Below, in pieces: positions 1 to 41,915 of a stretch of 41,915 nt of DNA. Under the pieces are notes generated by a model. It searched no databases, had not been told where the DNA came from, and saw only the letters and a list, made by a program, of their open reading frames with translations. A program made the position numbers and the translations under genes. Position 1 is the first letter of the stretch. Every line of letters begins with the position of its first letter. The DNA is taken from positions 4,952,433 through 4,994,347 of the forward strand of contig CP070758.1 in NCBI GenBank assembly GCA_020348925.1, read 5' to 3'. This DNA comes from Gemmatimonadota bacterium (lineage in GTDB: Bacteria; JBHIER01; G020348925).

Positions 1-160
1 ACCATTTTTTCGGCCCAAAGAGTGTCGAATAAGATTCTTATGTTTGGACTTGTGATATGGGGGCTTGTGACAAATTCAAGTTCAATATAAGGCTTAACTC
101 ATTTACTGTCAAGTGTTTTTTTAAAGTATGGTTGAAAATCAAATTACTCTAAATAATAAC

Positions 161-189
161 TTGACATAATGAACTCTTTTCTTTATCCT
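161..189 (+). promoter_or_regulatory. sigma70-type promoter of the toxin-antitoxin operon
   Basis: A perfect -35 TTGACA (161-166) is followed after exactly 17 bases by TATCCT (184-189), a fair -10 box. Transcription would start near 196, downstream of the first in-frame ATG at 169, which supports translation starting at 229. No clear operator palindrome was identified, although autoregulation is usual for this antitoxin family. Confidence 0.6.
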
Positions 190-228
190 AATGATGACAC
201 AATTGATGCTACAAATAAGGAGGTCTTT

Positions 229-513
229 ATGCGTATTGCATCTGCCATATTAAAAGCCGAACGTGTCGGCATACGGAACCTGAGTGAAAATCTCTCGAAG
301 CTTTTAAATGAGGGAAAACCCTATGTTATCACTGACCACGGAAAACCAAAACAGGTTCTTCTGCCCTACGATGAAATGATGGAGTTGATCGATATTCTCG
401 ATGAACTGTCCGATCCTGAAACGCTTTCCCTTATTAAAGAAGGAAGAAAGGATATTGCCTCGGGCAAAGCAGGAATTCCGCTTTCTGCATTATGGGATGA
501 GATGGGGACATGA
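229..513 (+). CDS. Phd/YefM-family antitoxin
   Basis: This is a 94-residue protein that would bind and neutralise the toxin encoded just downstream, and usually represses its own operon. Residues about 8-45 carry the Phd/YefM signature: an N-terminal DNA-binding part with NLSENLSKLL, then the strand-rich core with YVITDHGKPKQVLLPYDE. The C-terminal third is acidic and helical, as expected of a toxin-wrapping tail. An in-frame ATG lies at 169, but the ATG at 229 is preceded by an ideal AAGGAGG (217-223), and the predicted transcription start lies between the two, so 229 was chosen. The gene overlaps the toxin start by four bases (ATGA), indicating translational coupling. Family assignment is firm; which toxin subgroup it antagonises is inferred from the neighbour. 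Confidence 0.88.
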   Translation: MRIASAILKAERVGIRNLSENLSKLLNEGKPYVITDHGKPKQVLLPYDEMMELIDILDELSDPETLSLIKEGRKDIASGKAGIPLSALWDEMGT

Positions 514-812
514 AAAAATATGAGATTCTCTTTCCCAACGAGCGAATAAAGAGCAGATTCCGGAAAGAGTTGGGGAAAATTCCCCTGGGGGTAAGAGAGA
601 GAATAAAAGAGAAGGTAGAAAGTCTTTCACGTGTACCAAGACCTCAGGGGAAGATCTTTAAATATCTTCGTCCCCCCATTCAAATCTACGATCTCACAGC
701 CCAATACAGAATACGTATAGGAGATTACAGGGTTTTGTATGATGTGGATGATACCAATAAAAAGGTTTGGATATTGGCCATAAGGAAGAAGGGTAAGGGT
801 ACATATAAATAA
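510..812 (+). CDS. RelE/ParE-superfamily toxin
   Basis: This 100-residue basic protein is probably a ribosome-dependent mRNA interferase of the RelE type, held inactive by the adjacent antitoxin. The RelE/ParE fold is visible in the order helix-helix-strands, with KYLRPPIQIYDLTAQYRIRIGDYRVLYDVDD-type strand sequence near residues 50-80: the RIGDYRVLYDV segment is the family hallmark, followed by the terminal IRKKGKGTYK strand. The start ATG overlaps the antitoxin stop. Length (about 85-100) fits the family. Subtype (RelE mRNA cleavage versus ParE gyrase poisoning) cannot be decided from sequence alone, though the arginine/lysine-rich C-terminal strand favours RelE. The pair sits beside a transposase and dispersed repeats, in keeping with an accessory locus. 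Confidence 0.87.
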   Translation: MKKYEILFPNERIKSRFRKELGKIPLGVRERIKEKVESLSRVPRPQGKIFKYLRPPIQIYDLTAQYRIRIGDYRVLYDVDDTNKKVWILAIRKKGKGTYK

Positions 813-833
813 AACAAAGTTTTATTTATTTTT
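807..833 (+). terminator. probable rho-independent terminator of the TA operon
   Basis: A 9-bp A/T-rich inverted repeat (807-815 with 819-827, loop AAA) is followed by a T-rich run to 833. It overlaps the toxin stop codon (TAA at 810-812). The stem holds only one G-C pair, so termination may be partial. Confidence 0.4.
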
Positions 834-840
834 GGTGACT

Positions 841-872
841 AAAAAAACGGTGAGGTGAAGAACACCTCACCG
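841..872 (-). terminator. strong hairpin with T-tract on the minus strand
   Basis: CGGTGAGGTG (848-857) and CACCTCACCG (863-872) form a perfect 10-bp stem with a 5-base loop. Seven A residues at 841-847 become a T-tract on the minus strand, so this acts as a terminator for leftward transcription, for example read-through from the transposase, and protects the TA operon. Confidence 0.6.
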
Positions 873-880
873 AGTAATGA

Positions 881-950
881 AATCCCTCCTGTCCTCCCTT
901 TACAAAAGGGAGGAACTCAAATATCCCCCTTTTTCAAAGGGTGGCTGAAT
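881..950. repeat. dispersed intergenic palindromes (CCTCCCTTT family)
   Basis: CCTCCCTTT (893-901) pairs perfectly with AAAGGGAGG (905-913). A second, similar unit, CCCCCTTT...CAAAGGGTGG, follows at 925-944. This resembles the CCCCCTTTnnnCAAAGGGGG intergenic repeats widespread in anaerobe genomes. No coding sequence is supported here. Confidence 0.6.
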
Positions 951-958
951 ACCTTCTC

Positions 959-1012
959 GGAGTGAAGCGATTCATCGTTTCAATACATCGCGATGATGAA
1001 TCATCGCACTCC
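959..1012. repeat. inverted pair of GGAGTG-headed hairpin repeats
   Basis: Two copies of one short repeat face each other. Copy A on the plus strand has head GGAGTG at 959-964 and a hairpin at 964-981 (stem GAAGCGA/TCGTTTC with one G-T pair, loop TTCA). Copy B on the minus strand has head at 1012-1007 and a hairpin at 1007-990 (stem GCGATGA/TCATCGC, loop TTCA). Two further copies lie at 5878-5964. The stem letters differ between copies but remain complementary. The layout recalls REP/BIME repeats, and a RAYT transposase is encoded 230 bases away. Confidence 0.7.
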
Positions 1013-1221
1013 AAATGATTAGCCTTATCATACTCGGCTCGTAGTAAGCTACGAAATGAAATGGAATAGCGTTATGACACCACTCCGTTACACTGCGTAC
1101 TCTGCTACAAACTTCTCTCCAGACTTCCGCAGTTTTAAAACTTCGGAGTCTTTTTCGCCCTGAAACTTGAGCCGTTGGATCGTTCGGTGAGCGAAGCATG
1201 GGTTTTTCCGACTGTCTGAGT
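1013..1221. other. non-coding stretch before the transposase element
   Basis: No supported gene. A small palindrome CGTAG-TAAG-CTACG lies at 1040-1053, of the same size class as the neighbouring hairpins and possibly a diverged relative. Short minus-strand open frames across 972-1396 lack ribosome binding sites and run into the transposase gene in another frame. Confidence 0.4.
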
Positions 1222-2387
1222 CCTCAAGTGATGTGGGGTCAGGCATCAGAAAATAGATTTTCCTCGATTCTTTCCACAAGCCGCTTAATTTTTCTATCTT
1301 GACCAATCTTCTCTTTAACTTTGCTTGCAATATAACTGATATTAGTCCCACATATCCCCCCGAATACCCTACCGAGGGAAACATTCGTCTCATCACAATA
1401 CTTATGCGCCAGGTATATCGCTATCTCTCGAGCCTCAGTTCCATGACGGCCCCGTTGACATATCGATACTTCTGATACATTTAAAGCTCTACCCACCTTT
1501 CGATTTATGTCTCTCATAGATGTGTTATGAATATACTTATGGTTAGTTACAGCATGAGCTCCTATTCCTCTTTTCTGAAGCAACTTCAGCACCCAATCTG
1601 CAAATTCTTCACTTCCCAAAGCGATCCCGGCGACTGCACCCTTCATAGGATTAACCAGCTTCCTCTCAATCCCCTCTTCAACAAACCTGCGATACTCCGA
1701 TTCCGCTATTCTTCTATATCCTCCGTACTGCGCAAGGAGCCAGTCTGTTTCAAGCCAGATTCTTCTTCCTCTCATACCGATGTAATCTCTATAGCTGCTC
1801 CAGACATATTCTTCAGGACTTTTCACCAGACCACCTCGAACCGGATTGAGATGAATGTAGCGACTCAATTCAAGTAGATGACTTTCCTTTTCCAACAAAA
1901 TGGCTTTGAATCGCCCCTGAAAAAGATGTCCGCTTCTGTTGTAACGTCTATTATAATTGAAGGCATATGTCGTCTTGATCCACTGCATTGCTCTGGATAT
2001 ATTCCCAAATGGAGTTTCAACTTCAAGATGATAATGGTTCGGCATCAGGCAAAAAGCATGGATTCTCAGCCTGAATCTTTCAACAGCTTCCTTGAAATAC
2101 CCAAGAAGTCGCTTTCGATCTTTATCATCTTGAAAAATTTCCTTTCGATTATTTCCTCTGTCTGTGATATGATAGAGCACATCTGGCAAATTGATTCTAA
2201 CAGATCTGGCCATGGATATCTTTCCATGATTGAAAGCAATTGAGATACGAAACGATTACTAAAAGCATCTGTAAATTACAGAAGGAGTGGAGGGATGTCA
2301 ATACCCTAATCGAAAAAATTCTATAACTCGTTGTGCCATTTCACCCAAAATCTATTATCTGATGCCTGACCCCTAATTACTTGAGGG
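1222..2387 (-). mobile_element. RAYT/IS200-like element with about 40-bp terminal inverted repeats
   Basis: The left end 1222-1261 and right end 2347-2387 are imperfect inverted repeats. Both contain GGGGTCAGGCATCAG, followed by A-A/T-A-ATAGATTTT and preceded by CCTCAAGT, read inward on the left strand. About 33 of 40 positions match by eye. They enclose a single gene for a Y1-type transposase. The left repeat overlaps the last codons and the stop of that gene. No obvious target-site duplication was found. Classical RAYTs are usually single-copy and mobilise REPs rather than themselves; having long matched ends argues that this one is, or was, a unit able to move. Confidence 0.7.
1239..2213 (-). 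CDS. REP-associated tyrosine transposase (RAYT, Y1_Tnp family)
   Basis: This 324-residue single-strand DNA transposase belongs to the IS200/IS605-like Y1 superfamily. The N-terminal catalytic domain (about 1-150) shows HITDRGNNR, the metal-binding HxH motif at H60-Y-H62 (MPNHYHLEVE), SGHLFQGRFK, and the nucleophile tyrosine Y119 in RYIHLNPVRGGL. The C-terminal part (about 225-324) resembles the DnaA-like helix-turn-helix that extends many RAYTs (AREIAIYLAHKYCD, then SYIASKVKEKI). All catalytic residues are present and the frame is open, so it may be active. The stop codon and last six codons lie inside the left terminal repeat of the element, so the repeat is under coding constraint there. 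Neighbouring GGAGTG hairpins are candidate substrates, but no binding data can be read from sequence. Confidence 0.9.
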   Translation of the reverse strand: MARSVRINLPDVLYHITDRGNNRKEIFQDDKDRKRLLGYFKEAVERFRLRIHAFCLMPNHYHLEVETPFGNISRAMQWIKTTYAFNYNRRYNRSGHLFQGRFKAILLEKESHLLELSRYIHLNPVRGGLVKSPEEYVWSSYRDYIGMRGRRIWLETDWLLAQYGGYRRIAESEYRRFVEEGIERKLVNPMKGAVAGIALGSEEFADWVLKLLQKRGIGAHAVTNHKYIHNTSMRDINRKVGRALNVSEVSICQRGRHGTEAREIAIYLAHKYCDETNVSLGRVFGGICGTNISYIASKVKEKIGQDRKIKRLVERIEENLFSDA

Positions 2388-2459
2388 TGTATTATTTGCC
2401 CTGTACTTTGAACTGTTCGGGTCCTGCGGTCTTTTAGTTTATGAAAAATCTTTTAATTT

Positions 2460-3965
2460 TTATTTTCGTTGAAATCTGTAGGTGGGACTGATGGACTGGA
2501 TTTCCTCGTGGGCTTCCGGGGGAGGTGTGGTTAAAAGGCTGACGACAATCACCAACATTGTCGAAACAATAAAACCTGGAACGAGTTCGAAGAGAAAAGC
2601 CTTCAGGGCCGGGGTGAGGCGCCACACCACCGTCACCGCCGTGCCGGAGAGAAAACCGGCCAGCACACCCCATTTCGTTATCCTGGGCCAGAAAAGTGAC
2701 AGTACGACAGTCGGACCGAAGGAGGCGCCCAGTCCGGCCCAGGCGAAGAGGACGAGCCAGAAGATGAGTCCTTTGGCGATCAAGCCTAAGCCGATGGCCA
2801 GAAGGACGAGGACAAGAACCATCGCCCGGCTGATGGTGACCATCCTTCTTTCAGAGAGGTCACGCCCGCTTCTGACTATTTTCTGGTAAATATCCCGCAC
2901 CACCCCGGAGGACGCCACCAGCAACTGAGAATCGGCCGTGGACATGATGGCGGCAAAAATGGCGGCGACCGTAAATCCGAACAAAAGCGGTGGAAAATGG
3001 CCGGCCGCAAGAAAAGTGAAGAGATTCTCCGTATCCCCGGCCGGAAGTACCTCCTGATTCGGATACAGCGCCCGCCCGATCAAGCCGACAAAGACCGCGC
3101 CCCAGGCCATGAGCACGTTCCAGACGGTGCCCAGCAGGGCCGAGCGGCGGAGCTGGGTCGGATTCTCGACGGACATGTATCGGACCAGGATGTGAGGATT
3201 GCCCGGCGATCCCAGACCGATCCCCAGAAAACCGACGACGCCACCAAAGCCAATGGCCCAGGGATCCAGCATGAGCGCATCGATGAAGGTTAGTTGTGAG
3301 ACAACTCTATCGATTCCTCCGTATCGGATGAGAACCACCAGGGGCAATCCAACGAGACCAACAAGCATGAAGACCGCCTGCAGGACATCGGTCAGGGAGA
3401 CAGCCAGAAACCCTCCCAGCATTGTATAGATGAGAACAATACCTGCCGTGAGCAGCAATCCCTCAAACGGAGAAAGACCGAAACTCGATGAAAAGGCTTT
3501 GCCGCCGGCCGTCAACTGGGCCGATACGTAAGCCACCATAAAGATGACGATGATGACAACCGAAACGACACGCAGGATATGCTGGGTATCCTTAAATCGA
3601 GACTCGAAGTAGTCTGGCAGTGTAATGTCTCCAGCCTTCGCTGTGTATCGCCGCAGACGTTTGCCCACAAAGAGAAAAAGAAAAAGTTCAACGACAATAT
3701 AGCCGACCGCCGCCCACACCGCCGAAGCCCCGCGGGCATAGGCCATGCCGCTCAGGCCCAGGATGAGCCAGGCCGACCGTCCCGACACAACGGCGCTCAG
3801 GGCCACCACGTAATCTTTCATCCTGCGGCCGCCGAGAAAAAAATCGCCCAGGGAGCCTGAAGCGAACTTTGCGGTGAGAATTCCGATAAGAACCATGAAG
3901 ATGAGATATCCCACAAAGGCGATGAGCGCGGCCGCATCGCCAATATGTGTCCCTTCAGTTCCCAT
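2460..3965 (-). CDS. sodium/solute symporter (SSS family, PutP-like)
   Basis: This inner-membrane permease of about 501 residues has 12-13 predicted hydrophobic helices and typical SSS features: FFLGGRRMKDYVVALSAVVS early on, GLSGMAYARGASAVW, the TLPDYFESRF segment, and GGFLAVSLTDVLQAVFMLVG in the middle. It most resembles the proline/sodium symporter branch, but its solute cannot be read from sequence. A TTG start at 3983 would give a 507-residue form. ATG at 3965 is preferred because AAGGGG stands just upstream and residues before it (WRRGR) look like translated leader. It starts inside the 3' end of a 35-codon membrane micro-ORF, suggesting coupled translation. It lies downstream of tatC and the Rnf operon on the same strand; Rnf-generated sodium gradients could drive it, which is inference. 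Confidence 0.85.
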   Translation of the reverse strand: MGTEGTHIGDAAALIAFVGYLIFMVLIGILTAKFASGSLGDFFLGGRRMKDYVVALSAVVSGRSAWLILGLSGMAYARGASAVWAAVGYIVVELFLFLFVGKRLRRYTAKAGDITLPDYFESRFKDTQHILRVVSVVIIVIFMVAYVSAQLTAGGKAFSSSFGLSPFEGLLLTAGIVLIYTMLGGFLAVSLTDVLQAVFMLVGLVGLPLVVLIRYGGIDRVVSQLTFIDALMLDPWAIGFGGVVGFLGIGLGSPGNPHILVRYMSVENPTQLRRSALLGTVWNVLMAWGAVFVGLIGRALYPNQEVLPAGDTENLFTFLAAGHFPPLLFGFTVAAIFAAIMSTADSQLLVASSGVVRDIYQKIVRSGRDLSERRMVTISRAMVLVLVLLAIGLGLIAKGLIFWLVLFAWAGLGASFGPTVVLSLFWPRITKWGVLAGFLSGTAVTVVWRLTPALKAFLFELVPGFIVSTMLVIVVSLLTTPPPEAHEEIQSISPTYRFQRK

Positions 3966-4062
3966 CCTCCCCCTTCTCCACAAACAGAAAATAGAGAACT
4001 GCGGCCAGACCTATAATAAAAACCGGCAGATCAAAAAGGACGAACACAAGCCAGGCATGCAC
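3955..4062 (-). CDS. 35-residue single-helix protein, candidate symporter accessory subunit
   Basis: The minus strand holds a short frame beginning with GTG at 4062 and ending with TGA at 3957-3955, overlapping the start of the symporter gene by 11 bases. The product has one transmembrane helix (WLVFVLFDLPVFIIGLAAVL region) and a short charged tail, VEKGEDGN. Very small one-helix proteins are commonly encoded directly upstream of SSS symporters and are annotated as symporter small accessory proteins. The topology, length, position and overlap match that pattern, but I cannot confirm homology. It could also be a leader peptide that couples translation. No strong ribosome binding site is visible before the GTG. 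Confidence 0.5.
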   Translation of the reverse strand: MHAWLVFVLFDLPVFIIGLAAVLYFLFVEKGEDGN

Positions 4063-4088
4063 GGGGTTTCTCTCTGTTTATTTTAAAC

Positions 4089-4862
4089 CTAATCCGTCGA
4101 TTCCTTGAGGGCTTCTTCTTCCTTCTTATAAACCAAAACCGAGAGTCCTATACTGACTTCATACAACAGGATCAGGGGAATAATCATCATGACTTGAGTA
4201 AAAACATCAGGGGGGGTGAGAAGTGCAGCACCGACGGCAATAACGACGATGGCGTATCTCCTCTTCTTACGCAAGAAGCTGGGACTTAAGAGACCGATCT
4301 TCGTGAGAAAGAGGGAGAGCACCGGCAATTCAAAAACGAGCCCGAAGGCCAACATTATCCTCGTTACGAAACCTATGTATTTGCCAATATCGAGTTGTGG
4401 CTCGATATCCGGAGTGGCCAGGCCAAGTAAGAACCGAAGCCCAAAAGGGACAATTAAAAAATATGCGAAGGCACTGCCAGCCAGAAAACAGAGCATTGTT
4501 AAAAGGATAATTGGTACGACATGTTTTCTCTCGTGGGGGTATAAACCGGGGACGATAAAAGCATAGGTTTGGTAAACAACAACAGGAAGAGCGATCAGGA
4601 ATCCGCAGACTAAGGAAATGAGGACACGAACAAAGAACATCCCGGTCGGGGAGAGAAAGATGAGCTTGGGCTGCGGCTCGATGGCGTGCACCGGAAAAGT
4701 GAGGAAATCTAAAATGTATCCGGAAAAGGCGAAACAGGCAATGGCGCCCACGATGATGGCCGCCAGCGACTTGATCAATCGCCACCGTAACTCCTCAAGA
4801 TGATCTAAAAAGGACATGTCCTTAACAGGTTTCTCTTTTGGCGATGTGTTCTCGGTTGACAT
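4089..4862 (-). CDS. tatC: Sec-independent protein translocase TatC
   Basis: This is the polytopic core of the twin-arginine translocase, which recognises RR signal peptides of folded exported proteins. At 257 residues with six hydrophobic helices it matches the family. Seen directly: the N-terminal cytoplasmic signal-peptide site MSFLDHLEELRWRLIKS (about 16-32), the family motif PGLYPHERK at about 104-112, the conserved glutamate in LAFGLVFELPVL (about 176), and LLTPPDVFTQ near the C-terminal end. A 15-residue charged extension precedes the motif. tatA/tatB are not in the window. A Tat substrate (the asparaginase at 37092-38087) is encoded elsewhere in the window. The gene follows rnfB after 126 bases, in which no terminator was found. 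Confidence 0.96.
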   Translation of the reverse strand: MSTENTSPKEKPVKDMSFLDHLEELRWRLIKSLAAIIVGAIACFAFSGYILDFLTFPVHAIEPQPKLIFLSPTGMFFVRVLISLVCGFLIALPVVVYQTYAFIVPGLYPHERKHVVPIILLTMLCFLAGSAFAYFLIVPFGLRFLLGLATPDIEPQLDIGKYIGFVTRIMLAFGLVFELPVLSLFLTKIGLLSPSFLRKKRRYAIVVIAVGAALLTPPDVFTQVMMIIPLILLYEVSIGLSVLVYKKEEEALKESTD

Positions 4863-4988
4863 TTCTGCCTCGCACTAATAACGACTGGTTTTGCCTCATC
4901 AATATACACTGTTCTGCCGAATCATCAAAATTATTTACCATAATACGTGAATCAAAAAGAAGTTGCGACAGAGGTACATTATCGAATA

Positions 4989-5837
4989 CTATGCATCGCC
5001 GCGATCTCTATTCGCATCCGATTCTGCTTGTCGCAGGCGAAGGACGAAGCTCTTGGTGGGACACTTGGTGACGGCGTTTTCAAGACCGTCCTCAACGGTA
5101 TAATCGATTACGGGCAGGTTGCCGTCCATGGTGATGGCCCCAGATGGTGTGACCTTCGGGGTTGAGCACAGCTTACAACCGATGCAGCCGACGGTGCAGA
5201 CTGTTTTCACAGCTTTGGCCCGATCCTGGGAGACACATCCCAGGTAGACCCCAGCATGCTTCGGAATGAGCTGCATAATGTCCCTGGGGCAGGCGCTGAC
5301 GCACAACCCGCAGGCGGTGCACTTCTCCTCGAGAACGACGGGCAATCCGTTATCACTCATAGCGAGTGCTTCGTAGGGGCAGCCCCGAACACAATCGCCC
5401 AGACCCAGGCATCCGTATTGACAGCCTTTGGACCCGTGTGCGATCAATTCTGCGGCCGCGCAGCTCTCCAGACCCTCGTAGCGGCACTTCTCCACCGCCT
5501 CCGCGCGACCCCCCTGACAATGCACTGAGGCCACTTCCGGGGCGACGTCACCCACCTCCACACCAAGAATCTCGGCGATCTTTTCCGCGATCTCCGGTCC
5601 ACCGGGTTTGCAGTCCGTGACGAGCACCTTGCCACCGACAACCGCCTCGGCGAATCCAGAACAGCCCGGATACCCGCAGCCGCCGCAATTGGCTCCTGGC
5701 AATACGTCCAGCACCTGTTCGATCTTCGGATCGATCGTAACGGCGAACTTCTTCGATGCGACGGCCAACCCCAACCCAAGGAGGAGTCCCAGTCCACCCA
5801 ATGAAAGAATGGCGTACAAGAAACTAACTGGCATCAT
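4989..5837 (-). CDS. rnfB: Rnf complex subunit B (ferredoxin-type iron-sulfur protein)
   Basis: RnfB accepts electrons from reduced ferredoxin, or donates to it, at the membrane Rnf complex. The 282-residue protein has an N-terminal membrane anchor (about 5-27), then the Fe-S domain with NCGGCGYPGCSGFAEAV (about 50-66), and a ferredoxin region with CQYGCLGLGDCVRGCP, CTACGLCVSACP and CIGCKLC motifs, enough for several [4Fe-4S] clusters. It is separated from rnfA by 151 bases that hold a pair of hairpin repeats, whereas the other rnf genes are nearly contiguous. It is the last rnf gene of the set, as in most anaerobe rnfCDGEAB operons. Assignment is firm. Confidence 0.96.
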   Translation of the reverse strand: MMPVSFLYAILSLGGLGLLLGLGLAVASKKFAVTIDPKIEQVLDVLPGANCGGCGYPGCSGFAEAVVGGKVLVTDCKPGGPEIAEKIAEILGVEVGDVAPEVASVHCQGGRAEAVEKCRYEGLESCAAAELIAHGSKGCQYGCLGLGDCVRGCPYEALAMSDNGLPVVLEEKCTACGLCVSACPRDIMQLIPKHAGVYLGCVSQDRAKAVKTVCTVGCIGCKLCSTPKVTPSGAITMDGNLPVIDYTVEDGLENAVTKCPTKSFVLRLRQAESDANRDRGDA

Positions 5838-5877
5838 GAATTACCCTGACGAAATGAGATTGTTGAAATCCAGTAGA

Positions 5878-5964
5878 GCAACGATTAATCGTTGCACTCC
5901 ATATTATAAGTTCACCCAACCCCGTATTCGCCGGCCTCATCGGAGTGAAATGATTCGTCATTTC
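5878..5964. repeat. second pair of GGAGTG-headed hairpin repeats
   Basis: Copy C on the minus strand has head 5900-5895 and a perfect 18-base palindrome GCAACGATTAATCGTTGC at 5878-5895 (loop TTAA). Copy D on the plus strand has head 5942-5947 and hairpin 5947-5964 (stem GAAATGA/TCATTTC, loop TTCG). Heads face each other, the opposite arrangement to the pair at 959-1012. The pair sits in the only long gap of the rnf operon, where the hairpins may influence mRNA stability between rnfA and rnfB. Confidence 0.7.
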
Positions 5965-5988
5965 AGATTGTTCCAACAGCCTCTATTT

Positions 5989-6570
5989 TTATAGTTTCAC
6001 CAAACCTGTGAAACCGAGAAAGACAATAGCCAACAGACCGGCGACAACCAAAGCAATCGGTGTACCCTTCAGCGGCCCCGGCACGTCGGCAAACTCCAGT
6101 CGCTCACGAATGCCGGACATGATGATGAGAGCCAGGGTAAATCCAATCCCCGCTCCCACGGCAAAAACAATACTTCTGATGAAATCGTAATCCTTGATGA
6201 CATTGAGCAGCGCCAGCCCCATAATGGCGCAGTTCGTGGTGATCAGGGGGAGATAAATTCCCAGGGCTTTATAGAGTGCCGGACTCACTTTGCGCAGAAA
6301 GGTCTCCACCAACTGAACCAAGGAGGCGATTATGAGTATGAACGAGACGATCTGGAGGAACTCGAGACGGAGGGGAATGAGAACGAAGTGGTACACAAGA
6401 TACGTCCCCACGGCGGCCAGTGTCATAACGAAGATGACGGCCATACCCATCCCGAAGGCCGTATCCGTCTTCTTGGATACGCCCAGAAAGGGACAAATGC
6501 CCAGAAACCTCGCCAGGACAAAGTTGTTGACCAGGGCCGCGCCTATAAAAATGACAGCCAATTCCGCCAC
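5989..6570 (-). CDS. rnfA: Rnf complex subunit A
   Basis: This 193-residue integral membrane protein with six helices pairs with RnfE to form the antiparallel core that carries a [2Fe-2S] cluster across the membrane. Seen: NNFVLARFLGICPFLGVSKK near residues 15-34, and LITTNCAIMGLALLN around 108-122, each with the conserved cysteine used for the intramembrane cluster. The start is GTG, two bases after the rnfE stop, with GGAGGG inside the end of rnfE as its ribosome binding site. Length equals that of typical RnfA. Confidence 0.96.
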   Translation of the reverse strand: MAELAVIFIGAALVNNFVLARFLGICPFLGVSKKTDTAFGMGMAVIFVMTLAAVGTYLVYHFVLIPLRLEFLQIVSFILIIASLVQLVETFLRKVSPALYKALGIYLPLITTNCAIMGLALLNVIKDYDFIRSIVFAVGAGIGFTLALIIMSGIRERLEFADVPGPLKGTPIALVVAGLLAIVFLGFTGLVKL

Positions 6571-6572
6571 AA

Positions 6573-7169
6573 TCAGCCCTCCTCCGTCTTCGTCAATTTG
6601 TTCATCAATGCCAACAGGAGTCCCAAAGCAAGAAATGCCCCGGGTGGAAGAATCATGATGAGAGCCGGCTCGAAGCCGGCCCCGAATAGCCCTATCCCAA
6701 AAATCGTTCCGTACCCGAATATCTCCCTCACGGCCCCGAGAATAATGAGAGCCAGGGTGAACCCAATCCCCATGCCCAAGCCATCAATAAAGGAACGGAA
6801 GATGGGTCGTTTGGAGGCAAAAGCCTCGGCCCGGCCGAGGATGATGCAGTTGACTACAATGAGCGGGACAAAGAGACCGAGCACGCGATGGAGCTCGAGA
6901 AAGAAGGCGTGCATGGTCATATCGATGATGGTCACAAAGGACGCAATGACGACGATGAACACAGGGATCCGGACACGGGCAGGGATAAGATTGCGCAGGC
7001 ATGAGATAACCACGTTCGATCCCAGGAGCACAGCCGTGGCCGCCAGACCCATGGCCAGGCCGTTCATGGCCTCGTTGGTCACTGCCAGGGCCGGACACAA
7101 GCCCAAAACGAGACGCAGCAGCGGATTCTCGTCAATAATGCCCTTGTTGAAATCTCTCCACAGACTCAT
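6573..7169 (-). CDS. rnfE: Rnf complex subunit E
   Basis: This is a 198-residue six-helix membrane protein homologous to RnfA and its partner in the membrane core. NPLLRLVLGLCPALAVTNEA (about 15-34) and LIVVNCIILGRAEAFA (about 107-122) show the two cysteine motifs. It overlaps the rnfG stop by four bases (ATGA), so translation is coupled. The segment WRDFNKGIIDENP at the N terminus is typical of RnfE. Confidence 0.96.
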   Translation of the reverse strand: MSLWRDFNKGIIDENPLLRLVLGLCPALAVTNEAMNGLAMGLAATAVLLGSNVVISCLRNLIPARVRIPVFIVVIASFVTIIDMTMHAFFLELHRVLGLFVPLIVVNCIILGRAEAFASKRPIFRSFIDGLGMGIGFTLALIILGAVREIFGYGTIFGIGLFGAGFEPALIMILPPGAFLALGLLLALMNKLTKTEEG

Positions 7170-7816
7170 AGTGAAACCTTTTCCTTGTCGGTTTCTCCCT
7201 CCGGGGCAGAAGGCTCGCCGATGAGTTCGGCCCGGAAACGCTTGAACAGCTGCAGGCCCACACTCACGGCCCTGGCCACCCCTCTCGGAGAAATTGTGGC
7301 CCCCGAAATGGAAGCAATGTCACCCCCATCCTTATCCACGGCCAGATTTCCTGCAACCAGTTTGGAGTTTTCCAGTGATTTCCCTTGAAGCGTTCGGGTG
7401 AAACTGGGCTTCTCAATATTTGCCCCGAGTCCGGGTGTCTCAAAATGGCCGGTGAGAATAAAGATCCCACTGATCTTGCCTTCCGTATCAATACCCATCA
7501 TGACATGAATAAACCCGCCGTACCCCTCTCCTGCCCGGGAGAAGGCAACCCCCGTAATGCGATCTCCCTCTTTCCCGAGATACACTTCCAGACTGTCCGG
7601 ATAGCCTTTGCTGTCCGCACCAATGTATATCTTTCTCTTGTCCTGGATAGGATCGTTGTCAAAGCCCGGCGGCAGCACCGAGCGAATGGCCTTCATCGTA
7701 GCCATCCACTCCTGCTGCGCAATGCGATCGGCCGTCAGAAAATTTACCAGAGACAGGGCCACAGCCGCACCGATACAGACAAGGGTCAATGTGGCAATCA
7801 ATGGTGTTAATTTCAC
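7166..7816 (-). CDS. rnfG: Rnf complex subunit G (covalent flavoprotein)
   Basis: This 216-residue protein has an N-terminal signal anchor (about 6-28) and an extracytoplasmic FMN-binding domain. The flavinylation motif SISGATIS is present near residues 168-175; its threonine carries FMN through a phosphoester bond in characterised RnfG/NqrC. Upstream conserved features include GYGGFIHVMMGID and HFETPGLGA. No flavin transferase (apbE) gene is in the window, so that enzyme must be encoded elsewhere. The gene starts 15 bases after rnfD. Confidence 0.95.
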   Translation of the reverse strand: MKLTPLIATLTLVCIGAAVALSLVNFLTADRIAQQEWMATMKAIRSVLPPGFDNDPIQDKRKIYIGADSKGYPDSLEVYLGKEGDRITGVAFSRAGEGYGGFIHVMMGIDTEGKISGIFILTGHFETPGLGANIEKPSFTRTLQGKSLENSKLVAGNLAVDKDGGDIASISGATISPRGVARAVSVGLQLFKRFRAELIGEPSAPEGETDKEKVSL

Positions 7817-7831
7817 GAAGATCTCCTCAAT

Positions 7832-8965
7832 CTATGCCCCGAACCGTCTCGGTTTCGTCCACCTGTCGATCAGGGGTGTAAAGGCATTCATGAACAATAT
7901 CGAATATGAGACTCCCTCAGGATAGCCCCCCCAGAGGCGAATCACTACCGTCAGAACTCCACACCCGAGGCCGAAGATGTATCGTCCCTTGACCGTCACC
8001 GGCGTCGTGACCATGTCCGTCGCCATAAAAAAGGCACCGAGGATGAGTCCTCCGGCGAGAATATGGAAGAGAGGATCGCCACTGAAGGCACCGCCTGTGC
8101 CCCCTAAGATCCACGTCAACAGGGCTACGGTGGCAATATAAAAGAGCGGTATTCGCCAATCAATGAATTTTTTGTAGAGAAGATAGCCGGCCCCTAAAAG
8201 GAGCAGAATAACCGACGTTTCACCGATGCACCCGCTCACATTCCCCCAGAAAAGATTTCCGTAGGTCGTCGAAAGATGTTCGATGGCCTCTTTGGCCTGA
8301 GCCATTTTCTCGACTGTCGCAGCCGGGTCGGCCAAAATCCGGTGGGCCTCCTGCAGGACACCCAAGGGAGTAGCCTTGGTGACGGTATCGAAGCCGGTCA
8401 TCGTGCCCGTAATGGTCGGTGTCCAGTCGGTCGTCATGTGGGCCGGCCAGGAAGCCAGCAGAAAAGCCCGACCCAGTAAGGCCGGGTTCAGTGGATTGTA
8501 TCCCAGACCACCGAACACCATCTTACCGATGGCAATGGCAAAGACCGATCCCACAATGGGCATCCACATGGGCACCCCACCGGGCAGATTGAAAGATAGA
8601 AGCATACCGGTAATAATGGCACTCCCGTCGGAGACCGTGATCGGACGGTGCATCACTTTCTGCATAAGCGCCTCGGCTACGACGGACGTGACGACAGCAA
8701 TCAGAATCAGCCACAGGGCTCGAGCACCAAAGAAGTAGACCGCCCCGATCAAAGCCGGCAGGAGCGCGATGACGACCGAGTACATAATTCTCGGAACCGA
8801 GACGTCATCCCTGATGTGAGGCGACGCGGAAACAAAAAGAAGGCCGGGTTTCGCCTCTACATCCTCCTCAACCTTAGCCTTAGCCTCAGCCTTTATTTCC
8901 TCAGACGCCCTCTTCCCCTCAAAGTCCAGTTCGCTCTGAGGACTTTTCTTTTCGTCCTCTCTCAT
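7832..8965 (-). CDS. rnfD: Rnf complex subunit D
   Basis: This 377-residue membrane subunit carries a second covalent FMN. The start is ATG at 8965, whose A is the last base of the rnfC stop (TAATG overlap); a longer open frame to 9184 merely runs through rnfC. The first about 40 residues are unusually charged (many E and K, including KRASEEIKAEAKAKVEEDVE) before the core begins at LLFVSASPHIRDDVSV. The probable FMN threonine sits in TVTKATPLGV, where the usual motif is S/T-x-A-T. RnfD helices follow, with GYNPLNPALLGRAFLLASWP and PLFHILAGGLILGAFFMATD as family blocks. Confidence 0.95.
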   Translation of the reverse strand: MREDEKKSPQSELDFEGKRASEEIKAEAKAKVEEDVEAKPGLLFVSASPHIRDDVSVPRIMYSVVIALLPALIGAVYFFGARALWLILIAVVTSVVAEALMQKVMHRPITVSDGSAIITGMLLSFNLPGGVPMWMPIVGSVFAIAIGKMVFGGLGYNPLNPALLGRAFLLASWPAHMTTDWTPTITGTMTGFDTVTKATPLGVLQEAHRILADPAATVEKMAQAKEAIEHLSTTYGNLFWGNVSGCIGETSVILLLLGAGYLLYKKFIDWRIPLFYIATVALLTWILGGTGGAFSGDPLFHILAGGLILGAFFMATDMVTTPVTVKGRYIFGLGCGVLTVVIRLWGGYPEGVSYSILFMNAFTPLIDRWTKPRRFGA

Positions 8966-10290
8966 TATCCGGTTACTCTCTCCATGGCCACAATCTCGGC
9001 CTTCCCGTACTTGAACGCGTGGACGAGATTGATCTTCGATGGACACACAAAGGCACAGCACCCGCATTCGATGCAGTCCTGAACGCCGCTCGCCTTTGCC
9101 TCCTCGAAGCGCTTTTTCTCGACCAGTTTCCCCAAGACCGTCGGTACCAGTTTCATGGGACACGCATCCACACATCTGGCACACGAAATACAGCTCAGCG
9201 CACTCCCGATGGAGGCCGACCTCTCATCAACGACGAGGATGCCCGATGTTCCTTTGATGACCGGGACGTCATCCCGGTCCTGAGCCAACCCCATCATTGG
9301 GCCACCCATGACAAGTTTGCCGACCTCACCCCTGTAACCGCCGCAGGCGGTAATCAGCTCACTGAAAAGGGTGCCAATACGGACTCGAAGGTTCTTCGGC
9401 TCGGTTACTCCAGGACCCGTTACCGTGACAATCCGCTCAACGATCGGCTTCCGCTGTGTGACGGCGTCATGAATGGCCTTGGCCGTCCCCACGTTATGAA
9501 CCAAGCAGGCCACATCCATGGGCAACCCCCCCGGCGGCACCTCCCGCCCTGTGAGGGATTTGATGAGCTGCTTCTCGGCTCCTTGGGGATATTTTACAGG
9601 CAACTTCACCAACGAGACATTTTTCACATCTTTGACATGGGAGGCCAGAACTCTCACCGCATCGGGCTTGTTCGCCTCAATGGCAATAATCCCCCTCCTC
9701 ACACCGAGGATTCTCATAATGAGCCTGAATCCATACAGGATCTCCTCGGGCTGTTCCAGCATGAGTCGATGATCTGACGTGAGGTACGGCTCACATTCCG
9801 CGCCATTGAGGATAGCGATCTCGATGGATTTCTCTGGAGGGGGTGACAGTTTTACGTGGGTCGGAAAGGCCGCACCTCCCATGCCCGCCAGCCCGGCCTG
9901 TTGGATCATTTCACACAGCTGTTTTGTCTCCAATTGATCGACATTTTCCACCGGCCGAACCCCTTCATCCCACACATCGATCCCGTCACCCTCAATGACG
10001 ACCGAGACCGCCTTGCTGCCCAAAGGATGGGGCATGGGCTCCACGGCTGTGACCTTTCCCGTAATAGAGGCGTGGGAGGGAACAGAGACAAACCCCTTCG
10101 CTTCACTCACAGGCTGCCCTGTTTTTACTTCGTCCCCTTTTTGAACAATGGCCTCGGAGGGAGCACCCAGATGTTGTTGCAAGGGGACGACGACCCGTTT
10201 CGGAATTTCAAGATCCTCAATCGGCTTCGATTCAGTCAGGTGCTTCCACTCCGGAGGATGGGCTCCTCCTTTAAAAGTGCGTTGAAACAT
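8965..10290 (-). CDS. rnfC: Rnf complex subunit C (NADH-binding iron-sulfur protein)
   Basis: This peripheral subunit exchanges electrons with NAD(H). The product is 441 residues from ATG 10290; an in-frame TTG at 10305 would add five residues, but MFQRTFKGGAHPP matches the usual RnfC N terminus. Seen: a Nqo1-like nucleotide/FMN-binding core including AGLAGMGGAAFPTHVKL and ILNGAECEPYLTSDHRLM, a SLBB-like region, and C-terminal two-cluster ferredoxin motifs CISCARCVDACPMK and CIECGCCAFVCPSK. First gene of the rnf operon, 60 bases from a good promoter. In context Rnf could interconvert NADH and reduced ferredoxin for the ferredoxin-dependent enzymes further right. Confidence 0.96.
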   Translation of the reverse strand: MFQRTFKGGAHPPEWKHLTESKPIEDLEIPKRVVVPLQQHLGAPSEAIVQKGDEVKTGQPVSEAKGFVSVPSHASITGKVTAVEPMPHPLGSKAVSVVIEGDGIDVWDEGVRPVENVDQLETKQLCEMIQQAGLAGMGGAAFPTHVKLSPPPEKSIEIAILNGAECEPYLTSDHRLMLEQPEEILYGFRLIMRILGVRRGIIAIEANKPDAVRVLASHVKDVKNVSLVKLPVKYPQGAEKQLIKSLTGREVPPGGLPMDVACLVHNVGTAKAIHDAVTQRKPIVERIVTVTGPGVTEPKNLRVRIGTLFSELITACGGYRGEVGKLVMGGPMMGLAQDRDDVPVIKGTSGILVVDERSASIGSALSCISCARCVDACPMKLVPTVLGKLVEKKRFEEAKASGVQDCIECGCCAFVCPSKINLVHAFKYGKAEIVAMERVTG

Positions 10291-10349
10291 ATCCTTGTAT
10301 ATCAAAGTTTAACCGAACATACCACCTGTTCCCTCTGAAAGAAAGCTCT

Positions 10350-10378
10350 AATAAAAACAATTTCACCTCACATGTCAA
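10350..10378 (-). promoter_or_regulatory. sigma70-type promoter of the rnf operon
   Basis: On the minus strand TTGACA (10378-10373) and TTTATT (10355-10350) are 17 bases apart. The start codon of rnfC follows about 60 bases later. It lies just past the nrdR terminator, as expected of a new transcription unit. Confidence 0.6.
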
Positions 10379-10403
10379 GGGGAAATTCACAGTTCGTGGC
10401 AAT

Positions 10404-10433
10404 AAAAAACCCGGTTCCTCCTTCGAAACCGGG
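10404..10433 (-). terminator. rho-independent terminator after nrdR
   Basis: On the minus strand CCCGGTT (10433-10427) and AACCGGG (10416-10410) form a stem with a 10-base loop followed by six T residues (10409-10404). It lies about 70 bases beyond the nrdR stop and closes the rpiB-glyA-nrdR unit. Confidence 0.85.
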
Positions 10434-10501
10434 ACTTCTCTAAACGACCCGAACGCGGCATGGACGTCTCACGTCAGATTCCCTTCGATCCGCCACAGAT
10501 C

Positions 10502-10951
10502 TTACTTCAGCAATCCCTTCAGCTCCTCCATAAACTGACTGACATCCTTGAACTGACGATACACGGATGCAAACCGCACGTAAGCCACTTCATCGATGTC
10601 GTGCAGTTTCTGCATCACCCGCTCTCCGATCTCCCGGGAATCTATTTCGCTCTGTGACAAATTCTGCAGTTCGTTTTCGATCTCTTCGACTACGGTCTCG
10701 ATCCGCTCAAGGCTCACCGGTCGCTTTTTACACGCGGTCACAATGCCTGCCATCAGTTTCTGTCGATCGAAGGATTCTCTGCGCTTATCTCTCTTCACAA
10801 CCGTCAAGATGACTGACTCGACATATTCATACGTCGTATATCGTTTCTTGCAGTCGAGGCACTCCCTGCGACGGCGAATGGCCTTGCCGCCGCGGGCCGA
10901 TCGTGTATCGACGACACGATCTCTGGCGGAGTTGCAGAAGGGGCATTTCAT
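10502..10951 (-). CDS. nrdR: transcriptional repressor NrdR
   Basis: NrdR represses ribonucleotide reductase genes according to the ATP/dATP level. The 149-residue protein has the N-terminal zinc ribbon (C3, C6, C31, C34: MKCPFCNS and ECLDCKKRYTTYE) followed by the ATP-cone domain (ILTVVKRDKRRESFDRQKL, then ERVMQKLHDIDEVAYVRFAS). Length matches the family. It is the last gene of a group with glyA (37 bases upstream) and rpiB, an order common in deltaproteobacterial and related genomes. Confidence 0.97.
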   Translation of the reverse strand: MKCPFCNSARDRVVDTRSARGGKAIRRRRECLDCKKRYTTYEYVESVILTVVKRDKRRESFDRQKLMAGIVTACKKRPVSLERIETVVEEIENELQNLSQSEIDSREIGERVMQKLHDIDEVAYVRFASVYRQFKDVSQFMEELKGLLK

Positions 10952-10988
10952 GAGAACCTCCTCGCCTTCAGACCCGATGAAGAATGCA

Positions 10989-12236
10989 TTATTCCTGCTC
11001 CATGTAGAGGGGAAACTGTTCGCACAGAGCCCTCACCTCGTCCCGAACTTTTTGATACACTGTCTCATCATCAACATTATGGATCACCTCTGCGATCCAT
11101 CCTCCGACCAATTTCATCTCCGCTTCCTTCATGCCTCTCGTCGTCAGAGCCGGTGTCCCTATGCGGATACCGCTCGGGTTGAAGGGTGTCCGTTTATCAA
11201 AGGGGACCATATTCTTGTTGCACGTAATGTGCGCCTCATCGAGAGCTGCTTCGGCCTTCTTACCCGTCACCCCTTTATTTGTCAAATCTATGAGAATAAG
11301 GTGATTATCAGTACCTCCGGAGATCAGATCGAATCCCTGTGCCAGGAGCTCCTCCGCCAAGGCCACGGCGTTGTTCACAATTTGCACCGCGTACTCCTTA
11401 AAAGACGGCTGCATGGCCTCCTTGAAGGCGACAGCCTTGGCGGCGTTGACATGATCGTGGGGTCCGCCCTGGAGACCGGGGAAAACGGCCCGATCGATAT
11501 CCTTCGCAAAGCGCTCTTTGCACATGATGACGGCTCCCCGGGGACCTCGCAAGGTCTTATGCGTCGTGGTCGTTACAACATCAGTGAAGGGAAAGGGACT
11601 CCGATGGACGTCACCGACAATAAGGCCGGCAATGTGAGCAATATCTGCCATGCTTACGGCTTCAATCTCCTGGGCCACTTCATGAAATGCATGAAAGTCG
11701 ATCTCCCTGGGATACGCTGTTGCCCCTGAAAGGATCAATTTGGGCCGTTCCTTCAGGGCGATCTGCCTCATCTGGTCGTAATCGATGCGATGGGTTTTGG
11801 AATCGACACCGTATTGAACAAAATTGTAGGCTTTCCCCGAAAAATTTACCGGATGTCCATGAGTCAGATGCCCACCGTGGGCTAAGTTCATACCCATGAT
11901 GGTATCGCCCAATTCCAACAGACCCGTGTAGACGGCAATATTCGCCGGGCTTCCCGAGTAGGGTTGGACGTTGGCATGTTCGGCCCCGAATAGCTTCTTG
12001 GCCCGCTCAATGGCCAAATCCTCCGCCATATCGATATATTTGTTCCCGCCATAGTATCGCTTATGGGGATAGCCTTCCGAGTATTTATTCGTCATGACAC
12101 TTCCGAGGGCTTGGAGGACGGCCGGGCTGACGAAATTCTCCGAGGGGATCAGCTCTAAGCCAAAGCGCTGTCGCTCTATTTCGCCGCGGAGTGAAGCTGC
12201 AATCTCCGGATCAACCTGTTCTACATACTTTAACAA
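10989..12236 (-). CDS. glyA: serine hydroxymethyltransferase
   Basis: This PLP enzyme interconverts serine plus tetrahydrofolate with glycine plus 5,10-methylene-tetrahydrofolate. The 415-residue length is typical. Seen: the N-terminal [13 protein letters not shown] motif (about 28-40), [15 protein letters not shown] (50-64), and the PLP-lysine K227 in [15 protein letters not shown]. The start overlaps the end of rpiB by seven bases. Confidence 0.98.
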
Positions 12237-12718
12237 ATGACGCTCCTTTCCGATTGGGGAGACGGAGGATACGCGGATTGTCCTCCCTCGTAAGCCGTAA
12301 TCTTTTCGATGCGCCGCTTATGGCGCCCACCCTCAAAAGGAGTTGACAACCACACCTTCACAATCTCGAGAGCAGAATCTTTGTCGACAATTCTTTCCCC
12401 CAGAACTAGGACATTGGCATCATTGTGTGATCGACTGAACTCAGCCATCTTCACCGTGGTGCACAGCGCCGCTCGAATTCCTGGAATTTTATTGGCCAAG
12501 ATCGACATTCCAATACCTGAACCGCATACGAAGACACCGCGAGCACCCGCTCCTCTGGCTACCGCTTCAGCCGCAGGGATTCCGTAATCAGGGTAGTCTA
12601 CCGAGTCCTCCGAGGTTGTACCGAAGTCAACGGGTTCATATCCTTGAGACGTCAAGAACGCCTTGACCGCCTCTTTCAATTGAAATCCAGCATGATCGCT
12701 GGCCACAACGATTTTCAT
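12230..12718 (-). CDS. rpiB: ribose-5-phosphate isomerase B
   Basis: This enzyme interconverts ribose 5-phosphate and ribulose 5-phosphate in the non-oxidative pentose phosphate pathway. The N terminus [16 protein letters not shown], the phosphate/active-site loop [12 protein letters not shown] with C65, and [15 protein letters not shown] with the catalytic-site histidine H98 are all present. At 162 residues it is about 10-15 longer than usual, owing to a C-terminal tail after the RRIEKI segment that reads as unstructured. Confidence 0.96.
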
Positions 12719-12841
12719 TCAAATGCAAGAGATGATTGAAGGATGGAACGTGTACTATTGTCTCTTTGGGCAGACATACTCTTTCTGAACAAAGAAGTTC
12801 CCATGAAAAAGATCTTTAAGACACTTCAGACCAACATATTC

Positions 12842-14206
12842 TCATTTATTGGGTTTTTTCCCTTCTTCAAAGAACTTTTGCTCGTCAGTTGGAAGAAACT
12901 GACTCAGATATTCTATTTTCCCCTCAGCATATGCCTTCCATTCAGGGTCCTTTTTCGCTTTTGCAAATTGCTCAACCGCTTTCTCAAAAACCCGTGCCCA
13001 CTCCAGTTTTACCCTTCCATCTTTATCGATATGTGGTGTGGCCCGTTTCTCGTAGATCTCACCGTACACGACACGGGCATACCCATAGTCCGGGTCCAAA
13101 TTGATCGCTTTCTTAACGTTTCGCTCGGCTGCGTCCGGTTGCCCTATCTCATTATAGGCCGAAGCTAATTCAGCATATCCCTTGATGTTATCTGGCTCAA
13201 GCTCTATCACTTTTTTATAGGCGTCAATCGCTTCCCTGCTTTTTCCCATGCTCAGGCAGCATCGGCCCAAATAGAAGTACGCTTCAACATTGCCAGGATC
13301 CATCTCAACCAGTTCCGTAAGCACTTCCTCCGTTTTCTCATGCTCGCCGATATCGTAGTATTGCTTGCCCAAATTGAGCTTCGCCTGAGTGTCTTCAGGA
13401 TTGAGCCTCAGGTATTTGAGATACACATCCACCAGGTTTACGACCATGTCATTGCGCTTGTAGAGGATTTCCAGTGTGGAGAGCTCATCCCGTATTTGCC
13501 CGTCAATCTGCTCGATCTGCTGATTGTACTGGATGACCTGAGGATCCTCTCCGCCTTTTTCGTCAAGAATCTTGTCGCGAGCTTCAATCCACGCCTCCCT
13601 CTTCTTCAAGTCGGTCTCTGAAGCACGCTCGAATTCCCTGATCGCTCCCTCGTCATTCTCCTGGTTGATGTACAGCTTGGCCAATGTCAGATTATAAGAG
13701 GACTCCTCCGGAAACTGCTCCACAACGATCTCATACTCACTGATGGCCTCCTCTTCCAGACCTTTTGCCAGAAGGACGTAAGCCAGACCTCGATGGAAGT
13801 ATTTGTTTTCCGAATCGACTTCCAGACCTCTCTCATAAACCCTCTGCGCACTATCGAGCTCGGCCAATCTGACGTAACAATCGGCGAGGTAGTAATAGGC
13901 ACTTTTATATTTTGGATCGATTTCAATTGCCTTTTTCCCGGGCTCTATGGCATCTATGCACATTTTACGGCCCGGCTCAAGGGCCTCTCTCCACATTTGG
14001 TTTTTCCAGTACTCATAGAGCTGGCTGTAATATTTCTTATGCAGCGCTCGTTGCAGAGAGTCAGATGTCGTCGGTTCCGTCACCTGTTCCTGGCTCGTCT
14101 CATCCTTTGCTACATTCATGCTTGAGACACAGGGGGAGAGAAACGGAATGAGCAAAAGCACACACGTAATCATGAATACACTTCTAACAACTTCTTGTTT
14201 CGCCAC
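12842..14206 (-). CDS. exported tetratricopeptide-repeat protein
   Basis: A 454-residue protein with an N-terminal signal sequence (hydrophobic about 10-26, ending LIPFLSPCVSS; a cysteine is present but proline at -1 makes a lipobox doubtful). It then has many TPR units: about residues 85-215 (for example YKSAYYYLADCYVRLAELDS) and 255-400 (for example VEAYFYLGRCCLSMGKSREA). Between them an EQIDGQIRDELSTLEILYKR stretch is probably helical coiled coil. TPR arrays mediate protein-protein contacts; this one probably scaffolds something at the cell envelope, but no specific function can be assigned. It stands alone, with its own predicted promoter, and ends 123 bases before rpiB. Confidence 0.85.
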   Translation of the reverse strand: MAKQEVVRSVFMITCVLLLIPFLSPCVSSMNVAKDETSQEQVTEPTTSDSLQRALHKKYYSQLYEYWKNQMWREALEPGRKMCIDAIEPGKKAIEIDPKYKSAYYYLADCYVRLAELDSAQRVYERGLEVDSENKYFHRGLAYVLLAKGLEEEAISEYEIVVEQFPEESSYNLTLAKLYINQENDEGAIREFERASETDLKKREAWIEARDKILDEKGGEDPQVIQYNQQIEQIDGQIRDELSTLEILYKRNDMVVNLVDVYLKYLRLNPEDTQAKLNLGKQYYDIGEHEKTEEVLTELVEMDPGNVEAYFYLGRCCLSMGKSREAIDAYKKVIELEPDNIKGYAELASAYNEIGQPDAAERNVKKAINLDPDYGYARVVYGEIYEKRATPHIDKDGRVKLEWARVFEKAVEQFAKAKKDPEWKAYAEGKIEYLSQFLPTDEQKFFEEGKKPNK

Positions 14207-14281
14207 TTGTATTATCTCCTTTTCTTCTTATATCCTTGTCCTGAAAGAACAGTCGCTTCTCTGAAACTCTTGTAAGCACGT

Positions 14282-14310
14282 AAGGTACACATTTCAAAAG
14301 GTGTTGTCAA
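14282..14310 (-). promoter_or_regulatory. candidate promoter of the TPR gene
   Basis: On the minus strand TTGACA (14310-14305) is followed after 17 bases by TACCTT (14287-14282). The -10 box is weak. It lies between the end of the leuB-like gene and the TPR gene, implying separate transcription. Confidence 0.4.
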
Positions 14311-14332
14311 CTCTTTTTCTGCTTTCGATGTC

Positions 14333-15406
14333 TCAGCTTTCAGCCAATCCCTCAGTCACCATGTCTCCAATTTGAGATGTACTCAGCCCACTGGCCGCCG
14401 AGAGCGATGCAATCTGTTTTGAAGCGAGGAGAAACTCCACTCTTTTACCTATCCGTTGCGCGCCTCGCTCCTCTCCCAGAAACTCGAGCATCATCTTTAT
14501 CGTTTCGATGGTAGCCAGAGGGTTGGCCACGTTTTTACCGGCATACTTCGGGGCGGACCCGTGAATGGGTTCAAACATCGAGACCTGCCCCGGATGGATG
14601 TTGCCCGACGCGGCCACTCCCATACCGCCCTGGAGCATAGCACCCAAGTCTGTAATAATATCTCCGAACATGTTGTTCACGACGATAACGTCAAACCATT
14701 CGGGATTTTTGACCATCCACATCGTGGCCGCATCGACGTACGCATGATCTTTTTCGATATCTTCGTACTCCCGGCCGACTTCTTCAAAGGTTCTCGTCCA
14801 CAAATCCATGGCCCGAACTGCATTGGCCTTATCGACCAGGGTCAGCTTCTTGCCCATATTCCGTTTCCTGGCCACGTCAAAAGCGTACCGAATCACCCGT
14901 TCCACGCCTTTTCGGGTGAAAATCATCTCCTGGAGGGCCACCTCATCCGGGGTTCCTTTCTTCAGAAATCCCCCAATACCGGCGTAGAGATCCTCGGTGT
15001 TCTCCCTCACCACAACAAAATCGATATCCTCAGGCTTTTTATCCTTGAGAGGGCAGAGGTGCTCCGCGTACAACTTTATCGGCCTCAGATTCACATACAG
15101 ATCAAGCCTGAACCGGATTCCTCCTATGATGGCCCTTTCCACGAGACCGACCTCAACACGCGGGTCACCGATGGCCCCCACGAGGATGGCGTCGAACTTC
15201 CGAAGCTCATCGAAAATCGCTTCGGGCATCAATTCTCCGGTGTCCAAGTAGTGCTGAGTACAATAGGGATATTCGACCCGTTCCGTGCCGAACCCCTCAA
15301 GTCCCTCAATTTCATCCAAAACCTTGAGACCTTCACGAACCACCTCAGGTCCGATACCATCACCAGCAAAAATCGCGATCTTGTAACTCTTCTTCTCTTT
15401 TGCCAT
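14333..15406 (-). CDS. isopropylmalate/isocitrate/homoisocitrate dehydrogenase family
   Basis: This is a 357-residue NAD(P)-dependent beta-decarboxylating dehydrogenase. The nucleotide/substrate fold is clear: IAIFAGDGIGPEVVREG (about 9-25), VVVRENTEDLYAGIGG (about 132-147) with the conserved arginine and tyrosine, LVDKANAVRAMDLW with the catalytic lysine, DIITDLGAMLQGGMGVAASG with metal-binding aspartates, and EPIHGSAPKYAGKNVANP. The substrate loop reads VERAIIGGIRFRLDLYVNLRPIKLY, closer to IPMDH/TtuC-like enzymes than to classical bacterial isocitrate dehydrogenase, so substrate (3-isopropylmalate, isocitrate or homoisocitrate) is not settled. It is the last gene of the synthase-aminotransferase-LeuC-LeuD-LeuB module, starting 75 bases after leuD. 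Confidence 0.85.
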   Translation of the reverse strand: MAKEKKSYKIAIFAGDGIGPEVVREGLKVLDEIEGLEGFGTERVEYPYCTQHYLDTGELMPEAIFDELRKFDAILVGAIGDPRVEVGLVERAIIGGIRFRLDLYVNLRPIKLYAEHLCPLKDKKPEDIDFVVVRENTEDLYAGIGGFLKKGTPDEVALQEMIFTRKGVERVIRYAFDVARKRNMGKKLTLVDKANAVRAMDLWTRTFEEVGREYEDIEKDHAYVDAATMWMVKNPEWFDVIVVNNMFGDIITDLGAMLQGGMGVAASGNIHPGQVSMFEPIHGSAPKYAGKNVANPLATIETIKMMLEFLGEERGAQRIGKRVEFLLASKQIASLSAASGLSTSQIGDMVTEGLAES

Positions 15407-15481
15407 TTTCTGTACCCTATTCTTTAAACTGATAAACTGAAAATCAAGTTCCGTAGCGATGCATGTGCTCTACCGTAATCA

Positions 15482-15994
15482 TCATTCTCGTAATGGCTTA
15501 CTTTTTTGTGACAGGGCGGCCACGAACCTCATCAGGCCTCCTTCGGCGACGATTTCCTGAATGAACTCGGGCAGAGGTTCCGTCTCAAAGGAAAGGTTTT
15601 TGGTCACATTGAAAATTTTTCCTGCAGTGGGATCGATCTCCAGTGTGTCCCCCGTCTCGATACCATCCACAGCCTCGGGGCACTCGAAAATGGGCAGCCC
15701 GATGTTGATGGCATTTCGATAAAAAATACGGGCGAAACTCTTGGCGATGACACAGGAGACGCCGGCCGCCTTGATGGACAGAGGTGCGATCTCGCGCGAA
15801 CTGCCGCATCCGAAATTGGTCTCCGCCACGATGATATCTCCCGGACGCATGTTCTTCACGAAATCCGGATCAAGGTCCTCCAGGCAATGTTTGGCCAATT
15901 CGCTGGCCTCAGCGATATTTGCATACCGCCCCGGGATAATGACATCGGTATCGATATTCCTGCCGTATTTCCAGGTCCGGCCCCTCAGCATCAT
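15482..15994 (-). CDS. leuD: aconitase-family small (swivel) subunit, LeuD/HacB type
   Basis: The 170-residue swivel-domain subunit pairs with the large subunit encoded immediately upstream. Seen: NIDTDVIIPGRY (about 14-25), ETNFGCGSSREIAPLSIKAA (about 58-77) with the GSSRE substrate-binding loop, and FARIFYRNAINIGLPI. Residues after GRY, which set substrate choice in this family (YLRT-type in homoaconitase, other sequences in isopropylmalate isomerase), read ANIAEASEL, matching neither by eye. The ATG follows the leuC stop directly, with GGAGGAGG in the leuC end as ribosome binding site. The subunit type is sure; isopropylmalate, citrate or homocitrate as substrate is open. Confidence 0.9.
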   Translation of the reverse strand: MMLRGRTWKYGRNIDTDVIIPGRYANIAEASELAKHCLEDLDPDFVKNMRPGDIIVAETNFGCGSSREIAPLSIKAAGVSCVIAKSFARIFYRNAINIGLPIFECPEAVDGIETGDTLEIDPTAGKIFNVTKNLSFETEPLPEFIQEIVAEGGLMRFVAALSQKSKPLRE

Positions 15995-17266
15995 CTACAC
16001 GACCTCCTCCGGATGCGCAATCTTTCCCGCCACAGCCGACGCAGCCGCCACCGCCGGACTGGCCAGATAGATTTCACTGCTGAGCGGTCCCATGCGCCCG
16101 ACGAAATTGCGATTGCTCGTGGAGACACACCGCTCCCTCTCCCCCAGTACGCCCAGGTGTCCACCGATACACGGACCGCAGGAGGGCGTGCTGAAGGCGC
16201 ATCCCGATTCGATGAAGGTCTCCGCAAGCCCCTCATGGATCGCCTGAAGGGCAACCTTCTGTGTGCCGGGGAAGATGAGCGCCCGAACCTTCGGATGGAC
16301 CCTCTTCCCTTTGAATACTTCCGCCGCAATGCGAAGATCCTCGATCCGGCCGTTGGTGCAGAAACCGATTACGACCTGATCGATGTCCACCTCTCCCACT
16401 TCGCGAACCGGCTTCACATTCTCCGGTAAGCTGGGAACAGCTACTTGAGGTTCAATTTCGGACAGATCGTATTCCAATGTCCTGACATATTCGGCATCCG
16501 GATCACTTTTAAAATTCCTCATTCTCGATTCATGATCCTCAATTGTCCCTTTGACATACTCCACAGTCTTTTCATCGGCTTCAAAAATGCCCGTCTTGGC
16601 TCCGGCTTCTATGGCCATGTTGGCCATGGTGAACCGATCAGCTATACTCAAATGGGTCACGCCCTCTCCGGTGAACTCCAGAACCTGGTAAATAGCCCCG
16701 TCAACGCCGAGATCCCCGATAGTGTAGAGAATGATATCCTTCCCGCTGACCCATTTGCCCGGTTGTCCGTAATAAACCAACTTGATCGATTGGGGCACCC
16801 GCAGCCACACCTGTCCAATTGCGAAGGCAGCCGCCACATCGGTGCTGCCCACCCCAGTGGCAAAAGCTCCCAAAGCCCCGTAGGTACACGTATGGGAGTC
16901 ACCCCCGATGATCAAGTCGCCCGGGGCCACAAGACCCTCCTCCGGCAGGAGAACGTGCTCGATCCCTCCCCGACCGACCTCGAAGTAATGGGTGATCCCG
17001 TATTCTTGGGCAAACCGGCGAACCGCTTTGGTAATCTCCGCCGTTTTCATGTCCTTGTTGGGCGTGAAATGGTCTGGCACGAGTGCGATCTTTTCCGGAT
17101 CAAAGACGCGCTTCGGCTTAATCTTCTCAAATTCTTGAATGGCCAGAATCGCAGACAGCTCGTTGGCCATGACCAGATCGATCACGGCCATGATGAGCTC
17201 ACCGGCCCGGACCTCTTCCCGGCCGGCGTGAGCGGCAAGAATTTTTTCGGCTATAGTCATACTCAT
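15995..17266 (-). CDS. leuC: aconitase-family large subunit, LeuC/HacA type
   Basis: This [4Fe-4S] dehydratase subunit is about 423 residues long. The three cluster cysteines are in [12 protein letters not shown] (about 303) and SCGPCIGGH (about 363 and 366). Other family blocks include [36 protein letters not shown] and [11 protein letters not shown]. The size fits the compact archaeal/anaerobe LeuC2/HacA group rather than the 465-residue enterobacterial LeuC. An open frame begins at TTG 17272, but ATG at 17266 is the more likely start. It follows the aminotransferase by about ten bases. Confidence 0.92.
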
Positions 17267-17275
17267 GGTCAAAAT

Positions 17276-18595
17276 CTATACCGGATGATCCTCTCGAAAA
17301 CGCTTGAGCCGTCGAGCGAGCACCTCGAATTTCTCCTCGCCGGTAAGAGATGTGCAGACCCTCAAACCCTCAAGGCGGGTGCTCCCCGTAATCTCCAACG
17401 TCGTTGCACTGAGCCCGTAATAGACCAGCTCCTTGAGCAGCTCACCTCCGGAGAACCCCGGATAGGAGACCGTGAAATAGAATCCGTCCGCCAAGGGCTT
17501 TTCAAGATCCATATCATAGACGAGTTGAAATCCATTCTCCTTGAACGCTTTTCTCATCAATGCGGCTCTTCGCCCGTACTCTTTTAGGGGCTCCACGAAA
17601 TTCAACGTGCCTGAACCGGCCGCCTCAAACATGGCCGCCAGAGCATGCTGCGGTCCCTGCGGGACACTGGATGTCGTGGGATACATTCCCCCCTGAACGA
17701 AGGCCTCAAGGACTCGCTTCGATCCAAAATGCTCCCGAAGATCATCATACTCTTTATGAATGAATTTTGGTGAAATAATGGTGACTGCAGCCCGCTGTCC
17801 CGCATAGCTAAATATTTTCGAGGCACTAATGAGAACAAAGGCGTTGTCGGCATACCGGGCGATGGTCGGAGGATACGGCTCCTCTCCCGGCTTGCTGTAA
17901 TCCTGCCGAAAATCCATACAGAGGTAGGCCACGTCCTCAATGGCCACAACGTCATACTCGTTGAATAAATTTCCCATCTCCTGCAATTCATCATCCGTAA
18001 AAACAATCCACGTTGGATTGTTGGGACTGTTCCACATCACTCCGCCGATGTCCCCTTTCTTGAGTCTTTTCTGTATTCTGTCGATCAGTTTCGACCCGCG
18101 CGTCTCATAGAAATCAATTGAATCCGTCTTCAAGCCGAGGAAACGAGTCTGGCTCTTGTTCACAGAAAATCCGGGATCAATATACAGGATCGTATCTTTC
18201 TTCTTTCTCATCCTGCCGGCAACGGCTTGGCTCAGAAATCCTCCCTGCATATTCCCCACAGTCGGGACGCAGCACTCCGGCCCGACATCGAGATCGAGAA
18301 ATTTCTTGACAAAGGTCGCTGCTGCCTGTTTCAGACGGGCAATACCGTCAAAGGGAGCGTATTGAGAGGCAATACCCTCTCTCGTTAAAGCATGAACTTC
18401 GGCCTGTATGCCAATCTCATTGGCCGGAAGCCCGGGGATACCGAATTCCATGCGGATAAATTCGACACCCAACTCCTGTTCAATCGCGTTCACCACACGA
18501 TTGGCATCACGGATGGAAGCACTTCGAAAATCGACACGGTTCTCCCGCACAATACGATCGACGACATCGCGGTCAAAGGGAACATCACCTTTCAT
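17276..18595 (-). CDS. class I/II pyridoxal-phosphate aminotransferase
   Basis: This is a 439-residue fold-type I aminotransferase. The PLP lysine is in LISASKIFSYAGQRAAV (about residue 240-250), the cofactor-binding asparagine/aspartate blocks are MWNSPNNPTWIVFTDDE and VVAIEDVAYLCMDF, and the C-terminal arginine is in LRVCTSL. ATG at 18595 is chosen because AAAGGAAG stands seven bases ahead; an upstream TTG (18622) would lengthen it by nine residues. It overlaps the synthase gene by 11 bases. Its place between a synthase and LeuCDB-like enzymes suggests it aminates the 2-oxoacid they make, such as 2-oxoglutarate, 2-oxoadipate or ketoleucine, but the amino acid is not determined. Confidence 0.88.
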   Translation of the reverse strand: MKGDVPFDRDVVDRIVRENRVDFRSASIRDANRVVNAIEQELGVEFIRMEFGIPGLPANEIGIQAEVHALTREGIASQYAPFDGIARLKQAAATFVKKFLDLDVGPECCVPTVGNMQGGFLSQAVAGRMRKKKDTILYIDPGFSVNKSQTRFLGLKTDSIDFYETRGSKLIDRIQKRLKKGDIGGVMWNSPNNPTWIVFTDDELQEMGNLFNEYDVVAIEDVAYLCMDFRQDYSKPGEEPYPPTIARYADNAFVLISASKIFSYAGQRAAVTIISPKFIHKEYDDLREHFGSKRVLEAFVQGGMYPTTSSVPQGPQHALAAMFEAAGSGTLNFVEPLKEYGRRAALMRKAFKENGFQLVYDMDLEKPLADGFYFTVSYPGFSGGELLKELVYYGLSATTLEITGSTRLEGLRVCTSLTGEEKFEVLARRLKRFREDHPV

Positions 18596-19841
18596 TTTGG
18601 GCTTCCTTTCCCGATTGGACAATGGCCGTTATCTCATCATCCGTTAAGACAAAATTGGCATGCTTGGCTGCATCAAATATTCGGTTCACCAAGGTTCCCT
18701 CCGGCTCAATGTTGTGCTGTTCCAGCCAATATATAACATTTGATTCTCCACTCATTGGTCCGATCTCAATTTTCTGTTTCAGCCCGAAAGCACCCGCCGG
18801 CACACCGGAATAGACCCTGTCAGCAAGCCAGGCGTCCCCCTTTTTCTGTGCCTTTATCACCGCCGCAGCGTGAACGCCTGTGGCGGTCCGAAAAGCATCT
18901 TCACCGACGACCGGATAGTTCTTGGGCAGAGGTACGTGACAGGCTTCGGCAACAAGCCTGCAGTATTCCGATAGTTTCGTCAGATCCTGATCGATCCAGC
19001 CCAGCAGCCTGAAATTGACCAAAAGCAAATCCATGGGGGTGTTGCCCACTCGCTCGCCGATGCCGAGAGCGGTCCCATGGACACGATCAGCCCCGGCAGC
19101 CACAGCCGCAATCGTATTCGGTACGGACAACCCTCTGTCTCTGTGCCCATGCCAATCGATTTTTACGTCCTCACCTGTCTCAGCCACAACCTCTCTGACG
19201 TATGAAATGAGCCGGCCCACCCCTTCAGGAATGGCATGACCGACGGTATCGCAGACACAGATCCGTCTGGCACCGCATTCAATAGCCGTGGTATACAGTT
19301 TTTTGACCGTTTCCGGTGTGGCGCGGGTCGTATCCTCGGTTACGTACATCACCGGCAAGTCGTGACCGACCACGTAGGTTACTGCCTCCTCGGTGTGTTT
19401 GAGCATTCTATCAAGCGTCCATCCTTCTGCGTATTGCCGGATGGGGCTCGATCCGATGAAAACCGATGCCTCGATGGGAAGACTTAATTTCTGGGAAATA
19501 CTGATGATCGGATCAATGTCAACCTTCAGGGTACGGGCAGCGCAGTTTGCTTCAATGTTCAGTTTGGCCTGTGCGATCTCCTGGGCCAAAGCCGTCACAT
19601 GTTCGACAGCCCTCGGTCCCGCCCCAGGCAGCCCGATATCCGCGCTGTGGATGCCCAGCTCGTCCATGAGATGCAGGATACGTATCTTCTCATCAATAGT
19701 CGGATCCTTCACCGACGGCGATTGAATTCCATCACGCAAGGTCTCATCATCAAACTCAATCACCCCTCCCGGTTTCCACCCCTCTGCAATTTCATTCCAA
19801 TCGAAAATGAGCTCTTTTTCCTCGAGATTTTTCATACTCAT
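18585..19841 (-). CDS. homocitrate/isopropylmalate/Re-citrate synthase-family acyltransferase
   Basis: This is a 418-residue enzyme of the DRE-TIM metallolyase group, condensing acetyl-CoA with a 2-oxoacid. The family motif appears as DDETLRDGIQSP (about 31-42; R36, D37), the metal site as HGHRDRGL (H231, H233), and later GTALGIGERVGNTP. It lacks the roughly 130-residue C-terminal leucine-sensing domain of classical LeuA. The N terminus WKPGGVIEF is not typical of NifV or LeuA. Candidates are homocitrate synthase, isopropylmalate synthase or Re-citrate synthase; neighbours korABC and LeuCDB-like enzymes fit any of them. It overlaps the porB stop by four bases. Confidence 0.85.
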   Translation of the reverse strand: MSMKNLEEKELIFDWNEIAEGWKPGGVIEFDDETLRDGIQSPSVKDPTIDEKIRILHLMDELGIHSADIGLPGAGPRAVEHVTALAQEIAQAKLNIEANCAARTLKVDIDPIISISQKLSLPIEASVFIGSSPIRQYAEGWTLDRMLKHTEEAVTYVVGHDLPVMYVTEDTTRATPETVKKLYTTAIECGARRICVCDTVGHAIPEGVGRLISYVREVVAETGEDVKIDWHGHRDRGLSVPNTIAAVAAGADRVHGTALGIGERVGNTPMDLLLVNFRLLGWIDQDLTKLSEYCRLVAEACHVPLPKNYPVVGEDAFRTATGVHAAAVIKAQKKGDAWLADRVYSGVPAGAFGLKQKIEIGPMSGESNVIYWLEQHNIEPEGTLVNRIFDAAKHANFVLTDDEITAIVQSGKEAQNER

Positions 19842-20728
19842 CTCACCTTTTCAAGCAGTTCTTCCCATGTTTCATCCACATTGTGCTGAATTTGGTCGAT
19901 CTCCGCCTGCGTTAGATGTCGAAACCGACCTTGAAGTTTCAGATACTCTTTCACGGCAATCGGACCCGGATCTAAGGTAATCGTATACCTTTTTCCGTAC
20001 TCAATCTCATAAAGAGGGTAGATCCTGGACTCCACGGCCAGCCGGGCCACCTTCACAGAAATATCGGAGGGCGTTTTCCATCCGCTGGGACACGGTGAAA
20101 AGACCTGAACATATCGAGTTCCGAAAATCGCCTTGGCCTTCTTCAGCTTGTTCACATAGTCTTCGGGAAAGGCCACCGATGCTGAGGCTGCATAGGGGAT
20201 CTTGTGCGCGGCCATGATGGCCATCATATCTTTCTTGGGTCGATCTTTGGGATGATCGTAGGGCGTCGTTCCGGTCCAAGCCCCCCAGGGAGTTGCAGAA
20301 CTCCTTTGAATACCTGTATTCATATAAGCCTCGTTATCATAACACACGTACAAAATATTTTCGTTCCGTTCCGCCGCAGCGGATAAAGCCTGCAATCCAA
20401 TGTCAAAGGTGGCTCCATCACCACCCCATGCCAGGACGGTGACATTATCAACGCCTCGCACATCGAGCCCGGCTCGCACCCCCACTGCCGCCGAGGCCGT
20501 CGTCTCAAAAGCGGTATGAAGAAAGGGCACCATGGACGAGGAATGGGGAAACATCCCATCAACCACAGCCGAGCAGCCGGCCGGAACGACGAGGATCGTC
20601 CTCTTCCCCAGGGCCTTGAGGGCCAGTCTCATGGCCAGTTTCTCCCCACAGCCCGGACAGGCCAAGTGGCCGCATGAGAGCCATTCCTGCTCAGGAATCC
20701 TCCCCTCTATCTTTTGATATCCAACCAC
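19838..20728 (-). CDS. porB: 2-oxoacid:ferredoxin oxidoreductase beta subunit (PorB-like)
   Basis: This is the thiamine-diphosphate-binding subunit, 296 residues. Conserved blocks: CGHLACPGCGEKLAMRLALK near residues 19-38 with cluster cysteines, the ThDP-Mg motif AWGGDGATFDIGLQALSAA (GDG near 104-106), CYDNEAYMNTGIQRS, and FSPCPSGWK. These match pyruvate synthase PorB more closely than KorB. It begins at a GTG 22 bases before the porA stop. Together with porA and the gamma subunit from the preceding kor genes it could form a second enzyme of different substrate range. Confidence 0.9.
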   Translation of the reverse strand: MVGYQKIEGRIPEQEWLSCGHLACPGCGEKLAMRLALKALGKRTILVVPAGCSAVVDGMFPHSSSMVPFLHTAFETTASAAVGVRAGLDVRGVDNVTVLAWGGDGATFDIGLQALSAAAERNENILYVCYDNEAYMNTGIQRSSATPWGAWTGTTPYDHPKDRPKKDMMAIMAAHKIPYAASASVAFPEDYVNKLKKAKAIFGTRYVQVFSPCPSGWKTPSDISVKVARLAVESRIYPLYEIEYGKRYTITLDPGPIAVKEYLKLQGRFRHLTQAEIDQIQHNVDETWEELLEKVR

Positions 20729-21861
20729 AGGACCGGTTCCTCCGGCTCATCATGAGTATTCATATATTCGAAGGCTCTACGAATCGTTGCCATGGTCACG
20801 TCTCTCCCCCCCAAACCGGCTATAAAACCGAAAAGGAGTGGCCGCTCCTTCTCGGTGTATAACACAGATTTTATCTCTTGAAAAATGATACCGGTCTGTC
20901 CGAAGGAGATGTTTCGATCGATGACACCAACTTTATGCACGCCTCCGAAGGCCTGCCGGATCTCTTCAACTGGAAAGGGTCGAAAGATACGAATCCTTGC
21001 GGCCCCGACACTGTAACCCTCATCCCTGAGTTCATCGACAACGCACCGTGCCGTACCCGCCATTGTTCCCGACGAAACGATAAGCGTCCCGGCATCCTCT
21101 ATTCGATAGAACTCTAAGGGATTATAACTCCGCCCGAAAGTTTCTTTAAACTCAAGAGCGGCTTTATTCACTACGCCCCTCGCCTCCTCCATCGTCTTCT
21201 GAATCTTGTACCGCATCTCTGCGTAGTACTGGGGAACGGTCCCTCCATAAAACGTGTGAGGATCATCGACGTCCAAGGTATAGGGTGCCTCTCGCCGGGG
21301 CAAATAGGTATCGACGTCCTTTTGATCCGGAATATCGACCGGCTCTGAGGTGTGGGAGAGGAAGAATCCGTCCATCATAATCATACTCGGCAGCTGGATC
21401 TCCTCCGAGATTCGGTACGCCTGAATGACCGAATCGAGAACCTCCTGATTGCTCTCGCAATAGAACTGCAGCCAGCCTGTATCCCGTTGGGCCAGACTGT
21501 CATTGTGATCACACCAGACGGTCCAGGGCGCGGCCATGGCCCGATTCACGTTGACCAAGACGATAGGAAGCCTAGCTCCCACGGTCCAGTGGAGCAGCTC
21601 ATGCATGAGGGCTAGCCCCTGGGCCGACGTCGCCGTAAAAACACGAGCGCCGGCAGCAGACGCACCGATACAACTGGCCATGGCCGAATGCTCCGACTCA
21701 ACCTTGATAAAACGCGCCTTCAGCTCCCCGCTGGCGTTCCATTCGGAAAGTTTCTCAACGACGCTTGTCTGCGGAGTGATGGGGTAGGCTGCGATCACCT
21801 CCACTCTCGATAACTTGACAGCCTGAGAGACAGTATAATTACCAGTCAGTATTTTCTTCAC
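20707..21861 (-). CDS. porA: 2-oxoacid:ferredoxin oxidoreductase alpha subunit (PorA-like)
   Basis: This alpha subunit (384 residues) carries the pyrimidine-side domain. It opens with KKILTGNYTVSQAVKLSRV and the hallmark AAYPITPQTSVVEKL, then ESEHSAMASCIGASAAGARVFTA split over about 55-77, and RIFRPFPVEEI in the C-terminal part, all like pyruvate:ferredoxin oxidoreductase PorA. The start is GTG without a strong ribosome binding site, 59 bases after the gamma subunit. No separate gamma or delta gene accompanies porAB, so it probably shares those of the kor set. Confidence 0.9.
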   Translation of the reverse strand: MKKILTGNYTVSQAVKLSRVEVIAAYPITPQTSVVEKLSEWNASGELKARFIKVESEHSAMASCIGASAAGARVFTATSAQGLALMHELLHWTVGARLPIVLVNVNRAMAAPWTVWCDHNDSLAQRDTGWLQFYCESNQEVLDSVIQAYRISEEIQLPSMIMMDGFFLSHTSEPVDIPDQKDVDTYLPRREAPYTLDVDDPHTFYGGTVPQYYAEMRYKIQKTMEEARGVVNKAALEFKETFGRSYNPLEFYRIEDAGTLIVSSGTMAGTARCVVDELRDEGYSVGAARIRIFRPFPVEEIRQAFGGVHKVGVIDRNISFGQTGIIFQEIKSVLYTEKERPLLFGFIAGLGGRDVTMATIRRAFEYMNTHDEPEEPVLWLDIKR

Positions 21862-21920
21862 ATCGAGACTCTGATTCGCCCTAAGTCGGTGCTCTATCCT
21901 TCCTTCAAATCGAGTTAAAT

Positions 21921-22466
21921 CTAATGTTTTTTAACTATGCTTCCAAGTTGAAAACCCACATCGACGGCCTTTTTGTTTGCCTCCAGATGCCTCCCATCAA
22001 GCGTCTTGTCAAGAGCCAGCTTCAGAGAGTCCGGGGTGACAATCCCGGTAACACTGACGACAGCGGCCAGGAGTACCGTATTGGCTACCAATCGGTTATC
22101 AAAAATCTGAAGGGCCCTTTGGGTTGCCGGAACGGGAAAATGGGAAAGGGCAATCTGCGGATTGGGTGTGACCAGTTCCTCATCATGAAAGATGACGCCA
22201 TGCTCCGGAACGACATCACAGCAATATTTATTGTAGGCCGGCTGGGACATGGCGATCAGGATGTCGGCCTTCAGTACATGGGGATAATCGATCCAACCGT
22301 CAGAGATGACGACTTCGGACTTGCAGGCGGAGCCCCGGGCTTCCGCCCCATAGGATGATGACTGGGCCGCATATTTGCCGTCAAGTATGCCTGCGTGGCC
22401 AAGAATGACCCCGGCCAAAACGATCCCCTGACCCCCGAAACCGCATATGCGTACCTGCTTTATCAT
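21921..22466 (-). CDS. korC: 2-oxoacid:ferredoxin oxidoreductase gamma subunit
   Basis: The 181-residue gamma domain opens with KQVRICGFGGQGIVLAGVIL, the standard signature, followed by QSSYGAEARGSACKSEV-type sequence (about 36-52) and a C-terminal LDGRHLEANKKAVDVGF segment. It overlaps korB by four bases. It lies between korB and porA and is the only gamma gene in the window, consistent with sharing between two alpha-beta pairs. Confidence 0.92.
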   Translation of the reverse strand: MIKQVRICGFGGQGIVLAGVILGHAGILDGKYAAQSSSYGAEARGSACKSEVVISDGWIDYPHVLKADILIAMSQPAYNKYCCDVVPEHGVIFHDEELVTPNPQIALSHFPVPATQRALQIFDNRLVANTVLLAAVVSVTGIVTPDSLKLALDKTLDGRHLEANKKAVDVGFQLGSIVKKH

Positions 22467-23224
22467 GACGTCACAAATTCTCCGGTTACGATCTTATACT
22501 TCAACTCCTCAGAACCCATCGTTTCTGCTTTCTGTCTGCTGACACAGTCCTCCTTCAGCGTCTGAAGCATCTCAAAGGCCGTGCCAGAAACATTGCGCCG
22601 GCCGAACTGGGTCGGGCAGGGCGAGAGGACCTCGATGAAGGACAATCCTGTATGCTCCAGTCCTCTCTGAATCGACCGAATAAGCGGCTTCACCTGATGA
22701 ACCGAATACCGGGAAACATACGTCCCGCCAGCGGCTTCCACGAGTTTACATAAGTCAAAGGGCCGTTCCCTGTTTCCGTCAGGTGTGGTTGAGGTTCGCA
22801 TGCCCAAAGGGGTCGATGCCGCGACCTGACCCCCGGTCATGCCGTAAATACCGTTGTTGGCACAAATGATGGTGAGATCGATATCCCTTCTGGCAGCGTG
22901 AATGAGATGATTCCCCCCTATGGAAGCGATGTCACCGTCGCCGCTGATGACAACGACCTTGAGGGAAGGCTTGAACAACTTCGCTCCGGTGGCGAAGGCA
23001 ACCGGTCTCCCATGGGTCACGTGGAGTGTGTCGGCCGCAAAATGGGGGCTCGGAATCCAAGCTCCGCAACCGATCCCGGAGACAAAGAGCATGCCGTCCA
23101 TATCGTATCCCAGTTCATCAATGGCCCGTAGGATCGCTCCCATGAGTATACCGTGGCCGCACCCCGAACAGAACGGTGTCGGAAATACTTCTGTTCGTAG
23201 ATATTTGTAAAGATGTTTACTCAT
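22463..23224 (-). CDS. korB: 2-oxoacid:ferredoxin oxidoreductase beta subunit (KorB-like)
   Basis: The 253-residue ThDP-binding subunit shows FCSGCGHGILMGAILRAID (about 18-36), the GDGDIASIGGNHLIHAARR ThDP-Mg motif (about 94-112), NNGIYGMTGGQVAAST and FIEVLSPCPTQFGRRN. The size and motifs fit 2-oxoglutarate synthase KorB. It overlaps korA and korC by four bases each, so the three are translationally coupled. In Thauera aromatica a KorAB enzyme regenerates the ferredoxin used by benzoyl-CoA reductase, a precedent for this gene neighbourhood. Confidence 0.92.
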   Translation of the reverse strand: MSKHLYKYLRTEVFPTPFCSGCGHGILMGAILRAIDELGYDMDGMLFVSGIGCGAWIPSPHFAADTLHVTHGRPVAFATGAKLFKPSLKVVVISGDGDIASIGGNHLIHAARRDIDLTIICANNGIYGMTGGQVAASTPLGMRTSTTPDGNRERPFDLCKLVEAAGGTYVSRYSVHQVKPLIRSIQRGLEHTGLSFIEVLSPCPTQFGRRNVSGTAFEMLQTLKEDCVSRQKAETMGSEELKYKIVTGEFVTS

Positions 23225-24378
23225 GGTTGTGTCACCGCTCGTTCTCTCACAAACTCAATGATCTTGGTCGGCTTCATCGTCTCTCCGTTCGTCTGGGGAA
23301 GAGAGATGACATCTCTGTCCAGAAGCCGCTCGATCTCCCGACAGATCTGGCCCTGATTCAACTCGGGCACAACCACCTCTTTACATTTTTGAGCCGACTC
23401 AACAACGACTCTCTCAGGAAACGGCCATATCGTCCTGAGACGTAAAAGACCCACTTTTTGACCTTCGTCCCGCAGAACTTTGGCTGCGCTTAAGGCCGCC
23501 CGGGCCGTTATACCATAGGCTACGAGCAGTACATCCGGTCCATCGTCCAGGAAGTACGAGTCCGTATCCACAATCTCATCCGCCCGGTTTCGAATTTTGC
23601 CGACGAGCCGGGACACCAACCGTTCGTGCACTTCTGAAACCTGGGTTTTCCGATAGCCGAACGGATCATGGGTCGATCCAGTGACCAGGAGTTTTTCCCC
23701 GTCGCCAAAACAGGGCATGGGAGGAACACCGCCGGGCTCGTCCGTATGAAAAGGCGGCTGTCCGGGAGCCTTGTCCCGCTCAAAGACGGTCACTTCCTGT
23801 TCAACGGTTACGTTTTCCCGAAGATGGCCCACACCCTCATCGGACAGGACGAAGACAGGAACCCGGAACCGTTCGGCCAGATTGAAGGCTCTGATCGTCA
23901 TATCGTAGATTTCCTGAACAGACCATGGTGACAGGGCAATGATCTCGTAGTCACCGTGAGAGCCATATTTCACCTGAAGCATATCGCCGGAGCCAGGTCT
24001 CGTGGCCTGACCTGTTGACGGACCGGCCCTCTGAATGTCGACGATGACAAGGGGCGTCTCCGTCATTGCCGCGTAGCCGATGTTCTCCATCATCAGGCTC
24101 AAACCCGGTCCTGAAGTGGAGGTCATAGGTTTCGCACCGGCCCAAGATGCGCCGATCATGGCCGCGATGGATCCGATTTCATCCTCCATTTGAACGAAAA
24201 CACCATCACAATCCTTGAAGCGCCGGACAATGTGCTCCATCACCTCGCTGGCCGGGGTGATGGGATAACCGGCGAAGAACCGGCAGCCGGCAGCCACAGC
24301 ACCTTCGGCGCAGGCTTCGTCACCCTGGAGAAAATACTGGCCGGGTGGCGTGACCCCTCTTATCTTTCGATAGCCCAT
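23221..24378 (-). CDS. korA: 2-oxoacid:ferredoxin oxidoreductase alpha subunit (KorA-like)
   Basis: This is a 385-residue alpha subunit. Seen: GDEACAEGAVAAGCRFFAGY then PITPASEVMEH, QMEDEIGSIAAMIGASWAGAK, TSTSGPGLSLMMENIGYAAM and a C-terminal RLRTIWPFPERVV. These are KorA-type features. The start ATG has no convincing ribosome binding site, and the 222 bases between it and the ferredoxin gene hold a dispersed inverted-repeat element, so the insertion may have altered translation coupling with the ferredoxin. Confidence 0.92.
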   Translation of the reverse strand: MGYRKIRGVTPPGQYFLQGDEACAEGAVAAGCRFFAGYPITPASEVMEHIVRRFKDCDGVFVQMEDEIGSIAAMIGASWAGAKPMTSTSGPGLSLMMENIGYAAMTETPLVIVDIQRAGPSTGQATRPGSGDMLQVKYGSHGDYEIIALSPWSVQEIYDMTIRAFNLAERFRVPVFVLSDEGVGHLRENVTVEQEVTVFERDKAPGQPPFHTDEPGGVPPMPCFGDGEKLLVTGSTHDPFGYRKTQVSEVHERLVSRLVGKIRNRADEIVDTDSYFLDDGPDVLLVAYGITARAALSAAKVLRDEGQKVGLLRLRTIWPFPERVVVESAQKCKEVVVPELNQGQICREIERLLDRDVISLPQTNGETMKPTKIIEFVRERAVTQP

Positions 24379-24405
24379 CTTTTTTTCTGTTCCTTACATA
24401 ACACA

Positions 24406-24536
24406 TGTCATTGCAAGCGACATAAAGGAGCGAAGCAACCTCTCGAAGTGAATGAGACTCCTTCACTCTCCAGCTCGGAATGACGGAAGATGGAATGAGA
24501 TTGCCGCGTTCCGATAAACCGGAACTCGCAATGACA
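24406..24536. repeat. 131-bp dispersed repeat with TGTCATTGC termini
   Basis: The ends TGTCATTGCAAG (24406-24417) and CTCGCAATGACA (24525-24536) are inverted repeats, and internal arms (AGCAACCTC, GAGATTGCC) also mirror each other. Similar CATTGCGAG...GCAATGAC elements are common between genes in anaerobic deltaproteobacteria. No coding capacity. It separates the ferredoxin gene from korA. Confidence 0.7.
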
Positions 24537-24600
24537 AACTCCTTCGGAATAATTTTTAAACACGCAATCCCTGAGCAGGTTTTCAAAATCTCCGACTTTT

Positions 24601-24825
24601 CTACTTTTCGACCTTTTCGACTGTTATCGCCAGATCAGGACACATCAGTTCGCACATGATGCAGCCGGTGCAATCTTCTATCTTCTCCACGATGATGGGA
24701 CGGAATCCTTTGTCGGATACATCCGTTGCATAACCCAAAACACCCCGCGAGCAGATCTCAACGCAAATCTGACATCCCTTGCACCAGGCTTGATTGATTT
24801 CAATGTGTGCCACCAAAGATCTCAT
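24601..24825 (-). CDS. korD: 2[4Fe-4S] ferredoxin, delta subunit of the 2-oxoacid oxidoreductase
   Basis: This 74-residue protein has two cluster-binding motifs, CKGCQICVEICSRGVL and CTGCIMCELMCPDLAI, the layout of KorD/VorD-type delta subunits. ATG at 24825 was chosen; a longer frame to 24957 overlaps the end of the enoyl-CoA hydratase gene and its extra residues are not ferredoxin-like. An internal GTG four codons later is also possible. It would pass electrons from korABC (and perhaps porAB) to soluble ferredoxin. Confidence 0.88.
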   Translation of the reverse strand: MRSLVAHIEINQAWCKGCQICVEICSRGVLGYATDVSDKGFRPIIVEKIEDCTGCIMCELMCPDLAITVEKVEK

Positions 24826-24856
24826 CCCTCTTTTCCCCAATATTCCCTTGTCTCCC

Positions 24857-25639
24857 TCATTTTCCCCTAAACTCAGGTTTGCGCTTTTCCAGAAAAGCCT
24901 TCGTCCCTTCAGCCATATCATCCGTGGTGCACACGGCACCGAACTGGAGTGACTCAAAGGTGCAGCCCGATTTCAGATCGGTCTCCAGCCCATAATAGAC
25001 ACACTTCTTGATCAGAGCAAGGGCGATCGGCGCCAGATTGGCCATCGCCTTGGCCAAACCCTTCGCTTCATCCATGAGACTGTCGTGGGGCACCACCTTG
25101 TCCACGAGCCCGATTTGGAGCGCCTCTTCGGCCTTGATCATCTTTCCCGTCAAGAGTATCTCGAGCGCTTTCCCCTTACCCACCAGGCGAGGCAGACGCT
25201 GCGTACCGCCGTAGCCGGGAATAATGCCCAGTGTGATTTCGGGCTGACCCAGCTTCGCTTTGTCGGAGGCGAGCCGGATATCGCCGGCCATGGCCAGTTC
25301 GCACCCGCCGCCGAGGGCAAAGCCGTTGATGGCCATGATGACGGGCTTGTTCATGTTGGCGATGTTGAACATGAGCACCTGACCCCGTTCGCTCTTGGCA
25401 ACACCCTGGAGCGCGTTCAAGGTCGACAGCTCCTTTATATCCGCCCCGGCGACGAAAGCCTTATCCCCTGCGCCTGTGACCACGATAACTCTGATCTCTT
25501 GGTCACTCTCAAGTTCATCAAAGGCAGCCCTCATCTCGGCGATGACGTCGTCGTTCAAGGCGTTCATCTTGTCCGGACGGTTGATCGTCAGCACGGCGAC
25601 GTGTTCCTCTCGATCAATGAGTATATTCTTATAATCCAT
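24857..25639 (-). CDS. enoyl-CoA hydratase (crotonase family)
   Basis: This 260-residue crotonase hydrates 2-enoyl-CoA to 3-hydroxyacyl-CoA. The oxyanion-hole segment is AFVAGADIKEL (about 63-73). Both catalytic glutamates of true hydratases are present, in GGGCELAMAGD (about 108-118) and LGQPEITLGIIPGYGGTQRL (about 132-151). ATG 25639 is preferred over 25657 because GGAG stands seven bases ahead. It is not the ring hydrolase BamA/Oah, which is longer. With the two 3-hydroxyacyl-CoA dehydrogenases upstream it makes a beta-oxidation pair. Confidence 0.93.
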   Translation of the reverse strand: MDYKNILIDREEHVAVLTINRPDKMNALNDDVIAEMRAAFDELESDQEIRVIVVTGAGDKAFVAGADIKELSTLNALQGVAKSERGQVLMFNIANMNKPVIMAINGFALGGGCELAMAGDIRLASDKAKLGQPEITLGIIPGYGGTQRLPRLVGKGKALEILLTGKMIKAEEALQIGLVDKVVPHDSLMDEAKGLAKAMANLAPIALALIKKCVYYGLETDLKSGCTFESLQFGAVCTTDDMAEGTKAFLEKRKPEFRGK

Positions 25640-25690
25640 CACTAAGCTCCATCTCACTTTCTCTGTTATTGTTCGTTCATCAATACAAGA

Positions 25691-26545
25691 CTATTTCCCG
25701 TAGTCGTAAAAGCCTTTGCCCGATTTGCGGCCGTGAAATCCGGCCAATACCATCTTTCTCAAAAGCGGTGGGGCGGCATACTTGGGGTCCCGGAACTCGT
25801 CGTACATGACGTCGGCAATGAACAGGGTTGTATCGACGCCGACGAAATCGAGCAGCTCCAGCGGCCCCATGGGCATGTTGCAGCCCAACTTCATCCCGGC
25901 ATCGATATCCTCCCTGGTCGCCACGCCGGACTCATAGGCCCGAACGCCATCCAAGAGATAGGGTATGAGCAGCAGATTCACGATGAAGCCGGGCGTGTCC
26001 TTGGCCGTGATGATCTGCTTGCCCAGGGATTCGCAAAAGGCCTTGGCCGTATTATACGTCTCATCGGAGGTCACGATGCTGCGTACAATCTCCACCAGCT
26101 TCATGATCGGCACCGGATTGAAAAAGTGGAGCCCCAAAAATTTATCCGGCCGACTTGTGGCCGAGGCCATGTCAATAATGGAAATCGACGAGGTATTGCT
26201 CCCGAAAATGACCTCAGGGCGACAGAGACCATCGAGTTCTTTGAAAACCTGCTTCTTGATATCGATGTTTTCAATGATAGCCTCGATGATGAGGTCGCAG
26301 TCCTTCAAATCCACCAGCTTGACCGTTCCCGTAATTTTGTCGAGAGTGGCTTTCTTCTGCTCCTCTGTCATCTTCCCTCTTTCGATGCCTTTGGTCAGAA
26401 AGGAATCGATTTTCTTCAGGCCTTTGTCCAGCAACTCCTGATCCGCCTCACACACGACAACATCGTAGCCGCATTGGGCCGACACCTGTGTAATACCCGA
26501 TCCCATGAGTCCACATCCGATGACGCCGACTTTTTTAATTTCCAT
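25691..26545 (-). CDS. 3-hydroxyacyl-CoA dehydrogenase (HbdA/PaaH type), copy 1
   Basis: This 284-residue NAD-dependent enzyme oxidises 3-hydroxyacyl-CoA. The Rossmann motif VGVIGCGLMGSGI (about 5-17), FGSNTSSISI with the conserved serine, LGLHFFNPVPIMKLVE with the catalytic histidine, DTPGFIVNLLLIPYL and the PMGPLELLDFVGVD dimer motif are all seen. AAAGGAG nine bases upstream selects ATG 26545 over the ATG at 26554. It is one of two tandem paralogues; the other precedes it by 148 bases of AT-rich repeat. Confidence 0.94.
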   Translation of the reverse strand: MEIKKVGVIGCGLMGSGITQVSAQCGYDVVVCEADQELLDKGLKKIDSFLTKGIERGKMTEEQKKATLDKITGTVKLVDLKDCDLIIEAIIENIDIKKQVFKELDGLCRPEVIFGSNTSSISIIDMASATSRPDKFLGLHFFNPVPIMKLVEIVRSIVTSDETYNTAKAFCESLGKQIITAKDTPGFIVNLLLIPYLLDGVRAYESGVATREDIDAGMKLGCNMPMGPLELLDFVGVDTTLFIADVMYDEFRDPKYAAPPLLRKMVLAGFHGRKSGKGFYDYGK

Positions 26546-26571
26546 AATCACCATCTCCTTTCACCATCTTA

Positions 26572-26690
26572 AATGCAAATTGAAAAATTTAGAATGCAAA
26601 ATGAAAAATAAGACATTTTCTTATCAGGCCAAATACGTTTGGAACGTTAATTTTGCACTTTGCACTTTGCGCTTTTCACTTTGCATCTAT
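26572..26690. repeat. AT-rich intergenic inverted repeat between the two dehydrogenase genes
   Basis: Left arm 26572-26611 has ATGCAAATTGAAAA and GAATGCAAAATG words; right arm 26650-26690 carries, in reverse complement, ATGCAAAGTGAAAA and repeated GCAAAGT words. The whole stretch is non-coding and of very different composition from the genes on either side. It looks like a dispersed intergenic repeat. Confidence 0.55.
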
Positions 26691-26693
26691 TTA

Positions 26694-27542
26694 TCAATAC
26701 TTATAAAATCCTTCCCCTGACTTCTTACCTATTTTCCCTTCGGCCACCATCTTCTTGAGCAGCTCCGGTGCGGCATATTGAGGCTGCTTGAACTCGTCGT
26801 ACATGATGCCGGTAATAGAGAGGGTCGTATCGAGACCGACAAAATCGAGCAGCGTCAGCGGTCCCATGGGATAGCCGCAGCCCAGCATCATGGCGTTGTC
26901 GATGTCTTTGGGGGAAGCCACATCCGCCTCCAGAGCCCGAATCGCATCCAGCAGGTACGGCACCAACAGCCGGTTGACCACAAAGCCCGTTGTATCCTTG
27001 CACGGCACAGCCACTTTATCCAGGGTTTTCACATACTGCATGGCCGCGTCAAAGGTCTCATCGCTGGTCGTGGCCGTCTTGACCACCTCCACCAGCTTCA
27101 TCATCGGCACCGGGTTGAAGAAGTGCAGTCCGACGAACTTCTCAGGCCGTTTCGTCTCCTTGGCCATATCCGAAATCTTGAGGGAGGAGGTGTTGGACGC
27201 GAAGATCGTACTCTTCGGGCACAGTTTGTCCAGTTTTCCAAAAACCTCATTCTTGATCTTGATATCCTCGGTGATGGCCTCGATAACGATGTCGCAGTCC
27301 TTCAGGTCCTCGAGCTTCGTGGTTCCTGTCAAGTTATCGGCAATCATACGTTTTTCAAAAACGGTGGCCTTCTTTCTGGCGATCGCTTTCGTCAGGTACT
27401 TCTGAATACTCCCCAATCCCTTGTCCAACAACTCCTGGGAGACCTCACAGACGACTGTTTCGTACCCATTGGCAGCAGATACATGAGCTACCCCCGAGCC
27501 CATCAATCCGCAGCCCAGAATTCCGACTTTCTTGATTTCCAT
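26694..27542 (-). CDS. 3-hydroxyacyl-CoA dehydrogenase (HbdA/PaaH type), copy 2
   Basis: This 282-residue paralogue of the next gene has the same motifs: VGILGCGLMGSGVAHVSA, FASNTSSLKISD, VGLHFFNPVPMMKLVE, TTGFVVNRLLVPYLLD and PMGPLTLLDFVGLD. A longer frame to 27734 overlaps the alcohol dehydrogenase; ATG 27542 follows an AAAGGAGG site and starts MEIKKVG exactly like copy 1. Two tandem copies suggest different chain length or substituent preference, for example 3-hydroxypimeloyl-CoA versus 3-hydroxybutyryl-CoA, but sequence alone does not show which. Confidence 0.94.
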   Translation of the reverse strand: MEIKKVGILGCGLMGSGVAHVSAANGYETVVCEVSQELLDKGLGSIQKYLTKAIARKKATVFEKRMIADNLTGTTKLEDLKDCDIVIEAITEDIKIKNEVFGKLDKLCPKSTIFASNTSSLKISDMAKETKRPEKFVGLHFFNPVPMMKLVEVVKTATTSDETFDAAMQYVKTLDKVAVPCKDTTGFVVNRLLVPYLLDAIRALEADVASPKDIDNAMMLGCGYPMGPLTLLDFVGLDTTLSITGIMYDEFKQPQYAAPELLKKMVAEGKIGKKSGEGFYKY

Positions 27543-27574
27543 TACATCCTCCTTTACAAGGTTTCCTTTCACTT

Positions 27575-28597
27575 TTACGGTGTGACAATCGTCCTCAGTG
27601 ATTCTCCCTTCCGCAACACGTCGAAAGCGCCGTTGATGTCCTTCAGGGAGAACTTTTCGGTCACAAGCTCTTTCACTTTTATCTTTCCTATGCGAACCAT
27701 TTCGATCAACTTCACGTAATCGATAGGGCGACACCCGAGGGAACCGATGATTTCCATCTCCCGAAACATGATTCGTCCGGCGTTGACTGAAATGTCCTTG
27801 TGGGTGTAACCAACGACGACCAACCGCCCCCCACCCTTAACGCAGCCAAACGCTTGCTCGATGGTAGCAGGGTTCCCGATGACCTCGAAGGCCACATCGG
27901 CACCGCCACCGGTTAGCCTTCGAATCGCTTTTCCCACATCCTCCACCTCTTTGGCATTGATCGTCTCAACGGCACCCAGCTTTTTCGCCCATTCCAGTTT
28001 ACCCGGAAGAATATCGACCGCGATGACCGAAGCGCCGATGGCGGCGGCGATCTGAACCACGTTGATGCCAACGCCTCCGCATCCTATAACCACGACTGAA
28101 TCACCGGGCTTCACTTCACCACGATTCTTCACGGCGTGATAGGGCGTCGAGATGGCATCGGCAATAATACACCCCTCGATCAAGGGGATTTCATCTGGGA
28201 GATGCAGGGCATCCTTGGCCGGTGCCTTCACAAACTCAGCATAGGCCCCATCGACATGGTTACCGTACATGACCATATTCAGGCAGATGTTCTCGCGACC
28301 GGTCCTGCAGTAGGCGCATTTGCCGCAGGTCAGTACAGCCGGTAAGACAACCCGGTCACCGGCCTTGAAATCGGTCACTTTATCCCCGACTCTCTCAACC
28401 GTTCCCGAAGGTTCGTGGCCAAGGATCAAGGGCGGCTTCTTGAAGGTCGGTACCCCATGATCAATGTAGCTGAGATCCGTATGGCACACGCCGCAGGCCG
28501 CTACTTTCACCAGAATCTCGTCAGGCCCGATCTTGGGCATCTCAACCGCCTCGATCTTCAACGGCTGGTTCGGCCCGTGAAAAATTGCAGCTCTCAT
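27575..28597 (-). CDS. zinc-dependent alcohol dehydrogenase (candidate alicyclic hydroxyacyl-CoA dehydrogenase)
   Basis: This 340-residue medium-chain dehydrogenase has catalytic zinc ligands C38 (GVCHTD) and H61-E62 (LGHEPSGTV), structural zinc cysteines in LTCGKCAYCRTGRENIC (C91, C94, C97, C105), and a Rossmann segment VVVIGCGGVGINVVQIAAA (about 167-185). In benzoyl-CoA clusters a related enzyme (Had/BadH-position, BzdX/BamQ) oxidises 6-hydroxycyclohex-1-ene-1-carbonyl-CoA, and the neighbourhood makes that the first hypothesis. General alcohol dehydrogenases share these motifs, so the substrate is inferred from context. AGGAGGTGATGG precedes the start. Confidence 0.87.
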   Translation of the reverse strand: MRAAIFHGPNQPLKIEAVEMPKIGPDEILVKVAACGVCHTDLSYIDHGVPTFKKPPLILGHEPSGTVERVGDKVTDFKAGDRVVLPAVLTCGKCAYCRTGRENICLNMVMYGNHVDGAYAEFVKAPAKDALHLPDEIPLIEGCIIADAISTPYHAVKNRGEVKPGDSVVVIGCGGVGINVVQIAAAIGASVIAVDILPGKLEWAKKLGAVETINAKEVEDVGKAIRRLTGGGADVAFEVIGNPATIEQAFGCVKGGGRLVVVGYTHKDISVNAGRIMFREMEIIGSLGCRPIDYVKLIEMVRIGKIKVKELVTEKFSLKDINGAFDVLRKGESLRTIVTP

Positions 28598-28607
28598 CCA
28601 TCACCTC

Positions 28608-28829
28608 CTATGTTAATATTCTCTTACGCCTTGTAAAAACTTCCTTATACTTTTTGTAGTCTGACTCAAAACACTCCGTGCATTCGCCGACCATCTCCTC
28701 CGGTCTGACCGGCTCAATATGAGTTTCGAATCCCAGGGATTCATAGAGATCGACCAGCTCCCTCACCCGAGGCTCATCGGCAATCGACCGACTCTCCCAG
28801 CCCCCTTTTTCAAGTTCCTCGCGATTCAT
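28608..28829 (-). CDS. 73-residue conserved-looking small protein with CxxCF motif
   Basis: I do not recognise this family. It is acidic in the first half with VRELVDLYESLGFETHIEPV, then ECTECFESDYKKYKEVFTRR: a single CxxC pair and a basic C terminus. The fold could be a small metal-binding or thiol protein. It is packed nine bases after the acetyltransferase and ten bases before the alcohol dehydrogenase, so it belongs to the operon. Its start follows TAGGACTCAAC without a strong ribosome binding site. Confidence 0.6.
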   Translation of the reverse strand: MNREELEKGGWESRSIADEPRVRELVDLYESLGFETHIEPVRPEEMVGECTECFESDYKKYKEVFTRRKRILT

Positions 28830-28837
28830 GTTGAGTC

Positions 28838-29299
28838 CTAATCGATTCTTAATTCCAGACTAATCCGCTTTGCCGGAGCAAATCCCTGATTATTGAAGAA
28901 TTTCAGTAGGTCAATATCATCCCATCCGACCTGGGTTGTGACCCGCTCTCCACCAGCTTTCTTTACAGTTGTGACGAATTCCTCCAAAAGAACCTTTGCA
29001 ATACCTTGATGTTGATAATCGGGATCGACACCCAGCGTATCGATTGTGGCCGTTGTTTCCGGTATGCCAAACTCACCAATTGACACGTTGCCCATGATGA
29101 ACCCGACAACCTTCCCATCCACCTCAGCCACCAGTGATGTGACGAGCTTCTGCTCATCATCAAGAGCCTGAAATACCTTTCGACGTAAATAATTCATCCG
29201 TCGCCTACCGGTTATCTTGGCATCGATCCCAACGATACGATCATAGTCCTCTTTTTTAATAACTCGAGTAACAATATCTTGCTTCGCAATCTTAGCCAT
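28838..29299 (-). CDS. GNAT-family N-acetyltransferase
   Basis: This 153-residue GNAT fold protein has the acetyl-CoA pyrophosphate loop in TLGVDPDYQHQGIAKVLLEE (about 96-115), preceded by the LVAEVDGKVVGFIMG strand-turn-strand and followed by WDDIDLLKFFNNQGF. In Rhodopseudomonas acetyltransferases either acetylate aryl-CoA ligases or remove inhibitory aminobenzoates (BadL), so a regulatory or detoxifying role in this operon is plausible but unproven. It starts 17 bases after the 844-residue oxidoreductase. Confidence 0.88.
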   Translation of the reverse strand: MAKIAKQDIVTRVIKKEDYDRIVGIDAKITGRRRMNYLRRKVFQALDDEQKLVTSLVAEVDGKVVGFIMGNVSIGEFGIPETTATIDTLGVDPDYQHQGIAKVLLEEFVTTVKKAGGERVTTQVGWDDIDLLKFFNNQGFAPAKRISLELRID

Positions 29300-29316
29300 T
29301 GGAAATCGCTCTCCTG

Positions 29317-31851
29317 CTAAAATAAGTCATCAAGTTCATCCACCCCCCCGCCAGGCATACGACCGTGCTCCTTCAGGTGTTGCTGAAGAAGCTCGCTTTC
29401 CCTCTTCGTATACATTGGATCCTCCTCGAAGAGAACATACCTGGCATTTACCCCCTGCTGCAATACTTCCTCCAATGCCTGACGCAGGTTCATGGTACCG
29501 GTTATCTGTAAAACTTCCTTCGCTTCATCGAAAAGTTGAAAGACGCCACCCTTCTCAGGAACGGTACTCAAGATTTCCGGCATTAATTCCATCAACTTTT
29601 CGATCTCAGGAGGAAAAACGACCTGAGTCATCTTTAAACGTAAATCGCACTGCAGGCACCGCTGTGCCTCTTCAACAGCCTGTTCCCGATTGTACCCCAA
29701 TTCGATCTCGGCAAAATTTTTTGTCCGCTCATCCACCGGAAGGCACGGCATCGCTGTTCGCGCGCGATCCGCAAATCCCTCATCTCGACCGAGTCGGGGG
29801 TCCGGTTTTTCGAGTTGAATCAGCGTCTCGGCTATCTCACCCTTACCGCCGAGGTCTCGATCGATGGTCATTGCCGCCTTTCGCCCTGCGGCAATGGCCT
29901 CAATGACAGAGGTCGATCCATCAACGCAGTCTCCTCCCGCGAAGACACCATCAACATTCGTCACCAGCGTTTCGCCTTCCGTTTTGATTGTGCCAACGTC
30001 GCTCGTATGGATTCCGGATCCATTCAAAAAGGAAGAATCAGGGGCCTGGCCAATGGCCAGGATCACCATATCGGTCTCGATCCTCTTCGTCTCAGACTCA
30101 TCAAAACAGGGCTTGAATTTCCCTTCATCGTCGAAGACGGAAGAGCACCGGACGAAATCTATACCTTGAACCTCATTCTTCTCTCCGAAGATCCGTTTCG
30201 GTCCCCACGAAGGATAAATCTGTATACCCTCCTCCGCCGCCCTCCGGACCTCCCATTCGTGAGCCGGTATCTCCTCGTCACATTCCAGACAGGTCAGGTG
30301 AATATCCTTGGCCCCAAGACGTCGAACAGTCAAGGCGACGTCGATGGCCACATTGCCACCGCCAACGACAACCACACGATCCTTGACGTCAATCTCCTTG
30401 TCAAGATTGACGTCCCTTAGGAAATCCATTCCCCACAGGATACCGTTCAGATCGGTTCCCTCAATGTCCAGTTTTTTGCTGAGTGGTGTACCTGAGGCAA
30501 TGAAGATTGAATCAAACCCCTCATTTCTTAGATCCGTAAGAATCTTCTCCTCTCCAATCGGCGATGCGGTCTTGATCTCCACCCCCATGGCAGTGATTTC
30601 GGCGATCTCCCTTCTCAACACATCACCGGGCAATCGGTACGCCGGTATTCCCGTGCGCATCATTCCTCCGGGCTCCGGAGATGCCTCGAAGACGGTCACC
30701 GAATGACCCAGTCTCGTAAGATAGTACGCCGTCGTGAGACCCGCAGGTCCTGAGCCAACAACCGCCACACGCTTTCGCGTGGCAGGAGCAATCTTGATAT
30801 TTTGTTTCCATTGTCCGTTGTCGTTTTCGGCAGCAAAACGCTTCAAAGCGCATATGGCAATCGGCTCATCCACCTCACCCCGCCGGCAGACGTCTTCGCA
30901 CGGATGAAAGCATACGTGTCCCAGTATCTCAGGGAACGGCACCTTTTCTCGAACAACAGCCGCAGCTTCCGCAAATTTACCCTGGTTGATACATCGAATG
31001 TATCGAGGGACATCGATCTCGACCGGGCAGTTGTGAAGACAGGGCAGGAGAAACATCTCCCTGTCATCCATTGCCCCTTTATCCATTAAAGCTCCAGTGG
31101 GGCAAACCTCGACACAGGCGGTGCAGAATTTACAGTCGGATGCACTCGGTGAAGGGCCGACTGTCCCGACAACTGCCTTTCCGTCCTGATAGATAAATCC
31201 CAGGGCATCAATTCCTCTCAAATCCCGACAGGCCCGCACACAGCGGGTACATCCGATGCACAGATTATAATCGCGTTTGAAAAGGGGATCATCTCCAAAA
31301 ACAGGCAGCTCCGTGGGAATCCATCGCGGTGTTTCCTCCTTGATCTTAACATACTCCGCCACTTTTTGCAGCTCGCACTGGCCGAACTTCGGACAGCAGC
31401 GCTCGTTTTCAGGAACGTTGGTCGAACACTGGGTCAGGCTGCATCCCTCCTTCTGGGCGCAGGTGAGGCAGGCGTGAGGGTGGTTTTGAAAAATAACAGC
31501 CAGGTTATCTCTTCTTGCACTCAGGACCTTGGGCGTATCCGTCAATACGACCATCCCCTCTTCAACATCAGTTGAACAAGCCCGATGCAGTCCGTTTCTT
31601 CCCTCAATCTCTATCAAACAGAGTTTGCACCCCTCCTCATCTTGGCGTATTGGTTCCAATGATGTTCCCTTGAAAATCTCATCACCCCGATACACCACCT
31701 CTTGAGGAACCATGCCTTTCATCGGAGGTAAATCCGGATGGTAGCACAGATGCGGGATATAGACGTCAGCCGCTAACGCTGCCTCCAGAATCGATGAACC
31801 GTCCTCGGCTTGAATTCCCTTGTCGTTTACTTTCAATGAAATCATATTCAT
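29317..31851 (-). CDS. fused iron-sulfur/FAD/NAD(P) oxidoreductase, probable ferredoxin reductase of the BCR system
   Basis: An 844-residue multi-domain redox protein. Order: [2Fe-2S] domain (C36, C75, C78, C92), NuoG-type His/Cys cluster region (HPHACLTCAQKEGC, about 124-137), two [4Fe-4S] motifs CIGCTRCVRAC (198-208) and CKFCTACVEVCP (240-251), a GltD-like Fe-S part (CLHNCPVEIDVP near 271; CFHPCEDVCRR near 314), the FAD site VAVVGSGPAGLTTAYYL (362-378), the NAD(P) site VVVVGGGNVAIDVAL (about 490-504), and a C-terminal domain from about 767 that looks like a degenerate GIY-YIG fold. GltD-like ferredoxin reductases (BzdV-type) occur in Bzd clusters to re-reduce ferredoxin. The N-terminal NuoG/HydB-like modules could allow electron confurcation with a further partner; this is inference. 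Confidence 0.85.
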   Translation of the reverse strand: MNMISLKVNDKGIQAEDGSSILEAALAADVYIPHLCYHPDLPPMKGMVPQEVVYRGDEIFKGTSLEPIRQDEEGCKLCLIEIEGRNGLHRACSTDVEEGMVVLTDTPKVLSARRDNLAVIFQNHPHACLTCAQKEGCSLTQCSTNVPENERCCPKFGQCELQKVAEYVKIKEETPRWIPTELPVFGDDPLFKRDYNLCIGCTRCVRACRDLRGIDALGFIYQDGKAVVGTVGPSPSASDCKFCTACVEVCPTGALMDKGAMDDREMFLLPCLHNCPVEIDVPRYIRCINQGKFAEAAAVVREKVPFPEILGHVCFHPCEDVCRRGEVDEPIAICALKRFAAENDNGQWKQNIKIAPATRKRVAVVGSGPAGLTTAYYLTRLGHSVTVFEASPEPGGMMRTGIPAYRLPGDVLRREIAEITAMGVEIKTASPIGEEKILTDLRNEGFDSIFIASGTPLSKKLDIEGTDLNGILWGMDFLRDVNLDKEIDVKDRVVVVGGGNVAIDVALTVRRLGAKDIHLTCLECDEEIPAHEWEVRRAAEEGIQIYPSWGPKRIFGEKNEVQGIDFVRCSSVFDDEGKFKPCFDESETKRIETDMVILAIGQAPDSSFLNGSGIHTSDVGTIKTEGETLVTNVDGVFAGGDCVDGSTSVIEAIAAGRKAAMTIDRDLGGKGEIAETLIQLEKPDPRLGRDEGFADRARTAMPCLPVDERTKNFAEIELGYNREQAVEEAQRCLQCDLRLKMTQVVFPPEIEKLMELMPEILSTVPEKGGVFQLFDEAKEVLQITGTMNLRQALEEVLQQGVNARYVLFEEDPMYTKRESELLQQHLKEHGRMPGGGVDELDDLF

Positions 31852-31856
31852 TCAAT

Positions 31857-32144
31857 TTACCAGGAGTGCGTGATGGCATCCTGGGCGCATGCTGCCATAC
31901 AGGGCAGCGGCGGTCGATTGCTCACCGGCTTGCCGGGCCCGCAGCTGTATTTGATCTTTTTTCGATGCGCGTCGGTCACCGAGGCGATCATATCCCCTTC
32001 GATGGGATCGTACTGATCCTCAATGACCTCCAAAACTTTCGCCGGACAGGCTTCGACGCAATCGCCGCAGCCGTTGCATTTTTCCGTATCAACTGTTATA
32101 AAGTATTCTCCTGACCCGTCCTTATATCCGTAGTTGGCTAACAT
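31857..32144 (-). CDS. ferredoxin, two-cluster, probable electron donor to the reductase
   Basis: This 95-residue protein has one clear [4Fe-4S] motif, CNGCGDCVEACP (about 23-34). A second, irregular set of cysteines lies in YSCGPGKP and LPCMAACAQDAI (about 67-90). It differs from simple 2[4Fe-4S] ferredoxins by the approximately 30-residue insertion between the motifs. A ferredoxin gene (bzdM) follows bzdQ in Azoarcus; the same position here, apart from an inserted gene, supports that role. It ends five bases before the oxidoreductase start. Confidence 0.85.
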   Translation of the reverse strand: MLANYGYKDGSGEYFITVDTEKCNGCGDCVEACPAKVLEVIEDQYDPIEGDMIASVTDAHRKKIKYSCGPGKPVSNRPPLPCMAACAQDAITHSW

Positions 32145-32162
32145 GAAGTACCTTCCTTTTTA

Positions 32163-32195
32163 AGTCACAGAGACTCAGAGACACTGAGAAACCCA
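32163..32195. repeat. CACAGAG-type repeat, left of the GxxExxY gene
   Basis: GTCACAGAGACTCAGAGACA followed by CTGAGAAACCCA is a direct-orientation relative of the right-hand copy beginning at 32629. Together they bracket the GxxExxY gene. Confidence 0.65.
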
Positions 32196-32227
32196 ATTAT
32201 TTTTTTTCAACCCCACCCTACTCACTT

Positions 32228-32608
32228 TTAATACACAATTCTTTTAATACCTTTTTTCAAAACCGCCATATTAAAATTGATGAGTAGTCCTACCTTAAGG
32301 TCAGAGGCTTTGCAATATGAGATAACTTGTGCTCGGTGAACTTCATCAAACCTCTCAACGGATTTAATTTCCAAGACAACTTTACCCTCGACAATAAAAT
32401 CTAATCTATGTTTACCTACTTGCTCATCCTTGTAAAATATCCCGATCTCTTTCTGTCTTTCATACTTGATTTTTCTGGAATCAAATTCCTTTGCAAGCGC
32501 TTGTTCATAAATCGATTCTAAATAACCAGGTCCCAATTCGCGGTGAACTTCAATTGCCGCGGAGATTACTTTTTCCGTTATATCGGAATGAGGATACTCT
32601 TCTTTCAT
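32228..32608 (-). CDS. GxxExxY protein (PD-(D/E)XK nuclease-like family)
   Basis: This 126-residue protein has the family-naming motif in GPGYLESIYEQALAKEF (about 26-42) and a nuclease-like core HRLDFIVEGKVVLEIKSVER, with D and E-x-K spaced as in the PD-(D/E)XK fold, followed by QVISYCKASDLKVGLLINF. Function in cells is unknown; a nuclease or nucleic-acid role is inferred. Genes of this family are scattered through genomes next to CACAGAG-type repeats. Here it sits inside the reductase operon between bzdQ and the ferredoxin, is more AT-rich than its neighbours, and has no metabolic link to them, so it is probably an insertion. Confidence 0.9.
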   Translation of the reverse strand: MKEEYPHSDITEKVISAAIEVHRELGPGYLESIYEQALAKEFDSRKIKYERQKEIGIFYKDEQVGKHRLDFIVEGKVVLEIKSVERFDEVHRAQVISYCKASDLKVGLLINFNMAVLKKGIKRIVY

Positions 32609-32628
32609 TCTAAATCCTCATAACCACA

Positions 32629-32700
32629 GACACCCAGAGATACTGAGAATCAATTTAATATTATTCAGTATTCCTCTGAGTCTCTGCGCCTCTGTGGCTA
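32629..32700. repeat. paired CACAGAG-type repeats, right of the GxxExxY gene
   Basis: A direct copy (CACAGACACCCAGAGA then TACTGAGAATC, 32633-32659) is followed by an inverted copy (CTCTGAGTCTCTGCGCCTCT then GTGG, 32674-32697). The two can pair as a long imperfect hairpin. The last bases GTGGCTA include the bzdQ stop codon on the minus strand. A shorter related piece, CTGAGCCTCTGTGG, occurs at 35823-35836 between bzdO and bzdN. Confidence 0.65.
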
Positions 32701-33567
32701 TTTCTTTCTCTCTTTCTCCAATAATGCCTTTGCAAACAATGCTCCTCCAAGAGCACCGGCAATTTGAGTGTCGTGTTTCGGTTTCAGGGCCTCGAAGCCG
32801 ATCTCCTGTTCGAGCCTTTTAACGACACCGGAGTTTTTGGCTATGCCCCCGGTGATGGCAAAATCTTTCTCCACACCAATGCGTTCTAACAGAGTGAAAA
32901 CCCGATGGGCCATGGCCGAGCAATATGCGGCCAACACCTTACTCTTCGGCCAGCCCTCTCGCAACAGTGATGTTGCCTCGGACTTGGCGAAGACGACGCA
33001 GGTGCTGCTCACCGGCTCGGGTTCCTCTTCGACGTCGAACGACATGTCTCCAACCTCTTCAATGGAAACGGACAGGAGATCTGCAAAGACTTCCATACCC
33101 CGGCCCGTCCCGGCGGCGCACTTGTCGTTCATGAGAAAGTTGGTCACTTTACCACGCTCATCGCAATGAATGGCCTTGCAATCCTGGCCACCCATGTCGA
33201 GCACGGTGCGCACACCCGGTCCATACATCCAGTTGGCCCCACGGGCGTGGCAGGCGATTTCAGTTATGGGCCTCTTGGCAAAGGGTACATTCACGCGCCC
33301 GTAACCCGTCCCGACGACGTACTGCACATCCTCCAGCGTCATTCCCGTCTCCTCCATGGCCCAATTCATCGCGTTCCGAGCGCTGTCCGGGCTGTCCGAT
33401 CCGGTGCGCATATTACTGTATGCAAAGAGCTGACCGTCCGTCATAATCACCGCCTGGGAACTGACGGACCCGACGTCAACGCCGGCTGTCACGGACTCAG
33501 CCTGCTTCCAATCAATGTCAGGCGAGTGCCAATTATACTCCTTCCATCGCCAGTATTCTTCAGCCAT
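32698..33567 (-). CDS. bzdQ: benzoyl-CoA reductase-type ATPase/activator subunit (BzdQ-like)
   Basis: This 289-residue member of the ASKHA ATPase/activator family (BadF/BadG/BcrA/BcrD) couples ATP hydrolysis to electron transfer. The phosphate-binding loop VTAGVDVGSVSSQAVIM (about 26-42), the cluster-bridging motif MNDKCAAGTGRGMEVFA with C150, and VSSTCVVFAKSEATSLL with C190 are seen, then ITGGIAKNSGVV near the C terminus. A 25-residue N-terminal extension rich in W and E precedes the fold. With the paralogue upstream it would form the ATP-hydrolysing heterodimer bridged by one [4Fe-4S] cluster. The stop codon lies within a mobile-looking repeat. Confidence 0.82.
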   Translation of the reverse strand: MAEEYWRWKEYNWHSPDIDWKQAESVTAGVDVGSVSSQAVIMTDGQLFAYSNMRTGSDSPDSARNAMNWAMEETGMTLEDVQYVVGTGYGRVNVPFAKRPITEIACHARGANWMYGPGVRTVLDMGGQDCKAIHCDERGKVTNFLMNDKCAAGTGRGMEVFADLLSVSIEEVGDMSFDVEEEPEPVSSTCVVFAKSEATSLLREGWPKSKVLAAYCSAMAHRVFTLLERIGVEKDFAITGGIAKNSGVVKRLEQEIGFEALKPKHDTQIAGALGGALFAKALLEKERKK

Positions 33568-33616
33568 TTCTGCTCTCCTTATTCTCTTTTATCATTCTTT
33601 TCTCTTCACTCATCTT

Positions 33617-34396
33617 TCATTTGTTTTTCGCATGTTCTGCCGCCACTATTGCTGCCCCCAAGGCACTCACATATTCAGGCTCCTCGGGTATGGAGAATGA
33701 AATTTCCAAATTGTCTTCGAGAGACTTCACAAATCCAACGTTTCGGGCCACGCCTCCGATAAGAGCGACATCCTTCTCAATACCCACTCGCCTGACCATC
33801 GATGAGATCCGGTCTGCAATGGCATCGTGCACGGCCCTGGCAATATCCTCCTTGGCTGTTTTCGCATGGATAAGCGTGACGACTTCAGACTCCGCGAAGA
33901 CGGCACACTGCGCATTCATCGGCACGGCCTTCTGAGACTTTAGGGAGAGCGGTCCCATTTCTTCCAACCGAATCTCTAACGCTCTGGCCATAGCCTCCGT
34001 GAAGGAGCCGGCCCCTGCTGCACATTTCTCATTGACGGCAAAATCGATCACCTTACCCTTCCCGTCGCTTTTGATGGCTCGGCCTTCCTCTGCACCAACA
34101 TCGATAATAGTCTTTGCCGAGGGAAAGAGAAAGTTGGCCCCTTTGGCATCAGCCCCGACTTCTGTGACCGTATCCTGGGCGTACTGCGCTTCTTTCATCC
34201 CGGCGCCTGTTGCCGTAATGTTGGATACGTCACTCTTGGACATGCCCGCCATTTCCAAAGCCGCTGCAAAAGACTGCTCCGCCGCCGCTCTCTGATCGAA
34301 TCCGCTCAAGACAATGCTCTTAGCAACGATCTCGCCGTCCTTTAAGAGGACCACTTTTGTATTCTTCGCCCCGCAATCAACTCCAGCCGTAATCAT
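33617..34396 (-). CDS. bzdP: benzoyl-CoA reductase-type ATPase/activator subunit (BzdP-like)
   Basis: This is a 259-residue paralogue of the next gene. GVDCGAKNTKVVLLKDG is the phosphate-1 loop, NEKCAAGAGSFTEAMA carries C125, MNAQCAVFAESEVVTLI carries C164, and LIGGVARNVGFVKSLE the adenosine motif. ATG 34396 is chosen because GGAGGAG lies six to seven bases upstream; an ATG at 34417 is in frame but has no such site. Having two distinct activator subunits argues for a class I aryl-CoA reductase, since 2-hydroxyacyl-CoA dehydratases use one homodimeric activator. Confidence 0.82.
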   Translation of the reverse strand: MITAGVDCGAKNTKVVLLKDGEIVAKSIVLSGFDQRAAAEQSFAAALEMAGMSKSDVSNITATGAGMKEAQYAQDTVTEVGADAKGANFLFPSAKTIIDVGAEEGRAIKSDGKGKVIDFAVNEKCAAGAGSFTEAMARALEIRLEEMGPLSLKSQKAVPMNAQCAVFAESEVVTLIHAKTAKEDIARAVHDAIADRISSMVRRVGIEKDVALIGGVARNVGFVKSLEDNLEISFSIPEEPEYVSALGAAIVAAEHAKNK

Positions 34397-34439
34397 GAGA
34401 ATCTCCTCCGGATGCATTTAATATTTCGTTTCCCAAAAA

Positions 34440-35756
34440 TTACTCCTCGATCTTTTTCATATCCAATGTTTCCATAAAGGCATCAATCCTGGCCATGGTC
34501 CGGGTCTCATCAAACTCCCGCTCGTCGCCCATATTGCCTTCAAAAGTCATGACCGGAAATCCGGCTTTTTGAAGGGCCAGCCTGTTTTCAGCAATGCCCA
34601 CCGTAAGGCCCTCGCAGCCACGGTTGTAATGGAGCATGACACCGTTCAGTTTCCATTCCTTGGCGATGCGGATCATCATATCGCTCTTATAATCCGGTGA
34701 ATAGAAATGCTGCCACTCGGGCTTGCTCAGATTCCACTCGGCTAATATTCTTAAGGCCTGATCCCGATCTTTGATCTCGATTCCCTTCTGCTGCGGTGTC
34801 GTTCTCGGTCCCCACATCCCGTCCTCCTTTACTTCCCACATTCCGATGAGACCGAAGGTATACAAGGAACCGACCGAGACCGTACCAAATTTCTCGAGAT
34901 AGCGAAACACCCGCAAGAACCCCCAGGGCGGCTGCGTGTCGGTCATGACCCGGCACTGCTCGTTCCCGACGGCCGCGATGCCGCGCTCCACCCGATCCTT
35001 CACTTCGTCTCTCAACTCCTCGTAGTAATCGGCCACGATCTGACTGTGTTTCATCAAGGTACCCAACACGTAGAGGGAATACATGGATTTCTCATCCAAT
35101 GGAGCCGGGATCGTCTTGTTGAGCGTACAGATCTCGGCCCAGACCGATGTGGCCCGACATTCATCGTTGACGGCCTTGATCAGAAACTCATCGTTGTATG
35201 TCCGACCCGTCACCTTCTCCATCCAATCGATGCCGTCGTGCATCTGACCCACGACATAATTGAGTTTATTTTCTGATAACTGTTCATAGGGATAAGGGCC
35301 GACCGCCACGTCGATGCAGTAATGGGGAATGTCCGGCTCCAGATCCGTTACCACCTGGTACCATTTGGCGTGGCTGCAGCAGATGTGATCCTGCCAGATG
35401 AAGTCCGGTTTCGGGAACTTGCCGCCGAAGGCATATTTATCAAGAATGATTGAACCCCAGTAATTGCGCATATACGAGCACAGATCCCGGGCATAGCCCT
35501 TCCGCTCTACGGCTTCAAGGCACTCCAGGGAAAACTTCTTATCAAAGGCAATGGACGCGGCATAGGGTTCAGATGTAATGTTATACACATCCTCACCCAG
35601 TCCGGCCGGGATGGCATCGAAGCTCCAGGCCCCCCCCGCCCAACGAATGCCACCCTTCTCATGGGCCTGGGCATAATCCCGATAGTAATTCTCCCGAATC
35701 TCCTTGGCCCTATTCCACGTCTTCAAAGGTTCGGTCGGATATTTTGTTTTCGCCAT
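34440..35756 (-). CDS. bzdO: benzoyl-CoA reductase-type subunit B (BzdO-like, HgdB/FldBC family)
   Basis: This catalytic-side subunit of about 438 residues is related to BcrB/BzdO and to 2-hydroxyacyl-CoA dehydratase subunits. Cysteines likely to hold a [4Fe-4S] cluster are C93 ([14 protein letters not shown]), C126-C127 ([14 protein letters not shown]) and one in [14 protein letters not shown]. The final block [20 protein letters not shown] is typical of the family. ATG 35756 has GGAG six bases upstream; the GTG at 35771 would add five residues. It lies between bzdN and bzdP in the Azoarcus bzdNOPQ order. Confidence 0.82.
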
Positions 35757-35848
35757 TTTTCGCTCCTTCACAACAATACTTCACATCTGTCATCGAATAT
35801 CTGCTACCTTTCTCTTTATCCCTGAGCCTCTGTGGGATAAATTCCAAT

Positions 35849-36982
35849 TTAAAACAGATCCTCTTCCCTCAACATCTCCAGAAACGCTTCAACCCTCACC
35901 TGGAACTGCCCCACAGGCACGGTCACGTCAAATTCGAGGAAGAGAGTCGGAATATCGTTTTCCTCAAACAGTTTCTTAATGGCCGGAATATCGAGCTCGT
36001 GGGGATCGCAGAACTTCTGCTGGATGAGGATAGCTCCCTGGACTCCGTATTCCTTGGCCAGATTCAACATGTGAGGTAATCTCGTCCTCTCCGGCCAGTC
36101 CTTGGAGGGGCAGGCAGGACGGTTGATGTAGCGTGCTGCGATGGCCTCGAGACGGTTCTCGTTGGGCGTCACCTCGTTCCAGAAGTAGCGGCTGCCTGTG
36201 CAGTGGTCATCGACGACAAAGGTGGCCCCCAGGGATTCCACCATTGACAAAAATTCCGTATCATCGTCCTCACTGCCTAAAATCATCAAGCGCTCTCCCG
36301 CAGGCCGGTCCAACGTCCGGTTCTGGAGTTCGTTCAGCGTCTCCTCATGAATGCGATTGTGCTCCTCTTTATCAATCATCTGGCTTGAAACAACCATGTA
36401 CATTGCTTCCAGACCGGTGAGAGGCGGATTATCCCCTTTACGCATCTCATAAATCTGCTTCATGAGACGGCGGTTTTTATTGACCGTCTCTATACCACGG
36501 TCAAGATCATTCTCTGTAATGGGCTTCCCTGTCCATTCTTCGATCGATTTCTGAAACTCTTTCAGCTCACCGGTCAGGTAGGGCAGCGCCCGCGGACTCT
36601 GTATGTGGTGGGGAGTCGTCATGTAATAACTGTACTCGATGGGAATATGGAGCTGCCAGGAGGTGAAGGCCTGCCTGATATGAAGGCATGACTGGGCGAT
36701 CATGATGCCGTCCAGATAATCGTAGCGGCCTTTGAGTCCCTGGGCCAGGCAGTCGCGGCAGAAGGGACAGAACATGCCAAAGATGTGCGGCTCGGTCACG
36801 TCCTGGGGCTCGTGGCTGCCCAGTATCCTCACGGGCAAGATATCCGCTGCACACAAAATCTCTTCAGGCACGTAAGTGCAGAAGTAGCCCATGACCTTGC
36901 CACCGTTTTTTTCTTTCCAATTCTTGACGTATTCATGTCGATTGTCGTACCATTCTTGAAACATTTCAATCATGTGGTACAT
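35849..36982 (-). CDS. bzdN: benzoyl-CoA reductase-type subunit C (BzdN-like, HgdB/FldBC family)
   Basis: This 377-residue partner of BzdO forms the substrate-reducing half of the enzyme. Cysteine positions are C35, C44, C72, C75, C78 (MFCPFCRDCLAQGLKGRYDY split at 71-90) and C99 (AQSCLHIRQ). The end motif PTLFLEFDVTVPVGQFQVRVE is like other dehydratase/reductase subunits. Length fits BcrC/BzdN (about 380). ATG 36982 is used; ATG 36973, better spaced from GGAAAGG, would shorten it by three residues. It heads the four-gene block, 109 bases after the asparaginase gene. Confidence 0.82.
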   Translation of the reverse strand: MYHMIEMFQEWYDNRHEYVKNWKEKNGGKVMGYFCTYVPEEILCAADILPVRILGSHEPQDVTEPHIFGMFCPFCRDCLAQGLKGRYDYLDGIMIAQSCLHIRQAFTSWQLHIPIEYSYYMTTPHHIQSPRALPYLTGELKEFQKSIEEWTGKPITENDLDRGIETVNKNRRLMKQIYEMRKGDNPPLTGLEAMYMVVSSQMIDKEEHNRIHEETLNELQNRTLDRPAGERLMILGSEDDDTEFLSMVESLGATFVVDDHCTGSRYFWNEVTPNENRLEAIAARYINRPACPSKDWPERTRLPHMLNLAKEYGVQGAILIQQKFCDPHELDIPAIKKLFEENDIPTLFLEFDVTVPVGQFQVRVEAFLEMLREEDLF

Positions 36983-37041
36983 CCTTTCCTTAGGCTAAGG
37001 TTGCAGTTTCTTAATCTCGATAAAATCCTTACGGATGAATT

Positions 37042-37083
37042 CCTTTTATTAAATGGAGTTAAGGCGTAAGCCTTTTAATAAAG
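37042..37083. repeat. hairpin between the asparaginase and bzdN genes
   Basis: CCTTTTATTAAA (37042-37053) and TTTTAATAAAG (37073-37083) are inverted, with an inner stem AAGGC-GTAA-GCCTT (37061-37074). No long T run follows on the minus strand, so it may be an mRNA processing or stability element rather than a terminator. Confidence 0.4.
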
Positions 37084-37091
37084 TTATGGAC

Positions 37092-38087
37092 TCATTCCTC
37101 CATAAGGAAATTCCCATTGTTTAATGTATTCTCACCCTTGAAATAGAGCGCGTACTGAAAACCCTGCTGTATCGCCGCTGCGCCGTATTCGCCTTTCTTA
37201 TTGAGAGCGATGAAAGCATCCTGAAAATCAGGTTTTCCTTTGTGACGTTTAATAATTCTCTCCACTGCTTCCTCGCAAGCCTCCTGGGGCGACATACCGT
37301 GGCGCATGTTCTCCACCACCAGAAAACTTCCGCAGACTTTGATCACTTCCTCGCCTTTTCCAGTGGCGGCCGCTGCACCGACCTCGTTATCGACATACAT
37401 ACCGGCCCCGATGAGGGGGGAATCGCCGACACGGCCGTGGATTTTGTATGCCAGACCTGACGTGGTACAGGCCCCGGAAAGATTTCCTTCGGCGTCGATG
37501 GCCACCATACCGATGGTATCATGATCCTCTCTCGGGGGGAGCCAATCGTCATCGTCGCTCATACCTTGTTTCCAGCGCAGCCATGTCTCCCGAGCTTTAT
37601 CGGTCAGCAAATCTTCTTCCTTAAAACCATGAGCCTTAGCAAAGCGAAGGGCTCCTTCACCCACCAGCATGACGTGATCCGTCTCCTCCATCACTTTCCG
37701 GGCGACAGAAATTGGATTTTTAATATTTTGTAGAAATGCCACAGCCCCGGCATTTCCGTCCGGTCCCATGATGGAGGCATCCAGGGTTACGGTTCCATTC
37801 TCATCAGGCCGACCGCCGTACCCCACACTCATCACTTCAGGATCACTCTCGGACACATTGACCCCTTTCTCAACAGCATCGAGAGAGGAACCACCCGACG
37901 ACAACACTTTCATAGCCGCCTCATTGGCTGCCATGCCATGTTCCCAGGTGGAAATCACGACGGGCTCCCCTGAGAATCCAGGTGAAGCCATGGTGTTGAA
38001 GGAGGAAAGATCACGCAGAGTGTAAGCGGCAACACCGGCAACGGCAGTAGCTTTTATAAAATCTCTTCGTGTAAATTTCTTTCCCAT
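37092..38087 (-). CDS. Tat-exported N4-(beta-N-acetylglucosaminyl)-L-asparaginase (glycosylasparaginase)
   Basis: This 331-residue Ntn-hydrolase is probably cleaved autocatalytically to expose a catalytic threonine. The N terminus KKFTRRDFIKATAVAGVAAY is a twin-arginine signal. The precursor has VISTWEHGMAANEAAMKVL, SVGYGGRPDENGTVTLDA, the cleavage site REDHDTIGMVAIDAEG (nucleophile T in HDT, about residue 188-189) and IHGRVGDSPLIGAGMYVDN, all matching the aspartylglucosaminidase family. The enzyme would act outside the cytoplasm on N-linked glycoasparagine or related amides. It is wedged between marR (38 bases away) and the reductase genes, an odd partner for them. A related unknown amide substrate is possible. 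Confidence 0.9.
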   Translation of the reverse strand: MGKKFTRRDFIKATAVAGVAAYTLRDLSSFNTMASPGFSGEPVVISTWEHGMAANEAAMKVLSSGGSSLDAVEKGVNVSESDPEVMSVGYGGRPDENGTVTLDASIMGPDGNAGAVAFLQNIKNPISVARKVMEETDHVMLVGEGALRFAKAHGFKEEDLLTDKARETWLRWKQGMSDDDDWLPPREDHDTIGMVAIDAEGNLSGACTTSGLAYKIHGRVGDSPLIGAGMYVDNEVGAAAATGKGEEVIKVCGSFLVVENMRHGMSPQEACEEAVERIIKRHKGKPDFQDAFIALNKKGEYGAAAIQQGFQYALYFKGENTLNNGNFLMEE

Positions 38088-38125
38088 GAGACACCTACCT
38101 AATTAAAAGTGAGAGTCACATCTCC

Positions 38126-38551
38126 TTATACTTCCACATTTCTCCAAACTTTCATCAACAGCCATTTCAATTGGTTCTTTTCTTCACGGCTAAAATCACC
38201 CGTTGCCACCTTGTTTACCTCTGGTGCAAGAGGGAGAAGAGTTTCCTTCAGACTTTTTCCTTTTTTCGTCAGATATATTTTTATAACACGCCGATCAGTA
38301 TCGTTGCGACGCCTCTCGACAAGTTTATCCCGTTCCATCCGATCCACAATACCTGTGATAGTCGGCCCGTCGAAATAGAGTCTTTTGCCCAGATCCGTCA
38401 AGGACAACCCATCCTCCTCCCACAGGACATAGAGTACGGCATACTGGGTGGAAGTAATAGTATGCTCAGCCAGACGAACATCGAGAGCCCGCTTCATCGA
38501 CCGTGCCGCCCTCGTCATCAAAAAGCCCAGACTGTCGTCAAATCGTTCCAC
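38126..38551 (-). CDS. MarR-family transcriptional regulator
   Basis: This 141-residue winged-helix protein has TSTQYAVLYVLWEEDGLSLT (about 33-52), LGKRLYFDGPTITGIVDRME as recognition helix (about 56-75), and the wing RRRNDTDRRVIKIYLTKKGK. The start is GTG with TAAGGA upstream. It is the first gene of the long minus-strand run. In Rhodopseudomonas a MarR protein (BadR) activates benzoyl-CoA reduction genes and others repress aromatic operons on binding CoA thioesters, so it probably controls this cluster. An imperfect palindrome sits at its start, suggesting autoregulation. Confidence 0.92.
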   Translation of the reverse strand: MERFDDSLGFLMTRAARSMKRALDVRLAEHTITSTQYAVLYVLWEEDGLSLTDLGKRLYFDGPTITGIVDRMERDKLVERRRNDTDRRVIKIYLTKKGKSLKETLLPLAPEVNKVATGDFSREEKNQLKWLLMKVWRNVEV

Positions 38552-38563
38552 TGCAATTCCTTA

Positions 38564-38584
38564 GTATAAGAATATTTTGTATAC
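38564..38584. promoter_or_regulatory. candidate MarR operator
   Basis: GTATA-(11 bases)-TATAC is an inverted repeat at 38564-38584 in the marR leader, downstream of the promoter at 38602-38631. Its size and half-site spacing fit a MarR dimer. Confidence 0.4.
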
Positions 38585-38601
38585 AATTATTTAGCGTGCT
38601 A

Positions 38602-38631
38602 ATAATATAGGCGCAAAAAAGCTTTTGTCAA
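38602..38631 (-). promoter_or_regulatory. sigma70-type promoter of marR and probably the downstream cluster
   Basis: On the minus strand TTGACA lies at 38631-38626. The -10 could be TATATT (38609-38604, 16-base spacer) or TATTAT (38607-38602, 18-base spacer). The operator-like palindrome follows. Confidence 0.6.
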
Positions 38632-38881
38632 GAATATTATTTTGACGAAATTACTCTGGAGAAAAGTAAAAATTAAAGACTGTCAAATGAAGAACTAAAT
38701 GTCTCCAGTTTGTCGCTTCACTTCTGTATAGTTGTTTGATTTTGACTATGATACCATAACACCATTGGTGAGAGATAACACTCTTGTAAAAAGGGTCAAC
38801 TCCTTAAAGGTAGTCACTCCGCTAATTCGGACAGGGATAACCTCTGTCCCTTCTTCAAAGAACGATTACATCCTCTTCACC
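38632..38881. other. AT-rich intergenic stretch
   Basis: No gene or convincing structure seen upstream of the marR promoter. Short plus-strand frames here lack ribosome binding sites. Confidence 0.5.
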
Positions 38882-39087
38882 CTATCCACCTTGTTTCAAA
38901 CCCCTCTCCTGTAACCATGCATAAAGTACCGGCACAAGGAGGAGTTGGAGAGGGTGGCGGTGGTGAGACCGCCGATGGCCGCGGAAGCCATGGGTTTCAT
39001 AACCGCGGAGCCTGTTCCAGTGATAAGCATGACGGAGATGAGGGCCAGGATCGTGGTGACGATCGTTGTCATGATGAGCCTGAGAAA
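38882..39087 (-). pseudogene. 3' relic of a heavy-metal RND efflux pump gene (cusA/czcA-like)
   Basis: Translating the minus strand from about 39081 gives RLIMTTIVTTILALISVMLI, TGTGSAVMKPMASAAIGGLT and TATLSN, the penultimate segment of CusA/CzcA proteins. A one-base frameshift near 38946 then restores LLVPVLYAWLQERGLKQGG and a stop at 38884-38882, the usual C terminus. Everything upstream of this segment is missing. It is only about half identical to the intact pump gene at 39682, so it is the remnant of a different pump, not a recent duplicate. Confidence 0.75.
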
Positions 39088-39139
39088 ACCTTCATCCGTA
39101 CACCAGATCTTGTGCTATTTTGTCATCAATAGTGATCCC

Positions 39140-39562
39140 CTATTGGTCATGCTGTTCGGGCTCTTTTGACGTCTTCTCGATATACTTTTCAGGCTCTTTC
39201 TCGAACTTCTCTTTGCACGCCGGGCAGCAAAAGTGGTAGGCAGAACCTTTGTATACACTGTACGATGCAGTGAGTTTATTGGATTCACCACCCATCACCG
39301 GACAGGTCGTGGTCAGATACTTCCCCGGATCCTTGAGGAAGGCTTCCTTGGCTTCCTCAGAAGCAAAGTAAAGGGTGTACGACACCGGAGCCTCGCTCTT
39401 TTTCATGACTTTATTCGTCACAGGACAGACGACCTCGTCGTTTTCGGTCTTCTTCATCGATTCATGTTGATGCTGTTCAGTCTGTATCTGGGCTTCAATA
39501 TACAGACTGAAAGCAATAGCAACTACAGCGATGAAGGCTATAGAAAAAAATATGCGTCTCAT
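39140..39562 (-). CDS. periplasmic YHS-domain protein
   Basis: This 140-residue protein has an N-terminal hydrophobic signal or anchor (about 3-22), a His/Met-rich linker (EQHQHESMKK), and two YHS-like metal-binding units. The first, VCPVTNKVMKKSEAPVSYTL then FASEEAKEAFLKDP, spans about 45-80. The second begins TCPVMGGESNKL and ends YHFCCPACKEKFEKEPEKYI. YHS proteins are often encoded with copper/silver transport genes and may carry metal to a pump; here it lies between an intact and a broken RND gene, supporting that. AAGGAGGAG precedes the start. Confidence 0.88.
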   Translation of the reverse strand: MRRIFFSIAFIAVVAIAFSLYIEAQIQTEQHQHESMKKTENDEVVCPVTNKVMKKSEAPVSYTLYFASEEAKEAFLKDPGKYLTTTCPVMGGESNKLTASYSVYKGSAYHFCCPACKEKFEKEPEKYIEKTSKEPEQHDQ

Positions 39563-39681
39563 TTTCTGCTCCTCCTTCTAAAGAATATGGTTGACAACAG
39601 ACCTTCATTAGAAATTCAGACCTCTCAAAATCTCTTTCACCTCCTCTCAACGCAATGAGGAATCATACCGCCTTCAGTAAA

Positions 39682-41915
39682 TCAAGCATTGTCATTCTGA
39701 ATCTTCGAACTGGTTTTCAATTTGAGCTCCTGAACTGCGCAGTAGAGCGTCGGCACGACAAAAAGGGTAATAACCTCCAGCAGCATTCCGCCGAAGGACG
39801 GTATGGCCATCGGGACCATGACGTCCGAACCGCGCCCGGTCGATGTCAGCACGGGGATCAGGGCCAGAATCGTCGTCGCCGTCGTCATCAGACAGGGACG
39901 AATTCGCCTTTTCCCGGCGACGACCGTTGCCTCACGAACGGCGGCAACTGTTGTCGGTTTCTCCTTTTTGAACACCTGATTCAGGTAGGTAGCCATGACC
40001 ACGCCGTCGTCTGTGGCAATACCGAACAGTGCCAGAAATCCGACCCACACGGCAACACTCAGGTTGAGGGTATGCACCTGAAAAAGCTCCTGCATATGGA
40101 CACCGAAGAGGCTGAAATCAAGAAACCAGGATTGTCCGTAGAGCCAGATCATGATGAATCCACCGGCCCAGGCGACCATAATCCCGCTGAAGACCATGAG
40201 TGTCGTAGGAACCGACTTGAACTGGAAGTAGAGGATCATAAAAATAATAAAGAGCGCCAGGGGAAGAATGACTGTCAGCTTTTTCTGGGCACGCAGCTGG
40301 TTTTCATAGCTTCCCGCGAAGACGTAGCTGACCCCAACCGGAAGGTCGAATTCACCTCTTTCAATCTTTTCACGCAGGTAATTCTGGCAATCCTCGACCA
40401 CATCAACCTCGGCATAACCGGGTTTCTTGTCGAAGATGACGTAGCCGACCAGAAATGTGTCCTCACTTTTGATGGCCTGAGGACCACGGACATAACGAAT
40501 GTCCGCCAGCTGGATGAGCGGGATCTGGGTACCGTCAGGAGCCGCGACCAGGATGTCCCCAAGCGTTTCGATCTGATCCCGGAGTTCCCGCTGGTATCGA
40601 ACGCGAACCGGGTATCGCTCCCTACCCTCCACCGTGGTGGTGATGCGTCTTCCACCGATAGCCACCTCGATCACATCCTGGACGTTCCGTATATGGATCC
40701 CGTAACGGGCAATGGCCTCACGGTTTATGTCAATCTCCAGATAAGGCTTGCCCACAATTCGGTCAGCTATCACGGCACTGGGCTCCACCGAAGGCACCTC
40801 CTTCAGGTACCTCTCAATCTGGTATCCGACCTTCTCTATGGTTTCCAGATCCGGCCCCTTCACTTTGACTCCCATGGGGGCTCTCATCCCGCTCTGAAGC
40901 ATGACAATTCGGGCGGCTATAGGCTGAAGTCTTGGTGCCGATGTCGTCCCCGGCACGCGACTGGCCTTGACGATCTCATCCCAGATGTCATCCGGTTCCT
41001 TGATATGAGAACGCCACTGTCTGAAGGGCCGGCCGTCGGAGTCGGGAATCAGTTCCCCGTAATCATCGCGCACAAATTCCCCGCGTTTTTTATCATAGCG
41101 GAAACGTACCCGATGGCCGTCTTTGTCGACGATGTATTCCGGTTTATAATTGATGACGGTCTCGATCATCGAGATAGGTGCCGGATCGAGGGGGCTTTCG
41201 ACACGTCCTATCTTCCCCACAACACTCTCCACCTCGGGAATGGCCCGGATGGCCATATCCTGCTTCTGAAGCACATCCAGACATTCGCCAATGGAGGCAT
41301 GGGGCATGGTCGTCGGCATCAACAGATACGAACCCTCATCCAGGGGAGGCATGAACTCCTTCCCCAATCCGGGAAATGTATGACTGACGGTCGTTACCAG
41401 AGGAATTGATCTGATCCGATCGGGCAAGAATCCAAAGATCCTGTCAAAACCCAGCCAGACGATCCCCCCTAGAAGGACCAGGAGCGTAGGTATCGAGAGA
41501 AAGAGCACCTTATGCGCGAGGCACCAGCGCAGGATTCTTTCGTAATAACGCTTAAATATCTGGAGAAAAATAAGGAGACCGCCTATAATAAGGGCCACGA
41601 ATATGAGATTCAGCAACAGTCCTTTTTCCGGGCCGATTGGCACCCAATGCATGGCCAGGAGAATCCCCACAATAATGACAGCCAATCCATTCACCCCGTA
41701 AGGAATAACCTTGAGAATCTTCCCCGACAGATACCGTTTCAAGAACGGATAGCCTCCCACCAGGACAACGATGAATCCCACCCACCACGAGAGAAAGATG
41801 CTTATCACTATACCAACGATCATTAATAATCCGAACAGGATTGCTCTGAGCTTTTTACCGTTGACCCTGCCGGCGAATATGATGTGAGCAAAGGACGGAA
41901 TGATTGTCAGGGCTA
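39682..41915 (-). CDS. heavy-metal efflux RND transporter, CusA/CzcA type (3' part)
   Basis: An inner-membrane proton antiporter subunit of a tripartite metal efflux pump. The open frame runs unbroken off the right edge; ATG at 41823 is internal, because the residues before it (TIIPSFAHIIFAGRVNGK) continue the protein. About 744 codons are visible. Seen: PPLDEGSYLLMPTTMPHASI, the porter-domain block PLDPAPISMIETV, GLVKVKGPDLE-like APMGVKVKGPDLETIEKV, DVIEVAIGGRRITTTVEGRE, and transmembrane motif FGIATDDGVVMATYLNQVF with acidic residues in the proton relay position. The end is LFVVPTLYCAVQELKLK. A long insertion with extra hydrophobic segments lies before the second half. The exported metal (copper/silver or zinc/cobalt/cadmium) is not certain. 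Confidence 0.9.
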   Translation of the reverse strand, partial: ALTIIPSFAHIIFAGRVNGKKLRAILFGLLMIVGIVISIFLSWWVGFIVVLVGGYPFLKRYLSGKILKVIPYGVNGLAVIIVGILLAMHWVPIGPEKGLLLNLIFVALIIGGLLIFLQIFKRYYERILRWCLAHKVLFLSIPTLLVLLGGIVWLGFDRIFGFLPDRIRSIPLVTTVSHTFPGLGKEFMPPLDEGSYLLMPTTMPHASIGECLDVLQKQDMAIRAIPEVESVVGKIGRVESPLDPAPISMIETVINYKPEYIVDKDGHRVRFRYDKKRGEFVRDDYGELIPDSDGRPFRQWRSHIKEPDDIWDEIVKASRVPGTTSAPRLQPIAARIVMLQSGMRAPMGVKVKGPDLETIEKVGYQIERYLKEVPSVEPSAVIADRIVGKPYLEIDINREAIARYGIHIRNVQDVIEVAIGGRRITTTVEGRERYPVRVRYQRELRDQIETLGDILVAAPDGTQIPLIQLADIRYVRGPQAIKSEDTFLVGYVIFDKKPGYAEVDVVEDCQNYLREKIERGEFDLPVGVSYVFAGSYENQLRAQKKLTVILPLALFIIFMILYFQFKSVPTTLMVFSGIMVAWAGGFIMIWLYGQSWFLDFSLFGVHMQELFQVHTLNLSVAVWVGFLALFGIATDDGVVMATYLNQVFKKEKPTTVAAVREATVVAGKRRIRPCLMTTATTILALIPVLTSTGRGSDVMVPMAIPSFGGMLLEVITLFVVPTLYCAVQELKLKTSSKIQNDNA

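Follow-up and report, generated by a model that had tools for sequence, protein, structure and literature searches.

In the window, the whole 41,915-nt stretch of DNA analysed here, an operon for class I benzoyl-CoA reductase (BCR) of the bzd type and a ferredoxin gene are followed by a gene for an 844-aa chain which may well be a soluble, non-bifurcating NAD(H):ferredoxin oxidoreductase dedicated to this BCR system, a reading whose probability we put at roughly one half. Module order, a candidate ligand set, a changed nucleotide motif, the operon and co-occurrence with the reductase are read from the sequence, and the corresponding features are listed in Table 1. The ferredoxin gene ends at position 31857 and the 844-aa ORF begins with an ATG at 31851. 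The gene had been predicted to lie between a ferredoxin and alicyclic acyl-CoA enzymes: the ferredoxin gene does adjoin it, but a GNAT gene and a 73-aa ORF separate it from the alicyclic acyl-CoA genes. Homologues of this small ORF occur immediately after BzdV, or one gene further on, in nine loci including the window.

Table 1. Features of the BCR locus and of the 844-aa chain in the window
Feature	Position	Strand	Evidence
KorABC-like 2-oxoacid:ferredoxin oxidoreductase, alpha, beta, gamma	21921..24378	-	neighbour gene scan
73-aa small ORF with CxxC	28608..28829	-	homologues in comparable position
BzdV-type NAD(H):ferredoxin oxidoreductase, 844-aa Fe-S flavoprotein (putative)	29317..31851	-	ORF, Pfam, homologues
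DUF7508 / GIY-YIG-like domain, residues ca. 742-844, acidic tail ending DDLF	29320..29628	-	Pfam, fold comparison
Cys pair C732-x2-C735 (RCLQC)	29647..29658	-	invariant 17/17
GltD-like unit, residues 271-656: Fer4_20 Cys 271, 275, 314, 318, 322 and K337; FAD and NAD Rossmann folds	29884..31041	-	Pfam, alignment
CLE at residues 521-523, replacing NADP-binding YRR	30283..30291	-	alignment
Two ferredoxin-type [4Fe-4S] motifs, residues 198-250	31102..31260	-	Pfam, alignment
His/Cys region, residues 124-159: H124-x3-C128-x2-C131-x5-C137 and extra C142, C152, C153, C159	31375..31482	-	invariant 17/17
Fer2-type [2Fe-2S] domain, residues 1-92 (C36, C75, C78, C92), long C36-C75 loop	31576..31851	-	Pfam, alignment
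Ferredoxin, 95 aa, BzdM position	31857..32144	-	Pfam, alignment
BzdQ, BCR activase subunit	32698..33567	-	TIGR03192 445.9 bits, cut-off 380.2
BzdP-like activase subunit	33617..34417	-	BcrAD_BadFG, CoA_E_activ
BzdO, BCR subunit	34440..35771	-	TIGR03191 708.9 bits, cut-off 448.6
BzdN, BCR subunit	35849..36982	-	TIGR03190 500.9 bits, cut-off 453.8

The ORF is uninterrupted, and a Pfam scan of its product located Fer2_4 in two stretches (best 74-106), NADH-G_4Fe-4S_3 at 113-139, Fer4_Nqo3 at 189-255, Fer4_20 at 270-344 and Pyr_redox_2 at 361-656. From the N to the C terminus the modules are Fer2, the His/Cys region, two Fer4, the GltD-like FAD/NAD(P) unit and DUF7508, and these positions agree with the original prediction of a NuoG-like N terminus followed by a GltD/NfnB-like unit. 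The C-terminal domain (742-844) did not figure in that prediction. The scan contained no molybdopterin or hydrogenase domain, which rules out a NuoG/HydA-type catalytic subunit, and the recurrence of the same fusion in 17 aligned rows rules out that two genes were joined by chance or by faulty assembly. Nine homologues align with the chain over its full length with 48-55% identity. In all 17 rows, 26 Cys, H124 and K337 (28 residues) are invariant; this candidate set of ligands fits seven cluster sites, in place of the "at least five" initially proposed. None of the other GltD-like loci that were scanned showed the extra Cys set of the His/Cys region. The pair C732-x2-C735, read as completing the GltD-type clusters, forms an RCxxC motif that is also present in StnC and in most other GltD-like chains scanned. 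Within the C36-C75 loop, 28-41 residues follow CxHPxL in 15 rows and five in L047, L077 and L078, L082 having been missed by this pattern. The AlphaFold model of the whole chain was poor (pLDDT 57.9). The 17-row set and the trees exclude L039 and L040, two Bathyarchaeota near copies that both begin at a 100-N gap and have no upstream context; L034 and L041 each begin at the end of a contig, the C terminus of L083 is cut, L082 and L103 (both missed by the pattern) are absent from the N-terminal tree, L040 was left out of set A5, and L042 and L043 (Bacillaceae, 20% matches) were ignored.

The YRR position is occupied by CLE in 18 of 19 rows, a set that includes both Bathyarchaeota copies, and one homologue is a mosaic carrying a YRR module. 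YRR is found in all five solved relatives listed, and E. coli PreT, annotated as NAD-dependent, has ARE at this position. Among DsrL enzymes examined kinetically, those with YRR are associated with NADP(H) and those lacking it with NAD(H) (PMC7596348). Given this precedent, the change from YRR to CLE favours NAD(H), which judging by the motif is probably the cofactor of the 844-aa chain; the NAD(P)H of the original proposal would then narrow to NAD(H). The rule may have exceptions, as the GltD-like chain located beside Kor genes in EbN1 (L044) has VRS at this position and a related enzyme of A. evansii is reportedly NADP-linked.

Genes for BzdQ and a ferredoxin lie just upstream in all 16 loci for which upstream sequence is available, window included. 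Among 386 genomes, eight have bzdQ above the cut-off and seven of these carry, on the same contig, a BzdV match of more than 900 bits; none of the 378 bzdQ-negative genomes has such a match, two candidates being scored per genome. A search of 295 further genomes found bzdQ in three, each with BzdV adjoining, so that overall a BzdV-type protein is encoded directly downstream in 10 of the 11 genomes with bzdQ above the cut-off. In the remaining one (G138), BzdV was not found at E <= 1e-60, nor were close bzdN or bzdO seen in the 30 kb examined; a bzdQ match of 287.6 bits in G032 is below the cut-off and was not counted. The homologues include Hermodarchaeota contigs (L034-L036). No relative turned up in the viral_contigs set. 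In plasmids, tblastn matched either just the GltD half or, weakly, two separate genes, with query coverage of 80% or more in 2 of 436 records; a close BzdO was likewise not found there. The order of G333 yielded no match (0 of 154, an empty answer that by itself proves nothing), whereas the class of G202 added three bzd loci. Operon and co-occurrence support the predicted NAD(P)H-ferredoxin wire tied to the ring reductase. Homologues outside aromatic-degradation clusters and without a ferredoxin partner, the pattern that the original prediction had set against itself, do not predominate, since 16 of 16 loci with upstream sequence lie in a bzd context, although three chains of the same module order (L077, L078 and L079; 697-714 aa) do occur outside BCR operons and are the nearest such chains.

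The C-terminal domain scored 21.7 against DUF7508 in the whole-protein scan, below the cut-off of 26, and 26.7, above it, when scanned alone. With a predicted model of the domain (residues 741-844, pLDDT 69.3), Foldseek ranks 1-10 were all taken by UvrC chains, nine in number, and a single GIY-YIG domain from a plant Grx, the best match having E 1.5e-3 (prob 1.00) and none E <= 0.001; VIA Z against these UvrC/Grx matches was 5.7-7.9, the tool's middling range, and hhalign of the domain with two UvrC-type sequences gave E 2e-6 (prob 89.5). The predicted fold is thus of the UvrC N-domain type, within the GIY-YIG superfamily. It resembles the GIY-YIG domains found in UvrC and in the plant protein GRXS16, the latter also being a redox protein fused to GIY-YIG, but differs at the position after the GIY-YIG strands, which we take to be that of the catalytic Arg of GIY-YIG nucleases: A, V, T, S, D or L is found there in 15 of 15 sequences, never Arg, and no nuclease activity is expected. 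Literature searches returned nothing for DUF7508 or for GIY-YIG with benzoyl-CoA, and only plant reviews for GIY-YIG with oxidoreductase, glutamate synthase and ferredoxin.

The cofactor use, electron path, direction and tail role that we infer for the chain would be as follows. NADH would deliver a hydride to the FAD of the GltD-like unit, where it would be split into single electrons; these would travel along a series of at most seven Fe-S clusters, namely two of the GltD type, two of the ferredoxin type and one each at the His/Cys, extra Cys4 and [2Fe-2S] sites, to the ferredoxin whose gene lies immediately upstream, which would pass them on to BzdNOPQ. The uphill step from NADH to ferredoxin would be paid by the ATP spent at BCR and not by a second flavin or carrier, the ferredoxin staying oxidised because BCR spends ATP downstream. 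The Kor-like enzyme of the same block, likely the other ferredoxin reductant of the locus, could fill the same pool, BzdV could reverse and drain surplus reduced ferredoxin to NAD+, and the GIY-YIG-like domain, devoid of its catalytic Arg, is read as a docking module. The ferredoxin of T. aromatica BCR is quoted at -587 mV (PMC9973337), far below NADH, which counts against NADH-driven ferredoxin reduction. A precedent for an Nfn-like enzyme feeding BCR, if an imperfect one since AadN may bifurcate, comes from R. palustris: loss of aadN impairs growth on benzoate, but the mutant grows on cyclohexane carboxylate, and in a set of ten strains aadN occurs without korAB in seven and korAB without aadN in two, while the one that does not degrade aromatics has neither (PMC9973337).

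The confurcation with a third carrier that was initially suggested was rejected as the main reading, as the chain has a single flavin unit and a Lys (K337) where NfnB has Glu, and NuoEF were not seen in the flanks covered. StnC also has a Lys there and its FAD has been called non-bifurcating (PMC10482914), but many chains in this region of the superfamily carry such a Lys, which makes it a weak discriminator. NfnB and AadN, the latter also serving benzoate degradation, share a GltD-like FAD/NAD(P) module linked to ferredoxin; NfnB differs by the Glu ligand of its proximal cluster and by YRR, against K337 (17/17) and CLE here, and Nfn requires an NfnA part (second FAD, [2Fe-2S]), whereas a second flavin domain is absent from the chain and from the adjacent genes scanned. 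DsrL is likewise a GltD-like Fe-S flavoprotein, in which the residues at the YRR position track the nucleotide used, but it has DsrAB as its partner and one ferredoxin domain at each end (PMC7596348). The combination of NuoG-like and GltD-like parts in one chain is known from StnC of the Stn transhydrogenase and NsoC of the T. litoralis NADPH-dependent sulfur oxidoreductase, where GltD was apparently integrated into a NuoG-like protein (PMC7483475); what does set the 844-aa chain apart is the order, which the original prediction called unusual, its GltD unit following an intact NuoG N terminus and the Fer4 clusters, which it precedes in StnC. StnC has the Lys ligand and the RCxxC pair after the GltD unit in common with the chain, but has YRR, and works with NuoE-/NuoF-like subunits, which do not occur at BzdV-type loci in the flanks scanned.

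These subunits bear on an improbable alternative, in which the chain would be the NAD(P)-side subunit of a Stn-like bifurcating complex, with the genes for the NuoE/NuoF module at another site. StnABC is composed of such parts, and L077, L078 and L079, which have neither the DUF7508 tail nor the extra Cys, directly follow NuoE-/NuoF-like genes in 3 of 3 cases. However, no NuoE/NuoF homologue was found in the flanks of 15 of 15 BzdV loci, although these are very unequal (only 4.3 kb in L035), and the scan of window genes showed no such gene either; in the genome itself, each of the three NuoF-like genes adjoins a NuoG-like gene, and the partner position is occupied by the ferredoxin gene. There is likewise little likelihood that the chain is a flavoprotein subunit on KorAB, forming part of a 2-oxoglutarate:NAD(P)+ oxidoreductase. 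In L044 a GltD-like gene does immediately precede 2-oxoacid oxidoreductase alpha and beta, a comparable group (L052) exists in the genome itself, and korAB and bzdV are jointly named (PMC5736913) as the system regenerating the BCR ferredoxin; yet the L044 and L052 chains are ca. 600 aa long, lack the NuoG part and fall elsewhere in the GltD tree, and the local Kor genes have their own gamma subunit and lie ca. 5 kb away.

Less far-fetched, if still clearly less probable than the NADH-driven reductase, is an exergonic ferredoxin:NAD+ oxidoreductase draining reduced ferredoxin that arises from 2-oxoglutarate oxidation and is left unused by the ring reductase. This direction requires no coupling, and it is favoured by the NAD(H)-type motif, which in DsrL was tied by its authors to the oxidative direction, i.e. 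NAD+ reduction (PMC7596348), as well as by the presence in one block of the KorABC-like genes and further 2-oxoacid:ferredoxin oxidoreductase genes. On the other hand, the gene is tied more to BCR, through upstream BzdQ in all 16 loci with upstream sequence, than to Kor/Por, homologues of which, some weak, flank 7 of the 15 loci other than the window (flank lengths being unequal), and the Rnf genes also present in the window could do the same with a gain of energy.

BzdV-type relatives have already been named in the literature, as has the NuoG-GltD combination. The likeness to BzdV of Azoarcus sp. CIB, Chloroflexi and Hermodarchaeota, the last group being also among our homologues, is by description only, in the published portions available, and concerns the operon type (bzdNOPQ, ferredoxin) and the proposed partner. 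There the protein is a "putative NADPH:ferredoxin oxidoreductase", whereas the motif here is CLE, and these portions mention no NAD(H)-type motif, extra Cys4 in what is here a 28-residue ligand set, GIY-YIG-like (DUF7508) tail or YRR mosaic homologue. The electron source of class I BCR is settled in few organisms, namely KorAB in Thauera and AadN in R. palustris (PMC9973337). If the NAD(H):ferredoxin reading is true, with NADH instead of NADPH and no third carrier, the usual annotation of the gene would change in the 10 of 11 bzdQ-positive genomes that carry it. The chain also extends the NuoG/GltD toolbox by a GIY-YIG-like fold and a further candidate cluster site, and the extra Cys motif together with the DUF7508 tail is a signature by which BCR-linked chains in metagenomes can be told from Stn-like ones. 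More speculatively, and on balance doubtful, NADH pulled only by the ATP of BCR could supply all the electrons needed to reduce the ring anaerobically, by way of a seven-cluster wire within one chain; this wire would accompany the reductase in Asgard archaea, in Elusimicrobia and in other bacteria, a nuclease-dead GIY-YIG having been recruited as its docking module, and its nucleotide module could be exchanged, NADP type for NAD type, without change to the docking ends. Finally, the ferredoxin of the window has Gly71 where the 16 other aligned sequences have Cys.

The 844-residue oxidoreductase of the window has the Pfam domain order Fer2_4, NADH-G_4Fe-4S_3, Fer4_Nqo3, Fer4_20 and Pyr_redox_2, which bears out the original prediction of a NuoG-like N-terminus ahead of a GltD-like unit in a single chain; it also has a C-terminal domain (residues 742-844) absent from that prediction. 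Genes for BzdN, BzdO, a BzdP-like subunit and BzdQ of a class I benzoyl-CoA reductase (BCR) lie upstream, those for BzdN, BzdO and BzdQ passing their NCBIfam cut-offs, and a ferredoxin gene ends just ahead of the ATG. The expected placement between ferredoxin and alicyclic acyl-CoA genes thus holds on the ferredoxin side, whereas a GNAT gene and a 73-aa ORF intervene on the other, before a Had-like dehydrogenase that scores under the Had cut-off. The protein, likened to Azoarcus BzdV by operon and description, is classed here as a putative variant of the known BzdV kind, already named as part of the ferredoxin-regenerating system of BCR (PMC5658619, PMC8163825, PMC5736913).

Genes and loci discussed (positions in the window unless a locus is named)
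Feature	Position	Strand	Remark
Window protein gene	29317-31851	-	ORF, 844 residues
GNAT acetyltransferase gene	28838-29299	-	among first genes downstream
73-aa ORF	28608-28829	-	among first genes downstream; contains CxxC
Had-like dehydrogenase gene			among first genes downstream
Two 3-hydroxyacyl-CoA dehydrogenase genes, enoyl-CoA hydratase gene			further downstream
KorABC-like genes, second 2-oxoacid oxidoreductase pair, HMGL-like, aconitase and isocitrate-type dehydrogenase genes	14333-24378	-	further downstream; one block
Aminotransferase gene, Rnf cluster			also downstream
Ferredoxin gene	31857-32144	-	Gly71 codon GGC
PDDEXK_3 (GxxExxY-type) gene	32228-32608	-	between bzdQ and ferredoxin gene
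L047 (genome G031), BzdV-type chain	9105-11642		no loop between first two [2Fe-2S] Cys
L048 (source genome, near G000:C1:1540000), 1489-aa chain	4071-8537		several FAD/NAD domains
L080 (genome G138), BCR locus	1564-6118		no BzdV
L101, distant BzdN/O/P-like gene set	11691-15847		directly downstream of BzdV

Several neighbours deserve mention. The ferredoxin has Gly71 where the other 16 aligned ferredoxins have Cys, leaving 7 Cys; either the second cluster is genuinely altered or a single base is in error (TGC to GGC). The 73-aa ORF has no Pfam or NCBIfam match. Homologues occur immediately 3' of BzdV, or one gene on, in 9 loci (window included), and the ORF is read as a hitherto nameless partner gene of the BCR operon. 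GNAT homologues, found in several BCR loci, adjoin BzdV or the small ORF in G031, G295 and G138 and lie upstream of bzdN in L032, L033 and L038. BLAST of the window genes found no homologue of the PDDEXK_3 gene in other BzdV loci.

The source genome has a single chain of this type, each other match listed covering only part of the chain. A search for related loci returned 12. Ten are real relatives (Heimdall- and Hermodarchaeota, Bathyarchaeota and Elusimicrobia); the other two, distant matches in Bacillaceae, were left out. The proposed phylogenetic profiling with class I reductases supported a tie to the ring reductase. In 386 genomes, listed with 'same domain' as the only relation and surveyed with two candidates scored per genome (matches listed at E <= 1e-100, best first), bzdQ exceeded its cut-off in eight, and among the matches listed a relative of >900 bits covering the N-terminus was found on the bzdQ contig in seven of these and in 0 of the 378 others. 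One further class (295 genomes) has bzdQ in three genomes, each time adjoined by a relative. Ferredoxin and BzdQ genes are immediately upstream in all loci having upstream sequence (16/16, window included). The exception among the bzdQ-positive genomes is G138, where BzdP, BzdQ, ferredoxin, small ORF and GNAT genes are followed by one of the aldehyde:ferredoxin oxidoreductase family, which may supply electrons instead; the 30 kb examined there showed no close BzdN or BzdO. With BzdV missing there, the small-ORF homologue comes after the ferredoxin. The gene set of L101 is a second, distant one (23-37% identity) with counterparts in L032 and L033, where comparably distant BzdO/BzdP-like genes lie near BzdV.

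The alignment shows 26 Cys, H124 and K337 unchanged in 17/17 chains, a set that just suffices for seven sites of four ligands each; smaller alignments gave the same ligands in 10/10 with a few other invariant His. The His/Cys region is lengthened and holds four Cys (C142, C152, C153 and C159) in addition to the known NuoG sites; this longer motif is present in 17/17 rows and was not detected among the other GltD-like loci that were scanned. At this region, two query stretches align to overlapping chain segments in two of the five solved NuoG-like chains listed, and the extra Cys look as though part of the motif were repeated. We infer the assignment of Cys to clusters in the window protein.

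NADP phosphate is bound by Y310-R311-R312 in T. maritima NfnB, and kinetics show that DsrL proteins having YRR work with NADP(H), those lacking it having a preference or requirement for NAD(H) (PMC7596348). YRR is present in all five solved relatives listed (9n5u, 8oh5, 9bov, 4ylf and 5jca), CLE in the window protein (residues 521-523) and in 18/19 rows overall, with L047 as sole exception. E. coli PreT, annotated as NAD-dependent, has ARE. The rule is not simple, since VRS occurs in the EbN1 GltD-like chain that neighbours Kor genes and its A. evansii relative is NADP-linked. NAD(H) is thus the predicted cofactor, in contrast to the literature, which labels BzdV a 'putative NADPH:ferredoxin oxidoreductase' (PMC5658619). 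The passages on BzdV in PMC5658619, PMC8163825 and PMC5736913 mention neither an NAD(H) motif nor the extra Cys site nor a GIY-YIG-like tail.

In StnC, the FAD is called non-bifurcating and the FAD-adjacent cluster is ligated by Lys in place of the Glu of NfnB (PMC10482914). The aligned residue is K337, although many chains in this part of the superfamily have Lys there, which makes it weak evidence by itself. Pfam found no second flavin unit, no NuoE/NuoF homologue was seen in the available flanks, some short, of 15/15 BzdV loci, and each of the three NuoF-like genes in the source genome is adjoined by a NuoG-like gene. For these reasons the protein is read, from sequence, as a plain wire, and the suggested confurcation with a third carrier is not supported, given one flavin unit, K337 and those flanks. 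Benzoyl-CoA lies at about -620 mV, and two ATP (about 50 kJ/mol each) are spent per two electrons. By these values the effective BCR acceptor level would be near -100 mV, so that NADH (-320 mV) can drive the overall reaction, and ring reduction would run downhill provided the ferredoxin stays mostly oxidised. The original prediction held that NADH alone cannot easily reduce this ferredoxin; with a ferredoxin potential of -587 mV, a figure cited in PMC9973337, this route would be slow. The main rival to NADH-driven reduction is a backward role, from ferredoxin to NAD+; the Kor-like genes of the block could fill the same ferredoxin pool, and none of ten R. palustris strains has both aadN and korAB (PMC9973337). 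The block is laid out as for acetyl-CoA oxidation to 2-oxoglutarate and then on to reduced ferredoxin.

In the GltD-part tree (50 rows, midpoint root), the 16 CLE-type chains cluster together (99/89), and six others with CLE, CPE or SLE attach to them (95/81). L047 falls there in a separate group (100/98, lower support inside) made up of three chains of 697-714 aa and one further chain, whereas the N-terminal tree places it inside the BzdV group (15 rows, 96/99). Because the trees disagree and L047 carries the DUF7508 tail (33.9 bits), it is a mosaic, in which the N-terminus and tail are of BzdV type and the GltD module is of YRR type and groups with Stn-like chains; the nucleotide module was exchanged one way or the other. 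The three shorter chains share the module order of BzdV without tail or extra Cys, and immediately follow NuoE- and NuoF-like genes (3/3), which matches the gene make-up of Stn transhydrogenase, built of NuoE-/NuoF-like parts and a NuoG/GltD chain (PMC10482914, PMC7483475). The L048 chain has a GltD-like unit with CLE and a C-terminal Fer4; matches in longer open frames of G136 and G174 (1503 and 1518 aa) group with it.

DUF7508 matches the tail in 11/11 members (best 5.3e-9, at a permissive limit of E <= 5), and the window domain scores 26.7 bits by itself against a cut-off of 26; in control genomes, 11/14 had a match and one exceeded the cut-off. Two other proteins of the source genome match under cut-off (E 0.045 and 0.079) and are presumably UvrC-type GIY-YIG proteins; hhalign of the tail against them gave E 2e-6. 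With the predicted model of residues 741-844 (pLDDT 69.3), Foldseek ranks 1-10 were UvrC GIY-YIG domains and a plant glutaredoxin GIY-YIG domain (best E 1.5e-3, with no hit reaching 0.001; VIA Z 5.7-7.9, graded middling by VIA). The catalytic Arg position is not Arg in 15/15 tails, and the window tail ends in acidic residues, then LF; a docking role would be a guess. Literature searches on DUF7508 and GIY-YIG-like tails found nothing on such a tail. Plant GRXS16 offers a precedent for a redox domain joined to a GIY-YIG-type domain, with which it can communicate (PMC5890173).
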